Of a DNA stretch of 64,000 nucleotides, positions 1 to 64,000 are shown in pieces. The notes under the pieces are model-generated. The model made no database searches, was not told where the DNA came from, and saw nothing but the letters and a program-made list of their open reading frames with translations. The position numbers and the translations under genes are program-made. Within the stretch, counting starts at the first letter, position 1, and every line of letters begins with the position of its first letter. The DNA is taken from positions 1 to 64,000 of the forward strand of contig JAKQDH010000092.1 of assembly GCA_029558835.1 (NCBI GenBank). The letters are read 5' to 3'. The stretch is from Planctomycetota bacterium (GTDB lineage Bacteria > Planctomycetota > Phycisphaerae > UBA1845).

Positions 1-59
1 GACAGCCTCCTTTCGGTATCTAGTCATATAACTAGATACCACCAGGCCCGGAAGCTGTC
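1..59 (-). promoter_or_regulatory. Nested inverted repeats and RBS: operator of a gene left of the window
   Basis: A perfect 10-bp inverted repeat, GGTATCTAGT (15-24) and ACTAGATACC (31-40) with a 6-nt spacer, sits inside an outer 6-bp inverted repeat, GACAGC (1-6) and GCTGTC (54-59). On the minus strand the palindrome is followed at once by AAAGGAGG (13-6), a strong Shine-Dalgarno. A minus-strand gene should therefore start just beyond base 1, with this AT-rich palindrome as operator. The TATCTAG..CTAGATA shape resembles operators of small winged-helix (PadR/GntR-type) repressors; that assignment is inference. Confidence 0.5.
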
Positions 60-101
60 AAGAGGCGTTCCCGCTCCACTCTCCCTCGGTCATTCCGCCA
101 A

Positions 102-115
102 GTTCGCTTGCGAAC
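102..115. repeat. Short hairpin GTTCGC-TT-GCGAAC
   Basis: A perfect 6-bp inverted repeat with a 2-nt loop in the gap between the left-edge operator and the OmpA-like gene. It has no T-run, so it is not a convincing intrinsic terminator. Confidence 0.3.
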
Positions 116-150
116 CCGCCCAGATTACTATGAAATGGCCAAACACTAGG

Positions 151-340
151 CCCAGGTCCTCAGGACCTGGGGGCCTGATGATGGGTCGCTGCGCGCTCGG
201 GCCTGCGCATGGTTTCCCGCGACTGCCGTCGCATACGGTTTCAGCGTCTTCCGCGTTACGGGCAAGCACGCTCCTGCACCAGGGAACGCCTTTGCCACCG
301 CCGCCCTCACCCCTACGCCTCTCCCGGGGGGAGAGGGGTT
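151..340. repeat. Composite palindromic repeat, families A and B, copy 1
   Basis: The 61-468 gap holds no credible gene. It carries module A, the hairpin CCCAGGTCC (151-159) / GGACCTGGG (163-171), and module B, CCTCACCCCTACGCC followed by the hairpin CCTCTCCC (318-325) / GGGAGAGG (329-336). The same A-then-B order recurs at 1395-1571 and 19524-19607, so this is one dispersed unit. Long ORFs reading across it come from its composition. Confidence 0.6.
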
Positions 341-468
341 TCGACACCGCACGCGTCGCCTTGCCCGAGGCGCACAAGGGCATGAACCCACGCAAAACAC
401 CTACTCTGTCGCGGGAACGCGTGGCACCCAGGCGGCGCGGTACGCCGGGCACGTGGATCGCCATCGTT

Positions 469-1125
469 CTAGCGAATCTGGCGCTCGAGGGCGTAGATTT
501 CCACGCGGCGATTGCGGGTCTGGTTGTCGGTGCTGGTGTTAGGCACCAGCGGCCGAAACTCGCCACAGCCGCCCGCCACCAGGCGTTCGACGTCGATCCC
601 CTGGGTACTCAGGTGCCGCACGACCGAGAGGGCCCGCTCGGTGCTGAGCTGCCAGTTGTCGTCCCAGCCGCTCTTCTTGATGGGCTGGTTGTCGGTGTGG
701 CCGATGACGAGGACGTCCTTGTCGCCGTATTCGCTGCGCAGCGTGCTGATGACCCGATCGAGGACGCGCCGCGCGCCGTCGCGCAGGGTGGCCTTGCCCA
801 CTGGAAACAGCACGCTGTCCTCGATGGCGATCATGGCGCCGCCCGGCACGGGAGTCCAGCCCGGCGGAGCCTGCTCCGGGATGGGCAGGTTGGCAAGCTG
901 GGCGCGCAGTTGATCGGCCTCGCCGCGGGCAGCCGCCAGTTGCTGGGCGAGCTGGTTGCGCTCGGCAACGCAACTGGAGAGGTCGCCCTGCAAGGCGCTC
1001 GCCCGGTTGGCCAGATCACGATTGTTCTGTTCGAGCAGTCCCAGGCGCTGCCCGGCGTCCTTGTTGGCGCAGCCGCCGGCCAGGACCAGCAGTGCCAAAG
1101 CCATTGTCACTTGTGCGTATTTCAT
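469..1125 (-). CDS. OmpA-family peptidoglycan-binding lipoprotein
   Basis: A 218-residue envelope protein that should tie the outer membrane to peptidoglycan. The N-terminus (MKYAQVTMALALLVLAGGC) is a lipoprotein signal with an AGGC lipobox, Cys at residue 19. Residues about 25-80 are rich in Leu, Gln and Ala and look coiled-coil. The C-terminal half is an OmpA/MotB domain with GHTDNQPI, a LSTERALSV segment and a final NRRVEIYA, the residues expected to hold diaminopimelate. GGAG lies 7 nt before the ATG. It stands alone, with repeat-filled gaps on both sides. It could serve as a Pal-like or MotB-like anchor; no stator partner is nearby. Confidence 0.85.
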   Translation of the reverse strand: MKYAQVTMALALLVLAGGCANKDAGQRLGLLEQNNRDLANRASALQGDLSSCVAERNQLAQQLAAARGEADQLRAQLANLPIPEQAPPGWTPVPGGAMIAIEDSVLFPVGKATLRDGARRVLDRVISTLRSEYGDKDVLVIGHTDNQPIKKSGWDDNWQLSTERALSVVRHLSTQGIDVERLVAGGCGEFRPLVPNTSTDNQTRNRRVEIYALERQIR

Positions 1126-1610
1126 TGCTCATCTCCCGTGATTGGTATATTCACTGTCTGGATCGGGACCGCCGAGCCGGGCGGAACGGATGCCAACCGG
1201 CAGGGCTTGTTGCGTTGCTTGTCCTCCTGCCGCGCGGGCAACCCGAGAGCAACTCGCTGCCGATCGCGGCGGGGGGCCTGTGGGCCGCACGTTCCGCGCC
1301 TCCGGAGCCGACTGCAACCGGCCGGCCCGGGCCCCTCCCGGTGCTGAACATACCGGGCGGTCCGGCGAACGCAAGCGCTCCACGTGGCGGGTGGCCCAGG
1401 TCCTCGGGACCTGGGGGACGGATGAACGCCCACGTGTGCGGTGTCTGAGTCCCGCTCCTCTCCCTTCGTACTGAGAGTTCCCCCCATGGCGGGCGGGCAC
1501 GTTCGTGGCCCGTGGGGGCACCTTCGCCTCCCCCGCCCTCACCCCTACCCCTCTCCCGCGGGGAGAGGGGTTCAGGCACCGCACACCTGGCGACGAGGCG
1601 GCGGGGGCCG
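1126..1610. repeat. Gene-free gap with composite repeat A+B, copy 2
   Basis: No credible gene. Module A is the hairpin CCCAGGTCC (1395-1403) / GGACCTGGG (1407-1415), with flanks (GTGGCGGGTGG before, GGGACGGATGAA after) almost identical to copy 3. Module B runs from about 1533 to 1571 (CCTCACCCCTACCCC, then CTCTCCC/GGGAGAG). The stretch 1126-1390 shows nothing recognisable beyond the 5' region of the OmpA-like gene. Confidence 0.6.
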
Positions 1611-3077
1611 TCAGCCCCGCAGCAACATCCGGCAGGCGTCCAGGGTCCGGCTGAGCAGCGGCCAAGCCACGATGCGGTCGTAGAACACCGTTACGGTCAA
1701 ACATGCCAGCGCTAGCCAGGGGCCCAGCGGGATCGCCCGGGTGCGTTTGAAGGGCAGCGTCGCCAGCCAGCCCGCCAGAGCCAGCACGCAGGTGACGATG
1801 AATCCGAGCACGGCCACCGGCCAGCCGGCGACACACCCCACGGCCGCCATCAGGTGTATGTCCCCCGTCCCAAACGCCTCGCGTCCGAACAGGAGGGTGA
1901 AGAAGATGCGTACGGCCCAACCCAGTGCCCCGGCCACCACGTAGCCGGCGGCGGCCGTCGCCAGCCCCGTCAGCGGTGCCCAGTGGCGCAGGGGCGCCAC
2001 CGCCGGGATGGGGAACTCCTGGCGCCACAGGTCCGTGATCCGGGCGGCGACCTCGGTGTTGCCGGCCGCCAGCCAGATGCCGAACGCCCCCAGCGCCACG
2101 GCCGGCAAGAGCCAGAGAAGCTCCTCGATCACCATCGTTCGAGCGCTGCCGCGTTCTTCCTCGATGGCGGTCACGATCCATTCGTCGGCCTCGCGGGGGA
2201 TGCTGCTCTGCTGGAGGATGAGGAGAAAGAACAACCCCAGCGGCAGGAGCGCCCGGGGCGCGTGGGGCAGCTTGGTCCCCAGCCCGTCGACTGCTACCAG
2301 GGCAAGAAACAGCGCCAGCGCGACCCATGCGGTCAGCCACGCCAGGCCCCTCCGCGGCGGGCGGGGCGTTGGGTGCTCGCTGTCGGCGGGTCCAGGCGGT
2401 GGAGCCCCGAGGTCGTCCGCCTCGTCGTCCGGTTGGACGGCCAAGGCCAGCGCGGTCTGAAAGACAAGGTACAGCCAGGTGACGGTAAGGCCGGCCAAAG
2501 CCAGTACGGCCGCGGTGGCCAGCACCGGGGAGGGGCGAAACCAGGCGGTGGCTTGGCCGGGGTAGCTCGGCGTCCAGCACATATGCAGGATGAAGCCTGC
2601 CGCGACGGCGTAGTTCGTAAAGCGGATGTCCACCCAGTAGTGTTCCAGGTCGATGGCGGCCAAGGAGAGCAGGCACCCGAAGAGGATGACGTGCGCCGCC
2701 AGGATCGGCCAGTCAAACGCGAGTCGCTCGGTAAGGTTGAAGAGGGTGGTACCCAGCCCGCCGCGCACCCGGCCGATGAGGAAGGCATCGAGCAACACCA
2801 GGACGATCAGGGCCATCGCCAGCTCGATGACGAGGTAACGCGAGGCGATCGGCCGGCGGCAGTCCCGGCAGCGTCCCCGCAAGAACAGGAAGCTGAGCAC
2901 CGGGAGATTGTCGTACCAGCGGATGCGGTGCCCGCAGACCGGGCAAGCCGACCAGAGTGGGTCGCGCAACGACTGGTCGCGCGGGACGCGGTAGATGATG
3001 ACGTTCAGGAAGCTGCCGGCGCAGAGCCCCACGGCCGTCAGGAACCCAAGCCACCAGAGCGTCACCAGCAGTGTCAA
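1611..3077 (-). CDS. Prepilin peptidase (A24 family), enlarged
   Basis: Type IV prepilin leader peptidase/methylase of the inner membrane. Residues about 15-75 hold the N-terminal methylase-like domain with GSFLNVIIYRVP and a four-cysteine zinc site (CPVCGH and CRDCRRP). The two aspartates of the A24 active site lie in AAIDLEHYWVDIR and in GTGDIHLMAAVG, where the usual GxGDxK reads GDIH. At 488 residues it is far longer than the usual 250-290: extra membrane segments and a charged, Pro-rich loop lie between the two catalytic aspartates. The start is TTG with AAGGA 8 nt upstream. It lies 46 bp downstream of the TolC-like gene on the same strand. No pilin gene is visible here. Confidence 0.85.
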   Translation of the reverse strand: MTLLVTLWWLGFLTAVGLCAGSFLNVIIYRVPRDQSLRDPLWSACPVCGHRIRWYDNLPVLSFLFLRGRCRDCRRPIASRYLVIELAMALIVLVLLDAFLIGRVRGGLGTTLFNLTERLAFDWPILAAHVILFGCLLSLAAIDLEHYWVDIRFTNYAVAAGFILHMCWTPSYPGQATAWFRPSPVLATAAVLALAGLTVTWLYLVFQTALALAVQPDDEADDLGAPPPGPADSEHPTPRPPRRGLAWLTAWVALALFLALVAVDGLGTKLPHAPRALLPLGLFFLLILQQSSIPREADEWIVTAIEEERGSARTMVIEELLWLLPAVALGAFGIWLAAGNTEVAARITDLWRQEFPIPAVAPLRHWAPLTGLATAAAGYVVAGALGWAVRIFFTLLFGREAFGTGDIHLMAAVGCVAGWPVAVLGFIVTCVLALAGWLATLPFKRTRAIPLGPWLALACLTVTVFYDRIVAWPLLSRTLDACRMLLRG

Positions 3078-3123
3078 AGTGCGTGATCCTTGCCGCGCCG
3101 GAGCCGGGGGAGGGCCGGGGTCG

Positions 3124-4950
3124 TCATTCTCCCTGGGGCGCGACGACGATGTTGTTGTAGCGCAGGAGGGTCCCCTTGGCGCGTTCCAGATCGATGAGGG
3201 CGACGTTGGCCCCGATCATGGAGTCGATGACGTTGCGGCGGCTCTGGGCCAGCGACTCGCGGGCGCTCAGTTCAGTGTTCAGCGTGTTGATGTCCTTGCG
3301 CTCGGCGCGGGCGACGATGGAGCGCACCTCCTCTTCGCCGGCCAGGACGGACTCGAAGTTGGGCCCGATCTGCTCATAGGCGGTGAGCAACTGCCGCAGG
3401 GAGAGGTTCACGTCGAGGATGATGGACTCGATCTGTTGCTTGAGGGCGGCGGCCGCCTGGGCGTGCTGGAGCAGGGCCCGCCGGTAGGCGGCGCGCGGGC
3501 CGCGGTTGCCGATGGGCCACTCGAACTCCACCCCGACGTAGTAGTCGAGGTAGTTGTTGGTCGTCATCTGGTCAAAGGCTCGGTCGGCATTCGGCGCCAG
3601 CCCGTTGGAGGTGAATCGAAAGGCCAGATCAAGTTGCGGCAGTTGGGCGTTCTTCGCCTGTCCGGCCAGCAGTTTGGCGCTGGCGACGCGCAGCTCCTGC
3701 TCGCGGATTTCCGGTCGGCAGTCCAACGCGGTTTGGACTTCCGCCAGCCGGTCCACGGTCAGGGGCTGGGGCAGCGGGAAGTCATCGGGAATGAGCTCCA
3801 GCTCATCGGCGAGGTCAAGCTCCGGGTCGTTCAGCAGGGTGAGGAGCCGGTCCTGGGCATTGCGGACGTTGGCCGCCACCTGGACGAAGGCGGCCTTGCT
3901 GCGTTCGAGCCGGGCCTTGGTGGCCGCAAGCTGCACCTGGGTAACGTCGAAGTCCTTGCGGGCCTCCAACTGCTGATAGATGAGCTCGAAATCGGCCAGC
4001 ACCTGGGCGGAGATGACGACGTCGCGACGGGCCTGCACCAGCCGCCAGTACTGCTCCTCGACGTTGCGTACCAGGTCACGCACCTCGCGCTGGAAGGCCA
4101 AATCACTCACCTGGCGGTTGTTCTGACTGACGACGATCTGGGCCCGGTTGACATCGACGCCGAAGTTCCGCAGCAGCGGTTGGCGCAGCTCGAACACGGC
4201 GTCACTGGTCCAGGACGGGTTAAGGTACTGGAACTGGGAGCTGAGGTTGGTGAAGCGACGCGAGATCTCATGGCGTGCGCTGACCTGCGTCCCCAGGGGC
4301 AACAGCTTGCGCACGCCGACCTGGGCGGCGAAGGTGTCCGTCAGGTTGGCGTTGAACGCGGTGGCCGTCGGCTGGTCCGTTTTCTCCTTACTCGTCCCCG
4401 CGAAGAGCACCGCGTCGAAGGCCGCCTGCGCCTCGACGACGCGCGTGTTTTCAATGGCCGGGTTGTAGCCTTGTGCTTTCAGCCCGTAGTTGTTGGCCAG
4501 CGTTCGGCGGAGCGCGTCCTCGAGAGTCAGATGCACCTGGCGCTCCGGTCGCCGGATCGTCTCCACCCAGGAGACGAAGCGTTGATGCAGGAAGGTGTCG
4601 TCCCTTCTGGCGGCCGCGCTGGCCTCGGACGCAACACGCAGGGACTCCGTGCGGGCCGCCTCGGGATCCGGGAAGTAGGGCAGCAGCCTGGCAGGGTCCG
4701 CCGCGTCGCCGGTGATGAGCGCCTGCACGAGGTCCGCTTGGGGTCGGGCCTCCGCCGGGGGCGGTTCGTCCTGGGCAACCTGCTCGGGGGCCGGCGTCGG
4801 CTCACCGGAATCGCCGGCAAAGGGCTGGGCGGGTGCCCCACTGTCGTCGGGCGACTGTGCGAATCCACGTGGGCCAAACAGGATCGCCAACCCTACTGCG
4901 ATGGCCACGACCCCGACACCTGGGTATGCGCGCTGGTTCATAAAATCCAT
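3124..4950 (-). CDS. TolC-family outer-membrane efflux protein
   Basis: Outer-membrane channel of a tripartite export system. After a signal peptide (MNQRAYPGVGVVAIAVGL.., ending near GFAQ) come about 110 residues rich in Pro, Glu and Asp, then two outer-membrane-efflux repeats. The first starts near VHLTLEDALRRTLANNYGL, the second near LTVDRLAEVQTALDCRPEI. Long amphipathic helices (for example EQYWRLVQARRDVV) are typical of the TolC alpha-barrel. The protein is about 608 residues. Two ATGs are possible, at 4950 and 4941, and both keep the signal peptide. The open frame continues upstream to 5154 but reads unlike protein. No membrane-fusion protein or inner-membrane pump is adjacent, so the exported substrate is unknown. 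Confidence 0.85.
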   Translation of the reverse strand: MDFMNQRAYPGVGVVAIAVGLAILFGPRGFAQSPDDSGAPAQPFAGDSGEPTPAPEQVAQDEPPPAEARPQADLVQALITGDAADPARLLPYFPDPEAARTESLRVASEASAAARRDDTFLHQRFVSWVETIRRPERQVHLTLEDALRRTLANNYGLKAQGYNPAIENTRVVEAQAAFDAVLFAGTSKEKTDQPTATAFNANLTDTFAAQVGVRKLLPLGTQVSARHEISRRFTNLSSQFQYLNPSWTSDAVFELRQPLLRNFGVDVNRAQIVVSQNNRQVSDLAFQREVRDLVRNVEEQYWRLVQARRDVVISAQVLADFELIYQQLEARKDFDVTQVQLAATKARLERSKAAFVQVAANVRNAQDRLLTLLNDPELDLADELELIPDDFPLPQPLTVDRLAEVQTALDCRPEIREQELRVASAKLLAGQAKNAQLPQLDLAFRFTSNGLAPNADRAFDQMTTNNYLDYYVGVEFEWPIGNRGPRAAYRRALLQHAQAAAALKQQIESIILDVNLSLRQLLTAYEQIGPNFESVLAGEEEVRSIVARAERKDINTLNTELSARESLAQSRRNVIDSMIGANVALIDLERAKGTLLRYNNIVVAPQGE

Positions 4951-5376
4951 CCGCTCCAGAAGAAGTACTCGAGGTCGCCGGCGGGCGTCCCGGAACGTAC
5001 AAAGCAGCGTGCGGAGCCGACACCCGCGCCGCGGTGCAGTCCGCCTGAGTCTGGGGCGCGGCGAAGTGTAGCAGGCGTCGGCAGTGGGCGTCAATCCGGG
5101 GCGGGATGGCGAAGTACTTGGTCTGTGTAAGAAAGTGCAAGCCACGCCGCACACGACGGCAAGGACGCTACGCGGTCGCGGCGAAGGCGGGGTCTCGGGC
5201 GGCGCCGCAGGTGGGGGGGGGGCGGGGGAGGGTGGCCCCAGGGAGAAGGGGGGCTGACGGGTCGAGATCGGGGGGGTCCTGGGCGGCGGAAGACTGGAGA
5301 CGAGCCCCCGCGGGGGGTATAGTTGGGGCTCGGCTACCCAAGATCAGTGAGGCGGCGAAATCTCCGCCGCGGACCC
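4951..5376. other. G-rich gene-free gap with a possible promoter
   Basis: No gene. The right half of the plus strand is strongly G-rich, with a run of ten G at 5213-5222 followed by several G4-G6 runs up to about 5330. This has the form of a G-quadruplex region. It separates the minus-strand TolC gene from the plus-strand small gene at 5377. Confidence 0.5.
5295..5323 (+). promoter_or_regulatory. Putative sigma-70-type promoter for the 5377 gene
   Basis: TGGAGA (5295-5300, four of six matches to TTGACA) and TATAGT (5318-5323) are separated by 17 bp inside otherwise very G-rich DNA, 54 bp before the ATG at 5377. Confidence 0.35.
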
Positions 5377-5595
5377 ATGACGCAGGACGTTAACGCGTAC
5401 CATCGTTACTGCCCCGACCAGCCGAAGATCCTCATCTCGGATGCGGTGTGCCGGGGGCGTCGCCGGGTCAACTACCCGTACTGCGCGGGCTGCCCGTTCA
5501 ACGACGACGAGCAGGCGGCGCGAAGCTCGCCCGGGGCGTCGGCCAATGCGACCCTGAAGAGCGGTCAGCGTCCGGGCGGTCGGTCGCACTCCTGA
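5377..5595 (+). CDS. Small four-cysteine protein (putative zinc ribbon)
   Basis: A 72-residue ORF with cysteines at 12, 25, 36 and 39 (YCPDQ, DAVCRG, PYCAGC), a spacing that suits a small zinc-binding or Fe-S knuckle. After residue 45 the composition becomes low-complexity and may be read-through. A fair -10 box lies upstream, but the Shine-Dalgarno is weak. I cannot name the family. It could be a stand-alone zinc ribbon or the surviving N-terminus of a decayed longer gene. Confidence 0.5.
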   Translation: MTQDVNAYHRYCPDQPKILISDAVCRGRRRVNYPYCAGCPFNDDEQAARSSPGASANATLKSGQRPGGRSHS

Positions 5596-5983
5596 CGCCC
5601 GTCCGGCAGCCCGCGGCCAACGGCCAACCCGTCAGAGCGGCGACGTTTACCGGTACCGACGGCAAACGTCCGGTAGTTGGCTGGGCATCCTCAAGCCGAC
5701 CGATAAGCAAGTCTCTTGTCCGCGCTTGCGGCGCGTCGATCCGCGCGGCAGACGGATTCGGCGTTGCCGGTCAGGTTCACTTGCGCCAGTGCCGATGTAC
5801 AAGCGTCAGTGTCGCGGGTTGGTCCGTGCCCCGAGCTTCTCGGCGGTGAAGACGTCACGCGGACTTGCGTCTGGCGCCGGCTTCGAGGTAGTGCGGGCAA
5901 GGAGTCGACGTGGCCGGCCCGCGCCCAGTTCCGCGAGGCGTGCGTCCCAATCCGTGGGGACCGGTCCTGCCGGGGAGGCATCT
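5596..5983. other. Gene-free gap upstream of the c-di-GMP sensor
   Basis: No convincing ORF. One 7-bp inverted repeat, GACGTTT (5642-5648) and AAACGTC (5664-5670), is the only obvious structure. The strong ribosome-binding site GGGGAGG at 5972-5978 belongs to the next gene. Confidence 0.4.
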
Positions 5984-7618
5984 ATGACGGAAGCCGAGGA
6001 TTTCCCCATTCTGATCGTTGATGACGACCCGGCGGCGCTCGTTCTGTTGCGTCGGCATCTGACCGACGCAGGTCGCACGGTGTTTCAGGCAAACAACGGC
6101 GAAGAGGCGCTGCGCATGATCCTGACGGAGGCGCCGCGCATTGTCATCACGGACTGGAGCATGCCGGGGATGACGGGCCTGGAATTGTGCCAGGCCATCC
6201 GGTCGCATGAGCTGGTCGGTTTCATCTACATCATCGTGCTGACCTCGCACGGGGAGACGGATCGCATCGTGGCCGCGTTTGAGGCGGGGGCGGACGACTA
6301 CCTCACCAAGCCCTTCAGCGCCCGGGAGCTGATCGCGCGGTTGCGTGCCGGTGAGCGTATCGCCCGCCTGCAGGGTGCCCTGGAGAAGCGCACACGCGAG
6401 GTGCACCGTGTCAACGCGGAGATGGCCCTGTTCGCCGACAAGCTCGAGGAGGCGAACGAGAAGCTGCTGCGCCTGGCCACGACCGATGAGCTGACGACGC
6501 TGGTCAACCGGCGTGAGGCGATGAAGCGGCTGACGGAACAGTGGCGGATCGTAGACCGGACCGGCGCTCCACTGTCGTGCATTGCCCTCGATATAGACCA
6601 TTTCAAGAAGTTCAACGACACCTGGGGGCATGCGTTCGGCGACACGGTCCTGAAGGAGATGGCCCGCGTCCTGCGGACCAGTCTGCGTGCCGGGAGCGTT
6701 CCCTGTCGGATGGGCGGCGAGGAGTTTCTGGTGCTCTGTCCGGAAACGACGGAGCCGGAAGCCACCAAAGCGGCCGAACGCCTGCGCGCGGCCGTCGAGC
6801 ACAACCAGATTCCCCTCAACGACCAGAAGGTCCAGGTAACCGTCAGCCTGGGGGTGGCGGGACGCACGGCGCAGATGCAGGCGCCCGATGACATGCTGAA
6901 GGCGGCGGACGATGCCCTCTACGCGGCCAAGCGCAGCGGGCGGAACCGGGTGTGCGTCGCTGATCCGAACGCCACCGGAAATGCGGAAGGCAGCCGACCG
7001 ACCCAGGCAGCGGCCATCGTGCAGGAACCAAACGCCCAGCCCGCTCCGGACCGGCGCCAGGCCGCCGGGGACGAGCACCTGCGGGCCGTCCTGGTGGACA
7101 GTGACCTGCAACGGCGCCACCTGTGCAGGGCCGCCCTCGAACGGGCCGAATACCTGGTGACGGAGGCCGACGGTCTGGAGGCGGCGCTCAATGTCATCGA
7201 TCGTTCGCCGCCGGACCTGGTGGTGACGGCGTACCGGGCCCCTGGGGTGAGCGGCGTGTCGCTGATCAGTCGCATGAAGGCCAGCGCGGCCACCCACGAC
7301 GTGCCGGTGCTCGTGCTGGGCTCCGGCGGCAGCCCGGTGGAGATGCTCACCGCCCTGCAGACTGGGGCGGAGCAGTACCTGCCGGCGCCGGTGGACCTGG
7401 ATGAACTGAGCCGGCGTGCTGGCCCGCCTGCGCCGCAGCCACAAGATTCTCGTGCACCTCAACGAGGAGCGCGGCGAGCACACGCGGCTGGTGACGCACG
7501 TGGTGGACTACTCCCAGGCGCTCTCCAATGCGGAGAACCTGGAAGCCATCCTGGACGCGACGCTGGCGGCCGCGGCCGAGCTGACGTGCAGCCGCCGGTT
7601 GTCCATCCTGCTGCCTGA
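5984..7618 (+). CDS. REC-GGDEF-REC diguanylate cyclase, 5' part of a frameshifted gene
   Basis: Cytoplasmic response regulator with diguanylate cyclase output. Residues 8-120 form a receiver domain (ILIVDDDPAA acidic pocket, TDWSMPGMTGLE phosphoacceptor, LTKPF switch lysine). A coiled linker follows, then a GGDEF domain with an intact GGEEF site at 244-248 (6713-6727). A second receiver-like domain starts near residue 360, but its phosphoacceptor region reads VVTAYRAPG, without the usual Asp. GGGGAGG lies 5 nt before the ATG. From about 7412 the frame runs into junk, while the natural continuation (LARLRRSHKILVHLNEE) is in the next frame. Residues after about 476 are therefore not expected to be real. 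Confidence 0.8.
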   Translation: MTEAEDFPILIVDDDPAALVLLRRHLTDAGRTVFQANNGEEALRMILTEAPRIVITDWSMPGMTGLELCQAIRSHELVGFIYIIVLTSHGETDRIVAAFEAGADDYLTKPFSARELIARLRAGERIARLQGALEKRTREVHRVNAEMALFADKLEEANEKLLRLATTDELTTLVNRREAMKRLTEQWRIVDRTGAPLSCIALDIDHFKKFNDTWGHAFGDTVLKEMARVLRTSLRAGSVPCRMGGEEFLVLCPETTEPEATKAAERLRAAVEHNQIPLNDQKVQVTVSLGVAGRTAQMQAPDDMLKAADDALYAAKRSGRNRVCVADPNATGNAEGSRPTQAAAIVQEPNAQPAPDRRQAAGDEHLRAVLVDSDLQRRHLCRAALERAEYLVTEADGLEAALNVIDRSPPDLVVTAYRAPGVSGVSLISRMKASAATHDVPVLVLGSGGSPVEMLTALQTGAEQYLPAPVDLDELSRRAGPPAPQPQDSRAPQRGARRAHAAGDARGGLLPGALQCGEPGSHPGRDAGGRGRADVQPPVVHPAA

Positions 7619-8684
7619 CCCACATCGCGAGTATCTGACCATCGCGCGCAGCGTGGGAATCGACCCGGAAGTTGCCAAGCGTATCCAGATTCCCATCGGC
7701 AAGGGCGTTGCCGGGGAAGTGTTCCAGAGGCGCCAAGCCACCGTCGGTCAGCACGCGAGCCAGTCAGCGGACCAGCCTGCCCGCTACAGCACCGACATCT
7801 ACGCCTCGATGCCGCTGGTGTGCAGCGCCATGAACGAGACGGAAGTCACCGTCGGCGTCCTCAACGTCACCGAGCGTTACGATAACAAGCCGTTCAGCTC
7901 GGCGGAGCTGGAGTGCCTGAATCTGCTGTGCAGCGTGGCCGGCTGCGCGATCCACGACGCCTTGAACCGCCGGGCACGCGAGGAAGCCCGCGATTCCATC
8001 GTCGTGGCCCTCGCCCAGCTTGCTGAACACCGCGACGACGACACCGGCAAGCACCTCGACCGCGTCACGCGGTTCTGTGTGCTGCTGGCCGAGGAGCTGG
8101 GCCGGTCGGAGAAGTACCGTGCCGTCCTCGACGACGCGTTCATTCACGACTTGCAGCGGGCGGTGCCCTTGCACGACATCGGCAAGGTAGCCATCCCCGA
8201 CAGCATCCTGCTCAAGCCCGGCAAGCTCACGCCGGAAGAGCGTGTCATCATGCAGACCCACACGGAGGTCGGCACGCGGACGATCCAGTCGATCATCGCG
8301 CGGACCCCCGGGGTATCGTTCCTGCACATGGCCGAGGGCATCGCCAGCGGGCACCACGAGCGCTGGGACGGCAACGGGTACCCCCGTGGTCTGGCCGGCG
8401 AGAACATCCCGTTGGCGGCGCGGATCGCGTCCGTCGCCGACGTGTACGATGCCCTCACCACCCAACGGGTGTACAAGGCGGCCATGCCGCACGAGCGGGC
8501 CCTCCAGATCATCAAGGAGGGCACTGGCACGCAGTTCGATCCCGAGATCGTGCAGGCGTTTCTCACCCGCGAGGGCGACTTCGCCACTTTGGCCAAGGAG
8601 CTAATCGACACGCCGGCGCCCGCCCCGGCCGCTCCCGCCCCGACGCCGGCACTCACACCCGAGCTGGCGGCCGTGTCCGCCTGA
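7416..8684 (+). CDS. GAF-HD-GYP c-di-GMP phosphodiesterase, 3' part of the frameshifted gene
   Basis: Continues the preceding ORF after a one-base loss near 7412-7418. The frame opens with the last helix of a receiver domain (LARLRRSHKIL), then a GAF domain (about residues 30-170) and an HD-GYP domain. HD-GYP motifs are intact: HRDDDTGKHLDRV, LHDIGKVAIPDSILLKPG, SGHHERWDGNGYP and ADVYDALTT. It should hydrolyse c-di-GMP, so the undamaged protein would have carried both synthesis and breakdown modules. A GTG at 7416 could act as an independent start, but it falls inside the receiver fold and has no ribosome-binding site. A sequencing error or a genuine frameshift explains the data better than two genes. 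The Pro/Ala-rich tail is probably disordered. Confidence 0.8.
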   Translation: MLARLRRSHKILVHLNEERGEHTRLVTHVVDYSQALSNAENLEAILDATLAAAAELTCSRRLSILLPDPHREYLTIARSVGIDPEVAKRIQIPIGKGVAGEVFQRRQATVGQHASQSADQPARYSTDIYASMPLVCSAMNETEVTVGVLNVTERYDNKPFSSAELECLNLLCSVAGCAIHDALNRRAREEARDSIVVALAQLAEHRDDDTGKHLDRVTRFCVLLAEELGRSEKYRAVLDDAFIHDLQRAVPLHDIGKVAIPDSILLKPGKLTPEERVIMQTHTEVGTRTIQSIIARTPGVSFLHMAEGIASGHHERWDGNGYPRGLAGENIPLAARIASVADVYDALTTQRVYKAAMPHERALQIIKEGTGTQFDPEIVQAFLTREGDFATLAKELIDTPAPAPAAPAPTPALTPELAAVSA

Positions 8685-8739
8685 ACCGACGGGCCTGCCC
8701 CCCGCCACGCTGCTGCGCGAAGCATCGTGATTCGTGCCA

Positions 8740-8915
8740 AGGGGATGGCATGGCCAAGCGCAGCGCCGCCTGATCGACGGGGTGGCATGGCCAAGCGCAG
8801 CGCCGCCATGCCTTTCCTTGTGCCAACGGGCGTCGGACGGCAGAGCATGCCGGCGCCCGCCGTTGGCGGGCTTGGGCATGCCACCCGGGCACACGTGCCA
8901 CCCGGGCAGGCATGC
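8740..8915. repeat. Imperfect-palindrome repeat, family C, copy 1
   Basis: Fills the gap after the HD-GYP ORF. GGCATGGCCAAGCGCAGC occurs twice (about 8747 and 8784), then CATGCC, a variable loop, GCATGCCGGCGCCCGC and GGGCTTGGGCATGCCACCC. The two outer ends are near inverted copies (GGTGGCATGGCCAAG against CTTGGGCATGCCACC), so the unit can fold on itself. This copy carries an extra GTGCCACCCGGGCAGGCATGCCAC tail (8897-8918 approximately). Confidence 0.7.
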
Positions 8916-8963
8916 CACACAGGCAGCGCGCCGGGATGAGCTTGTGTTTCCTTCTGCGTAAAC

Positions 8964-10295
8964 CTATGTCGGCGGCGGCGTAGCCTTCGCGGCTGTTGTT
9001 GCGTGCGGGCGCTGTCGCAACTCCTCGGCCAGCGTCTTGATCTCCGTCAGGTCACGCTGCATCTCGCTCCAGCCGTACCACAGGGCGTAGTCCGGGTTGG
9101 CGTGGAACGTACCCTGAAACGCGCGCATGCGGTGCTTGAGGAACATGACGAAGAGCCGCTGCTCGATGACCGTCGGCGCGTCGTGGAAGGTCAGCAGGTC
9201 CGGAAAGGCATGGCCGTAGCTGGCGGGCTTGGGCAGCACCGAGTCCTGATACAACTTGGCGACCACGCGGATCGCCTCGGCCATCAGGTGGTCCGCGTGC
9301 TTGATCATGTCATCGCCCTTGGCCAGTTCCGCCGCGGCGAAGTTGCGCGAGTGGCAGCCGTTGCACACGCTCAGCATGCGGTCGCGCTCCTTCTGCCAGT
9401 CTTCCTGCGTGAGGCGCGCCACATCAGCCGCCTTCACCACGTCCAGACGCGACGTCGGCTTGCCCTCCGGATCGAGGACGCCGAGCGCCTGGAGGATGGT
9501 GGCGCGGTCGGCCGCCCACTGCGGGTCCTCCGGCATGGGCAGGCGCACGGCCAGGAAGCCCCAGGCCGTCCTGACGGCATGGTTGCCCTCCACCATGTGG
9601 CAGGTCTGGCAGGTCGGGGCGGCCGTCGCGGGCGGCAGGGTGCCCGTCTGCTTGAGCGCGTGGCGGACGCCGTGCTTGGAGGCGGAGTACATCTCCCACT
9701 GGGGATGATCGAAGCCCATGTGGCAGGTTCGGCAGGCTTCCGGCTGCCGGGCCTCGTCGGCGGAGAACAGGTGGCGGGTGTGGCAGGCATCGCAGGAGGC
9801 GACGCCGAAGCCGGCGCCGTCCTTCTTCAGCGCCGCAATCTCCGCCTCGGTCTTCAGCCCGATCTTATGGCAGCCGCCGCAGCCCTTCATGCCCTCCATG
9901 AGAGCCATGGGCTGCCAGTGGGCGGTGGGCATGGCCTTCATGGCCGCCCAGGCGAGGGCGTGCTTGCCGTGGGTGAACTGCTCGACCTGCTCCTCGTGGC
10001 ACTCCGCGCAGGTGGAGGGCGTGGGGATCCGCGTCTTGGCCACGTCTTCCTTGGTGCGATGCCCATCGCCGTGGCAGGTGATGCAGGTTACGTCGGAGCC
10101 ACTGTGCCGACTGAGCTTCCAGTCGCCGACAATGCCCGGCGTGGTGGTCGTGTGGCACGTGACGCACTCCTCCACGGTCACCGGGGCGGGCTGCGGCGCC
10201 GCCGGCCGGCCGGTCGCGGTTGGTGGGGGACTGGGCTGACCTGCTGCCGTCTGCAGAGCCGCCCACAACAGGACTCCCAAGAGGGACGTGGTCAT
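8964..10295 (-). CDS. Octahaem cytochrome c, hydroxylamine-oxidoreductase-like
   Basis: Exported multihaem protein, 443 residues with an N-terminal signal (MTTSLLGVLLWAALQTAAG). Eight CxxCH sites are present: CVTCH, CITCH, CAECH, CGGCH, CDACH, CRTCH, CQTCH and CNGCH. The spacing, with the fourth site in MEGMKGCGGCHKIG, matches the HAO/octahaem nitrite-reductase superfamily, in which the fourth haem is catalytic. A Tyr-rich C-terminal stretch (NPDYALWYGW) could hold the tyrosine that cross-links to the active-site haem in oxidative HAOs; this is inference. AAAGGAG lies 9 nt before the ATG. No quinol oxidase or other electron partner is adjacent. Hydroxylamine oxidation, nitrite reduction or another N-oxide reaction are all possible. 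Confidence 0.85.
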   Translation of the reverse strand: MTTSLLGVLLWAALQTAAGQPSPPPTATGRPAAPQPAPVTVEECVTCHTTTTPGIVGDWKLSRHSGSDVTCITCHGDGHRTKEDVAKTRIPTPSTCAECHEEQVEQFTHGKHALAWAAMKAMPTAHWQPMALMEGMKGCGGCHKIGLKTEAEIAALKKDGAGFGVASCDACHTRHLFSADEARQPEACRTCHMGFDHPQWEMYSASKHGVRHALKQTGTLPPATAAPTCQTCHMVEGNHAVRTAWGFLAVRLPMPEDPQWAADRATILQALGVLDPEGKPTSRLDVVKAADVARLTQEDWQKERDRMLSVCNGCHSRNFAAAELAKGDDMIKHADHLMAEAIRVVAKLYQDSVLPKPASYGHAFPDLLTFHDAPTVIEQRLFVMFLKHRMRAFQGTFHANPDYALWYGWSEMQRDLTEIKTLAEELRQRPHATTAAKATPPPT

Positions 10296-10605
10296 CGTCG
10301 TGCTCTCCTTTCCAGCGGCGTCCGCGCCGCCTGTCGCCAAACCCGGCAGCCGCCAACGGAGGCCCGGCCCCCCGGGGGTGCGGCGACAACTACCTACCGA
10401 ATCCCGGCCCGCCGGGCAAGAGTCACCGGGACCGAAGCTGAGCCGCCCGAGGTGGGAGGCCAGGGGCGGCGCGGACGGCGGGCCATTCCTTGGCGGTCGC
10501 GGTTCGGAGCGGCAGGGCACCCTTACGCTTCGCATCGGCACTGTACGGTCCGCGGGCGCGCCGCGGGGGCGCGTGGTCAGGTCGTGGCACACGGGTCCGT
10601 AGCCG
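10296..10605. other. Gene-free GC-rich gap
   Basis: About 310 bp between the cytochrome start and the mgtC-like stop. I see no gene, promoter box or repeat of the local families, only GC-rich sequence with several short self-complementary stretches such as GCGGGCGCGCCGCGGGG. Confidence 0.4.
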
Positions 10606-11289
10606 TTACCCCATGGTCCCGCGGCGCAAGGTGTATTCGGTGGAGCGAACGAGGTTCCAGCGCAGTTGTTCGTGGCGTCTCTTGGTCCCCATCGCGCGGA
10701 TGGTGAAGACGACCTGGTTGCCCTCCTCATGCCAGTTGCGGTAGAGCATGCGCAGCCTCGCGTCCGCAAAGAGCGCGTAGACGCGCTGGAGAGCCTCGTC
10801 GGTGTTGCGGGTGGCGATGATGTACTCCTCGAGGTCGCGCAGGCTGTCGAGCCAGCGCTGGACCTCGTGGAAGGCCAACAGGGAGATCAGAATGACGCAG
10901 GTGGCGAAGGCGCCGAGGGCGATGCGTCCGAAGCCTACGGCCATGCCCACCGCGGAGACGGCCCAGATGGTGGCGGCCGTGGTCAAACCGAAGATGTAGT
11001 TGCCCTCCCGCAGGATTGCCCCCGCGCCGAGAAAGCCCACGCCGGTGACGATCTGGGCCGCGATGCGTGTGCGCTCCCCGATGGGGGGACCGAATTCCTC
11101 GGAGATGATGGTGAAGAGGGCCGCGCCGACGCAGATGAGGATCATCGTGCGCAGGCCGGCCGGCTTGTCGCGCAGCTCGCGCTCGATCCCGATCACCCCA
11201 CCCAACAGGAGGGCGATCAAGAGGCGCACGGCGTGCTCGGCGCTGAGCGTGAACTCACGCCCCAGCAGTTCGCCGCTCCACTCCGGCAT
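10606..11289 (-). CDS. MgtC/SapB-family membrane protein
   Basis: Inner-membrane protein of 227 residues. The N-terminal half carries the MgtC signature: GGVIGIERELRDKPAGLRTMILICVG, then RIAAQIVTGVGFLGAGAIL, over four to five membrane segments. The C-terminal half (about 150-227) is a soluble ACT-like domain (EYIIATRNTDEALQRV). MgtC proteins are linked to growth in low magnesium and to ATP-synthase control, but the exact activity is unresolved. GGGAGG lies 8 nt before the ATG. It lies 26 bp downstream of the P5C dehydrogenase gene on the same strand and may be co-transcribed. The longer open frame to 12516 is an out-of-frame shadow of that dehydrogenase. Confidence 0.85.
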   Translation of the reverse strand: MPEWSGELLGREFTLSAEHAVRLLIALLLGGVIGIERELRDKPAGLRTMILICVGAALFTIISEEFGPPIGERTRIAAQIVTGVGFLGAGAILREGNYIFGLTTAATIWAVSAVGMAVGFGRIALGAFATCVILISLLAFHEVQRWLDSLRDLEEYIIATRNTDEALQRVYALFADARLRMLYRNWHEEGNQVVFTIRAMGTKRRHEQLRWNLVRSTEYTLRRGTMG

Positions 11290-11315
11290 GGGTCCAGCCT
11301 CCCGCCCGCACGGGC

Positions 11316-12866
11316 TCACAGTCGCTCGGCGATGCTCTTGCCCTGCAGGAACAGTTGCAGGTAGTCGCGTCCGCCGGCCTTGGAGTCCGTGCCCGACATA
11401 TTGAAGCCGCCGAACGGCTGCACGTCCACCAAGGCGCCCGTGCACTTGCGGTTGAGATACAGGTTCCCCACGTGGAACTCGTACCGGGCGCGCTCGAGGC
11501 GCATCCGATCGTTCGAGTACAGCGCCCCCGTCAGGCCGAACTGGGTGCCGTTGGCGATCTGCAACCCCTCGTCGAACGTCTTGAACTTGATTACGGCCAG
11601 CACTGGGCCGAAGATCTCCTCCTGGGCGACGCGGGCGTTGGGCGCCACGTCGGCGATGATGGTCGGCGGGACGAAGTAACCCTTGGCGGGCACCTTGCCG
11701 TCGGCGAGCACGGCCCGGCCTTCGCCTTTGCCGATCTTGATGTACTCGTTGATGTTCTTGTGGGCCTTGGCGTCGATCACGGCGCCCAGGTAGTAGTTCT
11801 CGGGGCCGGTGGTGTCGCCGATGGTCAGCGTCTTTGCTCGCGCGACCACGTCGTCCAGGAGCTTCTGATAGACGGACTCCTGGGCGATCAGCCGACTGCA
11901 CGCGGAGCACTTCTGACCCTGGAAGCCAAACGCGGCGGCGACGACGCCTTCGGCCGCGGCCGCCACGTCCGCCGTCTCGTCCACCACGATGCAGTCCTTG
12001 CCGCCCATCTCCAGTACGGTGCGCTTCAGCCAGATCTGGCCGGGCTGCACCTTGGCCGCTTTCTCGAAGATGCCGCAGCCGACCTCGCGTGACCCGGTGA
12101 ACGAGATGAAGCGCGTCAGCGGGTGGCACACGGCCGTGTCGCCCACGCTGCCGCCGGGGCCGGGAACGAAGTTGAGCACTTCCTTCGGCAAACCCGCCTG
12201 GTGCAGGCACTCGACCATCTTGGCCGCCACCACCGGCGCGGTGCTGGCCGGTTTGAGCACCACGGTGTTGCCCGTCACCAGGGCGGCCGAGGTCATCCCC
12301 GTGCAGATCGCCAGTGGGAAGTTCCACGGCGGGATCACCACCCCCACGCCCAGCGGCAGGTAGCGCACCTCGTTCTCCTCGCCGGGATACGGGGTCACCG
12401 GGTGGGCGCCTTTCAGGCGCATCATCTCGCGGCCGTAGAACTCGAGGAAGTCGATCGTCTCGCACGCGTCGGCGTACGCTTCGATCCAGCTCTTGCTTTC
12501 CTCGTAGACCATCCACGCGCTGAGTTCGTAGATGCGCCGGCGCATGATGGCGGCCGCCTTGATGAGGATGCGGGCGCGGGCGTCCGGATCGACGCGGCTC
12601 CAGGTCTGGAACGCCTCGGCCGCCGTCTTGACGGCACGGTCCGCCAGGTCGGCATTGGCCTTGGCGATGACGCCGACCACGCGGTCGGGGTCGGCCGGGC
12701 TGGTGGAGGTGAATGTCTCCTTCGGCGTGATGGCCTCGCCGGCGATCCAGAGCGGATACGTCCGCCCCAGCTCGCCCTTGACCCTCTGCAGGGCGGCCAG
12801 CATCTTGTCGCGCGGACCGGGTTCACTGAAGTTCACGTACGGTTCCGGTGCATACGGCGGTAGCAT
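11316..12866 (-). CDS. pruA: 1-pyrroline-5-carboxylate dehydrogenase
   Basis: Oxidises glutamate-gamma-semialdehyde/P5C to glutamate with NAD+, the last step of proline and arginine breakdown. The 516-residue length matches the stand-alone RocA/PruA2 type. It has the ALDH cofactor segment (VVIPPWNFPLAICTG, FTGSREVG), the catalytic glutamate in VLEMGGKD and the catalytic cysteine in FQGQKCSACSR. EEIFGPVLAVIKF is also typical. GAGGGAG precedes the ATG by 7 nt. No proline dehydrogenase is beside it, so proline oxidation must rely on a distant gene. mgtC-like follows on the same strand. Confidence 0.92.
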   Translation of the reverse strand: MLPPYAPEPYVNFSEPGPRDKMLAALQRVKGELGRTYPLWIAGEAITPKETFTSTSPADPDRVVGVIAKANADLADRAVKTAAEAFQTWSRVDPDARARILIKAAAIMRRRIYELSAWMVYEESKSWIEAYADACETIDFLEFYGREMMRLKGAHPVTPYPGEENEVRYLPLGVGVVIPPWNFPLAICTGMTSAALVTGNTVVLKPASTAPVVAAKMVECLHQAGLPKEVLNFVPGPGGSVGDTAVCHPLTRFISFTGSREVGCGIFEKAAKVQPGQIWLKRTVLEMGGKDCIVVDETADVAAAAEGVVAAAFGFQGQKCSACSRLIAQESVYQKLLDDVVARAKTLTIGDTTGPENYYLGAVIDAKAHKNINEYIKIGKGEGRAVLADGKVPAKGYFVPPTIIADVAPNARVAQEEIFGPVLAVIKFKTFDEGLQIANGTQFGLTGALYSNDRMRLERARYEFHVGNLYLNRKCTGALVDVQPFGGFNMSGTDSKAGGRDYLQLFLQGKSIAERL

Positions 12867-13084
12867 CGCGTTACTCCCTCGCTCCGACTTTCCCTGGCCA
12901 CGGCCCGCGTCCGGGGCCCCCGCCCCGGCGCCGAGCCGGACCCCGCGGCGGCCCGCAGCCGGGCCGCCCGGATCGCGCAGGCTCTCGGGCCGCGCGACAG
13001 CGGTTTCTACCCCAAACGAGGGCACTTGGCCACCCCGGCGGGCTGTCACCGGGGGACGCAAGGGGGAGAGCCGGCAGCCTGCAG

Positions 13085-13232
13085 AGGGTGGCATGGCCAA
13101 GCGCAGCGCCGCGCGCCCCACGGTGTGGCATGGCCAAGCGCAGCGCCGCCATGCCCTCCCTCTATGCAAGCAGGTGGCAGGCGGCGAAGCATGCCGGCGC
13201 CCGCTGTCAGCGGGCTTGGGCATGCCACCCTT
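13085..13232. repeat. Imperfect-palindrome repeat, family C, copy 2
   Basis: Same architecture as copy 1: GGGTGGCATGGCCAAGCG at 13085 and again near 13125, CGCCGCCATGCC, a variable loop (CTCCCTCTATGCAAGCAGG), GCATGCCGGCGCCCGC and GGGCTTGGGCATGCCACCC ending at about 13230, close to the stop codon of the DUF1579 gene. The rest of the 12867-13247 gap shows no gene. Confidence 0.7.
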
Positions 13233-13247
13233 GAAGCCCGCCGGAGA

Positions 13248-13853
13248 TTATGCCCCGCCGCGGGTGTAGGTGATCTCCATGGACTTCTGCTCCTGGCCGC
13301 CGGGCAGCAGCATGAACATCTCCATGACGGTCTTGTCCTTGGAGACCTCACGTATGACACTCTTGCTCTTCACGGGGCCCATGAGCGGGTCGACCGATTC
13401 CCCGAACATGGTCATGGTCTTGGTGGTCGCGTCGTACGTCCCCTCGGACACCATGAAGCCGGTGGACAGGCTGTCGAACCAGATGGACACGTATTTCTTC
13501 TTGGCCTTGTCGTAGCCGGTGATGGAGACTCCATCGAAGGGCATCTCGGCCGACAGGCAATGGAACTGCTCCTTAACGAACCGGCCGCCGAACATCAGTT
13601 CCATCTCGCTGGTACCCGCGGAGACGGTGGGCTCAGGGCCCATCCACATCTTGGTTTCGGTCTTCCACTTACCGACGCAATTCTGGAACTGGGCATGCTC
13701 GGGTCCGGGCTTGCTGAGCTCCGCGTACTTCTTCATCATCTCTTCCATGCTCATCGGCGGCTGCTGGGGCTCTTCGGACATGGCCGAGGCCGCCGCAAAC
13801 AAGCCGGCTCCCACGAGCGCGGCCACCAGGTACATTGCAACTTTCTTGAACAT
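13248..13853 (-). CDS. DUF1579-family secreted protein
   Basis: A 201-residue exported protein of unknown function, common in Planctomycetota. It has a signal peptide (MFKKVAMYLVAALVGAGLFAAASA), a Met/Glu-rich stretch (MSMEEMMKKYAEL), then the DUF1579 beta-barrel-like domain: GKWKTETKMWMGP, GGRFVKEQFHC, DGVSITGYDKAKKKYVSIWF and YDATTKTMTMFGE. AGGAG lies 9 nt before the ATG. The domain's substrate is unknown; a lipid- or small-molecule-binding role is only a guess. It stands alone between repeat-filled gaps. Confidence 0.8.
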   Translation of the reverse strand: MFKKVAMYLVAALVGAGLFAAASAMSEEPQQPPMSMEEMMKKYAELSKPGPEHAQFQNCVGKWKTETKMWMGPEPTVSAGTSEMELMFGGRFVKEQFHCLSAEMPFDGVSITGYDKAKKKYVSIWFDSLSTGFMVSEGTYDATTKTMTMFGESVDPLMGPVKSKSVIREVSKDKTVMEMFMLLPGGQEQKSMEITYTRGGA

Positions 13854-14039
13854 CTGCCTTGACTCCTGACAACAAAGGTACGTGCATGCAGCACACTTGT
13901 CCCCGAACGCCGCACGGGCGTCCGGCAGTGATCGAGACCCTATCTGCCCCCGTCCCCATCCGTGGGGGATTCGCTCCGCCCTACTAACACGCGGCTGCTT
14001 CACGGGCCGCGAGGATTCCGTGGCAGCGGCGTCCCGCCG

Positions 14040-14235
14040 GGTGCCTGTTCAACGGGGGTGCCATGCCCTCACCCGCCGCAGGCGGGGGCGGGCATGGGCC
14101 GCGGCTGCAAGCGGCATGCTCACCCGCAACCGCGGTCGCGGGAGGGCATGGCGCCCATCACGCCTAAGACCTTAAACACATACTCCCCCGGTGGACCCAC
14201 GGGCGAGACGCCCGTGCCACGCTTGGGGTTGCGGG
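14040..14235. repeat. Hairpin repeats, families E and D
   Basis: In the 13854-14358 gap, family E reads GGTGCCATGCCCTCACCCGC (about 14057), then GGCATGCTCACCCGCAACC, GCGGTCGCGGGAGGGCATGG and GGCGCCCATCACGCCTAAGA. A reverse-complement relative lies at 25095-25205 and a fragment at 19643-19685. Family D follows: CCCACGGGCGAGACGCCCGTGCCACG (about 14196-14221), a hairpin repeat also seen at 25408-25462. No gene is visible in this gap. Confidence 0.6.
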
Positions 14236-14358
14236 CAAGGCCCGCGCTGAGTTGACCGCGTGTGACTGCCGTAATTCCTCCGTCCGGACCGACGGGGGAG
14301 TATACGCGCCCGGCCCGGCCGTGCAACCCCGTTCGGCGGTCTGTCCGGCGGGGGTGGG

Positions 14359-15699
14359 CTATGGCGAGTTGGGCGTCGGGGGGACGGGGACGTGGGTGGG
14401 ACGCCACGGCGTTCGCACCAATAGCCGTCCTATGGCTCCGGCCACGACGAACATCACGAGCGCGCCGAGCACACCCGCCAAGCTGGTGCCCAGGAGCACA
14501 GGCATACCAGGCAGTGCGTAGTCCGGGAGCAGCGCCAGCAGCGGCGTAACGGTACCGGCGCGTGGTGCGGTCGCGGACGACATGTCGAACTGGCGCTCCT
14601 GTCCATCGCGCCACAGCATCACATGCAGTCCGCTACCCACGGATGTGCCAAAGCAGCGCCGCTGGGCGTCGAAACCCAGCGCCTGCGCCGCGGCCGCCAG
14701 GTCAGGCGTGCTCGTCGAATCGATCCGCAGCAGGACATCGCCGGCGGCCAACGGCGTGGCACACGAGTCGTAGCGGTGCACCACTCCTACTTGATCGTTG
14801 AGCATACCCAGGCGCACGCCAAGCGGATACGCCGGCAGTTGCGCCAGGGCGCCGTCGGGGCCGTACTCAGGCTCCTCCCAGATGAAGCCGCGCTCCAGGC
14901 CGACACGTTCGAGCCCGTCCGGGTAGTCCCACAACATCGGGAGCAGGGACAACCCGGCCGCCACCACCAGCGCACCGGTGAGACCCACCACGATGACGCC
15001 GCGTCCGGATGGCTTGGCATCGGTGGCCTGCTGCCCATACAGCAGCTCGGGGCGGGTCCGCACGACGAACGCGACCACGCCGGCCGTGATCAGCGCCTCG
15101 CCGATGCCGATCAGCATGTGCACACCCACCATGGCGGGCAACGCCCGCGACAGACTGGCCGTGCCGGAGACCGCAAGCTGTACGCTCGCAAAGGCGCTGG
15201 CGAGCACGACGGCCAGCCACGCCGCGAAACAGGCTGCCCCGACGACGCGGGCGGCGTTGCCTCCAGGTTCGCGCTGGCCCGCCACGGCTCGGTACACGTA
15301 GTAGCCCAGGCAGGTACCGACGACACCCATATTGAAGATGTTGGGCCCCAACACGGTGATGCCGCCATCGCCCAGCAGCGCTTGAAAACCCACGACCACA
15401 GTCATCACCACCAGCCCCGCCCAGGGGCCCAGCAGAATGGCCGTCAAGGTGCCACCCAACAGGTGTCCCGTGGTGCCTGAGGCCACCGGGAAGTTGACCA
15501 TCTGGGCCGCGAACACGAAGGCCGCAAGTACGCCCATCACCGGCACCGCTCGCTGGTCATAACGCCGCGTCAGCGACCGGCAGGCGGCCGCCAGCAGCGC
15601 AACGACGACCACGCCGAACAGCACGTTGACGGACATGCTGAACAGGCCGTCCGGCGCATGCATGGCGAGCGGCCATCGCCCAGTGAATTCGTTGGTCAA
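14359..15699 (-). CDS. CbiM-type ECF permease fused to a PDGLE (CbiN-like) domain with a PDZ-like insert
   Basis: Membrane substrate-binding component for nickel or cobalt uptake, 446 residues. The CbiM part (about 1-230) has MHAPDGLFS, TTGHLLGGTLTAILLGPWAG and GVHMLIGIGEALITAGV. The CbiN-like part starts at DYPDGLERVG and ends at LLPDYALPG with a final membrane segment. Between these two halves lie about 110 extra residues with a PDZ-like core (AGDVLLRIDSTSTPDL). The start is TTG with AAGGAG 6 nt upstream, which puts 12 residues before the MHAPDG that normally forms the metal-binding N-terminus. A start at 15663 would restore Met1-His2 but has no ribosome-binding site. No CbiQ or CbiO is nearby. 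Confidence 0.8.
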   Translation of the reverse strand: MTNEFTGRWPLAMHAPDGLFSMSVNVLFGVVVVALLAAACRSLTRRYDQRAVPVMGVLAAFVFAAQMVNFPVASGTTGHLLGGTLTAILLGPWAGLVVMTVVVGFQALLGDGGITVLGPNIFNMGVVGTCLGYYVYRAVAGQREPGGNAARVVGAACFAAWLAVVLASAFASVQLAVSGTASLSRALPAMVGVHMLIGIGEALITAGVVAFVVRTRPELLYGQQATDAKPSGRGVIVVGLTGALVVAAGLSLLPMLWDYPDGLERVGLERGFIWEEPEYGPDGALAQLPAYPLGVRLGMLNDQVGVVHRYDSCATPLAAGDVLLRIDSTSTPDLAAAAQALGFDAQRRCFGTSVGSGLHVMLWRDGQERQFDMSSATAPRAGTVTPLLALLPDYALPGMPVLLGTSLAGVLGALVMFVVAGAIGRLLVRTPWRPTHVPVPPTPNSP

Positions 15700-15781
15700 G
15701 GCGTGCTCCTTGGGGGGCGAGACCACCACCGGCTCAGGACGGCCCGCCTCCGACAAGCCTGTACTAAACGGCTCCCCGCAT

Positions 15782-15975
15782 GGGGGAAACCGACAACGAG
15801 GCCAGGGTGGCATGGTCACGCGCAATATCGCGGGTTCTACCCGGGGTGGCATGGCCAAACGCAGCGCCGCCATGCCTTCCCGACGACAGGCGGCTCCCGC
15901 AACCGCATGCCGGCGCCTTCGGCTTGGGCATACCACCCTCCCAGTTTCCCATTTGCGTGGTCCCATTGGGTAAAG
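15782..15975. repeat. Imperfect-palindrome repeat, family C, copy 3 (long form)
   Basis: The core matches copies 1 and 2 (GGGTGGCATGGCCAAACGC, CGCCGCCATGCC, GCATGCCGGCGCC, GGCTTGGGCATACCACCC). It is extended by GAAACCGACAACGAGGCCAG on the left and CCCAGTTTCCCATTTGCGTGG / TCCCATT on the right, an extension shared only with copy 4 at 44949. The 15700-16181 gap otherwise holds the promoter-like sequence listed next. Confidence 0.7.
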
Positions 15976-16075
15976 GCAGCATGGCTGCATTCACGGCGCG
16001 TCCCCTTACCGGCGGCAGCATAGCGGAAACCGAGGCGGCGGCACAACCGGACGGCGGCACGCCGGGCATCCCGCT

Positions 16076-16104
16076 TTGACGGACGCTCCAGCCGGGTGTA
16101 GCGT
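16076..16104 (+). promoter_or_regulatory. Putative promoter of the rhamnosidase gene
   Basis: TTGACG (16076-16081, five of six matches to the -35 consensus) lies 17 bp before TAGCGT (16099-16104, a weak -10), about 78 bp upstream of the ATG at 16182. Confidence 0.35.
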
Positions 16105-16181
16105 CCGGGCTGCCGCGCGTAGCGCCCCACGGGCGCCGCGGCGGACCCGGTGGAACACCAGCGAGGATGGAGCGGAATCCA

Positions 16182-19100
16182 ATGCGTAGCATCGTAGCAC
16201 TCATGGTGATGGGCACTCTGGCCGCGCCGCGCGGAGACGGACGTGACGGGGCGACGCCTGAGGGGCCGGCGGGGCCCGCGAACCTGCGCTGTGAGTACCT
16301 GGTCGATCCGCTCGGCATCGACCAGACGCAGCCCCGCTTGTCCTGGGAAGTGGTCGACTCACGCCGCGGCGCCGTGCAAAGTGCCTATCAGATTCTGGTG
16401 GCCCAGGACCGCGCCACGCTCGAGAGCGATACCGGCGGCCTGTGGGACACCGGTAAGGTCACCTCGAGTGAGTCGACGCACATCGCGTATGCCGGTCCAC
16501 CCCTGCGCGCGCGGCAGCAGGTGTGGTGGAAGGTGCGGGTTTGGGACAAGGACGGGCAGCCGTCGTCGTGGAGCGCGCCGGCGCGCTGGTCGATGGGACT
16601 GCTGGAGCCCACCGACTGGCAGGCCCGCTGGATCGGTGATCCGACGCCGCCTCCGCCGGTGCGACCTCCGAACAACGGCTTCCACAGCGAACTCGCCGAA
16701 TCGACGGACACGGAGAAGTGGGTGGGCGTCGATCTGGGCGACGTGGTAGACATCGACACGATCTGTCTCTTCCCCGCGCGGCCCTACAACTGGTCCCCCG
16801 ACACGCCGGGCTTCCTGTATCCCCTGCGTTTCCGCATCCTGGTGGCGTCGCAGCCGGACTTCTCGGATGCCGTCACGGCGCTCGACCGGACGCGGGAAGA
16901 CGTTCCCAACCCCGGCAACGACTTTGAGACCTATGACTTTCGGCAGCTTCGCGGACGCTACGTACGCCTGGTGGCGACGCGGCTGCGCGAGCGTGATCCG
17001 GGTCACTACGGGTTGGCACTGGCGGAGTTGCAGGTGGTGTCGGCCAACCGTAGCGTCGCCGTGGGCAAGGCAGTCTCCGCCTCCGACAGCATTGAGCGGC
17101 CCGAGTGGTCCACCCGCTTCCTCGTCGACAGCGACCTGAAGTCACACGGCTTCACCGGGCTGGACCCGTTGCCGCCGCCGCTGCTGCGCAAGACGTTTCG
17201 CCTCCCCGAGGACGACACAGCCCGGCGGGCAGTGGTGTACGTGACGGCCCTGGGGTTGTACGAGCTGCGCCTCAACGGGCGGCGCGTCGGCGACCATCAG
17301 CTTGCGCCGGAGTGGACGGATTATCATAAACGAGTGCAGTACCAGACGTTTGAGGTCACGGAGCTGCTGAGGCGGGGCGACAACGTGATCGGCGCCCAAC
17401 TCGCGGACGGCTGGTACGCCGGACGGGTGGGATTGACGCACATCGTGCCCGGCGGTCGGCCGCGGGCGCTCTACGGGCGACAGCCGCGCCTGCTGCTGCA
17501 ACTGGAAGTCGAGTATGGGGACGGGCGGTGCGAGCGCGTGCTGTCGGATGCGTCCTGGCGCTGCACGACCGGCGGGCCGCTGCGCGCGGCCGATCTGCTG
17601 GACGGCGAGGTCTACGACGCCCGGCAGGAGATGCCGGGCTGGGACCAGGCGGGCTTCGACGATTCGAGCTGGTCGGCGGCCGGCGCGCTCGAGGCGCTTG
17701 TACCGCAGGCCCGGCTGGCGGTTCAACCCAATGAGCCGATTCGGATCACTCGCGAGATCGTCCCCGTGTCCGTGCGGGAGGCGGCGCCGGGCGTTCATGT
17801 ATTCGACCTGGGGCAGAACTTCGCCGGCTGGTGTCGCCTCAAGGTGCAAGGCCCGGCCGGGCGGACGGTGACGCTGCGGCACGCCGAAGTACTCAACCCC
17901 GACGGCACGATCTACACCGACAACCTGCGCGCCGTCGCGGCCACCGAACGCTACACGCTGCGCGGCACGGGTGTCGAAGTGTACGAGCCGCGCTTCACGT
18001 ACCACGGCTTCCGCTACGTCGAAGTCGCAGGCTTGACCGAACCGCCCTCGACCGACGCCCTCGTCGGCTGCGTCGTGCACTCAGACGCCCGCCCCGTGGG
18101 GGAGTTCGACTGTTCCGAACCGCTGCTCAACCGGCTCTGGCAGAACATTGTCTGGACGCAGCGTGCCAACCTGCACGGCGTGCCCACCGACTGCCCGCAG
18201 CGTGATGAGCGCCTGGGCTGGACCGGCGACATCCTCGCTTTTGCACAGACCGCGTGCTTCAGCATGGACATGGCGGCGTTCCTTACGAAGTGGATTCCGG
18301 ACCTGCGCGACGCCCAGGCCGCCGACGGGCGCTACCCTGACTTCGCTCCCCACCCCTTCGATCCTGAGGCGCGCTTCTCCGGCGTGGCGGCCTGGGGTGA
18401 CGCCGGGGTGTTCGTTCCCTGGTGTCACTACCGCAACTACGGCGACCGACGCCTGCTCGAGCAACACTTCGACTCGGCCCGCCGCTGGGTCGATTGGATT
18501 CAACGGAACAACCCCGACCTGCTCTGGAAGAACCAGCGCGGCAACGACTACGGCGACTGGCTCAACGCCGATACGCTGAAGCTGGCGGGCTGGCCGGAGA
18601 CGGGGGCCGCGATGCCGAAGGACGCCTTCGCCACGGCCTTCTTCGCCCGCTCCGCTCAACTCGTCGCCCAGATGGCCGAGGTGCTGGGCCGAACCGACGA
18701 CGCCCGGCGCTACGCCCAACTGGCCGGCGACGTCGGCCGGGCCTTCCAGCAGGCCTACGTCGATGCGGAGGGGGGCATGAGTGGTGATACACAGGCCGGC
18801 TATGCCATCGCCCTGGACTTCGACCTGCTGCCGGAGGCCTTGCGCGCGCCGGCCGTCGAGCGCATGGTCGCGTGTTTCGGCAAGTATGATGGCCAGCTCT
18901 CCACCGGCTTCCACAGCACCGTTCCCTTGATGAATGAGCTGACGCGCGCGGGACGCCTGGACGAGGCTTATCGGCTGGTTACCAATCGGAAGATGCCGTC
19001 GTGGGGCTACGCCATCGACCACGGCGCGACCACCATCTGGGAGCGCTGGGACGGCTACGTCGAGGGGCGCGGTTTCCAGGATCCTGGGATGAACTCGTTT

Positions 19101-19493
19101 GCCCACTACGCCCTGGGGTCCGTCGGCGAGTGGATGTTCCGTACGATCATCGGCATCAACCCCGATCCCGCGGTTCCCGCTTACAGGCACTTCATCCTCC
19201 GGCCGCAGCCGGGCGGGGGCTTGACGTGGGCGCAGGGCGCGTACCACTCGATTCGCGGGCGCATCGCGTGTGCCTGGCGGCTCGACGATGCCCGGATCAC
19301 GGTGACAGTCACGGTCCCGGCGAACACGTCGGCCACCCTGTACCTGCCGACGGGGAATCCCCAGACTGCGCTGGAGAGCGGCCGGCCCGTTGCCCAGGCA
19401 ACCGGCGTGCGCGTCGTGGACACGACCGGCAACGCCCTGGCATGCGAACTGGAGGCCGGGCAGTACGAGTTCTCCGCCGAACTTGCGAAATGA
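16182..19493 (+). CDS. Alpha-L-rhamnosidase (GH78) with discoidin-like insert
   Basis: Secreted glycoside hydrolase of 1103 residues that should release terminal alpha-L-rhamnose from plant or algal glycans. It has a short signal (MRSIVALMVMGTLAA), a Bac_rhamnosid_N region, a F5/8-C (discoidin)-like insert (KWVGVDLGDVVDIDTICLFP to ALAELQVVS), the Rhamnosid_N domain (LRKTFRL, GLYELRLNGRRVGD), an (alpha/alpha)6 catalytic barrel and a C-terminal beta-sandwich. Catalytic residues are visible in DCPQRDERLGWTGD (near residue 670, general acid) and TTIWERWDG (near 954, general base). GGAG lies 8 nt before the 16182 ATG, which is preferred over 16167. It has no transporter or regulator next to it. 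Confidence 0.9.
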   Translation: MRSIVALMVMGTLAAPRGDGRDGATPEGPAGPANLRCEYLVDPLGIDQTQPRLSWEVVDSRRGAVQSAYQILVAQDRATLESDTGGLWDTGKVTSSESTHIAYAGPPLRARQQVWWKVRVWDKDGQPSSWSAPARWSMGLLEPTDWQARWIGDPTPPPPVRPPNNGFHSELAESTDTEKWVGVDLGDVVDIDTICLFPARPYNWSPDTPGFLYPLRFRILVASQPDFSDAVTALDRTREDVPNPGNDFETYDFRQLRGRYVRLVATRLRERDPGHYGLALAELQVVSANRSVAVGKAVSASDSIERPEWSTRFLVDSDLKSHGFTGLDPLPPPLLRKTFRLPEDDTARRAVVYVTALGLYELRLNGRRVGDHQLAPEWTDYHKRVQYQTFEVTELLRRGDNVIGAQLADGWYAGRVGLTHIVPGGRPRALYGRQPRLLLQLEVEYGDGRCERVLSDASWRCTTGGPLRAADLLDGEVYDARQEMPGWDQAGFDDSSWSAAGALEALVPQARLAVQPNEPIRITREIVPVSVREAAPGVHVFDLGQNFAGWCRLKVQGPAGRTVTLRHAEVLNPDGTIYTDNLRAVAATERYTLRGTGVEVYEPRFTYHGFRYVEVAGLTEPPSTDALVGCVVHSDARPVGEFDCSEPLLNRLWQNIVWTQRANLHGVPTDCPQRDERLGWTGDILAFAQTACFSMDMAAFLTKWIPDLRDAQAADGRYPDFAPHPFDPEARFSGVAAWGDAGVFVPWCHYRNYGDRRLLEQHFDSARRWVDWIQRNNPDLLWKNQRGNDYGDWLNADTLKLAGWPETGAAMPKDAFATAFFARSAQLVAQMAEVLGRTDDARRYAQLAGDVGRAFQQAYVDAEGGMSGDTQAGYAIALDFDLLPEALRAPAVERMVACFGKYDGQLSTGFHSTVPLMNELTRAGRLDEAYRLVTNRKMPSWGYAIDHGATTIWERWDGYVEGRGFQDPGMNSFAHYALGSVGEWMFRTIIGINPDPAVPAYRHFILRPQPGGGLTWAQGAYHSIRGRIACAWRLDDARITVTVTVPANTSATLYLPTGNPQTALESGRPVAQATGVRVVDTTGNALACELEAGQYEFSAELAK

Positions 19494-19523
19494 GCGTAGG
19501 CGGCCCGGGCCCGTGGCGGGTGG

Positions 19524-19607
19524 CCCAGGTCCTTGGGACCTGGGGGACTGATGAAGCACGCGACTCTTGAACCCCTCTCCCTTCCAGGGAGAGGGGCTGG
19601 GGTGAGG
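19524..19607. repeat. Composite palindromic repeat A+B, copy 3
   Basis: Module A is CCCAGGTCC (19524-19532) / GGACCTGGG (19536-19544), followed by GGGACTGATGAA. Module B is inverted relative to copies 1 and 2: ACCCCTCTCCCTTCCAGGG then AGAGGGGCTGGGGTGAGGG. A family-E fragment (CAGCATGCTCACCCGCAAC) follows at about 19640. Confidence 0.6.
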
Positions 19608-19690
19608 GTGGAAGACGCAAGGGCGCACACAGGGCGCAGCAGCATGCTCACCCGCAACTTGCGTCGCGGTGAAAGCCTGGCACCCGGCAC

Positions 19691-20647
19691 TCAGATGCGC
19701 ACGTTCAGCAGCGGTTTGCAGAGCAGCGCGCACAGCAGCGACACGACGAAGAAGTACGCGACCCACCAGTCACTGCCGCTGGTCCACGAGTCCCGCGGCG
19801 GGTAGTCGATCCGGATGGACTGCACCGGGCAGTCCGCGGCCAGGGGGCGCTCTGCCGGATGCAGGATCATCGTGGTCCAGCCGGGTCCGGGGCGGACCGC
19901 GCTGACGCGCATCAGGCCGGTGCCGACGGCCAGTTCCTTGGTCACCTGCTGACCACCCGCGTCGAAGATGATTTGATGATAGCCGGGCGTCGTCGCGCGG
20001 ATGCCGAAGACCAGCTCGCGCAGGCTCGTCGCCCGCACCGGCGGACCGGTGAGCACCGCGCCGGCCACGTCCGTCACCTCGACGGCCGGCAACGGCGCGT
20101 CCGGCTCGCCTCCCAGCTTGAGCGTTACAAGCGTCTCTTCGCCAACCGCCAGCGGGCGATGCTGATACCACAGCCCCATCTGCCCCAGCAGCAGCAGCAT
20201 GGGTACCAGCATCACGAGCAGGGGGAACAGCGAATAGCGCAGCAGCTTCGCGGCCGACCAGATCACCCGCCCCTGGGCCTTGAACATCCCGCGCAGGTCG
20301 TACTTGAACAGCTTGATGGCCAGCAGGTTCGCCTTGATGCAGTCGCGCACACGCCCGATGGCCTGCTGATTGGAGGTGTACTTGAAGGCGACCAGCAGCA
20401 GGACGCCGACCCCGGCCGAGAGAAGCGTGTTCGACAGCCAGCCGGGCAATACTGCCACCGGCGCCAGCAGCACCCGCGCGACCGGGCTGCAAACGGCGTT
20501 GAGCCACGTGAACACGGGGGCGAGCGCCGGATTGGCCGCCTGCCCTGCCCAGACGAACGGGGCGCCCAAGTACGCCAAGCCGTCGTGCCAGAGCCACTGC
20601 ACGGCGTCACCGACGGTCAGCAGGAGCCAGTTGATTGCTTCCACCAT
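19691..20647 (-). CDS. Conserved-type membrane protein with Oxa1/YidC-like topology
   Basis: A 318-residue inner-membrane protein of unknown function, last gene of the AlkP cluster. The layout is: amphipathic N-terminal helices; a membrane segment (LLSAGVGVLLLVAFKYTS); about 40 residues of basic, helical cytoplasmic sequence (RVRDCIKANLLAIKLFKYDL); a strongly hydrophobic segment (FPLLVMLVPMLLLLGQMGLW); about 110 residues of extracytoplasmic beta-rich domain (VGEETLVTLKLGGEPDAPLP); and a C-terminal membrane segment. A membrane hairpin around a basic helical cytosolic arm recalls the Oxa1/YidC/EMC3 superfamily, but there is no clear sequence signature. It starts 19 nt after the 61-residue gene, so the two are very likely co-transcribed. 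Confidence 0.7.
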   Translation of the reverse strand: MVEAINWLLLTVGDAVQWLWHDGLAYLGAPFVWAGQAANPALAPVFTWLNAVCSPVARVLLAPVAVLPGWLSNTLLSAGVGVLLLVAFKYTSNQQAIGRVRDCIKANLLAIKLFKYDLRGMFKAQGRVIWSAAKLLRYSLFPLLVMLVPMLLLLGQMGLWYQHRPLAVGEETLVTLKLGGEPDAPLPAVEVTDVAGAVLTGPPVRATSLRELVFGIRATTPGYHQIIFDAGGQQVTKELAVGTGLMRVSAVRPGPGWTTMILHPAERPLAADCPVQSIRIDYPPRDSWTSGSDWWVAYFFVVSLLCALLCKPLLNVRI

Positions 20648-20666
20648 TCGACGCCTGCCGGCTCGC

Positions 20667-20852
20667 TTACTCGATGTACCCCAGCCCGCGGAGACGCTCC
20701 TCGACCTGCTTGGCGTCGTCGGCGGGGCCGATCCGGGCAAGTTCCTTCTCGATCAGGTGGACGATGAACTCCTCGGTGCTGGCGTAGCCCGCGGCCTGGG
20801 CGACCTGGCGGGCGCGTTCGTACAGATGCGGATCGAGCTTGATTTTGGGCAC
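20667..20852 (-). CDS. 61-residue ribbon-helix-helix-like protein with C-terminal LGYI motif
   Basis: A small protein between the Tat-type AlkP gene (27 nt upstream) and the membrane-protein gene (19 nt downstream). Residues 1-40 (KIKLDPHLYERARQVAQAAG, then YASTEEFIVHLIEKELAR) have the beta-helix-helix pattern of CopG/Arc proteins, which bind DNA or act as small oligomerisers. It ends in QVEERLRGLGYIE, nearly the same as a segment near the C-termini of the two sulfatase-like proteins of this cluster. The start is GTG with AAAGGAG 9 nt upstream. It may be an autoregulator or an assembly factor; neither is shown. Confidence 0.75.
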   Translation of the reverse strand: MPKIKLDPHLYERARQVAQAAGYASTEEFIVHLIEKELARIGPADDAKQVEERLRGLGYIE

Positions 20853-20879
20853 GAAAGCGAACTCCTTTCCCGACCCCGG

Positions 20880-22922
20880 CTACGGGGCCGGCGGGGACAG
20901 GATACTGCGTCCCACCATCTCCGGCGGCGCGGCGACGCCGAATTGCGCCAGAATCGTCGGCGCCAGGTCCTCCAGTTGCGGTCCCTCGGCCGCCAGCGGG
21001 CGATTGGCGAACACCACTCCCGGTACGTCCTCGGCCGCCTGGCAATGATCCGCACACCACGCCGAGTTGTTGTCCGCGAGCACGCTCTTGCCCATCTCGC
21101 CCAGCACGGATCCCCACGACACGCGGTAGTCACGGTGATACCCGACGATGAGATCGGGTGCCGACGCCGCCTGGGGGCCCCGATACACCTGCTCGGCCCG
21201 ATACACCTTGCGGATCACCGGGGCACCATCCTGATCGCGCACCGCCTCCAGCTTGGCCGCCAGTTCGTCCAGCAACGCCTCCCGCTGCGGACCGGGCTCG
21301 ACGATGCCGTCGCGCTCCCGCCCTCTCAGGTTCAAGTACAGACTGTTAAGTCCCAGCCCGTACGCGCGGGTGCGATACCAGTCCACGCCGCCCAGCAGCG
21401 AGGTCGCGTCGCCCGGGTGAATGTACCCTTCCTGGCGCAGCCAACTACATAGATTGAACTGCCGCCGGAAGTTGCCCATGCCGTGATCGCTCATCACCAG
21501 CAGCGTGGCCGTCTCGCCGTAGCGGGCCAGCAGGTCGGCGACGATGCCGTCCATCTTCCGGTACAGTTCCTTCACTCGTTCGTGGCCCGCCCGTGCCTGC
21601 TCGGCGTCGCGCACGGGGTGCTTCTGCTCGGAGTCCCACCAGAACATGTGCGGCTGCAAGTCCGTGCAGGCGAAATAGAAGAACAGCATGCCGTCATCGT
21701 AGTGCCGCAGGGCGTATTCTAATAGTTCGCGGCGCTCCTGCAACACGAAATCGGCTTGGGCGGCGTACTCTTCATCCGTGAAGACGCCGTTGGAGAGCGC
21801 TTTATGGTCTTCCTGGAAACCGGCCGTGTAGAACCGCCCCAGGTCGTCGGCAATCCGCCGCACAAACCCCGGCGGCTCGGAGATCGGCAGCGCCGGGTCA
21901 GCGGGGTCGATGTTGATCGGCGTCACGTACAACCGGAACCTCGGCCCGACCTCCTGTAAATAGAAACGGCAGATGCCGCTCTGGTGCTCGTCGGGCAGGA
22001 AGCTCGGCATGCGCAAACGGAACTTCAGTCGGACCCAGCGGCTCCACTGGCCGCGACGCAGCAGCAGACGCTGACCCTGCACGTCGATCACGGCCGACTG
22101 CGCGTCGAGGTCGCGGTGGACCGCGAAATCAACCGTCGTCGGGGCGGGGTTCTTCAGGAGGGTGTTGGTCGGGCCGGTAATGCGCCCCCGCGCCGTGTCC
22201 TGTTGGAAGGTCAGTCCCCTGCGCAGGCCGCCGGCCTCCGGGCGCGGCTCCGCGGGACCATGCTCACAGAAGAACTGATACGTACCGTATGTCCCGAGCA
22301 TGTCGGGCGTCCCCAGCCCCGCCAGAGCGCGATGGTGGCCATGTTGCGACGGGGTTGCGGGATAATTGGAAGGAATCTCATACACATGCGTCGACACGCC
22401 GGCCCCGTCCAGGTAGTCCCAGAAGGGGGTGCCCTGCCGGAAGATCACCGGGCGGGCGGGATCGTGACCGAACGGCCAGCAGGGAATCTGCAGCTTGTGC
22501 TCGCCCACCTCCCAGTAGCCGCTGCCGCGCGAGTTGCCGGCGGCTGCAAACATGGGCATGTACTGCTGGGCGGGATCACGGTGGATGAAATCAAAGATGC
22601 CGTGCACGCCCGGGCCGGCTCCCACGATGAAACTGGAGAACGCCACCGGCGTCTGCGGCGGGATGCTGGTCCCCAGGCGGCGATAGCCCCCGGCCGCCCG
22701 CAGGCTGCTGAGGGCAGGCAGCTCACCGGCGTCCATCATCCGTTCGGTGAGGAACGGGTCCATGCCGTCGAAGCCGATGACGATGACCTTGCCGCCCCGC
22801 CCCGCGCGTGAGCTTCGCCCCCGCGCGCCGGCCGGTTGCCAACCGCTCGCCACCCCGGCCGCCAGCGCGGCCGACGTCTTCAGAAACTCCCGCCGGCCGA
22901 GGGCGCGCTTACGACCCGACAT
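20880..22922 (-). CDS. AlkP-superfamily phosphohydrolase/transferase, COG3379 type, Tat-exported
   Basis: A 680-residue periplasmic metalloenzyme of the alkaline-phosphatase superfamily. The N-terminus has a twin-arginine signal (GRREFLKTSAALAAGVA), so it is probably folded with metal in the cytoplasm. Active-site residues seen: metal ligand Asp52 in IGFDGMDP, probable Thr nucleophile at 91 in PPQTPVAFSSF, metal ligands in MSDHGMGNFRR, and a C-terminal His in CADHCQ. The substrate is unknown; relatives include phosphodiesterases and phosphomutases. Its ATG overlaps the 3' end of the upstream AlkP gene by 14 nt, which suggests translational coupling. Confidence 0.85.
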   Translation of the reverse strand: MSGRKRALGRREFLKTSAALAAGVASGWQPAGARGRSSRAGRGGKVIVIGFDGMDPFLTERMMDAGELPALSSLRAAGGYRRLGTSIPPQTPVAFSSFIVGAGPGVHGIFDFIHRDPAQQYMPMFAAAGNSRGSGYWEVGEHKLQIPCWPFGHDPARPVIFRQGTPFWDYLDGAGVSTHVYEIPSNYPATPSQHGHHRALAGLGTPDMLGTYGTYQFFCEHGPAEPRPEAGGLRRGLTFQQDTARGRITGPTNTLLKNPAPTTVDFAVHRDLDAQSAVIDVQGQRLLLRRGQWSRWVRLKFRLRMPSFLPDEHQSGICRFYLQEVGPRFRLYVTPINIDPADPALPISEPPGFVRRIADDLGRFYTAGFQEDHKALSNGVFTDEEYAAQADFVLQERRELLEYALRHYDDGMLFFYFACTDLQPHMFWWDSEQKHPVRDAEQARAGHERVKELYRKMDGIVADLLARYGETATLLVMSDHGMGNFRRQFNLCSWLRQEGYIHPGDATSLLGGVDWYRTRAYGLGLNSLYLNLRGRERDGIVEPGPQREALLDELAAKLEAVRDQDGAPVIRKVYRAEQVYRGPQAASAPDLIVGYHRDYRVSWGSVLGEMGKSVLADNNSAWCADHCQAAEDVPGVVFANRPLAAEGPQLEDLAPTILAQFGVAAPPEMVGRSILSPPAP

Positions 22923-25107
22923 GCGCCACCTCCTTCGCCTGCCCGCCTGCCGCCGGCTCGGCGGCGTCGATGCCGAGTACCTTGCCGTCCAGGTGCCTGG
23001 GCACGTCCACCCCGAAGAGGCTCAGGATCGTCGGGGCGAAGTCGGTCATGCGCGGCCCCTCCGTGGTGATGCGCCGGTTGCAGAGCAGCACACCGGGCAC
23101 GAGGGGCGGGTCGATGCAGTGGTCGGCGCTCCACGCTTTCCGGTTGTCGTGGAACACGGTGTCCGTGATGTCCCCGATGGCCGCCTCCCAGGACACGCGG
23201 TAACCTTCATTGTAACCAACCAGCACGTCCGGCGCGTTCTCCGTATAGGGGCCGACATAAGAGTCATACGCGTTGTACGCCTTTACCACTGCCACGTCGT
23301 CATGCCGGGGGTCGCGCAGGCCGGTGAGCTTCGTACACAGTTCGGCCCGCAACGCGGCCGCCTCCGCGCCGGGCTTCACGATGCCCTGCCGCTCGCGCCC
23401 TTCCAGGTTCAGATAGATGCCCGCCAGGCCCAGGGCATACGCGCGGGTGCGCGACCAGTCCACGGTGGCCAGGTACTTTCTGCCTGCCGGCGGCTCCTTG
23501 AGGTGCAGGTATCCGTTGTCAATCAGCCAGCGGTTCAGGTCGACCCCATAGCGGAAGCTCTTGCACCCATGATCGCTGATGACGAAGAGTACAGTATCCT
23601 CGTCGTCGCACTTGGCCAAGGCGCGGCCCACGACGCGGTCCATGCGCTCGAACATCTCCGGGATGGCGTCGCGCAGACGCGGTTCTCCGAAGCCCTCGTG
23701 CGCCGGATGCCGTGGATCGAGATAACGCCAGAACATGTGCTGAATGCGGTCCGAGCCGTCGAACACGCACACCACCAGACCGCGCCGTACCTTGTTCAGC
23801 GCATCGAAGAACATGACCTCGCGTTCAGCATCGCCCTCCACGCACTGGTGCAGGAAACCCGGGTCTTGCAGGATGCGCTCGTTATGAGCCCAGGTATCCT
23901 CCGCCAATCCCAGCGTGGCGAACGGCCCTTGCGCCTTGGCGAGATACGTGGAGAACACGCACGGGTGTGAAATCGGCAGGGCCGGCTGCGCCGGGTCGAG
24001 CTGCAGCGGTGTAACGTATAACTCGAAGTGCGGCTCCGTGGACAACAGTAGAAACTGGCAGATGCCGTGCACCTTGGTCCCCGGTGCCGCGCGAAAGTGG
24101 AAACGGATCCACGGCGTGTACTCACCGCGCATAAGCGTGTGCTTCGTGCCGCACAGCTTCAACTCCACAGAGTCAGGCCGACCGTTGAAGGTAACGGTGA
24201 ACGGAGCGCGCATGACCTCCTCATCCGCACGCAGGGGATTGCGCGGTCCGATCAGGTGCGCCGCAATCACCTTGCCCTGCCGCTGGACGCGGATGCGCTC
24301 CCCGCCGGTGTAAATGTCCTCCGCCTCGGGTCGGGTGGTGTAGAAACTGAACGTCCCCTGGCTGCCGCGCAGGTCCGGCACACACATGGCCGACAGCAGC
24401 GTCCCGCGGAACTTCTCCGGCGGAAACGTGATGGGCATGCGGATGATGCTGCTGAAGATGCCGTGCGCGCCGAGGTCGTTCCAGAACGGCCGGCCCTTGC
24501 GCAGCAAACGCACCTCGGGTTTCCCCAGCGGCACGCGGTAGGGACCCAGCCGCACGGTGCGCGTGCTGCCGCCGATGTGCACGCTGGAAAGCACCGGCAC
24601 GTACCCCTTGCGATCCACGGTGAGGAAGTCGAAGACGTTGTGTTTGCCCGGATTGCAGCCGGTCAGAAACGACGACCAGGCGACCGGGGTCAGGGCCGGC
24701 AGGGTCGTTCGTAACCGGCAGTATGTCCCCATCTCCGCCAGGCGAGCGAAGTTCGGCAGCCGCCCCTCGGCCATATACTTCTCGAGCAGGGTCGGCTCCA
24801 GCCCGTCGAGCCCGAGCACGACCACGCGCTTAACCCGGCTGCGGGCAAACGCCCGCCGGCCCCGGATTGCCCGCACGACCCACCGCACCGGCCAGGTGAG
24901 CAAGGTCAGCAACGCCGAGGCCATGGCCGCCAGCACCGCCAGGAACGAACCCAGCACCGCGAAGCCCGCCCCGGGCCCGATGTACCCGAAAGCCGGGGCG
25001 GTCACCGCCAGCATCAGTACGGCGCCGAGCGCAATTGTGCGCCCATCCGGATATCCGAGCCCCGCGCGGGCGGCGGCCCGGCACGTTCTCAGTGTCTTCG
25101 GCGTCAT
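22909..25107 (-). CDS. AlkP-superfamily phosphohydrolase/transferase, COG3379 type, membrane-associated
   Basis: A 732-residue paralogue of the next gene downstream. The N-terminus has a signal-like segment (RTIALGAVLMLAVTAPAFG), then YIGPGAGFAVLGSFLAV and a second hydrophobic stretch, so the enzyme is probably anchored with its catalytic domain outside. Active site: Asp101 in LGLDGLEP, probable Thr nucleophile at 140 in PALTPVAWSSF, SDHGCKSFRYG, and a His in SADHCIDPP. The 25107 ATG lies within a family-E repeat and has no good ribosome-binding site; the only other in-frame ATG, at 25014, would truncate the signal. The open frame upstream to 25305 is read from repeat DNA and is not believed. 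Confidence 0.85.
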   Translation of the reverse strand: MTPKTLRTCRAAARAGLGYPDGRTIALGAVLMLAVTAPAFGYIGPGAGFAVLGSFLAVLAAMASALLTLLTWPVRWVVRAIRGRRAFARSRVKRVVVLGLDGLEPTLLEKYMAEGRLPNFARLAEMGTYCRLRTTLPALTPVAWSSFLTGCNPGKHNVFDFLTVDRKGYVPVLSSVHIGGSTRTVRLGPYRVPLGKPEVRLLRKGRPFWNDLGAHGIFSSIIRMPITFPPEKFRGTLLSAMCVPDLRGSQGTFSFYTTRPEAEDIYTGGERIRVQRQGKVIAAHLIGPRNPLRADEEVMRAPFTVTFNGRPDSVELKLCGTKHTLMRGEYTPWIRFHFRAAPGTKVHGICQFLLLSTEPHFELYVTPLQLDPAQPALPISHPCVFSTYLAKAQGPFATLGLAEDTWAHNERILQDPGFLHQCVEGDAEREVMFFDALNKVRRGLVVCVFDGSDRIQHMFWRYLDPRHPAHEGFGEPRLRDAIPEMFERMDRVVGRALAKCDDEDTVLFVISDHGCKSFRYGVDLNRWLIDNGYLHLKEPPAGRKYLATVDWSRTRAYALGLAGIYLNLEGRERQGIVKPGAEAAALRAELCTKLTGLRDPRHDDVAVVKAYNAYDSYVGPYTENAPDVLVGYNEGYRVSWEAAIGDITDTVFHDNRKAWSADHCIDPPLVPGVLLCNRRITTEGPRMTDFAPTILSLFGVDVPRHLDGKVLGIDAAEPAAGGQAKEVAHVGS

Positions 25108-25726
25108 GGGTGCCGTGCTTTCCCGCGACCCCAGTCGCGGGCAAGCATGCCTCTGCTGCCGCACGACATGCCCACCCCCGCCTGCGGCGGGTGAGGGCAT
25201 GGCACGCGCCACGCTGAACAGGCACGAAACCCGCGGCGCGCTGGCGTCGCGGCATTCCCCACGGTGATGTAGCCTCAAACCTGCACGTCGCACTGCTTTA
25301 CTCACTTCCGCAGGGCGGCTTCACCCGCCGCGGTGGGACTGCCGTCGAAGCCCTGGGTCAGGGATTCTACCCCACAAACGGCCGCTGCGTCCTGCCCTGG
25401 AGCCCACGGGTGGGACGCCCGTGCCACGGGTCGTGCCACCCGCGGACGGGAGGCCCGTGCCACGGCATCACTGATGAGTTTGTAGTGCAACGGGGCGCCG
25501 CCTTCAAACGGAAAAACGGCTCGTGAATCGTGTGCACCACGCCCGCGCGTGGCGCGACATGCCCACCGCGACGGGGCGGCACGCTGCGGTTGGAGCCAGG
25601 CACGCGATTGGCGGCGGGCATGCCGGCCCTGGGCTCGGGCACAGCCGCCCGTCGGACCGGGCGTCCCCGGCGACGGGTCGCTTTCCGCAGCAACCAGTAC
25701 GCACCGGGGGTGGGGAGGCAGGGGGG
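25108..25726. repeat. Repeat-filled gap inside the AlkP cluster (families E and D)
   Basis: No gene. Family E occurs in reverse (about 25095-25205: GTGTCTTCGGCGTCATGGG, TTTCCCGCGACC, GTCGCGGGCAAGCATGCC, then CCCACCCCCGCCTGCGGCGG and GTGAGGGCATGGC). Family D occurs twice in tandem (about 25408-25462: CCCACGGGTGGGACGCCCG, then GACGGGAGGCCCGTGCCACG). From 25540 to 25640 there are degenerate E-like pieces. This gap splits the AlkP cluster into two transcribed pairs. Confidence 0.6.
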
Positions 25727-27268
25727 CTAGGGCCGGTTATCGGGCTGCGTCGGTGACCCGCTGGGCTGTTGCTCGGCAGCGGTATCCGGCTGCGCATCGT
25801 CGCCCCCCACGTACCCGAGGCTTTCGAGCTGCCGGCGGACATCATCTGGCAGCTTGGGCGCGGCGGCGGCGGCCGGAAAACGCTTCCGGAAGCCGTTCAG
25901 CCATTCCGTCGCGCGCTCCATGTCCGTCTGCAACTGGCGCAGCAGCGGATGCCGCGTGTCCACCACGGCCTGCTTCTCCGCCGGGTCCGCCCGCAGATCG
26001 AAGGCTATCGTCTGCTGGTTCTGCTCGTTGCGAATGAGCTTGCCTTCGAGGCGACGGAACGACCGCAATTCCCGCCCGGCCGAGAACAACTCGCTGACCG
26101 CCATGTCACTTCCATCGGTCGGCTTCGTGGGCGTCCCTTCCAGCAACGGGACCCGGCTGCTGCCCATGACGTCGGTGGCCAGCGGCATGCCGAGCAGTTC
26201 CAGCACGGTGGGCATCACGTCAATGATGCGGACCTGGGCAGGCACGCGCAGCCCGCCCGTCAGCCGGCCCGGGTAACGCACGATCCAGGGGATGCGGATC
26301 ACCTCGTCGAAGAGCGTGTGACGGTGTCCCTTGTGCCCGTGCTCGAAGAACTCCTCGCCGTGGTCGGCCACCAGCATGACGATCGTCGAGTCGCGCAGGT
26401 TCAGGGCGTCCAGCTCATCCAGAATCCTGCCGACGTGGGCGTCGGTCCAGGCGATCTCGCCGTCATAGAGCGCCATGAGGTGCCGGATGTCACGCGGAGG
26501 CATCTTGGCGTTGATGGCCGGGTCGAGCAGGAAGTTCTGTCCCGTGACGGTCCCGGTGTAGTCCGGGTCGAACATGCGGTCGTAGGGCGGGGGCGGAATA
26601 AAATCAAAATGCACGTCCCACAGGTGCACAAACATGAAGAACGGTCGCCGCTGGTGGTCATGCAACCAGTTCCTCACTTCCTCGAAGACGCGCGGGTTGG
26701 TGACGTCGGCGTTGGACGCGCCCTGCACGACACCGCCGTCGAGGCTCTGCCCGGCCGCCAGTACCTTCAGTGTCAGGTCCTTGAACGATGTACAGTCCAC
26801 GTACTTGTCGAACCCCTGCCCCAGCCCGAACACCGGATGCAGCGCCGGACCGGAGAAGAAGCCCACGGTCGCGTACCCGGCCGCCTGCAAGCGCTCGGCC
26901 AGCGTGGTGTGACTGTCCGCCAGACGCTGATCCATGTCCTGGCAGCGGTGCACGCTGTCAGCGAGGCCGGTAAACAGGGCGGCATGGGCGGGCAAGGTCC
27001 ACGAGGTACTGCTGATGGCGTTCTCGAACAACGCGCCTTCCGCCGCCAGTTGGTCGATCCGCGGACTCGTCGGGCGCTGGTAACCGTAGCAGCCCAGGTG
27101 ATCGGGGCGGAGCGTATCGACCGAAATGAGCAGTACGTTCGGCCAGGTTGCATCCGCCTGGACCGTCGGCTTCCTGATGGTGCCGGCGTCCCGTCGGCTG
27201 CACGTCACGGGCAGCAGCAGGGCCAAGACCAAGGGCAGGAGACCGGTACCTCGCAGGACCCGCCTCAC
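25727..27268 (-). CDS. Sulfatase-like AlkP-superfamily enzyme with Thr nucleophile (first of two)
   Basis: A 513-residue exported enzyme. The N-terminal signal (RGTGLLPLVLALLLPVTC) gives a poor lipobox, so either Sec release or lipidation is possible. The sulfatase fold is clear: VLLISVDTLRPDHLGCYGY (Asp51), VADHGEEFFEHGHKGH and a C-terminal FDLRADPAE. At the nucleophile position the formylglycine motif CxPxR is absent; the sequence is SSTSWTLPAHAALFTG with Thr91. This predicts phospho- rather than sulfo-chemistry, as in EptA/LtaS-like transferases. Near the end it has VRRQLESLGYVGGDD, then a disordered tail. The GTG start overlaps the upstream stop by 4 nt (GTGA), with GGAG 8 nt upstream. 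Confidence 0.85.
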   Translation of the reverse strand: MRRVLRGTGLLPLVLALLLPVTCSRRDAGTIRKPTVQADATWPNVLLISVDTLRPDHLGCYGYQRPTSPRIDQLAAEGALFENAISSTSWTLPAHAALFTGLADSVHRCQDMDQRLADSHTTLAERLQAAGYATVGFFSGPALHPVFGLGQGFDKYVDCTSFKDLTLKVLAAGQSLDGGVVQGASNADVTNPRVFEEVRNWLHDHQRRPFFMFVHLWDVHFDFIPPPPYDRMFDPDYTGTVTGQNFLLDPAINAKMPPRDIRHLMALYDGEIAWTDAHVGRILDELDALNLRDSTIVMLVADHGEEFFEHGHKGHRHTLFDEVIRIPWIVRYPGRLTGGLRVPAQVRIIDVMPTVLELLGMPLATDVMGSSRVPLLEGTPTKPTDGSDMAVSELFSAGRELRSFRRLEGKLIRNEQNQQTIAFDLRADPAEKQAVVDTRHPLLRQLQTDMERATEWLNGFRKRFPAAAAAPKLPDDVRRQLESLGYVGGDDAQPDTAAEQQPSGSPTQPDNRP

Positions 27269-28824
27269 TTCGGTTTCTCCTCCTCCCCGATGTAGCCGAG
27301 ACTCTGCAACCGCTCGCGCACCTTCTCCGGCAGGTGCGGCACCACCGCCGGCACCGGCCAGAGCTGCCGGAATTGGGTAAGCCACTTGCCCGCCTTCTCC
27401 GCGTCGCGCAACGCCGCCTGGACCACGATGTGGCTGGGATCAGTCAGGCGGTTCCGCTCGGCCGGGTCGGTCGCCAGATGGAACGCCACGGCCTCGCCGG
27501 TCTGCTCCTGGCGGATCAGTTTGCGGTCCGGCCGGCGGAAGGCACGCAGTGCCCGTCCCATTGTGAACAGTTCGCTGACGGCCAGGTTCTCCTGCGCCAA
27601 CTCGCGGCCCTCCAGCAGCGGCACCAGCGTCTGACCCATCAACTCGGGCGGCACGGTGAGCCCCAGAAGGTCCAGTACCGTCGGGGCCACGTCGATGATC
27701 CTGACCTGCCCCGCCAGGCGCAAGCCGGGCGTGATTCGACCGGGGAAGCGCACCAGCAGCGGAATGCGGATCACTTCATCGTAGAGCGTATGGCGGTGCC
27801 CCTTCTGCCCGTGCTCGAAGAACTCGGTGCCGTGATCGGACAGCACGATGAGCAACGCGGAGTCCTTCAGCCCGTGGGTCTCGAGGTCGGCCACGATCTT
27901 GCCCACGTGGGCGTCCGTCCAGGCGATCTCCCCATCGTACAGGGCGATGAGATGCGCGAGGTCGCCTTTGGGCATCCGGGCATTGATGGTATCGTCGTAG
28001 ATGAAGTCGCGCCCGGTGACGGAGCCGTGATAATCAGGGTCGAACCGGCGGTCATACGGCGCCGGGGGGATGAAATCGAAGTGGCAGTCGTACAGGTGAA
28101 CGAACAGGAAGAACGGTCGGCGTGGTCCATCCGCGAGCCACTTGTGCACGGCCTCAAACACGCGTGGGCTGGAGATGTCCGCCATCGCCGCGCGCTGCAG
28201 AGGTCCCCCGGTGGCGATACCCGGCATACTGACCTCCTCGGCGCTGAGTTGGGCATAGGAGGTACAGTCCACATAGGTGTCAAAACCCTGTCCCAGGCCA
28301 TACGCCGGGTACAGCGTCGGCCCCGAGAAGAACCCCGCCGTCGTGTAACCGACCGCCTGCAGCCGCTCCGCCAGCGTGACGTGTCCCTCGGCCAGTGCCT
28401 TGTCGGTGTCCAGCGCGCCGTGCACGGTGTCCGCGAGGCCCGTGAACAACGCCGCGTGCGCCGGCAACGTCCAGGAAGTGCTGCTGACGGCCTGCTCGAA
28501 CAACGCGCCTTCACCCGCAAGCTTGTCGAGGTTCGGGCTCGTCGACCGGGCGTAGCCGTAGCAGCTCAGGTGGTCCGGGCGCAGCGTGTCGATGGAGATG
28601 AGCACCACATTCGGCCACGAGGCGTCGGCCAAGAGGCGCTTCGGCTCGCCGGCGGGCTCCTCGTCACGCGGGCAGGCCCCGACCAACGCCAACGGAACCA
28701 GCGACAACAGCAGCGCCGCACTCGCCGCCCACCGGGCGACCCGGTCCGGGCGGCGCGCACCGTCGCCCCAGATGACCTCAGCCCGCCGATGCAAAATCGG
28801 CACAGCCGTGCGCGGTCGCGACAC
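27265..28824 (-). CDS. Sulfatase-like AlkP-superfamily enzyme with Thr nucleophile (second of two), lipoprotein
   Basis: Close paralogue of the gene it overlaps by 4 nt. The 519-residue protein has a basic N-region, a hydrophobic stretch and a VGAC lipobox (Cys51), so it is probably a lipoprotein. Active-site segments: LISIDTLRPDHLSCYGY, SSTSWTLPAHAALFTG with Thr119 in place of formylglycine, and LSDHGTEFFEHGQKGHRHTL. It ends VRERLQSLGYIGEEEKPK, so the shared LGYI motif is nearly terminal. The start chosen is GTG at 28824 with GGAG 7 nt upstream; the frame is open to 28902 without a ribosome-binding site. The natural substrate is unknown. Confidence 0.85.
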   Translation of the reverse strand: MSRPRTAVPILHRRAEVIWGDGARRPDRVARWAASAALLLSLVPLALVGACPRDEEPAGEPKRLLADASWPNVVLISIDTLRPDHLSCYGYARSTSPNLDKLAGEGALFEQAVSSTSWTLPAHAALFTGLADTVHGALDTDKALAEGHVTLAERLQAVGYTTAGFFSGPTLYPAYGLGQGFDTYVDCTSYAQLSAEEVSMPGIATGGPLQRAAMADISSPRVFEAVHKWLADGPRRPFFLFVHLYDCHFDFIPPAPYDRRFDPDYHGSVTGRDFIYDDTINARMPKGDLAHLIALYDGEIAWTDAHVGKIVADLETHGLKDSALLIVLSDHGTEFFEHGQKGHRHTLYDEVIRIPLLVRFPGRITPGLRLAGQVRIIDVAPTVLDLLGLTVPPELMGQTLVPLLEGRELAQENLAVSELFTMGRALRAFRRPDRKLIRQEQTGEAVAFHLATDPAERNRLTDPSHIVVQAALRDAEKAGKWLTQFRQLWPVPAVVPHLPEKVRERLQSLGYIGEEEKPK

Positions 28825-29197
28825 TGCTCGTCTCCGTTGTTCCCCGGCGCGTGGCCCACCGCCCCCAAAGGCAGGCGTCGAATCGCGGTGTTCGACGACC
28901 ACGCAGTGCCGCGTCAGCGTCGCGATGACGCTGACGGTAAGCGCATGCTACCTCCTGACGCGGGCGGCGCCAACCCCACTTCCTGCGAAACGTCCCGCCC
29001 CCGTGCCGCTTCGTCTGCCACTAACTGAACTATCGGACTGCGGCCGACAACTCCATCAACAAACCAGCGCCGTTTCGCCGGCCGCGCCCGCGGCCATCGT
29101 GAGCGCAGCGCAATCGGCACTTTTGCACTCACACCTGCCTGCGTCCAGTACCCGCGGACCGAACCGCGGGCGTGTCGTCCCTGACCGGCGTTCTGCG
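28825..29197. other. 373-bp gap with leader-ORF and hairpin structure
   Basis: Separates the TPR-glycosyltransferase stop from the first sulfatase-like gene on the minus strand. Apart from the short ORF and hairpin listed separately, I see no gene. This is the likely promoter region for the two sulfatase-like genes. Confidence 0.4.
28912..28946 (-). promoter_or_regulatory. Possible leader peptide with overlapping hairpin
   Basis: On the minus strand AGGAGG (28956-28951) lies 4 nt before an ATG (28946) that opens a 10-codon ORF, MRLPSASSRR, ending at 28914. The last codons overlap a perfect 10-bp hairpin, CGTCAGCGTC (28912-28921) and GACGCTGACG (28927-28936). A translated leader next to a stable hairpin about 90 nt before the first sulfatase-like gene could form an attenuator. 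There is no U-run, so control of translation would be more likely than termination. Confidence 0.3.
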
Positions 29198-31228
29198 TTA
29201 CGGTTGGACGTCCGGGGACGCGGGCGCGCCCGTGCCTGCGCGTCGCCGTTGACGCTCCTGCAGCCCGCGCAGAAGCTCGAGCGCCGCCTGCTCCTGCCGA
29301 ATGTGTAAAGCTGTCTGAAGTGCGGCAACCGCCTCGTCCACCTCTCCCCGCCGGGAGTGGATCACCCCGAGGTTGTAGTGCGCCTCGAACAGGTTGGGGT
29401 TGGCCAGGACGGCCGCACGCAGCTCCCGCAGCGCGCCTTCCTCATCCCCCTGCTCGCGCAGCACCAGCGCGAGGTTCACCCGCGCTTCCGCGAGCTTCGG
29501 GTCGAGCCGGGCCGCCGTAGCGAACGCCTCCGCGGCGGCGGCTGGGGAACGTTGCCGCAGGAGCGCGCAGCCCAGGCCGTACCACATGTCCGCCCGGTCC
29601 CCCGTGATTCGCAGAGCGGCCCGCAGCTCCTCCACCGCCTCCTCCGCCCGCTCCAGTTTGAGCAGCGTCAGACCGAGTTGCGCACGCGCGAGGGCGAAAT
29701 CCGGTTCGAGGGCGAGGGCCCGACGAAGATAGGGAAGAGCCTCCGCCGGCTGTCCCAGTTCGCGGAGGATGATGCCGAGGTTGCAATAGGCACTCGCGTA
29801 CCCCGGCTTCAGCTCCAGGGCACGCCGGGCATGCCGGAGCGCTTCCTCGTAACGCCGGGCATCACTCAGGAGACTGGCCAAGTTGTTGTGGACATACGGT
29901 GACGCGGGAGCGTGGGTCAGCATGTGACGGTACAGCGTCTCCGTGTCCTGCCACTTACTCAGATACATCCGAGTGGCGCGCGCCGCCAGGAAACCGACGA
30001 TGATCACAGCGGCGACGACCACCGCCCGATACGCAGACGTGCGCGCCTGTGCGCGCGCGCCGCTCCAGACGTGCGTCAATAGCGAGCAGAGCAGCAGACA
30101 CACCCCCACCGCCGGCAGGTACACGTACTTGTCGGAGGCCAGGACCCAACTGTACCTGACCAGACCGAGCGTGGGCGCCAGAGCCGCCACGAAGCACGCG
30201 GCACTGACCACCCCCGCCCGCGTCCGACACCAGGAGAGCAACAGCACGACCACCACTCCGATAACGAGAAGAAGGTCGGTGACAGGCAGTGCGGCTGGTA
30301 TCGGATACACCGAGGTCAAGTGCACCGGCCAGATGATCTTGCCCGCGTAGAAGCTGAGGAGGTACGCCACCAGCAGGGGAAGCCGGGCGGCGCCGCTCTC
30401 GATCGGCACCTCAACGCAGGCCGTGCGGGCGTGCGAGATGAGCGTGACAACCGCGGACAACCCGGCGACCGCGAAGAAGGGGATGGTCCTCAGCAGGGTG
30501 GCTCGGCTCAGGCGGCGCAGCGGCCAGTAGTCCAGCAGCACCAGCAGTAACGGCAGCGGCGTGCTGGTGGGTTTCGACAGCAGGGCGAGCACGAAGGCGG
30601 CCAGGCAGCCGCCGTAGCCCAGGCGGCTGCCGCGCTGGGCGTAACGCACGTACAGGACCAATGACCACAACGCAAACAGCGTCGCCAACAGCGTCTTGCG
30701 CTCACCCACCCACGCGACGGGCTCCACCGTGAGCGGATGCAGCCCGAACAGCACGGCGACGAAGGCAGCCGGCCAGACCTGGCCGAAGAGCAGGTACAGC
30801 AGCATCAGCAACGAGACCGTGCAGAGCACGTGGAGCGTCAGGTTGGTGCGATGGAAGGGACGCAGGTCGTCGGGCCGGCCTCCCAGCGCGTAGTCCACCA
30901 TCAACGAGGTCATCGTCAGCGGCAGGTAGTAGCCCTGCACCGTGGAGGGTTCGAGTACCTCGCCGAAGAACTGTCCCACCGACCGCCAACTCGGCTGCCG
31001 CACCGCCGGGTTGTCGACCAGAAACGGCTGGTCGTCAAAGGACAGGGCGCGGGCGGAGAGGACGGGCCAGTGGACGAGGGTCACGCTGAGCGCGACGCCG
31101 CCGATCGCCAGCAGCACCCGCACGGCCTCATGCCGCGTGGTGCGCGGCGGTGATAAACGGGCCTCGCACCCGCCCGGCGCTTCCACCCCCCGAGCGTCCG
31201 CGCGGCGAACCTGACCGGAACGGCGCAT
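29198..31228 (-). CDS. TMTC-like membrane O-glycosyltransferase with C-terminal TPRs
   Basis: A 676-residue GT-C-type protein. Multiple membrane segments cover about residues 35-440. The early loop has LSFDDQPFLVDNPAVR and the later HPLTVEPVAWVGERKTLLATLF segment typical of bacterial homologues of TMTC O-mannosyltransferases. The last 230 residues are tetratricopeptide repeats (ASPYVHNNLASLLSDARRYE onwards). It should move a sugar from a polyprenyl-phosphate donor to an extracytoplasmic acceptor; sugar and acceptor are unknown. Its final two to three TPR units are nearly the same as those of the neighbouring glycosyltransferase. The start ATG has only a weak ribosome-binding site. Confidence 0.8.
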   Translation of the reverse strand: MRRSGQVRRADARGVEAPGGCEARLSPPRTTRHEAVRVLLAIGGVALSVTLVHWPVLSARALSFDDQPFLVDNPAVRQPSWRSVGQFFGEVLEPSTVQGYYLPLTMTSLMVDYALGGRPDDLRPFHRTNLTLHVLCTVSLLMLLYLLFGQVWPAAFVAVLFGLHPLTVEPVAWVGERKTLLATLFALWSLVLYVRYAQRGSRLGYGGCLAAFVLALLSKPTSTPLPLLLVLLDYWPLRRLSRATLLRTIPFFAVAGLSAVVTLISHARTACVEVPIESGAARLPLLVAYLLSFYAGKIIWPVHLTSVYPIPAALPVTDLLLVIGVVVVLLLSWCRTRAGVVSAACFVAALAPTLGLVRYSWVLASDKYVYLPAVGVCLLLCSLLTHVWSGARAQARTSAYRAVVVAAVIIVGFLAARATRMYLSKWQDTETLYRHMLTHAPASPYVHNNLASLLSDARRYEEALRHARRALELKPGYASAYCNLGIILRELGQPAEALPYLRRALALEPDFALARAQLGLTLLKLERAEEAVEELRAALRITGDRADMWYGLGCALLRQRSPAAAAEAFATAARLDPKLAEARVNLALVLREQGDEEGALRELRAAVLANPNLFEAHYNLGVIHSRRGEVDEAVAALQTALHIRQEQAALELLRGLQERQRRRAGTGAPASPDVQP

Positions 31229-31339
31229 GGTTCCGAGTGTACCGGCGACGCCGGTTACTGTCGAACGCCCAGATGGGGGGCGCGGGGGTCGGCTGCCGAC
31301 GGCAGCCGCCCCGCCCCAGCGAGGTGCCCACCGCAGAGC

Positions 31340-33592
31340 CTACGGCTGGGGCCTGTCCGACCCGCCTGCGCCGCCCGCCTCAGGACGCCGGCGCTTCATG
31401 TCCTGCAACGCGCGCAAGGCGTCCACGGCCGCCCGCTCCTGGCGAATATGCAAGGCCATCTGAAGTGCAGCGATCGCCTCGTCCACCTCGCCGCGCTGGG
31501 CGTGGATGATCCCGAGGTTGTAGTGCGCCTCGAACAGATTGGGATTGACGTCCAGCGCGCGCTGCAACTCCTGCAAGGCACCTTCGTCGTCGCCCTGTTC
31601 GTGCAACGCCAACCCGAGGTTGACGCGCGCCTCCGCCAACTTCGGGTCCCGCTCGGCGGCCTGCGCGAATGCCTCCCGGGCCCCCGGCCAGTCACGCAGC
31701 TTCATGAGGGCGCGGCCCAGCTTGTACCAGGTGTCTGCCTGATCCGGGGAGAGCTGCAGGGCGGCTTTGAACTCCTCCGCCGCCTCGGCCGGACGCTCCA
31801 GGTCCAGCAGCATGGCCGCCAGCTTCCGGCGCACCTCCGGTACCTGCGGGTTGAGCTTGATCGCCTGACGGAACGCGTCGATGGCCTCCTCGAAACGCCC
31901 CTCTCGCGCCAAGGTCGCCCCCAGGTCGGAGTACACAAGAGGGAAACCCGGCTTGGCCTTGATCCCCTCCCGGTATTCAGCAATCGCCTCGGCGAACTGT
32001 CCCTTCTGGAGATACGCACTGGCCCGGTCCATGTGCCACGACACCCGCTCGGGCTCGTAAGCCACCAGCGCCTGGACGGCCAGTACCCCCAACCCACCCC
32101 ACGCGGCCACGCCGATCCCCGCCGGCGTCCAGCGCCGACTCCGTATCCAATCCACCAGCCGCTGCACAGCGTACGCCGCGAATAGTGCCAACAACGGCAG
32201 GTACGGCACCCGAAACCGACCGGCCACAAGAAAAGGCAGGAACGACGCGAAGTACACCCCCACCAGCAGCAACATCAGCACTACGATCTCGAGACGGGCG
32301 TGTTGCTCGACCACATGGGGCGGGGCGGTCGTGTCCTGCTGCCCCGGCCCTGATTGCCGTCGGTAGTCCCACACCCACAGCACCAGCCCCAGCACGAACC
32401 CGGACGCCACCAACGGGAAGCGCGGCAGTAACCTCAACACCGGCGAATACAGCCGCTCGTAGTACAGCACTTTCTCGTTGGAGACCTCGTGCGGTCCCCA
32501 AAGCAACGCGGCGCGCTGCAGGGCATACTTCAGCGCGGTGCCCGGCTGCTGCCGGATAAACGACCACGCCCGATCGGCGAAGTACTTCGACACCTCTGAA
32601 TGCCGCAGCGGGCGACCCAGCTCCTTCTCCACACCCTGGACGATCTGCGGGTAGGCGAACAGGCTCCACCCCGTGCGCCCGGCCAGTCGCTCGATGTCGG
32701 GTATCCGCGGCGTCACCAGACTCGTGTACTCGTTGTTGCCGATGTAGAGGTTCACCCCGCCGTTGCTGGAGATCAGCACGAAGTCCTTGCCCACTACGTA
32801 GTTGCGGATGGTCACCGGGGCAATCATGACGGCCGTGCCCACCACGAGCGTCACTGCCGCCCCCACCCACCGCCGCAGCGTGCCGCGCCGCCACAACACC
32901 CACCCCGTCCACACCAGCACCACGGGCACAAACAGCAACACATTGGGACGAATGACCGCTACCACTCCGAGCAGCACGCCGGCTGCCCCGGCCAGCAGAT
33001 ACCCCGGTGCCACCGTCCAGCGGGCCAGGACCCAGATCAGCAACACTGTCAGAAAGGCGAGCAACGGCGGTTCGTTCAGTTCACCCTCGAAGTAGATAAA
33101 CGCCCAGTAAGTGGCCATGAGGGCGGCGGCGATCAGCGCACCGACTGGATTCAGCACGCGCCGACCCAGGCGCCACGCCAGCAGGCAGCTCGCCAGCCCC
33201 AACGCCATCTGCGCCACGCGCGGGGCCACGTACCCCAGGCCCGCCACGCGGTAGATCAGCGCCAGAAAGTACACGTAACCTGGCGGGCGGAAGTAAGGCG
33301 TCGAAGAGATCAACGGATCCGGCTCGGTTCCCGGCGGTTTCCAATCGCCCGTTGCCAGCCCGCGGGCCCAGTAATCGTTGTAGCCCGCGTCCGAGATGGG
33401 GGAGTCGAAATCAGGCCTCTGCCTCACTTCCCGGAGGTAGGCCACGCGCAAGCCCAGCCCGACCAGCAGAATGACGCCGATGACCTGCCACTCCCACCGC
33501 GCCGCGCGCCTCGGTCGCGCGGGCCCGGTCCGTTCCCGGGCGCGCGGCTGTTGCTGACGCAGTTCTCGCGCCGAACGACGGTTCTTTGTCAT
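31340..33592 (-). CDS. GT39-like membrane glycosyltransferase with C-terminal TPRs
   Basis: A 750-residue polytopic protein. After a basic cytoplasmic start, the first membrane segment leads to a loop with acidic residues (RPDFDSPISDAGYNDYWARG), the usual catalytic position in GT-C/ArnT-PMT proteins. PYFRPPGYVYFLALIYRV and IRPNVLLFVPVVLVW are typical of the family. About 200 C-terminal residues are TPRs (SWHMDRASAYLQKGQFAEA onwards). It should use a polyprenyl-phosphate sugar donor outside the membrane. The ATG at 33592 has AGGAAGG 8 nt upstream; the frame is open to 33727 but reads unlike protein. It is the fourth gene in the long minus-strand run and precedes the TMTC-like gene by 111 bp. 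Confidence 0.8.
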   Translation of the reverse strand: MTKNRRSARELRQQQPRARERTGPARPRRAARWEWQVIGVILLVGLGLRVAYLREVRQRPDFDSPISDAGYNDYWARGLATGDWKPPGTEPDPLISSTPYFRPPGYVYFLALIYRVAGLGYVAPRVAQMALGLASCLLAWRLGRRVLNPVGALIAAALMATYWAFIYFEGELNEPPLLAFLTVLLIWVLARWTVAPGYLLAGAAGVLLGVVAVIRPNVLLFVPVVLVWTGWVLWRRGTLRRWVGAAVTLVVGTAVMIAPVTIRNYVVGKDFVLISSNGGVNLYIGNNEYTSLVTPRIPDIERLAGRTGWSLFAYPQIVQGVEKELGRPLRHSEVSKYFADRAWSFIRQQPGTALKYALQRAALLWGPHEVSNEKVLYYERLYSPVLRLLPRFPLVASGFVLGLVLWVWDYRRQSGPGQQDTTAPPHVVEQHARLEIVVLMLLLVGVYFASFLPFLVAGRFRVPYLPLLALFAAYAVQRLVDWIRSRRWTPAGIGVAAWGGLGVLAVQALVAYEPERVSWHMDRASAYLQKGQFAEAIAEYREGIKAKPGFPLVYSDLGATLAREGRFEEAIDAFRQAIKLNPQVPEVRRKLAAMLLDLERPAEAAEEFKAALQLSPDQADTWYKLGRALMKLRDWPGAREAFAQAAERDPKLAEARVNLGLALHEQGDDEGALQELQRALDVNPNLFEAHYNLGIIHAQRGEVDEAIAALQMALHIRQERAAVDALRALQDMKRRRPEAGGAGGSDRPQP

Positions 33593-33765
33593 GTACGCAG
33601 CCTTCCTGGGCATCTGCGTTAACACGGGCCGGTGGCGGGTGGCATTATAGTCCGCGTCGCCGCGCGGACCACCCCGGTCATTCCGCGTCGCGGTGTGCTC
33701 CGTCGGCGACCGCGCGACTGACGGCACCCCCGGCCGTGCGCGGTCTCCGGGCGGCTACAGCGCGT

Positions 33766-35031
33766 CTATCCGCGCAACCGTGCGATCGTGGCCGCGGCGA
33801 AGACCTTGCGGAAGCCGGCGATGTACTCGTCCAGCAGCTCGCGTTCGGCACCGGGGAAGGTGGGCAGCCGCAGCAGTTCGCGGTTGGCGGCCGTGGTGCG
33901 CGGCAGGGCATCCGGGTGGTAGACGGGCAGTGGCACGTCCGGACGCCCGTCGAGGCGGGCGAGCCGCGCGAAGTGCCCCTCGGTGAACAGCGGTTGCTGA
34001 TGCACGAGCGGGTACCGCGGCCAGTTCACGTCACACCCCTCCGCGCGCAAGGCCTCGACGATCTTCTCGATCGGCACGCCCCAACGCGCTGCGTCGCAGC
34101 GAATCAGGTACTCGAAGTAGACGCGTTCCACGTGGGCGGGCGGCAGGTACGTTTGCAGCCCCAGGGCCTCCAAGGCCTTCGACAGGTAGCGCAGGTTCTC
34201 ATTGCGGCGGGCATTGCGCTCGGGCAGGTGCGCTAGTTGCACGCGGGCGACCGCAGCCGAGAGCGGCGCCATCCGCGTCTTGATGCCGAAGCTGGTGCCG
34301 GCAAAGCGTTGCGCCGGCGACTCCAGCTCGAGAACTCGCATGATGTCGCCCAGGCAGACCGCGCGCTCGAAGTAGGCGTCGCTGTCGGTGAGCAGGATGC
34401 CGCCCTCGCCGGCGGGAGCGAGCTTGCTGCTTTGCAGGCTGAAGACGGAGAGGTCGCCGAGCGTCCCGCAGCGCCGCCCGCGCCAGCTCGCCCCATGCGC
34501 GTGCGACGCGTCCTCGATGATCTTCAAGTTGTGCCGCCGGGCCAGCGCGAACAGTTCCGTCATCTTGCTCGGCATGCCCCACAAGTGCACGACGACCAGG
34601 GCCCGGGTGCGGGGCGTAATCTTGCGCTCCGCATCCTCCGGGTCCAGCCCCATCCGCTCGGGCTCGCTCTCACAGAAGACCGGCAATGCACCGACCCAGA
34701 GCATCGGTACCACGGACGCCCAGAACGTGGCGGACGGCACCAGCACCTCGTCGCCGGGCTGCAAATCGAGGGCGAAGAAGGCCGCGAACAGGGCGGCCGT
34801 GCCGTTACAGTGTGCCAGGGCGTGCCGGACGCCGAAGCAGGACCGGTAGTCCGCTTCCAACTCGCGCGTGACCGGGTGCAGGGACAGGTCGCCGTCCCGC
34901 AGCACCCGCAACACCGCGGCCTCGTCCTCGGTAGTGAGAATCGGCCAGCGGTTGGCGACGCGGGCGTCCAGGGTGACGGCCGGCGGGCCGCCAAAGATCG
35001 CCGCTTCCGTTGCAGCAAACGGGCGGGGCAT
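33766..35031 (-). CDS. DegT/DnrJ/EryC1/StrS-family PLP sugar aminotransferase
   Basis: A PLP enzyme of 421 residues that transaminates a keto-sugar nucleotide to an amino sugar, normally for surface glycans. Visible features: CNGTAALFAAFFAL, GDEVLVPSATFWASV, the cofactor segment EDASHAHGASWRGRRCG, and the internal-aldimine lysine in SLQSSKLAPAGEGG near residue 205. GGAG lies 5 nt before the ATG at 35031, and the gene begins 16 nt after the GlpD-like stop, so they share an operon. No sugar-nucleotide dehydratase or epimerase is in the cluster. Confidence 0.88.
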   Translation of the reverse strand: MPRPFAATEAAIFGGPPAVTLDARVANRWPILTTEDEAAVLRVLRDGDLSLHPVTRELEADYRSCFGVRHALAHCNGTAALFAAFFALDLQPGDEVLVPSATFWASVVPMLWVGALPVFCESEPERMGLDPEDAERKITPRTRALVVVHLWGMPSKMTELFALARRHNLKIIEDASHAHGASWRGRRCGTLGDLSVFSLQSSKLAPAGEGGILLTDSDAYFERAVCLGDIMRVLELESPAQRFAGTSFGIKTRMAPLSAAVARVQLAHLPERNARRNENLRYLSKALEALGLQTYLPPAHVERVYFEYLIRCDAARWGVPIEKIVEALRAEGCDVNWPRYPLVHQQPLFTEGHFARLARLDGRPDVPLPVYHPDALPRTTAANRELLRLPTFPGAERELLDEYIAGFRKVFAAATIARLRG

Positions 35032-35047
35032 CACTTCTCCTCATTGC

Positions 35048-36556
35048 TCAACAGTGAGCCAGTACGTCGTCGAAACTCTCCACCACCGTCCGGTGGTACG
35101 CGGCCACGGCGCGCCGTGCGGCCGGCTCGTCGGCGCAGAACGGCCGGGCGGCCCGGACCAGATGCTCCGCGTACTCGTCCCGCGGGCCCAGCCCGCCGCG
35201 CGGTACCCATTGCGCAACGTTCGTGCGCCGCCGCAAGTAGTCCTCCAGCGTCTGACACATCTCCTGCTCCGCGCACCAGCGGGAGTTGGGGACCGGCGGC
35301 TTCAGATCGGGGAAATACTCCAGGACGGGCACCGGTTCTGGGCAGGGCGTCGGCGCAGCAGCGCGCCCGGGGCGAGCCACTCTGCTCCTGACCAGACGTT
35401 CCACACGCCGTGCGAGCGGGACGCAGTTGGTGAGCTTGCCGCCGTACACGCTGATCCACGGCAGGTGCTCGTCGGCATGGACCTCGTGCCGGCGGGACAG
35501 GGCCAGCGAACAGGTCGTGTTCGCGTGGCGACGCTCCACCACCAACGGGCGCACGCCCGAGCGCAGGGACACGACGTCACGCGGCGACAGGGGGTTCGCC
35601 CAGCAGGCGTGCAGTTCATCCAGCAGCAGGCGGACGTCCTCGGGCTGCACCGCAAACCCTTCCTCCGGTGTCTCCACAACGGTCTCCGTCGGTCCCCAGA
35701 GTGACACGGATCCCCAGGGAATCAGCGACATCGCATCGCGCCCGTCGCGGGTCGGGAGGATGAGGGGCAGTTCATGGGCGGGGTGACGCCGCAGGCCGAG
35801 GAACACCCCCTTGCTCAGTACGTGCTTATACGGCGAGTGACACCCGAAACTCTCATTGATGCGGTCCACCCAGGCTCCGGCCGCGTTGACCACCACCCGG
35901 GCCCGCACGCGGCAACCGGCCGCATGCAGCGTATTCCGCAGTTCCAGGTGCCACCGCCGGGTACCGGCATCAAACCCACCGCCCTCCAGCGCGCAGTAGT
36001 TCAGCGCTACTTGCGTCGCCTGGTGGTGCGGGAGCAGCCACTGAAGCACGAAGCGGGCGTCCGATGGCTCCGCCATCGCTTCTTCATACGTAAGCGCCAC
36101 CCGCCGCGGGCGCTCAGCAAGAAGGACGCGCTCCGGGTAGCCGGGCTCCCAGCGGGGACGACGGCGCTGGCAACCGCTCAGCAACCAGTAGAAGTACAGG
36201 GCGGCCTGCACCAGCAACGGGTGCGGCCGGGTGCCGGGCGTGGCCACGTAACGCATCTGCCGCGGGCGAATCCAGTCGCCCAGCTCCCGCAACATGCGCT
36301 CGCGGGCGGCGCAGAGCCGGCCCACCGTCCGCAGGTGTCCGTGGCGCAGGTAGAGCAAACCGCCCCAGATCATCATGGCCGAGGCCTGACTGGTCCCGCT
36401 GGCGAAATCGCCCTTGTCGATGAGGAGCGTGGAGAAACCCTGCCGGCAGAGGTGGTGGTACAGGCAGGCGCCATTGATGCCGCTGCCGACGATGACGACG
36501 TCGAACACCAGGTCGTCCAACGCCTGCCATTGATCCTCTCGGGGTGGGCTGCGCAT
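35048..36556 (-). CDS. FAD-dependent glycerol-3-phosphate dehydrogenase-like protein
   Basis: A 502-residue flavoenzyme of the GlpD/DAO family. The N-terminal dinucleotide motif is FDVVIVGSGINGACLYHHL, followed by SGTSQASAMMIWGGLLYL. VVNAAGAWVDRI closes the FAD site, and YGGKLTNCVPLARRV is the C-terminal FAD-domain motif. It probably oxidises glycerol-3-phosphate or a related polyol phosphate at the inner membrane face. It lies between the GHL10 lipoprotein gene (44 bp upstream) and the DegT gene (16 bp downstream). With AlkP-type enzymes nearby, a role in handling glycerol phosphate released from or used for surface polymers is possible but not shown. The long open frame to 37543 is a shadow. 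Confidence 0.8.
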   Translation of the reverse strand: MRSPPREDQWQALDDLVFDVVIVGSGINGACLYHHLCRQGFSTLLIDKGDFASGTSQASAMMIWGGLLYLRHGHLRTVGRLCAARERMLRELGDWIRPRQMRYVATPGTRPHPLLVQAALYFYWLLSGCQRRRPRWEPGYPERVLLAERPRRVALTYEEAMAEPSDARFVLQWLLPHHQATQVALNYCALEGGGFDAGTRRWHLELRNTLHAAGCRVRARVVVNAAGAWVDRINESFGCHSPYKHVLSKGVFLGLRRHPAHELPLILPTRDGRDAMSLIPWGSVSLWGPTETVVETPEEGFAVQPEDVRLLLDELHACWANPLSPRDVVSLRSGVRPLVVERRHANTTCSLALSRRHEVHADEHLPWISVYGGKLTNCVPLARRVERLVRSRVARPGRAAAPTPCPEPVPVLEYFPDLKPPVPNSRWCAEQEMCQTLEDYLRRRTNVAQWVPRGGLGPRDEYAEHLVRAARPFCADEPAARRAVAAYHRTVVESFDDVLAHC

Positions 36557-36600
36557 GCCTCCCTCGCGCTCCGTGCCGTGGCTCTGGCGAACGTCACCTG

Positions 36601-37803
36601 CTACCCGCGCTGCCCAGCCAGGCGCTGGATGTAGGGCAACACCTGCTGGCGCTGCGCGGTGCGCGCGGCGCTGTCGGCACCGGTGGCCGGCCGGCCGCGG
36701 GCGTCCAGACGCTCGAACAGCAGGTTGTACGCGAACAACGCGAAGTGCCGCGTGCTGCGTACGACGACCGCGATCTGCTGATTCACGGTTGCCGGCGGAC
36801 GCCCCTCCAGGTTGAGCCCCTGCACCACCCGCGTTCGCCCGCTGTACGCCGACCAGAGCTGCACCCGCCGGCTGAACACGGTCATGTCGGCCGCGTAGTT
36901 CATGGGCATCACGGCATCCAGCAGGCCTTCCGTGATCCAGCGACGGCTGTCCTGGAAGTGGGCCCGCAGGGCGACGTCCGGGTCGGCGCCGACGGCCGCA
37001 CTGAGGGACGCTCCCGGCTTCACCCGCCGCATCATCGCGCGGATGTCCCGCACCACTTGCGTCACCTGCGCCGCCCGCCACTCGTTCCACTTGCCCGGTG
37101 CCTGCTCCGGCGTGGCGCCGGTCGCCTGCCGGAACAGTGCCAGCGTGCGCGGGTCGCGTGGGTAGTCGGGCACCGATACCCCGGCCGGATACGAGGCGTT
37201 CCACTCGTTGGGGAAGCGAATGTAGTCCAGATGCAGCCCGTCGACCGGATAGCCCGCAACGATCTCGCGCATGACGGCCACCAGGTAACCGCGCACCTCC
37301 GGGTAGCAGGGGTTGAGGCTGTTGTACCAGCCCAGCGGCTGGCGTCGTCCCTGGGCATCGCGCCAGAACCAGTCCGCGTGGGCGTTGTAGAGTTGGCGGG
37401 GGTCGGCGGGCGGTTGCTTGCCGCGCCAGCCCGGCAGGACGTTGACCCAGGCGTGCAGCTTCAGCCCGCGCCGGTGGGCCTCCTTGCAGGCAACGGCCAG
37501 CGGATCGAAGCCCGGGTCGCGTCCGCCCAGTTCCTCCGACCACGGCTCCAGACGGGAGCGGTAAAACGCGGTGCCGTGGCCGCGGACCTGGAACAGGACG
37601 GTGTTGAATCCCGCCCGGCGGCAGTTCTCCATGATGACGCCGATGTCCGCCGCTGACTTGTAGTCCCAGCGCGTGACCCAGAGCGCCCGAATCGGCTCGC
37701 GGGGCGGAAAACCCCCCGCGTGCCGCAGCCCCGGCTGACAGCCGCCCGCCAGCAGCGCCAACGCCAATCCCACCGCCGCGCGCGTCACCGTCCGCTTGAG
37801 CAT
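36601..37803 (-). CDS. GHL10-type glycoside hydrolase-like lipoprotein
   Basis: A 400-residue lipoprotein (signal MLKRTVTRAAVGLALALLAGGC, lipobox AGGC at Cys22). The catalytic-like domain matches the GHL10 (DUF187/YngK) family: PIRALWVTRWDYKS, GFNTVLFQVRGHGTAFY, LKLHAWVNVLPGW, the acidic DGLHLDYIRFPNE and DAVMPMNYAADM. Relatives are thought to act on surface or peptidoglycan-associated glycans, but activity is poorly known. AAGGAGG lies 5 nt before the ATG. It is the first gene of the long minus-strand run and the likely start of the GHL10-GlpD-DegT operon. Confidence 0.85.
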   Translation of the reverse strand: MLKRTVTRAAVGLALALLAGGCQPGLRHAGGFPPREPIRALWVTRWDYKSAADIGVIMENCRRAGFNTVLFQVRGHGTAFYRSRLEPWSEELGGRDPGFDPLAVACKEAHRRGLKLHAWVNVLPGWRGKQPPADPRQLYNAHADWFWRDAQGRRQPLGWYNSLNPCYPEVRGYLVAVMREIVAGYPVDGLHLDYIRFPNEWNASYPAGVSVPDYPRDPRTLALFRQATGATPEQAPGKWNEWRAAQVTQVVRDIRAMMRRVKPGASLSAAVGADPDVALRAHFQDSRRWITEGLLDAVMPMNYAADMTVFSRRVQLWSAYSGRTRVVQGLNLEGRPPATVNQQIAVVVRSTRHFALFAYNLLFERLDARGRPATGADSAARTAQRQQVLPYIQRLAGQRG

Positions 37804-38106
37804 GCTCGCCTCCTTGCCGCCTGCCCGTCTACAAGGGACTCTTTCTCGGCCGTCTACGACCAACCGCAAAGCTAGCGTCGTTCGCCCGCGCCTCCCCGCA
37901 AACGCCACGTCGGCCCCCCCGCGGCCGACGCAGAACTTCCGGGGCACCGTCAACTACGACGTCGCCAGCGGGCGGCGACGCCACGACGCAGGGTGGCAAT
38001 GTCGCCGAAAACGCGCGCTGCTGCAACAGGCGTTTCCCAGCCCGCGGGTGGGCGGGGCTCACCCCACGGACTGCGCGCCGGTGGGCGGTGTGCACCCGCC
38101 GCGCTG
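37804..38106. other. Gene-free gap upstream of the GHL10 operon
   Basis: No credible ORF and no member of the dispersed repeat families. The short inverted pair GCCAGCGGGCGG / CCGCGCTG-like pieces are too imperfect to call. The promoter for the minus-strand run should lie here, but I cannot pick boxes with confidence. Confidence 0.35.
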
Positions 38107-38162
38107 CAATCGACAATCGTCAATCGTCAATCGTCAATCGACAATCGACAATCGACAATCGG
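38107..38162. repeat. Tandem array of eight 7-bp units, CAATCG(A/T/G)
   Basis: Eight head-to-tail heptamers CAATCG plus one variable base, in the order A, T, T, T, A, A, A, G. The array ends exactly where the stop codon of the minus-strand REC-GGDEF-HD-GYP gene begins (38163). It is a simple-sequence repeat and could vary in copy number between strains. Confidence 0.85.
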
Positions 38163-39800
38163 CTAGAGTCGGCTGGTGGCGGCGTGGTCGGCGAGCGCGC
38201 GGTCGGGCAGGCGCAGCAGGTTGACCGATTCGTCGATACGCAGTTGCCAGACGGGGCGTTCGTCGTGCAGGGCGGAGGTGAGGGCGGCCACGGCGCGCGG
38301 GTCAAACTGCCGGCCAGCGAGGTCCCGCAGTTCCGTGAGGGCGTCCTCGATGGGACGGCGGGCGCGGTACACGCGGTCCGTGGTCATGGCGTCGAAGGCG
38401 TCCACGACGAGCAGGATGCGCGAGCCGATCGGAATCTGATCGCCCTGCAAGCCCGCGGGTTGCCCCGTGCCGTCGTAGTGTTCCCGCTGGTGGCGGATGA
38501 TCTGCACCTCCGCCTCCAGGATACGCAAGTGGTCCACAATGCGCGTGCCAATGAGCGGCACCTGCCCCATCACCATGCGCTCGACCGGGCTCAATGCGGT
38601 GCGTTTCAGCAGGATGCGGTCGGGGATGCCCACCTTGCCGATGTCGTGCAGCAGGGCGGCGTTCTTGATGCTCTGGATGGTACCCGTGCTGCACCCCAGC
38701 GCGTGGGCGACCCGCTCCGCGTAGAAGGCCACGTTGGCGCAGTGGCGGGCCGTGTAGGGGTCCTTCTCATCGAGCGCCTGCACCAGCGAGGCGATGCTCT
38801 GCACATACACGTCCTTCGCCCGCGTGCTCAGCATCGCCACCCGCCGGCGCAGCGACTCGATCTCGTCCGTCTGCAACGTGGCCGCCACTTCCGCCTGTTC
38901 GTCCACTTCGTAGCAGGACGACACCTGGTTACGCCCGCGCCGCTTGGCCAGGTAGAGCGCCCGGTCGGCCAGGTCGAGCAGTTGCGCCGTGTTCGTGACC
39001 CGGGTGTCGTTGGCGTCCGCCAGGCCGAACGACGCGGTGACGGTGTGGCCGCGCAGGGCCTTCACGTCGATGGAATCGGCCACAGCCCGGCGCATGCGCT
39101 CGGCCACGTGTGCCGCCTCGGCGCACGTTGCCTCCGGCAGAATGACCGCAAACTCCTCGCCTCCGAACCGACCCACCGTGTCCACGTCACGCACCGCTTG
39201 CCGCAGAACCCGGGCGACCTCCTGGAGCACGGCGTTGCCCACCAGGTGCCCGAACGTGTCGTTGACCACCTTGAAGTGGTCGATATCGACCATGATGAGG
39301 GCCAGCGGATGCCCGTAACGGCGCGACCGCGCCATCTCCTGTTCGAGCACGCGGGTGAGGAAGTCGTGGTTGTGTAGCCCGGTCAGGCCGTCGGTGATGG
39401 CGGCCGTGTGCAGTTGCTCGTGCATGCGCTGCATGCGCAGGCCCACCCGCACCCGGGCCAGCAGCGACTGTTTGTCCAACGGCTTGGGAAGATAGTCATC
39501 CGCTTCGGGGATGATCGCCTCGACGAGGGAATCCTGCTTGCCGCTGGCGGTCATCAGCACGAAGTGCACGGCCACCCCGTGCGGGTCCGCCCGCAAGCGG
39601 CGACAAAGGTCCGCGCCGCTCCCGTCGGGCAGATGGTAGTCGCTGAGCACGATCTTCGGATGGTGCACGGCGATGACGGCCAGCCCCGCGGCGACGTCCC
39701 CCGCCTCGGCGACCGAGAACCCCGCCTCCGTCAACAGCCTGGCGGCCAGTCGGCGCTGGTCCTGCTCATCGTCAATGACGCAGACGTCCACTTCCGCCAC
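38163..39800 (-). CDS. REC-GGDEF-HD-GYP c-di-GMP regulator
   Basis: A 545-residue cytoplasmic protein. The receiver domain (about 5-120) has CVIDDEQDQ, the phosphoacceptor in VLSDYHLPDGSG, and PKPLDK. The GGDEF domain (about 135-300) has intact FGGEEFAVI and MVDIDHFKVVNDTFGH, so diguanylate cyclase activity is expected. The HD-GYP domain (about 330-500) keeps LLHDIGKVGIPDRILLK, but the GYP triplet reads GQP (HYDGTGQPAG), so phosphodiesterase activity is doubtful. The start chosen is GTG at 39800 with GAGG 9 nt upstream; a GTG at 39815 is also open. It resembles the frameshifted protein at 5984-8684 but lacks the second receiver and the GAF domain. Confidence 0.85.
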   Translation of the reverse strand: MAEVDVCVIDDEQDQRRLAARLLTEAGFSVAEAGDVAAGLAVIAVHHPKIVLSDYHLPDGSGADLCRRLRADPHGVAVHFVLMTASGKQDSLVEAIIPEADDYLPKPLDKQSLLARVRVGLRMQRMHEQLHTAAITDGLTGLHNHDFLTRVLEQEMARSRRYGHPLALIMVDIDHFKVVNDTFGHLVGNAVLQEVARVLRQAVRDVDTVGRFGGEEFAVILPEATCAEAAHVAERMRRAVADSIDVKALRGHTVTASFGLADANDTRVTNTAQLLDLADRALYLAKRRGRNQVSSCYEVDEQAEVAATLQTDEIESLRRRVAMLSTRAKDVYVQSIASLVQALDEKDPYTARHCANVAFYAERVAHALGCSTGTIQSIKNAALLHDIGKVGIPDRILLKRTALSPVERMVMGQVPLIGTRIVDHLRILEAEVQIIRHQREHYDGTGQPAGLQGDQIPIGSRILLVVDAFDAMTTDRVYRARRPIEDALTELRDLAGRQFDPRAVAALTSALHDERPVWQLRIDESVNLLRLPDRALADHAATSRL

Positions 39801-40071
39801 GATGGTAGACCTCACTGTTCGTGCGGTAGGTGCCCCGTGTCCCGCGCCCGTCCGCCCAGCGCCAACGAACCCGAGCGAAAGCGAGGGGCATCTCCGAGCG
39901 CGCCAGGAAGCCCGCTCGCTTCCGCACGGACTCGGTTCCGGCGGAAGTCGAAGGCGTACACACCGCCTCTCTTACTACTCATCGGCGCGGGTCGGGGTCG
40001 TCTGGATCACAGAATCCAGCAACACTTCGGATGCGGCGGCCCCATGCCGGACGTGGACGGGGCGTGGTCCG

Positions 40072-40680
40072 CTAAATGGACTCGATGTTCCAGTGCGCGG
40101 ATTCCACGAACGCCCGCCAGCAGCCATAGCGCCGGTCCGATAGTCGGACCGTCAACGCCGGACTGCGGTGGGGGCGCTCGGGTGCCCGGATGAGGCGCAT
40201 GCAGGCTTCCCACGGCGTGCGCCCGCCTTTGCGGACGTTGCAGGACACGCACGAGCAGACCACGTTCTCCCAGGTGGTTTGACCGCCGCGAGCCCGCGGT
40301 ACCACGTGGTCCAGCGTCAGCTCGGACAGGCCGAAGTGGCGCCCGCAATACTGGCACGTGTTGCCGTCGCGGGCGAAAACGTTGCGGCGCGTGAACTTAA
40401 CCTCCCGGCGCGGCAGCCGCGCGAACGTCAGCACCCGGATGATCCGCGGCACCATCAACTCGGCACGCACGGTGCGGATCCAGTCGTATCCGTCCCGACC
40501 GCCGGGCCGCTGCAGCACGCTCAGCTCGAACCAGTCGTTGAACGTGTAGGATACGTACCGCCCGTCCTCGATGCAGACGACCTCGGCCACCGGCCGCAGT
40601 TGCCGGTCCTGCTTGAACAACAGCGCAAAAGCGTGGCGCACACTGATCACACGCATCGCCAGGTAATGCGCGTTCAGCAC
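40072..40680 (-). CDS. HNH endonuclease
   Basis: An HNH-family nuclease of the type found widely in Planctomycetota. The N-terminal region (ISVRHAFALLFKQDRQLRPV, YDWIRTVRAELMVPRIIRVL) precedes the HNH core: KFTRRNVFARDGNTCQYCGR, LTLDHVVPRARGGQTTWENV, and CSCVSCNVRKGGRTP, with two CxxC zinc pairs. The start is a problem. Family members keep the segment LDTSVLVLN, which here lies upstream of the first normal in-frame starts (GTG 40680, ATG 40656). A good ribosome-binding site (AGGAGGTGGT, 40750-40741) and an ATG just after it (about 40711) sit in another frame, so a small 5' frameshift is possible. The frame is open to a TTG at 40851. Confidence 0.75.
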   Translation of the reverse strand: MLNAHYLAMRVISVRHAFALLFKQDRQLRPVAEVVCIEDGRYVSYTFNDWFELSVLQRPGGRDGYDWIRTVRAELMVPRIIRVLTFARLPRREVKFTRRNVFARDGNTCQYCGRHFGLSELTLDHVVPRARGGQTTWENVVCSCVSCNVRKGGRTPWEACMRLIRAPERPHRSPALTVRLSDRRYGCWRAFVESAHWNIESI

Positions 40681-40861
40681 CAGGACGCTGGTATCCAGGA
40701 CGGACGGAAACTCATCCGGCGGGTTGGCTGCGAAGACGACACCACCTCCTCGCGTCGGGGTCGTAACCGTGCTGCCCGGCGTGCAACCTCGGCTCCGGGT
40801 GGACGCCGCTGCAACTGCTGCAATTCTAAGCCTTCCACCCGCCGCGGGCAAGCGGTGAGCG

Positions 40862-40906
40862 GCGCGGCGTCTGAACCCCTCTTCCCGCGGGAGAGGCGCA
40901 GGGGGA
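40862..40906. repeat. Family B hairpin repeat, diverged copy
   Basis: GCGTCTGAACCCCTCTTCCC, GCGGGAGAGGCGCAGGGGG: a diverged module B in the inverted orientation, as at 19565, lying between the HNH and LOG genes. Confidence 0.45.
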
Positions 40907-40982
40907 AGCGCGACGGAAGCGATGACACCGTCCCGGGTGCCTCAGCATACTCACCCCCAACGTGGAAGACGCTAAACCCGTA

Positions 40983-41051
40983 CCCGCGGGCGACGCAGGA
41001 GAGGATTCCGCTGCGGACAGTTCACGTCGGCCGCCGGGGGCCGACGCTACG
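40983..41051. repeat. Family F double-hairpin repeat overlapping the LOG stop codon
   Basis: Left part CCGCGGGCGACGCAG, a spacer with GGAGAGGATTCCGCTGCGGA, then the second hairpin (CGTCGGCC / GGCCGACG) and the terminus CGACGCTACGGG. The terminal CTA (41047-41049), read on the minus strand, is the TAG stop of the LOG-family gene. The same element is found complete inside hydE at 56226-56308. Confidence 0.65.
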
Positions 41052-41814
41052 GGTGCAGGTCTTCGTAGGGCATTGCCATGCCGGGGCGTCGGGGCTGCCG
41101 GCCGGCCACCGTGCCCTCGGCCGTGAGCGGCGCCCGCAGGGCCGTCTTCCGCTGGGCCACGTTCCGCTCGTAGACTTCCGAGATGTGCTGGGCCGCCCAC
41201 ACCACGTCGTCCGTCACCTCGAACAGATCGAGGTCTTCCGTGGACACGTAACCGGGTACCCCGAGTTGATGCTCCCGGATCCACTTCACCAGCGGCAGCC
41301 AGAACTCGCTGCCCACCAGGACGATCGGGAAGCGCTCCGTCTTGTGCGTCTGGATCAGCGTCATCGCCTCGAAGAACTCGTCCATGGTGCCGAAGCCGCC
41401 CGGAAAGCACACGAAGCCCACCGCGTACCGGACGAACATGACCTTGCGACAGAAGAAGTAGCGGAACTCCAGGGCCACGGTCTGGAACGGGTTGGCGATC
41501 TGTTCCTGCGGCAGGTAGATGTTCAGCCCGATGCTCTCGCCGCCCGCCTCGGCCGCCCCCTTGTTCGCGGCCTCCATAATCCCCGGCCCGCCGCCGGTGA
41601 CGACGGCGAACCCCCGTCGCACCAGCTCGGCCGCAAGCTGCTCCGCCTGGGCGTAGTAGCGATGGTCGCGCGGCATGCGCGCCGACCCGAAGACGGAGAC
41701 GGCCGCCGGCACCTGCGACATGATGTCAAAACCTTCGACAAATTCCGACATGATGCGGAACACGCGCCAAGTTTCCTCGGCGGCACTGCGCGGCTGACCA
41801 CCAAAGCGACCCAT
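41047..41814 (-). CDS. LOG-family (TIGR00730) nucleotide phosphoribohydrolase-like protein
   Basis: A 255-residue Rossmann-fold protein. It has the LOG signatures VVTGGGPGIMEAANKGA and CFPGGFGTMDEFFEAMT, the latter holding the catalytic glutamate. Such enzymes split nucleoside monophosphates into base and ribose 5-phosphate; some make cytokinin, and many bacterial members remain uncharacterised. AGGAG lies 9 nt before the ATG. The last residues (AMPYEDLHP) abut repeat F, and the stop codon is supplied by the repeat end. It is transcribed divergently from the protease gene. Confidence 0.88.
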   Translation of the reverse strand: MGRFGGQPRSAAEETWRVFRIMSEFVEGFDIMSQVPAAVSVFGSARMPRDHRYYAQAEQLAAELVRRGFAVVTGGGPGIMEAANKGAAEAGGESIGLNIYLPQEQIANPFQTVALEFRYFFCRKVMFVRYAVGFVCFPGGFGTMDEFFEAMTLIQTHKTERFPIVLVGSEFWLPLVKWIREHQLGVPGYVSTEDLDLFEVTDDVVWAAQHISEVYERNVAQRKTALRAPLTAEGTVAGRQPRRPGMAMPYEDLHP

Positions 41815-42323
41815 GAACTCAAGCTCCTGTGACCGGTACCCGCCTGACCGGGTGCTCGCCGGGAGCGCACGCCGCTCGCGACGAAACCCCCGTGGCCCGC
41901 TATCTTCCTCGTCCCACTGCCTTCCCGCCAGAGGCATGCCGATCCCGCAAATCTCGGCGGAAAACTGGGCCGAACTGAGACCCGCAAGTACGTTTCGGCC
42001 GCCCGCCCTGCCCGCCTCCTGCTACTCGGCAAGACCACCCGTGCCTGGTGCTGCGCGGCAGACAAGTGGCCGCGTCCCGGAGGCCCGCCGCTGCTCGTGA
42101 CGGGGCCGTTACGTACCCGGTACGGCCGGTGGTGACACCGCCGGCGGGCTTACCTGCCGGCCGCCGGGACGGGGGAGGGTACCCGCGGGGAGGGTGGACT
42201 GCGGTTGACACCCGGCGCGGCCTGCCGATAGAATACTTGGAGTAGGATGCAACCTTCGCCCGCTGCGCATCCGCGCTCATGCGGGAGGTGCCCGCGCGTT
42301 TGCTCTCACCGGAGACTGCTGCC
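41815..42323. other. Divergent intergenic region between LOG and protease genes
   Basis: Contains the strong promoter listed separately. Upstream of it there is GC-rich DNA with no credible ORF and none of the repeat families. Confidence 0.4.
42205..42234 (+). promoter_or_regulatory. Sigma-70-type promoter of the protease gene
   Basis: A perfect TTGACA (42205-42210) and TAGAAT (42229-42234, five of six) are separated by 18 bp. They lie about 90 bp upstream of the chosen ATG and read towards it. This is the best promoter match in the window. Confidence 0.6.
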
Positions 42324-44795
42324 ATGACACCGAGACACGTTTGCCGATTGGTATCAGCAACCCATGCCAGCATGAGGAGCCACCGTTACCGCAGGTGGGT
42401 GCTGCCCTGTGCCCTGGCCGCCGCCGCGCTGGGCACCACGGGTCGGGCGTTTGCGGCCGACGAGATGAAACCGGCCGTCGAGAAGCGGGTCAAGGGGGCC
42501 ACCGTCATGGTCGCCACCGCCGTCTCCGAACGCGAAAAGGGCGATCGACCCGTGGGTTTCGGGTCGGGGTATTTCATTAACCGCACCGGCCTGCTGATGA
42601 CCAACAACCACGTGGCCGACATCGCCCACCAGCGCAGCGACCTGGAGAAGCAGCGGACGTACTACAACGCGGGCAGGGTCACCTGGAGGGTGATCGTCGA
42701 CTCCGGGACGGACAAGCAGAAGATCTGGGAGTGCATTGACGTTTACGGCAACGACGAGGCGGACCAGCACCTCCTCCAAGCCATCGACGAGGACGGCAAC
42801 AAGCTGGAAACACCTAACTTCCTGCCGCTGCTGCCCGAGTCTCGCCTGCACGAAAGTATGCAGGTTTGGAACTTCGGCTTCCCCGGCGCGGACAGCCAGC
42901 GTATGACGGGTCAGCAACACCCGGAGGTGACCGTCACCACCGGCCACATCCGCCAGTTGCCGCGCACGCCCGGCGGGCGCGTCCGGATGGTCTACGTGGA
43001 CGCCCAAGCCCGCCCGGGCAACAGCGGCGGTCCCAGCGTCAACGTGGACGGGTACCTCGTCGGAACGGTCACCCTGATGGCCAAGCCCGAGGACCGTGAC
43101 ACGACCGCCAACGACACCGGGCTGGTGCCGGCCAAGATCACCCGCGAGATGGTGCGGAATGCCTACGCCCTCGGCAAGATCCATCCGGGCACCGACTTCA
43201 CGCCCTTCATGAGCATCCTCACCAACGAGGACGGCAAGGTCATCCTCCCCGAGTTCCCGCGCCTCCGGGACGGCGAGGCGGTGTACTTCCCCGATGGCGA
43301 TCGTCACTTCGGCAAGATCACCACGCAGAACATCACCTGGAACTCGCCGTTGGGTGCCTTCGAGGTGCCCCTCGACGTGGTGGCCTACGTGATGAGCCAC
43401 GCCGACGGGTGCAACCTCTACCTGGAGGGCGGCAACCGCATCAGCGCCACGGCCGTAGGCTCCAGTTTCAAGTTCGAACCCAAGGGCGGGCAGTTGACGG
43501 ACTTGGAATTCGACGACGTAGGTGTGGTCGCGTTCCGCACCTCGGACCGCAAGATCGAGTCTCTGCCGCCCAAGGTGCTCGAGTTTGACGCCGACCAGGC
43601 CCATCTGGTGCTCACGGACGTGCAGGGCAAGGCCAAGCTGGAGAGCCGCGCGGGTACCCTGGAGGTGGACCTGGAGAGCGTCGCCCGCGTCGAGCGCCGG
43701 GCCGACGGTCAGCGCCTGGTGAAGCTGCGCGACGGGCGACGCATCACCGGCGAGTTCACCAGCGACCCCATCCAGGCCACCATCGCGGCCGTCAACCTGC
43801 CCATTCGGTTCAGCCTGGGCGACATTGACCAGCTTACCATTGAGGTGGTCCGCTACGGCTTGGGCAGCGTGGCAGGTCTGGGCCTGCCGGGCGTGCTCAA
43901 GGACGGCGACTGGGACATCCAGGAGGTCGTCAAGCGGATCGAGAGCGACGACCTCCCGGCCGCCCGGACCAAGTTCGACGCGCTCATGGAGCCCGACAGC
44001 CTCCGCCGGTACCCCAACGTCAAGAAGGATCACCTTGCCCTCCTGGAGGGCGTCATCGCGCTACGGGAAGGCAAGTACGAGGACGCCGCCAAGGGACTGC
44101 GGAAAGCGTCCAAGGCCCGCAACAACAACATCGTGGCCTATGCCGAGGCGTGCTCGGCCGTGCTCAAGCGTTTCCCTGAGAACACGTTCAACGGCAAACC
44201 GCTGAGCGACACCAACGCCTTTGCCCAGGCGGGAATGGTGCACGCCGACGAGCGCATCAAGGAAATCCGTATCTACCTGAAGGATGCCCGCCTGCTGGGC
44301 ACCCAGGGCAAACTCCGGGGCGAGTACGTCTCCCCCTCGGCGCGCGGCGCGACGCGCGTGGCCCTCTACGATGACACCAAGAAAGGTGTGTTCACCCGCA
44401 TCCTGGCTGATGCGCGCAAGTACGAGCAGTCCATGAAGATCGCCAGCGTCCTGGGCGGTGTCGAGGCCGATGACGAACTCATTCGTCTCTGGGACTTCGC
44501 CTCCCGCGCCTGCCTCCGCGAGTACATGCGCGCCCAGGTCGATATGCAGGAACTCACGCAGGACCGCGCCGGGGGCCCGCGTCCCGGGAGCGGCGCCGGC
44601 GCCCAGGCCAGAATCCAACGCGAAGCGGAAGCCCTACGCAAGGACGCCGAAAAGGCCTACGAAACCTACTGGGAGTTCCAGCGGAACCTTTATGAATACG
44701 GCTTCCGCATCGAGGACCCCGACATCCAGAAGCAGCGCGAGGACCAGGAACAACGCGGCAAGACCGAAGAGCCCAGCACCGAACCCGGACCGTGA
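42324..44795 (+). CDS. Secreted trypsin-like serine protease with long C-terminal extension
   Basis: An 823-residue exported protein. The signal peptide is RRWVLPCALAAAALGTTGRAFA. Residues about 65-290 form a trypsin/Deg-type fold with the His of LLMTNNHVAD (near 96), probable Asp in the YGNDEADQ region, and the Ser of ARPGNSGGPSVNVDG (near 234). Then come beta-rich repeats around residues 310-500 that resemble each other (VILPEFPRLRDGEAVYFPDG, HLVLTDVQGKAKLESRAGTL, RLVKLRDGRRITGEF), and an alpha-helical, TPR-like region to the end. No PDZ domain is seen. GGAG lies 9 nt before the 42324 ATG; 42372 is an alternative. The C-terminal region may bind the substrate or other envelope proteins. Confidence 0.82.
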   Translation: MTPRHVCRLVSATHASMRSHRYRRWVLPCALAAAALGTTGRAFAADEMKPAVEKRVKGATVMVATAVSEREKGDRPVGFGSGYFINRTGLLMTNNHVADIAHQRSDLEKQRTYYNAGRVTWRVIVDSGTDKQKIWECIDVYGNDEADQHLLQAIDEDGNKLETPNFLPLLPESRLHESMQVWNFGFPGADSQRMTGQQHPEVTVTTGHIRQLPRTPGGRVRMVYVDAQARPGNSGGPSVNVDGYLVGTVTLMAKPEDRDTTANDTGLVPAKITREMVRNAYALGKIHPGTDFTPFMSILTNEDGKVILPEFPRLRDGEAVYFPDGDRHFGKITTQNITWNSPLGAFEVPLDVVAYVMSHADGCNLYLEGGNRISATAVGSSFKFEPKGGQLTDLEFDDVGVVAFRTSDRKIESLPPKVLEFDADQAHLVLTDVQGKAKLESRAGTLEVDLESVARVERRADGQRLVKLRDGRRITGEFTSDPIQATIAAVNLPIRFSLGDIDQLTIEVVRYGLGSVAGLGLPGVLKDGDWDIQEVVKRIESDDLPAARTKFDALMEPDSLRRYPNVKKDHLALLEGVIALREGKYEDAAKGLRKASKARNNNIVAYAEACSAVLKRFPENTFNGKPLSDTNAFAQAGMVHADERIKEIRIYLKDARLLGTQGKLRGEYVSPSARGATRVALYDDTKKGVFTRILADARKYEQSMKIASVLGGVEADDELIRLWDFASRACLREYMRAQVDMQELTQDRAGGPRPGSGAGAQARIQREAEALRKDAEKAYETYWEFQRNLYEYGFRIEDPDIQKQREDQEQRGKTEEPSTEPGP

Positions 44796-44948
44796 CGGGC
44801 AACCTCATTGCCGGCCGGGCAGCTCGTTGAAGAAGGAGCGCCCGCGCAGCGCCTCGTTGCGCATCGTCTTGGGGTTCCTCCGCGCGCTGCCCGGTGCGGC
44901 ACTGCTGCATGTCTGACGCGGCGGCCCTGAATAGGTCCGCGCAGTCAA

Positions 44949-45095
44949 GAAACCGACGCCGAGGCCAGGGTGGCAGGGCCAAGCGCAGCGCCGCCATGCG
45001 CTCCCACGTGCCCAATGCTGCCGTCTGCACCAGCATGCCGGTGCCTTCGGCTTGGGCAGAGCACCCCCCAGTTTCCCGTTTGGGTGGTCCCATTC
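44949..45095. repeat. Imperfect-palindrome repeat, family C, copy 4 (long form)
   Basis: Starts GAAACCGACGCCGAGGCCAG, continues GGTGGCAGGGCCAAGCGCAG, has GCATGCCGGTGCCTTCGG and CTTGGGCAGAGCACC, and ends CCCAGTTTCCCGTTTGGGTG / GTCCCATT, matching the extended copy 3 at 15782-15975. Its right end runs into the stop codon of the GNAT gene (45094-45096). The 44796-44948 part of the gap shows nothing else. Confidence 0.7.
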
Positions 45096-45507
45096 AGCGC
45101 CACAGCCGGAACATCCCCGGCCGGTCCGCCGGCCGCTCCGTGAAGCCGTACTTCTCATAGAAGCTCGCCACCCCGCTGGCGGCCATCAGACCCACGAACG
45201 CCCCGGGGCCCGCATGGGCGTCCAGGTAGCCCATCAGCGCCCCCATGATACGCGCGCCCAATCCCCGGCCCTGAAAGGCCGGCAGGACGACGACGTCCTG
45301 GAGGTAGAAGTAAACGCCCCCGTCGCCCACAATCCGTCCGCAGCCCACGATGCTCCCCTCGCACTCCACGCACACGGCATACAGGCTGCCGGCAAGCCCC
45401 CGCGCCACGCCTGCGACATCGACATCGCCCCATCCCACCGCCCGCCGCAACGCGCGGTACTCCTCGCCCGTCGGGACACGTTCCACCAGTCGGAAGTCCT
45501 CGCTCAT
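45094..45507 (-). CDS. GNAT-family N-acetyltransferase
   Basis: A 137-residue acetyl-CoA-dependent transferase. The CoA-binding loop is VVVLPAFQGRGLGARIMGAL, preceded by the beta-strand GGVYFYLQD, and FYEKYGFTERP is the usual C-terminal signature. The acceptor cannot be predicted. AGGTGAGG lies 5 nt before the ATG. It is isolated; a family C repeat touches its stop codon. Confidence 0.87.
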   Translation of the reverse strand: MSEDFRLVERVPTGEEYRALRRAVGWGDVDVAGVARGLAGSLYAVCVECEGSIVGCGRIVGDGGVYFYLQDVVVLPAFQGRGLGARIMGALMGYLDAHAGPGAFVGLMAASGVASFYEKYGFTERPADRPGMFRLWR

Positions 45508-45989
45508 GCGTGCCTCACCTCTACTTCGCCAGGCCGCGGTGGAGACAGCGTCGGTCCGCGGCAATCGGACGGCCGCAGCCGGTAGCCCCGGCCGAGCCTT
45601 GTTTCCCCTGTGCGGTGCCCAGGTACACCGGCAGCCCGGAGGAACACTGACTTACCGCTTGCGATTCGTATCGGCGATCCGAACCGCGGCCGTCAGGAAG
45701 CGGCCGAGCCCCACGCCGGTGGCGCCCGTGAGCGTATGCTCATTCAGGACGAACCGGGTCGCCACAGTCACCGACCGTTACGGCAGGGCGTCTGCGCCGC
45801 TCCGGGGCCGCCCCCTCGCCCCTGGGCAACAGGGGCGGGAGCACGCCTCCGGTGCTATCCGCCGAGCAGCGCCGCTTTCCTGCTATGATTGATGCCACCG
45901 AAAGCGTTATAATACGGGCTGCCAATCTCTGGGGGAACAAGTGGCAAGCGCCACAGGGTTGAAGGGCACACAATGGAGGTGGGATACAC
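45508..45989. other. Gap upstream of the HAF/PEP-CTERM gene
   Basis: Gene-free. The 3' part holds TATAAT at 45908-45913, a perfect -10 box, but the sequence 17 bp before it (ATGATT, 45885-45890) is a weak -35. This is the likely promoter for the gene at 45990, with a leader of about 70 nt. The remainder shows no repeat family and no ORF worth calling. Confidence 0.5.
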
Positions 45990-47111
45990 ATGGACTTGTT
46001 GCTGCGCTATGTGACGGTGGCGGTGCTGTGCGTTGTCGCTTTCGGGGTGTCATCGCCTGCGCTGGCCGATTGGCAGCTCACTGATCTCGGTACTCCGAAC
46101 GGACCCTGGGTTAGCGGGGCCTATGGTCTGAACAACGCCGGTCAGGTCGTCGGCTCGGGCGGAGTGCCCATGCCACCCCCTCCCGCCCCGCCCAGCGCCT
46201 TTTACTGGGAGAGCGGAATGGGCATGCTCGACATCGGCGTCCTCGGCGGCTACAGCACCAGCAACGCCGTCGGCATCAACAGCGCCGGCCGCGTCGTCGG
46301 CTGGGGCGATGACGCCGTGTTCCTGTGGGATGAGGCCACCGGCTTCACCGAGATCGATCTGGGGCCCGGCTTCCTGGAGGTAGGCGCGCTCAACAACTCC
46401 GATCAGGTCGTCGGGCGCGCCAGCCACCACGCGTACATCTGGCAGGCCGGCATGGGACGCGTCGACCTGGGCACGTTCGGCGGCTACAGCAGCGTGGCCC
46501 ATGGCATCAACGACGCCGGCCAGGTGGTCGGAGCGGCGGAGAAGCCGGGCAGCCCCGTGCCGCTGCATGCCTTCGTGGTCACGCCGGAAAACGGCGTGTG
46601 GTATCGTGACGACGACAGTGATGGGATCAACGACCTGATGTCTGATCTGAAGACCCTGCCGGGTCACGACATCAGTCAGGCCTACGACATCAACGTGCAC
46701 GGCGACATCGTCGGGGCTTCCTACACGTTTGGAGTCCAGGACATCCGCGCGTTCATCTATCGCCACGGGGAGATGCAGAACCTGGGCACCCTGGACGGCG
46801 ACAGCAGCATCGCCTACGCGATCAACCAGCAGCGGCAGGTCGTCGGTTACTCGAAGACGGCCGCCGGCGTCGGCCACGGCTTCCTCTGGCAGAACGGCGT
46901 GATGGTCGATCTGAACGACCTGCTCCCGCCCGGCACCGGCTGGGAGATCATCATGGCCTCGGACATCAACGACTTAGGCTGGATCGCCGGCACCGGCGTG
47001 GGCCCCAACGGCGAGGCGCACGGCATCCTGCTGATCCCGGAGCCCGCAGCCCTCGCGCTGCTGCTTCCCGGTTGCCTGCTGCTTACCGCCCGGCGGTTCC
47101 GCGTCCGGTGA
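45990..47111 (+). CDS. HAF-repeat PEP-CTERM surface protein
   Basis: A 373-residue exported protein: signal peptide to SSPALA, then about seven HAF-type repeats of the form AxGINxxGQVVG (GAYGLNNAGQVVGS, NAVGINSAGRVVGW, AHGINDAGQVVGA, AYAINQQRQVVGY). The C-terminus is a PEP-CTERM sorting signal: IPEPAALALLLP, hydrophobic segment, RRFRVR. PEP-CTERM proteins are handled by EpsH/exosortase, not seen here. The repeats suggest a beta-propeller. GGAGG lies about 10 nt upstream of the ATG, and a TATAAT box about 80 bp upstream. It converges with the other PEP-CTERM gene at 47342. Confidence 0.85.
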   Translation: MDLLLRYVTVAVLCVVAFGVSSPALADWQLTDLGTPNGPWVSGAYGLNNAGQVVGSGGVPMPPPPAPPSAFYWESGMGMLDIGVLGGYSTSNAVGINSAGRVVGWGDDAVFLWDEATGFTEIDLGPGFLEVGALNNSDQVVGRASHHAYIWQAGMGRVDLGTFGGYSSVAHGINDAGQVVGAAEKPGSPVPLHAFVVTPENGVWYRDDDSDGINDLMSDLKTLPGHDISQAYDINVHGDIVGASYTFGVQDIRAFIYRHGEMQNLGTLDGDSSIAYAINQQRQVVGYSKTAAGVGHGFLWQNGVMVDLNDLLPPGTGWEIIMASDINDLGWIAGTGVGPNGEAHGILLIPEPAALALLLPGCLLLTARRFRVR

Positions 47112-47341
47112 GCCGGCGCGCACAGATCACAGGAGTGCTGCGCGCCGCCGAGCAGCCCGGCCTTCCTCCGGCTCACCCGCAGCCGTGTCCTTCATCGAGC
47201 GCTGGCTCGGGTGTTGTGATCCGTGATGCCCCGCCGGCGGGCTTCGTCGATTCCGACTGCGCGACACGGTCCCCCCTCTCACCCCAGAGGGCACCCGGGG
47301 ACGATTAGAAACAGAGCGGCTGACTGTGTTCCCGCCCGCGC

Positions 47342-49909
47342 CTACCTTCGGCGGCGCAGAAAGACGATGCCCAGCGCCAACAGGGCGAGGGTGGTCGGCT
47401 CCGGTACGATGGCATCGAGGCCATCGACGTCATCACCGAAGAGCAGGCCCAGACTCTCCGCCGTCGCGTACATCGCGAACGTCCCGTCGAAATCCGTGAT
47501 GAAGATGTCCGCGGCAGAAAGCCCGAGGGCGAGCAACGACGCAGAATCCGGGGCCAGGCTGAACAAGGCCAGGTCCGTGGGCGGCCCGCCATGGAACGCG
47601 TCTATTCCCAGGAACAATGCCTCCAGGTTGGGGTCGTACGTATCATCTCCATGCGCCCCGTTGAAGATCAGGCTCGTCGAGATGGCGGGGCCGAAGTCCA
47701 GGAGGCTCTCGCCGATGATGCCGGGCGCCACGGAGGGCCTGAAGAAGGCCAGCGCGTCGATATCGTCCCCCTCTTCCGCCAGACCGATGTCGTCAAAGCC
47801 GTCGGCGAAGACCTGGGCGAGAGAACTCCGGTAGATGTCCTCGCCGTCCTCAAGCGAGAAGTACAGGTCGAAATTCACCGCCAGTCGGTCGGCCCCGACC
47901 CGGGGACGGTCGGCCGTTCCCCCATCGTTGTGCGCCATGATCGGCGAGTCGAGATTGGAGAGCGACACCGGTGGCAGGGCGGCCTGCGTGTAGAGGTCGA
48001 AGCTGTTGAGATTGTCGGGGCTGGGAACTGCCGCGGCGAGGGGACCGACGTTGGGCCCCAATCCCATGACCTCCTGGTTGATGGTGAGCGAGTTCGTCCG
48101 CCCGGCAAAGCGCTGCACGCGCTGATACGGGGGCTGGTCACCCGGGATCTCGAAGATATCGCCGGGCACCTGATTAAGCATAGATTGCCCGTTGACGGCC
48201 GATCCCGGCTGGCCCACGGAGTTCCGCCCGACGGAGAAGAACAGCGGCGACTGGGGGGTAATCCCGTCGCCCCCGAGAGACTGGGCGTCGATGACGTCCG
48301 CGCCGCGAATCAGGGCCGTGGCGTCCTCGTCGATGTAGCTGGCGTTGCTGCCGGTCAGGTGGGTACGGAAGATCGTACCGCCGGCTTCGCCGGGTACCGC
48401 CGGAGTCACGAGCGTATTGGCCCCCACCTGTAGCTGCGGGATGCTGCCGTACTGGGATTCCTGGTTCACTGCCGTTCTGGAAAGACCGACCGTGCCTGCA
48501 TCAACGCCCATCAAGATGCCGTTGCCTCTCATCGTCCGAATCCGCGGGTCGGAGGGAGCAATCAGCGTGAGCCGGCCGTGGTTGGCCCCCGCGCCGCCGC
48601 CACCCACCGGGCTGAAGTCGAAGAACTGGCCGCACTTGTTCAGCTCGTCCGTGCCCGTGATGGCGTCGGGTCCGCCTCGGCGCGTGGTCGGGGCGCCAGT
48701 GTCGATCAACTGGTAGCCCGTGTCGGCAATCAAGCCGGGAATGTTGATCTGGCCGTAGGTGCGCGGCGCTTGGGAAGGGAGCTGCACCGTCTGATTGAGA
48801 CGCACGGTTCCATCTACCTGGCGGACGATCACCTGCACCGTGCCATCGGACCGGACGAAACCACTGGGGTTCTCCTGACCGCCGATGTTCATGCCGGCCT
48901 CTCTCACCTCCATGGCGGCATTCGTGTACGCCAGGACAGTGGACCCGTCGGCGTTCGCCGGCCGGTAACCGGGTTCGAGCCCCGCGAAATTCCACGGGAC
49001 AATCCGAGCCACGTCCGGTCCAACCGCGTCTGCGACGGTGATCGTGAGTCGTCGATCCACGGGTAGCGCCGCGTTGACGACGGCGTTGCCGGGTGCCGGG
49101 GTAAGGGTCGTCGACGAGAACTCCACGGGCGTGAGATCAACGAAGTGCACGAATCCCGGGTTGTCGTTTCGCCCTGGCACAGGCACCCGCGAATCGTCGT
49201 TGGCGAAGTAGCTCACACTTGAGGCGCGACGGTCCAACTCCAGGCTGGGGCCGCTGAGCCCGCGACCGTTGCCGCCCGTTACACCATCGTAGGCAAAGGC
49301 AATGGGTGTCGCATTGATGGGATCGATGAAGACAGACAGGTTGGCTTCGGGGTCGGCGCGGGTCACGAAAGCGTCGCCCGTATGGTTCTCGCTGAAGCCG
49401 AAGTTGTAATCGAAGTACGTGGGGTGAAGACCGGCACAGCTCATCGCGGTCGTGCGCGCTGGGTCTGCCGTCTGGAAGGTATGGGCCGGGTCGCCAGCAC
49501 GAACCGCCGGATCCACGCCGGCGGGCCACGCGACGCTGGTACGCTCCGGCTGGTTGAACGTCCCTCCGAACCAGCCGGCGCTGGTAATGGTCTGAGCGGC
49601 AACGGTGCCCTCATTGCGTGTGCGAGCCCACACCAGTTGAGGATGTAGAGGGGTACTCGGCGTCAGGCCGAACAAGGCCGCGGTTTCCCGAGAGAGTGTG
49701 TCGCACGGATCACCGGTGTCGAAGATGCCCACCGCAGTGCGCGTCTCGGGCGTGCCACCTGTCGTCCCCGAGTACCGCAGCCAGACGATGGGACGGATGT
49801 TCGTCTCGATCTGGCCTTCAACGACCCCGGCCGCCGCCGGTGCTGCAAGACTGAGTCCCAGAGTGAGGCCAACCAGAGGCCTCGCCTTCCCTCCCAGAGT
49901 GGTGTTCAT
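47342..49909 (-). CDS. Large PEP-CTERM protein with retropepsin-like DTG motifs
   Basis: An 855-residue surface protein: signal peptide (LVGLTLGLSLAAPAAAG), then a long beta-rich body and a PEP-CTERM tail (VPEPTTLALLALGIVFLRRRR). Two segments look like aspartic-protease active-site loops: AVGIFDTGDPCDTLSRETAA (Asp64), which fits the retropepsin pattern followed by a LFGL helix, and GYQLIDTGAPTTRRG (Asp403, DTGA). An Asp/Gly-rich C-terminal region (GDDIDALAFFRP, ADIFITDFDGTFAMY) follows. Whether the two DTG loops form one active site is unknown. GGAGG lies 7 nt before the ATG. No exosortase is in the window. Confidence 0.8.
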   Translation of the reverse strand: MNTTLGGKARPLVGLTLGLSLAAPAAAGVVEGQIETNIRPIVWLRYSGTTGGTPETRTAVGIFDTGDPCDTLSRETAALFGLTPSTPLHPQLVWARTRNEGTVAAQTITSAGWFGGTFNQPERTSVAWPAGVDPAVRAGDPAHTFQTADPARTTAMSCAGLHPTYFDYNFGFSENHTGDAFVTRADPEANLSVFIDPINATPIAFAYDGVTGGNGRGLSGPSLELDRRASSVSYFANDDSRVPVPGRNDNPGFVHFVDLTPVEFSSTTLTPAPGNAVVNAALPVDRRLTITVADAVGPDVARIVPWNFAGLEPGYRPANADGSTVLAYTNAAMEVREAGMNIGGQENPSGFVRSDGTVQVIVRQVDGTVRLNQTVQLPSQAPRTYGQINIPGLIADTGYQLIDTGAPTTRRGGPDAITGTDELNKCGQFFDFSPVGGGGAGANHGRLTLIAPSDPRIRTMRGNGILMGVDAGTVGLSRTAVNQESQYGSIPQLQVGANTLVTPAVPGEAGGTIFRTHLTGSNASYIDEDATALIRGADVIDAQSLGGDGITPQSPLFFSVGRNSVGQPGSAVNGQSMLNQVPGDIFEIPGDQPPYQRVQRFAGRTNSLTINQEVMGLGPNVGPLAAAVPSPDNLNSFDLYTQAALPPVSLSNLDSPIMAHNDGGTADRPRVGADRLAVNFDLYFSLEDGEDIYRSSLAQVFADGFDDIGLAEEGDDIDALAFFRPSVAPGIIGESLLDFGPAISTSLIFNGAHGDDTYDPNLEALFLGIDAFHGGPPTDLALFSLAPDSASLLALGLSAADIFITDFDGTFAMYATAESLGLLFGDDVDGLDAIVPEPTTLALLALGIVFLRRRR

Positions 49910-50478
49910 TGCGCTTCCTCCACATCTCGTTGACTGCACACTCGTCCGCTTGCGTATCCAGTCGCTGCGCAGCGCGCAGCCGGTAACCCGCGGACGGAAT
50001 CATGCCCGGATGGGCATGGTCGCCGCAGACGCCCTCGAAGTTGGCGCTCCTTAGCCGCCAGCTTCACCGACATGGACCGCGATTCCGTTCCCCTGTTGCA
50101 CTTGCGCTTCAGAACGCGCCGCCGCTAGACCAGACTCTACGTGTCGTTAATCAAGCTGAGACCCCGCACTTGACTCTCCACAGTGGCGTCGCCGAACTGC
50201 ATTGAGTCATTGTACAGCGCCCGAGCTTGTCGCGCCTACCCGCTTTCGGACTTTTCTTGCGGTGTCGCTGGGGTTGGGGGAGATTGTGTCGGTCTTCGCA
50301 CAAGGCCACCAACAGCAGGGGCTACCCTTCGGGCAGGCGGATACCGATGAGCAAGCGCACAGACTCACGTATTGTTGAGTCGGAGAATGTAAGGGCCTGA
50401 ACGTGCTGACGCGCCCCCAGACGCGGAAGGTGACCCGACGGGCTCGGCCCCGTGCGCTGACTGGACCAACCACGTAGG
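49910..50478. other. Gene-free gap
   Basis: About 570 bp between the PEP-CTERM gene start and the methyltransferase stop. It is less GC-rich than its surroundings. A minus-strand open frame from 50207 to 50971 is a shadow of the methyltransferase gene plus non-coding sequence with Ser/Cys-rich, protein-unlike composition. No repeat family is present. Confidence 0.4.
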
Positions 50479-51471
50479 CTAGCACCATAGCTCCGGCTGG
50501 GAACTGGGGATGCCGCGCCGTCGGCACCGACCCGCCCCGTTGCGGCGCTGGCGGGTGTTCCCGGGGCCGAGGGCGGTACCGTTGGCCGTGTTGGGGACGC
50601 TCGTGAGCGGGTCCTCGGTTCCGTCGAGCGGATTCCCCGGGGTGATCGCGGCCAGGCGGCGCCGGGTTTGTGTCACGTATTGCTTCGAGGTATCGAAGCC
50701 GAGGTAGCGGCGGTTCAGCTTCTTCGCTACAGCCAGGGTCGTGCCGCTGCCGGCAAACGGGTCCAGCACGACGTCGCCCTCGTTCGAGCAGGCCCGGATG
50801 ATCCGACCCAGAAGCTGCTCGGGCATCTGGCAGCCGTGAAAGCCCATGCGCTCCTTGAACGTGCCGCAAACGCGAGGGAAGTACCAGGTGTCGCCGTCCG
50901 CGCCGAAGCCACCCGGCAAGTCTTGCGGCCTCAGCAGCCACGACGCATGCGGCGTCGGACGCATGATCCACGTATCGTCCGGCACGCGCCCCTTGGGGTT
51001 CGCCCGGCGATCACCGTAGACGAGCTGCCGGGCGGATGGCACGCGAATCGCGTCGGCGTTGAATGTGAACTGCTTGGCGTCCTTCACGAAGTGGAACAGG
51101 TGCGCATGTGAGCGCGTGAACTTCGCCTCACAGTGCACGCCGAACGTGTAATACCAGACGACCCAACTGCGGCAGGTCAGGCCCAGCTCGCGCGTGGCCG
51201 CCACCTTCAGCTCCGCCGCGTACTCATCGCCGATCGCCAGCCAGAACGTCCCGGTCGGCTTCAGCACCCGGATGACCCCGGCCATCCACTGCCTGGACCA
51301 GTCGAGGTAGTCCGAGGCCGCCCGACGATCGTCGTATTCGTCGTAGTCGTAGCCGATGTTAAACGGCGGGTCGGCGAAAGTGAGATCAACGCAGCCGTCC
51401 GGCAAGCGCCGCATCCCGCGCAGGCAGTCCCCGCAAACCACGCGATCCACCTTCGGCGCTTCGGCACTCAT
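50479..51471 (-). CDS. Beta-class DNA (N4-cytosine or N6-adenine) methyltransferase
   Basis: A 330-residue amino-methyltransferase. The catalytic motif [18 protein letters not shown] (Asp34), comes first and the AdoMet motif [19 protein letters not shown] (near residue 245), second, which is the permuted beta-class order. The motif DPPF favours N6-adenine or N4-cytosine. A disordered tail follows [24 protein letters not shown] lies 8 nt before the ATG. No restriction endonuclease or specificity subunit is beside it, so it looks like an orphan or epigenetic methylase. The recognition sequence cannot be deduced. Confidence 0.9.
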
Positions 51472-51696
51472 GGGCCCCGCTCCGCCTGCCCAGCGCACCC
51501 TCCCGCACCCCACCTGGTTCCCTGTCGGCTCTCCGACCGCCATGTGCGGCGGTGGCAACCCCCAACCGCTGGGGTTGGGTTAACATTCTACCGCCATCAC
51601 TAGTAGTTGGCAATCACGGCGGCGGCCACCGGCACCGTCGCACCGTCCGGCCCAGGTCGATCGACCGCAGTGCGGCTCCCCCTCAATACACCGGCA

Positions 51697-51966
51697 CTAT
51701 TCCTCGAAGGTGTGCCGCGGGGCGTCCTCCTTCAAGTACGCCTCGCGCTGCCGGCCATAGTCCTCCGCGAGCATGGCCTCCAGCTCCGGCGCGTCGGGCG
51801 ACTGGGCGATGCGGGTCAAGACGGGGATGCACCACCCACAGCCGGTACCTGCACCGAGGCACGCGGTCATCTGGCTGGCATGCTGCGGACGGACGCGCCG
51901 GCTGTAATTGAGCAGCTTGCGCAGCGAGACGTGAAAGCAATAGCAAACCTCATCGTCCGGACCCAT
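51697..51966 (-). CDS. BFD-like [2Fe-2S]-binding protein
   Basis: An 89-residue protein with the four-cysteine pattern of bacterioferritin-associated ferredoxin-like domains: VCYCFHVSLRKLL (two Cys) and GTGCGWCIPVL (two Cys). In this family the Cys set binds one [2Fe-2S] cluster and serves in iron release or as an electron-transfer module. The C-terminal 30 residues (LEAMLAEDYGRQREAYLKED) form an extra helix. The ribosome-binding site is weak. It lies divergently from proS, 119 bp away. No bacterioferritin gene is in view. Confidence 0.8.
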   Translation of the reverse strand: MGPDDEVCYCFHVSLRKLLNYSRRVRPQHASQMTACLGAGTGCGWCIPVLTRIAQSPDAPELEAMLAEDYGRQREAYLKEDAPRHTFEE

Positions 51967-52085
51967 GCAAGGGACTGTAGCGGCCCGGCCCGGCCGGGTC
52001 CACGCTTGCGCTCCGCCGTCTGAGCTGTTCCGCCACCTGCCCCGGCTGCTTGCCAGCGGTGGCTGGGCGGAGTATTGATGCCCCC

Positions 52086-53822
52086 ATGAACTGGACCCGC
52101 TACTTCATACCGACGACCAAGGAAGTCCCGGCTGACGCTTTTGTACCCTCACACCAACTCATGCTGCGGGCGGGGTTGATCCGGCAGGTGGGTTCGGGGG
52201 CGTACACGTACTTGCCGTTGGGGTACCGCACGCTGCGCAAGATCGAGCAGATCGTGCGGGACGAGATGAACGCGGCCGGCGCCATCGAGCTGCACATGCC
52301 GGCCATGCACCCCATCGAGTGGTGGGAGCAGACCGGGCGGGTGGCCGCCATGGGCGACGTGCTCCTGCGCTTGCAGGGCCGGGGAGAGGACTGGCGCAGC
52401 CGGACCGTGCTCGGGCCTACCCACGAGGAGGTCATCACGGAGCTCGCGCGCGCGTACCTGGTCAGCTACAAGCAGTTGCCCATCAACCTCTACCAGATTC
52501 AGACCAAGTTCCGCGGCGAAGCCCGCCCCAAGAGCGGCGTACTGCGCACCCGCGAGTTCCTGATGAAGGACGCCTACTCCTTCCATGAGCGGGTGGAAGG
52601 GCCGGGCGGGCTGAACGAGACGTATCAGCGCATGTACGACGCGTACCGCGCGATCTTCGGGCGCTGCGGATTGCCGTACGTCCCCGTGGAAGCGGAGTCG
52701 GGCGCGATCGGCGGCAGCGTCTCGCACGAGTTCATGGTGCCCACGGACGCGGGCGAGGACATCCTAGTGCGTGCGGCGGACGGCTCCTACGCGGCCAACC
52801 TGGAGCGGGCGGAGGTGGCGCCGCTGCCCGACGCCGGCGACGGGCGCCATGAGCCGCTGCGCGAGGTCCACACGCCGGGTCACGGTACCATCGAGGAAAT
52901 CTCCCGGTTCCTCGGCTGCACGCCGCAGAAGCTGATCAAGACGATCATCTACGAGGCGAACGGGGAGCCGCTGGTGGCCCTCGTGCGCGGCGATCACGAG
53001 GTGAATGAGGCCAAGCTGGCCCGGGCGGCCGGCGTCCGCGGCGTGACGCAGGCTTCGCCGGAACTGATCCGGCAGGTGACTGGGGCGGAGGTGGGCTTTG
53101 CCGGTCCGGTGGGGCTGCAGGCCCGCATCATCGCCGATCGGGTCGTCACCACCATGCACGACGCCGTTACCGGCGCTAACAAAACGGACTATCACGTCAC
53201 CGGCGTGAACCCCGGACGTGACTTCGCGCTCACCGAAGTGGCCGACATTCGCCTGGCCATGGAAGGCGACCGCGCGCCCAACGGGCAGCCGCTGCGCTTC
53301 GAGAAGTGCATCGAGGTGGGGCACGTGTTCAAGCTGGGAACCAAGTACTCCGACGCCATGAGCGCGACGTACCTCGATGCCCAGGGCCAGGCCCATCCGC
53401 TCATCATGGGCTGTTACGGCATCGGGCTGAACCGGATCATGGCGGCCGCCATCGAGGCCCGGCACAATGACAAGGGCATTTGCTGGCCGGTGGCGATTGC
53501 GCCGTTCCACGTTGTGATCTGCGCGTTGGACGTGCGGGATGAGTCGGTGCTGGCGACCGCCCGGCGGCTGCACGATGAGCTCGAGGCGGCCGGGGTCGAG
53601 GTGCTGCTGGACGATCGGGACGCTCGCCCGGGCTTCAAGTTCAACGACGCCGACCTGATCGGCTTCCCGCTACGGATCAACGTGGGCAAGCGCAGCTTGG
53701 GTGATGGCGTGGTTGAGTTGGCGGTACGCAAGAGCGGCGAGGTGCGCAAGCTGCCGCCGGCGGAGACGGTGTCCGCGGTGACCGGGCTGCTCAAGACGCT
53801 CCTCGAGCAGGAGCGAACGTGA
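52086..53822 (+). CDS. proS: Prolyl-tRNA synthetase
   Basis: Charges tRNA-Pro; cytoplasmic class II synthetase of the bacterial type, 578 residues. Motif 1 surrounds GYRTLRKIEQIVRDEMNAAGA, motif 2 is YQIQTKFRGEARPKSGVLRTREFLMKD, and motif 3 is MGCYGIGLNRIMAAAIE. The insertion between motifs 2 and 3 (about 225-385) is the INS editing domain that clears Ala-tRNA-Pro. The anticodon-binding domain is at the C-terminus (FHVVICALDVRDESVL). The start at 52086 keeps the usual N-terminus (NWTRYFIPTTKEVPADA). The nucleotidyltransferase gene follows closely. Confidence 0.95.
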   Translation: MNWTRYFIPTTKEVPADAFVPSHQLMLRAGLIRQVGSGAYTYLPLGYRTLRKIEQIVRDEMNAAGAIELHMPAMHPIEWWEQTGRVAAMGDVLLRLQGRGEDWRSRTVLGPTHEEVITELARAYLVSYKQLPINLYQIQTKFRGEARPKSGVLRTREFLMKDAYSFHERVEGPGGLNETYQRMYDAYRAIFGRCGLPYVPVEAESGAIGGSVSHEFMVPTDAGEDILVRAADGSYAANLERAEVAPLPDAGDGRHEPLREVHTPGHGTIEEISRFLGCTPQKLIKTIIYEANGEPLVALVRGDHEVNEAKLARAAGVRGVTQASPELIRQVTGAEVGFAGPVGLQARIIADRVVTTMHDAVTGANKTDYHVTGVNPGRDFALTEVADIRLAMEGDRAPNGQPLRFEKCIEVGHVFKLGTKYSDAMSATYLDAQGQAHPLIMGCYGIGLNRIMAAAIEARHNDKGICWPVAIAPFHVVICALDVRDESVLATARRLHDELEAAGVEVLLDDRDARPGFKFNDADLIGFPLRINVGKRSLGDGVVELAVRKSGEVRKLPPAETVSAVTGLLKTLLEQERT

Positions 53823-53884
53823 CGGAGCCGCTGGTGCCGATAGGCTGCGCTGCCGGCTTGAGCGACACGGTAGAGGGGCTGAGC

Positions 53885-54205
53885 ATGACAGGTGCAGTCG
53901 CGGACGTTGCCGGGCGGTTGCAAGCGGAACTGCGGCAACTGTACGGGACACGGTTCCGCGGTTTGTATTTGTTCGGCTCTTACGCTGGGGGCGACGACGA
54001 CGAGGAGTCCGACCTTGACTTCCTGATCGTGCTGGACGACTTCAGCTCCTACGGAACCGAGGTGGACCGTACCGGCGAACCGGTGAGTGCCATCTCCCTG
54101 GCCCATGCCGTGAGCATCAGCGTGGTGTTCCTGCGTGAGCGGGACTGGGCCACGGGGGATTCGCCGTTTCTGCGCAATGTGCGGGAGGAGGCGGTGGCGG
54201 CGTAA
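53885..54205 (+). CDS. MNT-type nucleotidyltransferase
   Basis: A 106-residue protein of the minimal nucleotidyltransferase family, with GLYLFGSYAGGDDDEESDLDFLIVL carrying the GS motif and the DxD metal pair. Many such proteins pair with a HEPN toxin as an antitoxin that AMPylates it; no HEPN gene is present in the next 180 bp. GAGG lies 8 nt before the ATG at 53885. A GTG at 53819, overlapping the proS stop and with AGGAG 5 nt upstream, is also possible and would add 22 residues. Confidence 0.75.
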   Translation: MTGAVADVAGRLQAELRQLYGTRFRGLYLFGSYAGGDDDEESDLDFLIVLDDFSSYGTEVDRTGEPVSAISLAHAVSISVVFLRERDWATGDSPFLRNVREEAVAA

Positions 54206-54382
54206 GCGAGGCCATTCTCAAGTCACTCCTTACCACTGACGTTCGATCTCTTTCCAAGCTGCGGCCGTGCCGTGGCGCCGGCGTGTTGGCGGTGCTCGCG
54301 CGGGCGAGGCGCCCTTGTCACCGCAAGACGTGCGGGCGACTCTCGCGCTGAGCTTCCTTCGTTGTTACTTCTGCATTCTCAT

Positions 54383-55810
54383 TCAGAAGTACAGATCGCG
54401 GTCGCTGCTCTCCCGAATGCGCTGGAGGCGAGCGACAAGTTCCTGCTTCAGCCGGCTATCCTCGAGGCGGGCGAGCTCGGTGGCGATGAGCTTCTCGCCG
54501 GCCGCCCGGGTGGCGGGGGAGGCGTAATCGGTCAGGTACTCCAGCAGCGTGGTGAGGGCGTTCGGCGTGCAGAAACGCTTGATGAAGCCGGGAATGGCGA
54601 ACTCCATGAAGTGCTCGCCGGTGCGTCCCAGCCGGTAACAGGCGGTGCAGAAGCTGGGGATGTAGCCGTCGACGACCAATTCGCGCATCACCTCATCGAG
54701 GGAGCGCAGGTCACCAAGCTGGAACTGCTCGCGCTCCATGCACTGGGCGTCGCCCACCTCCGTGTAACCACCGATCTCGATGCGGCTGCCGGCGTCAATC
54801 TGCGACACGCCGAATTCCATGACCTCCCGGCGGATGTCGGCTGACTCACGGGCGGTCAGGATGAGGCCGGTATACGGCACGGCCAGGCGCAGGGTGGCAA
54901 TCAGGCGCTTGAAGTCCTCGTCGGACACCAGGTGTTGCTCGTGAAAGTGAACGCCCGAGGCCGGTTGCAAGCGCGGGAAGCTGATGGTATGCGGCCCGAC
55001 GCCGAAATGCCGCTGCAGGAACAGAGCGTGCGTCACCAGCCCCAGCACTTCGAAGCGCCAGTCATACAGGCCGAAGAGGGCGCCGAGGCCGACGTCGTCG
55101 ATGCCGGCCTCCATCGCCCGACTCAGGGCGTCGAGTCGGTTGAGGTAATCGGCCTTGCGCGTCCGCGGCGGGTGCACGCGGGCGTAGGTGTCGTGGTGGT
55201 AGGTTTCCTGGAAGATCTGGTAGGTGCCGATGCCCGCCTCCTTGACGGTGCGGAAGCCGTCGTGGTCGAGCGGCGCGGCATTGATGTTGACGCGGCGAAT
55301 CTCGCCGTGCCCCTTCTTCACCGCGTACACGGAACGTACGGTCTGCGCGATGAAGTCGGCGTCGTAGGCGGGGTGCTCGCCGAAAACGAGGATGAGACGC
55401 TTGTGTCCCTGGTCCTCGAGGGCCTCAACCTGCCGGCGAATCTCGTTCGGATCGAGCGTCCGCCGGACGGCCTCGACGTTGCTGCGCCGGAAGCCGCAGT
55501 ACAGGCAGTCGTTCACGCAGTCATTGCCGATGTAGAGCGGGGCGAACAGGACGATGCGGTAGCCGTACACGTCGCGCTTCAACTCGCGGGCGGTGGCGAA
55601 GATCTCGTCGATGAGCCGCGGATCGGTTACCGTCAGCAGCGTGGCGGTCTCCTCCACGCAGAGGGCCTGCTTGGCGCGGCTCTTGTCGAGCACGTCGCGC
55701 ACGCGGGCGGCCTCGGCCGGCGGCGCCGCAAGCAGGTCGGCGAGGCAGGCGTCGCTGATGAAATCCGTCGCGACGCCGCTTACCGCGGGCTGGATCAGGG
55801 TACGTTTCAC
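54383..55810 (-). CDS. hydG: [FeFe]-hydrogenase maturase HydG (radical SAM tyrosine lyase)
   Basis: Splits tyrosine to make the CO and CN- ligands of the H-cluster. The 475-residue protein has the radical-SAM motif DCVNDCLYCGF (Cys98, 102, 105) and the C-terminal auxiliary cluster CTACYRLGRTGEHFMEF to RFC, the CxxC...C pattern that sets HydG apart from ThiH. Other typical segments are RVNINAAPLDHDGFRTVKEAG, ETYHHDTYARVHP and ISFPRLQPASG. The GTG start overlaps the hydE stop by 4 nt (GTGA) with GGGAGG upstream, so HydE and HydG are co-translated. Neither HydF nor a hydrogenase is in the window. Confidence 0.92.
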   Translation of the reverse strand: MKRTLIQPAVSGVATDFISDACLADLLAAPPAEAARVRDVLDKSRAKQALCVEETATLLTVTDPRLIDEIFATARELKRDVYGYRIVLFAPLYIGNDCVNDCLYCGFRRSNVEAVRRTLDPNEIRRQVEALEDQGHKRLILVFGEHPAYDADFIAQTVRSVYAVKKGHGEIRRVNINAAPLDHDGFRTVKEAGIGTYQIFQETYHHDTYARVHPPRTRKADYLNRLDALSRAMEAGIDDVGLGALFGLYDWRFEVLGLVTHALFLQRHFGVGPHTISFPRLQPASGVHFHEQHLVSDEDFKRLIATLRLAVPYTGLILTARESADIRREVMEFGVSQIDAGSRIEIGGYTEVGDAQCMEREQFQLGDLRSLDEVMRELVVDGYIPSFCTACYRLGRTGEHFMEFAIPGFIKRFCTPNALTTLLEYLTDYASPATRAAGEKLIATELARLEDSRLKQELVARLQRIRESSDRDLYF

Positions 55811-57015
55811 GGGGTGGCCTCCCTAGCAATACGCGCGCCAGCCGGGCACCGCAGGCGGTTGAGCGAGTCTCCTCTACCCGAACCCACGCTGCGCCCCAGG
55901 GCCGCGATCCGCTGTGTCAGACAGTGATGGCAGGCATCGGCCTCCTCGCTGATGCACGCCTTCGCGGGATAAATCTCGTACTGGCGGCGGTAGACCGCCG
56001 GCGTCAGGTTGGGCATCACGACGTTGGCGCCCCGGCGGAGGCCCAGTTCCCGCCCTTCCGCGCGGTTGACGGTGGCCAGGGCGGTTGTGCTGGGGATGTT
56101 CGCCAGCGGGCACAGCAGCCGGGCCAACGCGATGACCTTGTACGTCATCAACTCCGTGTTGGGGACCTGCCCGGACGTCGCTGCCGGAGGCGGCGGGTCC
56201 TCCGACGTGGGTGGAACAACGGGCCCGTAGCGTCGCCCCCCCGCGGGCGACGCAGTGGCCGACGACCCTGCGGAGGTTCCCCGTCGGCCACCGGGGGCCG
56301 ACGCTACGACAGACGCAGGCGCCGCGGCCGCGCCCAGCGGCGTGGCCGGGTGCGGCAGGAACGGGCCGACGCCGATCATGTCCAGGTCCAGCTCGGCGAA
56401 CCACTCCAGGTCGCGGGCGAGGTCAGCATACGTCTGCCCCGGAATCCCGATCATCACGCCGCTACCGACTTCGTAACCGAGATCACGCAATTGCCGCAGC
56501 ATCGCCGGCCGATCGGAGGGCCGGCCGTCGCGCGGCGGGTGGATGCGCTCAAACAACGTCCGGTTCGACGTCTCAAACCGCAGCAGGTAGCGGTCGGCCC
56601 CGGCCGCCCGCCACGCCCGCAGATCATCCAGACTGCGTTCGCCGACGCTCAGTGTGACGGCCAGCGGTGTTTCCGCCTTCATCCGCCGTACCACGTCAAC
56701 CAGCCACTCCCGCGTCGTGCCCAGGTCCTCGCCGGACTGGAGGACCACGGTTCCGTAGCCGAACTCGACGGCCTGCCGAGCGCAGTCCAGGACTTCGTCC
56801 GCCGACATGCGGTAGCGGTCGATGGCGCGGTTCTCCACCCGCAGACCGCAGTACAGGCAGAGCCGCCCGCAGTGGTTGGAGAACTCGATCAGCCCGCGCA
56901 AGTGGACCGCGTCGCCAACGGACCGCCGGCGCACGTCGTCCGCTTCCCGCCAGAGCTCGTCCAAGCGGGCGTCATCGTCCTCTCGGAGCCAGCGCGTGAT
57001 CTCTTTGACATTCAT
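55807..57015 (-). CDS. hydE: [FeFe]-hydrogenase maturase HydE with repeat-derived insertion
   Basis: Radical-SAM enzyme that builds part of the H-cluster. FSNHCGRLCLYCGLR holds Cys49, 53 and 56; GTVVLQSGED, LRFETSNRTLFERIHP and GVMIGIPGQTYADLARDL are typical, and the C-terminus has NIPSTTALATVNRAEGRELG. At 402 residues it is about 50 longer than usual. The excess lies between FLPHPATPLG and LMTYKVIALARLL and is low-complexity. Within it, residues about 236-264 are translated from family F repeat DNA (56226-56308). The start chosen is ATG 57015; the frame is open to 57159. It is first in an overlapping pair with hydG. Confidence 0.9.
   Translation of the reverse strand: MNVKEITRWLREDDDARLDELWREADDVRRRSVGDAVHLRGLIEFSNHCGRLCLYCGLRVENRAIDRYRMSADEVLDCARQAVEFGYGTVVLQSGEDLGTTREWLVDVVRRMKAETPLAVTLSVGERSLDDLRAWRAAGADRYLLRFETSNRTLFERIHPPRDGRPSDRPAMLRQLRDLGYEVGSGVMIGIPGQTYADLARDLEWFAELDLDMIGVGPFLPHPATPLGAAAAPASVVASAPGGRRGTSAGSSATASPAGGRRYGPVVPPTSEDPPPPAATSGQVPNTELMTYKVIALARLLCPLANIPSTTALATVNRAEGRELGLRRGANVVMPNLTPAVYRRQYEIYPAKACISEEADACHHCLTQRIAALGRSVGSGRGDSLNRLRCPAGARIAREATP
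56226..56308. repeat. Family F double-hairpin repeat inside hydE
   Basis: An 83-nt unit bounded by perfect 10-bp inverted repeats, CGTAGCGTCG (56226-56235) and CGACGCTACG (56299-56308). Inside are two GC hairpins (CGTCGCCC / GGGCGACG and CGTCGGCC / GGCCGACG). It is read in frame as part of HydE without a stop. A diverged copy with a different spacer is at 40983-41051. Confidence 0.75.
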
Positions 57016-57598
57016 GCCGCGGACCCGTTCCAGCGTCCAGGGACCTGTCGCGCGGAACGTGACGACCCGCTCCCCACGACGGCGCGGACAACGCGGGCCG
57101 TCGCTCGCCAGCGCGCTAATGGCCCGTGCGTACCGCCGACGGTCGCGGGCGCGCGTCATCCGGGGTGGACTCTATTCCCCGGTTGAAGGCGTCCCCACGC
57201 TCCGCGCATGGATCATAGTCTGCGTGCCGGGCGGTACCACCTGCCCGCGCAGGCATGGGAAGCCGGGCGGTGCCGGAACGGCTTCGCGTGTTGCCGGTTC
57301 GGCCCGATTCGTCTCGAATATGAAGTGAGAATTATATTTTGTGCTGCATGCGGGCGCTATGTTGGAGAGTTGCCGGGACGGTCGAAACCGGCGCCGGGGC
57401 GACGTGTCAAACGGAGGGGTCGGGTTTGCAGGCTGTGGGAAGCGTCGGCACACCGGGGCATCCGGTGTGCGTGTCAAGATCGAACCGAATCGGTTTGAAC
57501 GTTCCCGAGGGTGCGGATATAGTGAGTGGCGGGTAGGGTGCGCTCCTGCGATACGGCGTGTGCCCGCCCCCTGAAGCACGCGAAGGGGCGCGACCGAG
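57016..57598. other. Divergent gap between hydE and the FHA gene
   Basis: Holds the FHA promoter listed next. Before it, 57300-57360 is the most AT-rich stretch in this area (GAGAATTATATTTTGTGCTGC). A 224-residue minus-strand open frame across 57172-57846 reads like anti-sense of the FHA gene and is not believed. No repeat family is present. Confidence 0.4.
57495..57523 (+). promoter_or_regulatory. Sigma-70-type promoter of the FHA gene
   Basis: TTGAAC (57495-57500) and TATAGT (57518-57523) with an ideal 17-bp spacer, about 100 bp before the ATG at 57626. Confidence 0.55.
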
Positions 57599-57625
57599 GT
57601 GTTGGCTACCGAGGCATCTCCCACC

Positions 57626-58108
57626 ATGGACGTGAAACTTGTGATGTTCCGGGAAGACGGAAGTCGCCGGGAATTTCCGCTCCGACGCGGCGCGACCACC
57701 ATTGGTCGGAAGGAGGACTGCGACATCCGGGTGCCGTTGGCGGAGGTGTCTCGACGGCATGCGGAGATCGTCGTCGAGAACGACGGGGTGACGTTGCGGG
57801 ACTTGGGGGCGGCCAACGGGACGTATCTGAACAACCGCCGCATCACGGAGGAGGACCTCGAACCCGGGGATCAGGTGATGGTGGGACCGGTGGTGTTTAC
57901 GGTGCAAATCGGGGGGGAGCCGGCCTTCGACGAGATGATCAAGATTCGGACTAAGCTCCGGGCGCATGACGACGCGCGTGCGGCGGGGCCACGGGTCAGC
58001 GCTTCGCGGCAGGTCAGTGCCGAGGATGAAGTCGATCCGATCGCGGCCCTGGAGGCGTTGGCCTCCAGTGCGGATCAGACCGCGATCAATCCTGAAGACG
58101 AGGATTAG
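57626..58108 (+). CDS. FHA-domain protein
   Basis: A 160-residue phosphothreonine-binding protein. The FHA core is TTIGRKEDCDIRVPLAEVSR RH-type: GRKEDCDIRV, SRRHAEI and NGTYLNNRRI carry the Gly-Arg, Ser-x-x-His and Asn-Gly residues that contact phosphothreonine. Residues after about 100 are charged and disordered, ending in acidic ALEALASSADQTAINPEDED. It may read out a Ser/Thr kinase, but none is in the window. The ATG at 57626 is preferred; GTG at 57599 is possible. The next gene starts about 210 bp downstream and may be co-transcribed. Confidence 0.85.
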   Translation: MDVKLVMFREDGSRREFPLRRGATTIGRKEDCDIRVPLAEVSRRHAEIVVENDGVTLRDLGAANGTYLNNRRITEEDLEPGDQVMVGPVVFTVQIGGEPAFDEMIKIRTKLRAHDDARAAGPRVSASRQVSAEDEVDPIAALEALASSADQTAINPEDED

Positions 58109-58321
58109 CCTGGTAATCCAGCGAGGGGCGGGCGGCGAGTGGGTGTCGGATGCGCTCAGGGGGGCCGGAAGGCGAGCGCACGGTAGCAGCCGATCCCGTG
58201 CCGGGGGCAGGAAGCCGGGTGTTCCCGGGTGGGGAGCGGAGCCGGCGGGCGCCGGGGAACGGGTGCCCGGCACCCTACCGCTTGATAGAGAACACGAGGT
58301 CAAGGGGTGGGGCCGTCATCG

Positions 58322-58822
58322 ATGACCGCCGTAGTGGAACCGACCCGAGCCGCCGCGCGCAAGAGGCGTCTGGCTCGGACGCTGGTGCACCTCGGTGCAG
58401 GGGTGATCGCGCTGGTTGTGCTGGCGGTTGTTCTGCGCGATGAGCACTGCCGGAGATCGGCGCTCCAATTCGCGGAACGCTATCGACGGATGCTCGAGCA
58501 GGAGCGTTTCAACGAATCCGGGTTGCTGCCGTTGCGCCTGGAGCCCAATGAGAAACTGGCGACGCGCACGCCGGTGTGGCGTTGGGAATGGCTGGAACGG
58601 GAGGCGGCGAGCAGGCTGCGGCAGAGTGAGGGACCGGTCATCGTGGCTTACGGCGGCTCGCAGGGCCTCTGGCTCGCCCGCGACGGCCGGGCGGTGTTGA
58701 TCTTCCACAACCGACGCCTGGACGTGAAATGGTTGCCGGACGCCGAGTTTTCCGCCCGCTGGTCCGCCCAGCAGACCGAGCTGCAGCGCTTGCAGAGTGA
58801 GCAGTCCCTCCATCGACCTTGA
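58322..58822 (+). CDS. Small single-pass membrane protein of unknown function
   Basis: A 166-residue protein with a basic N-terminus (RAAARKRRLARTL) and one membrane segment (VHLGAGVIALVVLAVVL), followed by a soluble part rich in Arg, Trp and Glu (PVWRWEWLEREAASRLRQ, GSQGLWLARDGRAVLIFHN, DAEFSARWSAQQTELQRLQ). I do not recognise the family. Topology by the positive-inside rule would put the C-terminal domain outside the cytoplasm. It sits between the FHA gene and tRNA-Leu. Confidence 0.6.
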   Translation: MTAVVEPTRAAARKRRLARTLVHLGAGVIALVVLAVVLRDEHCRRSALQFAERYRRMLEQERFNESGLLPLRLEPNEKLATRTPVWRWEWLEREAASRLRQSEGPVIVAYGGSQGLWLARDGRAVLIFHNRRLDVKWLPDAEFSARWSAQQTELQRLQSEQSLHRP

Positions 58823-59014
58823 GTCTTCCGGTCGTCAAGCCGCGGTTGAGTGCCTGTCGCGCGCATCAAGTGCCGGGCAGAAGCCAGGTGAGTGCTCTCG
58901 TGTGCGCGCGGTGGAGGTGGCCCCCGTAGCGTTGACGGCGGTTTGCCCGTTGGCCAGAATACGGGCGCGGGCCTGACCGGGAAGCACCCCGGGCGTGCGG
59001 GGTACGGTCGCGGG

Positions 59015-59099
59015 GCCGGAGTGGCGGAATCGGCAGACGCGCGGGTTTCAAAAACCCGTCCTGGTTCTCAGGGTGTGGGTTCGAGTCCCACCTCCGGCA
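59015..59099 (+). tRNA. tRNA-Leu (anticodon CAA)
   Basis: An 85-nt class II tRNA. The acceptor stem is GCCGGAG (59015-59021) with CTCCGGC (59092-59098) and discriminator A at 59099. The anticodon stem is CGGGT/ACCCG with loop TTCAAAA, anticodon CAA at 59049-59051. The long variable arm and the T-arm (GTGGGTTCGAGTCCCAC) fit tRNA-Leu. CCA is not encoded. Confidence 0.95.
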
Positions 59100-59210
59100 G
59101 TTCCCTTCTGAGTGCGGCAACCCACGGGACTTGCCTGGGTTGCCGATAGTTCCCAGTGGCACCGGGGCCCGCCCCGCACGGCGCGGCCCGGCGCGTTATG
59201 GGACTTCCTC

Positions 59211-61559
59211 ATGGCTCACCAACCCGGAACATGGCAGGAGCCCGGCGCGGCCGCAGCGCTGAGTGCCGCGGCGCCGGTCCGCACCGCGGCGTGGGCGGAG
59301 GCCCTGTTGTTGCCGCTGTACGCCGGCGCGGTGTTCGTCAGCGCGCTGCTGCTGTTTTCGGTCCAGCCGATGGTGGGCAAGATGCTGCTGCCGTTGCTGG
59401 GCGGGACGCCGGCGGTATGGAACACGTGCATGGTGTTCTTCCAGGCGGCGCTGCTGGCCGGGTACGGCTACACGCACGTCGTGACGACGCGCGTGGGCGT
59501 CCGGGGGCAGGGGGGGCTGCATCTAGCGGTGCTGTTGTTGCCGCTGCTGGTGTTGCCCATTGCCGTGTCGCCGGGGACGGCGCCGCCGGCCGATGGGTCT
59601 CCTTCGTGGTGGCTGCTGGGGCAACTGGTGGTCGCGGTGGGGTTGCCTTTTACCGTGGTTTCGACGAGCGCGCCGCTGGTGCAGAAGTGGTTCGCGTCCA
59701 CCGGACACGCCGCGGCCGGGGACCCTTACTTCCTCTACGCTGCCAGCAACGCGGGTAGCCTGCTGGCGCTGCTGGCGTATCCGTTCGTGGTCGAGCCGGC
59801 GCTCACGGTCCGGCAGCAGAGCCGGGCGTGGATGTGCGGGTACGCGCTGCTGGTGCTGCTGATGACGCTTTGTGCGCAGCGGGTTGGGCGTGCGGCGGCG
59901 CTGAGCAGCGCGCAGTCGGCGAAGACCGGCGGCGACACGGCGGGGGCCGTGGCGGACGGCGCGACGGCAGCACCGAGCCTGCGCCTACGCCTGGCTTGGT
60001 TGTTCCTGGCGTTCGTGCCGTCGAGCCTGATGCTGGGTGTGACCACGCACGTCACGACGAACCTGGCGACGGTACCACTGCTGTGGGTGATTCCGCTCGC
60101 GCTGTACCTGCTCACGTTTGTGCTCGCGTTCGCGCGGCGGGCCGTGGTACCGGCGCGGACGTGGACGGGCATGCTGCCGTTTGTGGTGCTCCCGCTGGCG
60201 GCCTTCATGTTTCAGGAGCTGGGGCGGATTGCTTGGCTGGTCATCCCGTTGCACCTGCTGGTGTTCTTCGTGGCGGCGATGGTGTGTCATACGCGCCTGG
60301 CCGGGAGTCGGCCGGCACCAGCACATCTGACGGGCTTCTATCTGTGGATGTCGATGGGGGGCGTGCTCGGGGGGCTGTTCAACGCGCTGATCGCGCCGGT
60401 GGTGTTCACGTCGATCGTGGAGTATCCGCTGGCGTTGGTGCTGGCCTGTCTGGCGATGGCCCCGTGGCGGCGCCGGGGCGGAGAACCTGCCCGTCGCTTC
60501 CGCTCGGGCTCGGAAGCGGACGCAATCGTGGGGGACGTGCTGGTGGCGGGCCTGCTGGGGGTCGCCGCGGCCGGGCTGATCTGGGGCTTGCACGCGGGGG
60601 GGCAGTTGGAGGGGGCGGTGGGGCGTGCGGTGGCGTTCGGGGTGCCGGCGCTGGTGTGCTTCGGGCTCAAGTCCAGGCCGGTGCGCTTCGCGCTGGCACT
60701 CGCGGTGGTGCTGGCGGCGGGGGCTCAGGTGACGAGCCGTCAGCACGGCACGCTGGTGCACAGCGAACGTGACTTCTTCGGAGTCAAGCGCATTACCGTG
60801 GATGCCCAGAGCGGCTTGCGAACGCTGGTGCACGGCGGTGTCATCCACGGGTGCCAGAGCCTGGACCCGGCCCGCAGCGCGGAGCCACTGACCTACTACC
60901 ATCGGACCGGGCCGCTGGGAGATGTGTTCCGGGCGTTCACCGACACCCCCGTGACGCAGCGGGTGGCCGTCATCGGCCTAGGCACCGGGTCGATAGCCGC
61001 CTATGCCACGCCGGGAGCGCAGTTCACGTTCTACGAGATCGACCCGGCCGTTGTCCGCTTGGCGCGCGATCCGCAGTGCTTCACGTTTCTCCAGCAATGT
61101 CGCGGCGCCTGGGAAGTCGTACTCGGTGACGGCCGGCTGGCGCTGGCGGATGCGCCGCAGCAGGGTTACGGGATGATCATCCTGGATGCCTTCAGCGCCG
61201 ACGCGATTCCCGCGCATCTGCTGACGCGAGAGGCGCTGCGCCTGTACTTGGCGAAGCTGCAGCCGGGCGGGCTGCTGGTGTTTCATGTGTCCAATCGCTA
61301 CCTGGACCTCAAGCCGGTGCTGGCGGGGCTCGCCGAGGAGGCGGGTCTGGTCTGTCGGTATCGGACCGATGCCCATCTCCATGCGGACGAGAAAGCCGAG
61401 GGGAAAACGGCTTCGGAATGGGTCGTGCTTGCCAGGGACGCGGCGGGCCTGCGCGGCTTGGCCGAGGAGGGGCGGTGGCGGCCCACGTCGGTGCCACCCC
61501 ACCTGCCCGTCTGGACCGACCAGTACTCCAATCTGCTGAGCCTGCTGCGCTGGCACTGA
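59211..61559 (+). CDS. Fused MFS/spermidine-synthase-like membrane protein
   Basis: A 782-residue protein. Residues 1-530 are polytopic membrane sequence starting LLLPLYAGAVFVSALLLFSV, with QPMVGKMLLPLLGGTPAVWN, the usual opening of this family. The C-terminal 250 residues are a spermidine-synthase-like Rossmann domain: VAVIGLGTGSIAAYATPGAQ, FYEIDPAVVRLA, GDGRLALADAP and ILDAFSADAIPAHLLT. It probably uses decarboxylated AdoMet or a related donor. Whether the product is a polyamine is unknown for the fused form. The ribosome-binding site is weak. A second, minus-strand member is at the right edge. Confidence 0.8.
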   Translation: MAHQPGTWQEPGAAAALSAAAPVRTAAWAEALLLPLYAGAVFVSALLLFSVQPMVGKMLLPLLGGTPAVWNTCMVFFQAALLAGYGYTHVVTTRVGVRGQGGLHLAVLLLPLLVLPIAVSPGTAPPADGSPSWWLLGQLVVAVGLPFTVVSTSAPLVQKWFASTGHAAAGDPYFLYAASNAGSLLALLAYPFVVEPALTVRQQSRAWMCGYALLVLLMTLCAQRVGRAAALSSAQSAKTGGDTAGAVADGATAAPSLRLRLAWLFLAFVPSSLMLGVTTHVTTNLATVPLLWVIPLALYLLTFVLAFARRAVVPARTWTGMLPFVVLPLAAFMFQELGRIAWLVIPLHLLVFFVAAMVCHTRLAGSRPAPAHLTGFYLWMSMGGVLGGLFNALIAPVVFTSIVEYPLALVLACLAMAPWRRRGGEPARRFRSGSEADAIVGDVLVAGLLGVAAAGLIWGLHAGGQLEGAVGRAVAFGVPALVCFGLKSRPVRFALALAVVLAAGAQVTSRQHGTLVHSERDFFGVKRITVDAQSGLRTLVHGGVIHGCQSLDPARSAEPLTYYHRTGPLGDVFRAFTDTPVTQRVAVIGLGTGSIAAYATPGAQFTFYEIDPAVVRLARDPQCFTFLQQCRGAWEVVLGDGRLALADAPQQGYGMIILDAFSADAIPAHLLTREALRLYLAKLQPGGLLVFHVSNRYLDLKPVLAGLAEEAGLVCRYRTDAHLHADEKAEGKTASEWVVLARDAAGLRGLAEEGRWRPTSVPPHLPVWTDQYSNLLSLLRWH

Positions 61560-61739
61560 GGTCCACCGTCGCGGCGGGCAGTGGCGGCCTGCAACTGAAC
61601 GGGGCGATAAGCGCGGGCCTCCGACACCTGCGCTACGTGGACGTTCCGAGAAGCTCCGCTGCCGCGGGCCGGCAGACTCACTCTTATCCTCACTGCAAGT
61701 CTCCCCCGTGCTTCGCTCGCCCGAGCGGGCGGAACTGCG

Positions 61740-61745
61740 TATAGT
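61740..61745 (+). promoter_or_regulatory. Possible -10 box of the 61811 gene
   Basis: TATAGT at 61740-61745, about 66 bp before the ATG, after a short palindrome (GCTCGCCCGAGC). No good -35 hexamer is at the right distance. Confidence 0.25.
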
Positions 61746-61810
61746 TGAGCAGACACGCGCCGCGTGTCCGGGCGTCGCACCTTAGGACGACAGCCACGAG
61801 GGGGGAAAGC

Positions 61811-62077
61811 ATGACGCTGGAGCAGTTCAACACTCAGGTACAGGAACTGGTCGCGGTCATCCGGACGCTGCCCACGGACGAGCAGGCCGAGCTGATGGCC
61901 CTCGTCGAGGAGACGCTGCAGCGGCAGGCGGCCACCTCCGCCGACCTGGCGCGCGCGCGTAACGCGCTGGACGACTGGCGCCTCCTGCAGAAGTACCTGG
62001 TCTTCGACGCGGAGGCCACTCTGCGCGAGGCCCGCGCCCGCCAGGAGCGCGGCGACGAGCGCGACGAGACGCCGTAG
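61811..62077 (+). CDS. Small acidic helical protein of unknown function
   Basis: An 88-residue protein with an excellent ribosome-binding site (GAGGGGG, 6 nt before the ATG). It is almost wholly helical: FNTQVQELVAVIRTLPTDEQ, then AELMALVEETLQRQ and ALDDWRLLQKYLVFDAEATL, ending in a charged tail (RARQERGDERDETP). I do not recognise a family; the Leu spacing would suit a dimeric helical bundle. It is transcribed towards the minus-strand gene that follows. Confidence 0.65.
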   Translation: MTLEQFNTQVQELVAVIRTLPTDEQAELMALVEETLQRQAATSADLARARNALDDWRLLQKYLVFDAEATLREARARQERGDERDETP

Positions 62078-62173
62078 GACAACCCACCTGAATCCGCGGA
62101 ACCCGCGCGCATGCAGCGCAGGACGCGACGGCCCTGAACGACCAGGGAAAGACCCGGCACGGACTTCTGCGCG

Positions 62174-64000
62174 TCACGCGAGGCGACGGGGCACCCTCAG
62201 GTCAGCGAAGGTCACGCGCGCCGCGTTCCTCCCAAGGGCAAGGAGCATCGCCGAGCAGAGCTTGAGGCCCGCCAGGAAGAGAGCGGCCGTCACCGTGCCG
62301 AAGACCGGCACCAGGACCAGGCCGGTGAGCAGCGCCCCTATGCAGGCCCCGGCGTGGTCCGCGCCCACGATGCTGCCGGCCGCGGCGCCGACGCCGCGCG
62401 TGGCGGCCACCTGCAAGCCGCCCGCCAAGGCGAATGCCGCTCCTCCCAGAACGCCGGTCGCCACGACCAACGCGACAACCACCCCCTCAATGAAGACCAG
62501 AGCGGCCGGCGTCGCCGGCAGCCGCCCCAGCCACGGCAGCGCCAACGGGGCGAGCAGCGCCAGGGCGGCGAGCAGCACGTCCACGGCGATCAGCCGCCGC
62601 CACGCATGACGCAGCGCGTCGGGCGCGGAGGCACTCCGCGTTCGCGTCAGGCGCTGGGCAGCGGCGCAACCGATGACCAGGCCGCCCATGAAGACCGCGA
62701 TGATGAAGCCGATGCGCTGGTAGACGTAGCCGTAGAGATTCTGGAAGGCGAAAAGCCAGATGATGCTCAGCGCCATCGTCACGAGGCCGGTGCCGGCTAC
62801 GGAGAGCAGGACCGCTTGACGTGCCAGCCATGCCCCGCGCGGCTGAGTCGTCGCACCCCGGCTCCACCGCTGGCGCAGGTAACCAATCAGCAACACGGAC
62901 TCCACCAGGACAACCGTACCGACCACTAGCGTCCGCAAGCGCAGGCCGCGCAGGTAGCCGACGATGGCGGCCGCTTCACCGCGGGTCATGCGTTCCCAGA
63001 GGATGAGCCGGTCAAGGTAGATGAGCGGGCGGAGATCGGTGCTGATGTCAGGCTCCGCCACGGCGTCCAACTCACGGGCGCGTTGGGCGACCTTGTCGGG
63101 TTGCAGCCAGTCGGTGGCCCCGGAGAACCAGACGGAGTCGAAGAGGTCCGACTCCACGCCACGCTCCACGTACCGCTGGGCGAGCACCTCGGGATCGGTG
63201 GAGAGCAACCCCCCGGCGGTGGCGGCCAGCAGCATTGCCGGCGTGTCCCAGCCCACGATGATCTCCGGGAACTGCGGCTGGAGCGTCGCGCGTACGGCCG
63301 CAACGTACCGGGCACTGGCCGGCGACAGGCTGGTAGGCGTGGCCGCCACGGTCGTGCAGAACACCCCTTCCGCCCGCAGGGCGCTACGTAGCTCGCCGTA
63401 GAACTCCCGCGTGAAGAAGCGCGCGCATCGCGCGGAGATCGGCTCCGGCAGACAGGCGAGCACCAGATCAAACCGGCCGTGCTGGGTCTTGATGTAGTGT
63501 CGGGCGTCCCCGTGGTGCACGATGACGCGCGGGTCGCGCAAGGCGGCCCGGTCCCGCCCCGGCAGGTAAGGTTCCAGGAGTGCGATCTTCCGCGGGTCGG
63601 GTTCTACATAGTCCACGTGTTCGATCGGGTGACGCAGAACCTCGGCCAGAAGGCCCTCGGCCCCGCCGCCCAGCAGGAGCACGTACCGCGGCGAAGGATG
63701 CATGCACAGAGAAAGATGGGCCAGCGGTGCGTAACTATACGGGTCGGGGAAGTCCGCGGCGACGTGGCCGTCTTCATACAGAGTGTATTGGTCGGCACGG
63801 CGGGCGATGGCCAGGTTCTGATACTTGGATTCGACGGTGGCACACAACTCATACCCGGCGGCCAGGTCCCGCCAGCGGCGGGCGATCAAATGCCGATCCA
63901 GCATCGGACCGGCCAGCACCATGAGCCCCAGGAGCGCCCCGGCCGTGGGCGCCAGGACGGCCGCGGACCACGGGTGCCGGCGCGTGGCCGTCAACATGCC
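62174..64000 (-). CDS. Fused spermidine-synthase-like membrane protein, partial at right edge
   Basis: The visible part is 607 residues and the gene probably continues past base 64000. It starts in a membrane segment (WSAAVLAPTAGALLGLMVLA), followed by a Rossmann domain: YVLLLGGGAEGLLAEVLRH, VDYVEPDPRKIALLEPYLPG, VIVHHGDARHYI and FDLVLACLPEPISAR. Another seven or so membrane segments come after it (LRTLVVGTVVLVESVLLIGY onwards). A normal family member has a further set of membrane helices before the Rossmann domain, so the ATG at 63997 is probably internal. It is related in plan to the gene at 59211 but has a different order of parts. Confidence 0.75.
   Translation of the reverse strand, partial: GMLTATRRHPWSAAVLAPTAGALLGLMVLAGPMLDRHLIARRWRDLAAGYELCATVESKYQNLAIARRADQYTLYEDGHVAADFPDPYSYAPLAHLSLCMHPSPRYVLLLGGGAEGLLAEVLRHPIEHVDYVEPDPRKIALLEPYLPGRDRAALRDPRVIVHHGDARHYIKTQHGRFDLVLACLPEPISARCARFFTREFYGELRSALRAEGVFCTTVAATPTSLSPASARYVAAVRATLQPQFPEIIVGWDTPAMLLAATAGGLLSTDPEVLAQRYVERGVESDLFDSVWFSGATDWLQPDKVAQRARELDAVAEPDISTDLRPLIYLDRLILWERMTRGEAAAIVGYLRGLRLRTLVVGTVVLVESVLLIGYLRQRWSRGATTQPRGAWLARQAVLLSVAGTGLVTMALSIIWLFAFQNLYGYVYQRIGFIIAVFMGGLVIGCAAAQRLTRTRSASAPDALRHAWRRLIAVDVLLAALALLAPLALPWLGRLPATPAALVFIEGVVVALVVATGVLGGAAFALAGGLQVAATRGVGAAAGSIVGADHAGACIGALLTGLVLVPVFGTVTAALFLAGLKLCSAMLLALGRNAARVTFADLRVPRRLA

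Follow-up and report, generated by a model that had tools for sequence, protein, structure and literature searches.

A co-inherited four-gene module of planctomycetes with AlkP-superfamily enzymes, a ribbon-helix-helix-like protein and a DUF106/EMC3-type membrane protein

In a 64,000-nucleotide stretch of planctomycete DNA, here called the window, four AlkP-superfamily enzymes are encoded in a row with a 61-residue protein and a membrane protein, which raises the question of which of these six genes work together and what chemistry they might perform. Our main reading, with a probability of roughly 45%, is that the last four genes specify a membrane-straddling AlkP group-transfer system that modifies surface glycans or lipids; sulfuryl transfer is the likeliest reaction, phosphoryl transfer a possible one. 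This reading builds directly on gene order, co-occurrence, profile-derived folds, intact catalytic residues and the distribution of a C-terminal tail, and extends from these to topology, complex formation, donor, acceptor and reaction. It would offer a testable function for AlkP enzymes of a kind that is widespread and unstudied.

The locus and its conserved unit

A preliminary description of the window had reported six minus-strand genes with short overlaps and gaps, and this layout is borne out: all six reading frames are open and the spacings agree. Going downstream, the order is S1, S2, C1, C2, RHH, MEM (Table 1), with overlaps of 4 nt (GTGA) between S1 and S2 and of 14 nt between C1 and C2, and with gaps of 27 nt from C2 to RHH and 19 nt from RHH to MEM. 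The genes fall into two sub-blocks because at least 421 nt separate S2 from C1, the true start of which probably lies inside the longest reading frame drawn here. The proposed presence of two sulfatase-like and two PF01663-type enzymes likewise agrees with the profile matches, to PF00884 for S1 (1e-48) and S2 (9.6e-45) and to PF01663 for C1 (6e-30) and C2 (1.4e-30). The window's RHH and MEM proteins had zero matches in the Pfam, NCBIfam and PADLOC profiles. As PADLOC matches none of the six proteins, a known anti-phage defence system was rejected as a reading, and no named system of such composition was found in the literature on COG3379, on bacterial DUF106 or on PAPS and Planctomycetota, as the preliminary description had supposed. 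Immediately upstream of S1, positions 29198-33727 (minus strand) encode a pair of membrane proteins that end in TPR repeats, a PMT_2 (mannosyltransferase) domain being present in one; neither is kept next to the module in relatives. Convergent with MEM lies a 1108-aa rhamnosidase-like ORF (16167-19493, plus strand), its identity judged by eye only.

Table 1. Features of the six-gene locus, in window coordinates
Feature	Coordinates	Strand	Description
S1	27265..28902	-	PF00884 sulfatase-like; coordinates from longest start
S2	25727..27268	-	PF00884 sulfatase-like lipoprotein; GTG start at 27268
C1	22909..25305	-	AlkP-superfamily PF01663; coordinates from longest start
C2	20880..22922	-	AlkP-superfamily PF01663; Tat signal; predicted to be exported
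RHH	20667..20852	-	61 aa, ribbon-helix-helix-like, C-terminal LGY tail ERLRGLGYIE
LGY tail of RHH	20667..20705	-	VEERLRGLGYIE + stop
MEM	19691..20647	-	318 aa, putative DUF106/EMC3-type Oxa1-superfamily membrane protein

The association of the last four genes is more than chance, the same order recurring throughout the phylum. MEM was found in 42 of the 60 relatives searched, and the order C1-C2-RHH-MEM recurs almost throughout the relatives' 20-kb neighbourhoods and across 17 other planctomycete families; S1/S2-like, TPR and DegT genes are not recurrent in these neighbourhoods. A strict script recovered the complete order in 65 of 81 neighbourhoods, the incomplete ones being mostly explained by contig ends or ORF-overlap problems. 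In a phylum survey of 294 genomes drawn across Planctomycetota, MEM matches counted as strong (E ≤ 1e-20) occurred in 42 genomes, and strong RHH matches (E ≤ 1e-11) marked the identical set of 42, which represents 17 families. Bona fide full-length C1 (score above 850 bits, beneath which values fall off clearly) was present in 41 of the 42 and in one other genome (G327), and the only genome with MEM and RHH that lacked it (G198) has a locus cut by the contig end. Presence is patchy inside single families, some genomes of f38, for example, carrying the module and others not, and the module genes thus come and go together.

MEM lies elsewhere than RHH, or on another contig, in five genomes (G024, G012, G020, G029 and G079), and in all five RHH adjoins C2 or C1. 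The preliminary description would have been refuted by homologues that seldom lie near AlkP genes; within Planctomycetota the opposite holds, RHH adjoining C1 or C2 in nearly every case, also in genomes where MEM is found elsewhere. C1, C2, RHH and MEM are inherited together as one module. The earlier proposal of a working unit stands insofar as AlkP enzymes, RHH and MEM recur together, and it needs trimming to four genes, S1 and S2 not being kept alongside.

The AlkP enzymes and the link to sulfation

The active-site residues of C1 (D167, T206, D516, H523, D578, H579 and H729) and of C2 (D52, T91, D421, H425, D479, H480 and H626) are conserved, and the metal ligands and the Ser/Thr nucleophile are retained in nearly all of 71 C1 and 74 C2 sequences. 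By alignment and profile, both are PF01663-type members of the AlkP superfamily with complete predicted active sites. The N-terminus of C2 carries a Tat signal in the window and a lipoprotein signal in many relatives, by which C2 is predicted to be exported. That of C1 consists of a signal-like helix, a near-invariant YIGPGAG motif, a second hydrophobic segment (TM2) and then a strongly basic juxtamembrane stretch; in 48 of 48 sequences, TM2 has a hydropathy of at least 1.95 and is followed by a net charge of +5 to +10. Because of this basic stretch, the catalytic domain of C1 is predicted to be cytoplasmic, placing C1 and C2, by prediction, on different faces of the membrane. All four enzymes had been described as extracytoplasmic, which is not contradicted for the other three but does not suit C1.

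PAPS is made by ATP sulfurylase and APS kinase. One or both of these enzymes are encoded just upstream of the module in 21 of 40 phylum-level loci, belonging to 8 families, in a cassette of RHH2 (a paralogue of RHH), ATP sulfurylase, a sulfatase-like enzyme and APS kinase that is not always complete in the stretch read. A cassette of this composition lies at L133:3562-6476, its sulfatase-like enzyme being 305 aa long and without a Cys nucleophile and its RHH2 carrying an LGY tail, and further RHH2-PAPS cassettes were seen at L112, L115, L120, L122, L127, L132, L134, L135 and L149. Genome G255 has the cassette alone, without the module. Among the loci read from the window's own class, none has PAPS genes beside the module, and the CysC gene of the window genome is on a different contig with unrelated genes around it. 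APS kinase is present in 42 of 42 module genomes and also in about 146 of 252 others, counts that ignore phylogeny.

A second line of evidence comes from Halobacterium salinarum, in which the AlkP-superfamily proteins Agl30 and Agl31 (VNG1056C and VNG1057C) sulfate the N-glycan; deletion of agl30/agl31 strongly reduces N-glycan sulfation, and their expression in Haloferax confers it (Zaretsky et al., 2025, PMC11980604). The published cloning primers encode the C-termini HLEDLGYL for Agl30 and LEELGYT for Agl31, and that for a third AlkP protein, VNG1063H, encodes KELGYIE in one reading frame (PMC11980604). From these primer-encoded C-termini, it follows that the LGY tail is carried by demonstrated AlkP glycan sulfotransferases; the LxxLGY tail as a feature of sulfotransferases is our own inference and not a published family definition. 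Agl30/Agl31 resemble the module in their AlkP domain, their LxxLGY tail, the pairing of one membrane-bound with one soluble enzyme and their place in a surface-glycan pathway, but they are sulfatase-type AlkPs rather than PF01663/COG3379 enzymes, their tail is in cis, and neither an RHH nor a MEM partner has been described for them. They are closer to the sulfatase-type AlkPs S1 and S2, which carry LxxLGY on the enzyme itself, than to C1 and C2, which do not (LGY in cis in 0 of 71 C1 and 0 of 83 C2 sequences).

It is possible, though in our estimation doubtful, that C1 and C2 are instead phosphotransferases or phosphodiesterases, either similar to phosphoethanolamine or phosphoglycerol transferases or processing lipid-linked phosphate intermediates, and that the tie with sulfate activation is a habit of particular lineages. 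Phosphodiesterases and pyrophosphatases gave PF01663 its name, there are weak matches to phosphonoacetate hydrolase and iPGM, and the window's class has no PAPS genes adjoining the module, all of which would suit such a reading; the linkage to ATP sulfurylase and APS kinase in 8 families and the tail on experimentally supported sulfotransferases argue against it. The phosphoryl chemistry at the cell surface named in the preliminary description was an assumption; the neighbouring genes, together with the LGY tail, speak no less strongly for sulfuryl transfer, which we favour as the likelier chemistry of the module.

The membrane protein and the ribbon-helix-helix protein

MEM has three predicted membrane segments (approximately TM1 70-88, TM2 142-160 and TM3 293-311), a basic arm at 89-141 that would be cytosolic, and a filamin-like Ig domain at about 163-245, between TM2 and TM3. 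A profile built from 44 diverse members matches the archaeal DUF106 protein MJ0480 (PDB 5c8j) with E=6.4e-8 in an alignment that runs collinearly through TM1, the coiled basic arm, TM2 and then TM3, and the insert between TM2 and TM3 matches a filamin-C Ig domain (E=9e-6, profile). The Pfam profile PF01956 (EMC3_TMCO1) matches 4 of the 44 members (best 8.7e-7); the window's MEM alone has no Pfam match, and the PF01956 search of its own genome was empty. The arm has a charge of +4 to +9 in 39 relatives, the outer part averages -2.5 and the C-terminus is basic; charge and hydropathy fit a topology with the N-terminus outside and the C-terminus inside. An AlphaFold model of MEM was weak (pLDDT 60, 3 sequences), with the Ig part recovered, and a fold search with it returned Ig domains (filamin, S-layer Ig) and chance helical matches; no Oxa1 structure stood among the listed matches, an absence of little weight given so weak a model and a list that Ig matches fill.

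The Oxa1-like character proposed for this protein is thus upheld by the profile match to MJ0480 and by PF01956, and we class MEM, by its profile, as a bacterial DUF106/EMC3-type protein of the Oxa1 superfamily. DUF106 was described as a family of archaea, and YidC has been proposed, via DUF106, to belong to the same superfamily (PMC8887752); against that description, a branch in bacteria that bears an Ig domain and keeps to a fixed operon is out of the ordinary. MEM shares with MJ0480 and with EMC3/TMCO1 (PF01956) the collinear series of TM1, basic arm, TM2 and TM3, and differs from them in being bacterial, in its Ig domain and in its operon with AlkP enzymes, an insertase role being a candidate only. 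Relative to YidC (PF02096), MEM would belong to the same proposed superfamily but has no PF02096 match; the sole PF02096 match of the genome is a separate YidC on contig C31, and MEM is therefore ruled out as the genome's YidC. A DUF106/EMC3-type protein would thereby be placed in bacteria alongside a normal YidC.

One might suppose that MEM serves purely as an insertase or chaperone, dedicated to inserting and folding C1 (or a different membrane client) and taking no part in catalysis, and that, given the genome's separate YidC, it would be a specialised one. We regard this as a tentative option: the homology to MJ0480 and EMC3 speaks for it, but the large Ig domain, predicted to be extracytoplasmic, suggests a partner outside, and strong MEM always accompanies RHH in the phylum survey, as it does C1 bar one truncated case. 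The reading of MEM as part of a group-transfer system is the one pursued below.

The small protein had been called ribbon-helix-helix-like, and modelling lends this some substance. An AlphaFold monomer model places helices at 8-21 and 26-40 behind a short N-terminal segment, without a strand, and the neighbours in a fold search are nearly all RHH proteins (NikR, Arc, ParD, MazE and PutA), with low scores (Z below 5, E above 0.1); a sequence search of the PDB returned nothing significant. RHH proteins have a mean net charge of -4.4 and, in the alignment, a Lys that hardly varies in the strand that would contact DNA. All strong RHH copies close with GLGY[ILM] and a single further residue, the motif usually following Arg or Lys (RGLGYIE, RGLGYLE, KGLGYLE, RGLGYIS and close variants). 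In other families ATP sulfurylase adjoins RHH2, whose C-terminus reads LKNLGYL or close to it. LxxLGY also follows the catalytic domain in 12 of 14 sulfatase-like neighbours, and small TPR-type lipoproteins near the PAPS cassette end in LGY as well (L112:17359-18018, L120:2478-2984, L122:2569-3063, L134:16480-16986 and others). Since exported lipoproteins and sulfatase-like enzymes also carry the tail, it may have some other, general role; it is nevertheless a candidate hallmark of AlkP-type sulfuryl or phosphoryl transferases in bacteria and archaea.

A tblastn search of plasmids with C2 led to haloarchaeal AlkPs, many of them within surface-glycan clusters. Among 23 such loci, 12 have the tail in cis and none of these lies beside a small tail protein, whereas 7 of the 11 AlkPs without a cis tail adjoin a small tail-bearing protein (Fisher p=0.0013, with only two independent lineages behind it: the seven loci are six closely related Halorussus and one Haloarcula). 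The Haloarcula locus encodes a 62-aa RHH protein 61 bp from the AlkP gene on the opposite strand, and hhalign matches this protein to the planctomycete RHH profile along 59 columns free of gaps (E=3.4e-11), by which it is, at the level of sequence, a full-length RHH homologue; one Halorussus small tail protein aligns to the same profile at 8.3e-7. The haloarchaeal COG3379-like AlkPs in surface-glycan clusters (for example L153 and L196) resemble the module as C1 homologues with a small tail-bearing partner, of RHH type in Haloarcula, and differ from it in being single enzymes with no evident signal and no MEM-like gene in their annotated neighbourhoods. An annotated arylsulfotransferase family gene (L158:6809-8179) is present in Halorussus salilacus near a tail-less AlkP and its small tail protein.

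This alternation of cis and trans tails amounts to evidence of the Rosetta-stone type that RHH physically serves an AlkP enzyme, and the module suggests an RHH protein as an enzyme accessory subunit. That RHH is instead a DNA-binding autorepressor of its operon, its shared tail being incidental or a stability signal, is unlikely: such a role would suit the predicted fold and the near-invariant Lys, but not the invariant LGY tail common to RHH and exported enzymes, the haloarchaeal cis/trans pattern, the average net charge of -4.4, or the split modules, in which RHH stays with the AlkP genes rather than with MEM.

A possible mechanism, and the neighbouring enzymes S1 and S2

Under the group-transfer reading, C1 would be held in the inner membrane by its N-terminal helices and would act on a membrane-linked acceptor at the cytoplasmic side, with PAPS as activated sulfate or else a phospho donor, and by way of a Ser/Thr nucleophile and two metals. 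The cytoplasmic RHH protein, probably dimeric, would dock on C1 as an obligatory accessory subunit and supply in trans the LxxLGY tail that related enzymes have in cis. MEM may scaffold the complex, touching C2 outside through its Ig domain and, on the inner side, C1 and the acidic RHH through its basic arm; its membrane groove may also hold a lipid-linked substrate. Exported C2 would complete or trim the modification outside; PAPS is not expected outside the cell, which counts against the mechanism as far as C2 is concerned. More speculatively, the module could be an envelope machine in which a pair of AlkP sulfotransferases on opposite membrane faces is held by an EMC3/DUF106-like Ig protein and needs an LGY peptide in trans from an RHH protein turned from DNA binding to service as an enzyme subunit, the same cis/trans logic applying in haloarchaea; so specific a version is rather doubtful.

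S1 and S2 are local neighbours outside the conserved unit. Both have lipoprotein-type signals and an LGY tail in cis (LQSLGYIG in S1), and both have Thr (SWTLPAH) at the nucleophile position instead of the formylglycine Cys, without the C/S-x-P-x-R motif, so that they are not type I sulfatases; sulfatases of the CAPSR/CTPTR type are encoded elsewhere in the genome and lack the tail. BLASTP pairs the whole of S1, through to its tail, with a haloarchaeal homologue, a Natrinema enzyme whose C-terminus is LEDLGYL (E=5e-36). A six-gene unit was rejected, S1/S2-like genes not being kept beside the module in relatives, and that all six genes, from S1 to MEM, serve one pathway is improbable, the single strand, the tight spacing inside the sub-blocks and the tails of S1 and S2 being outweighed by the gap between S2 and C1 and by S1/S2-like genes adjoining the module only here and there, in varied positions and on varied strands. 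The window genome encodes two further AlkP enzymes with such tails, ending in LADLGYLE (C99:16622-17896; L181) and LRSLGYIQ (C110:42810-43712; L174; both in G000, the window genome).
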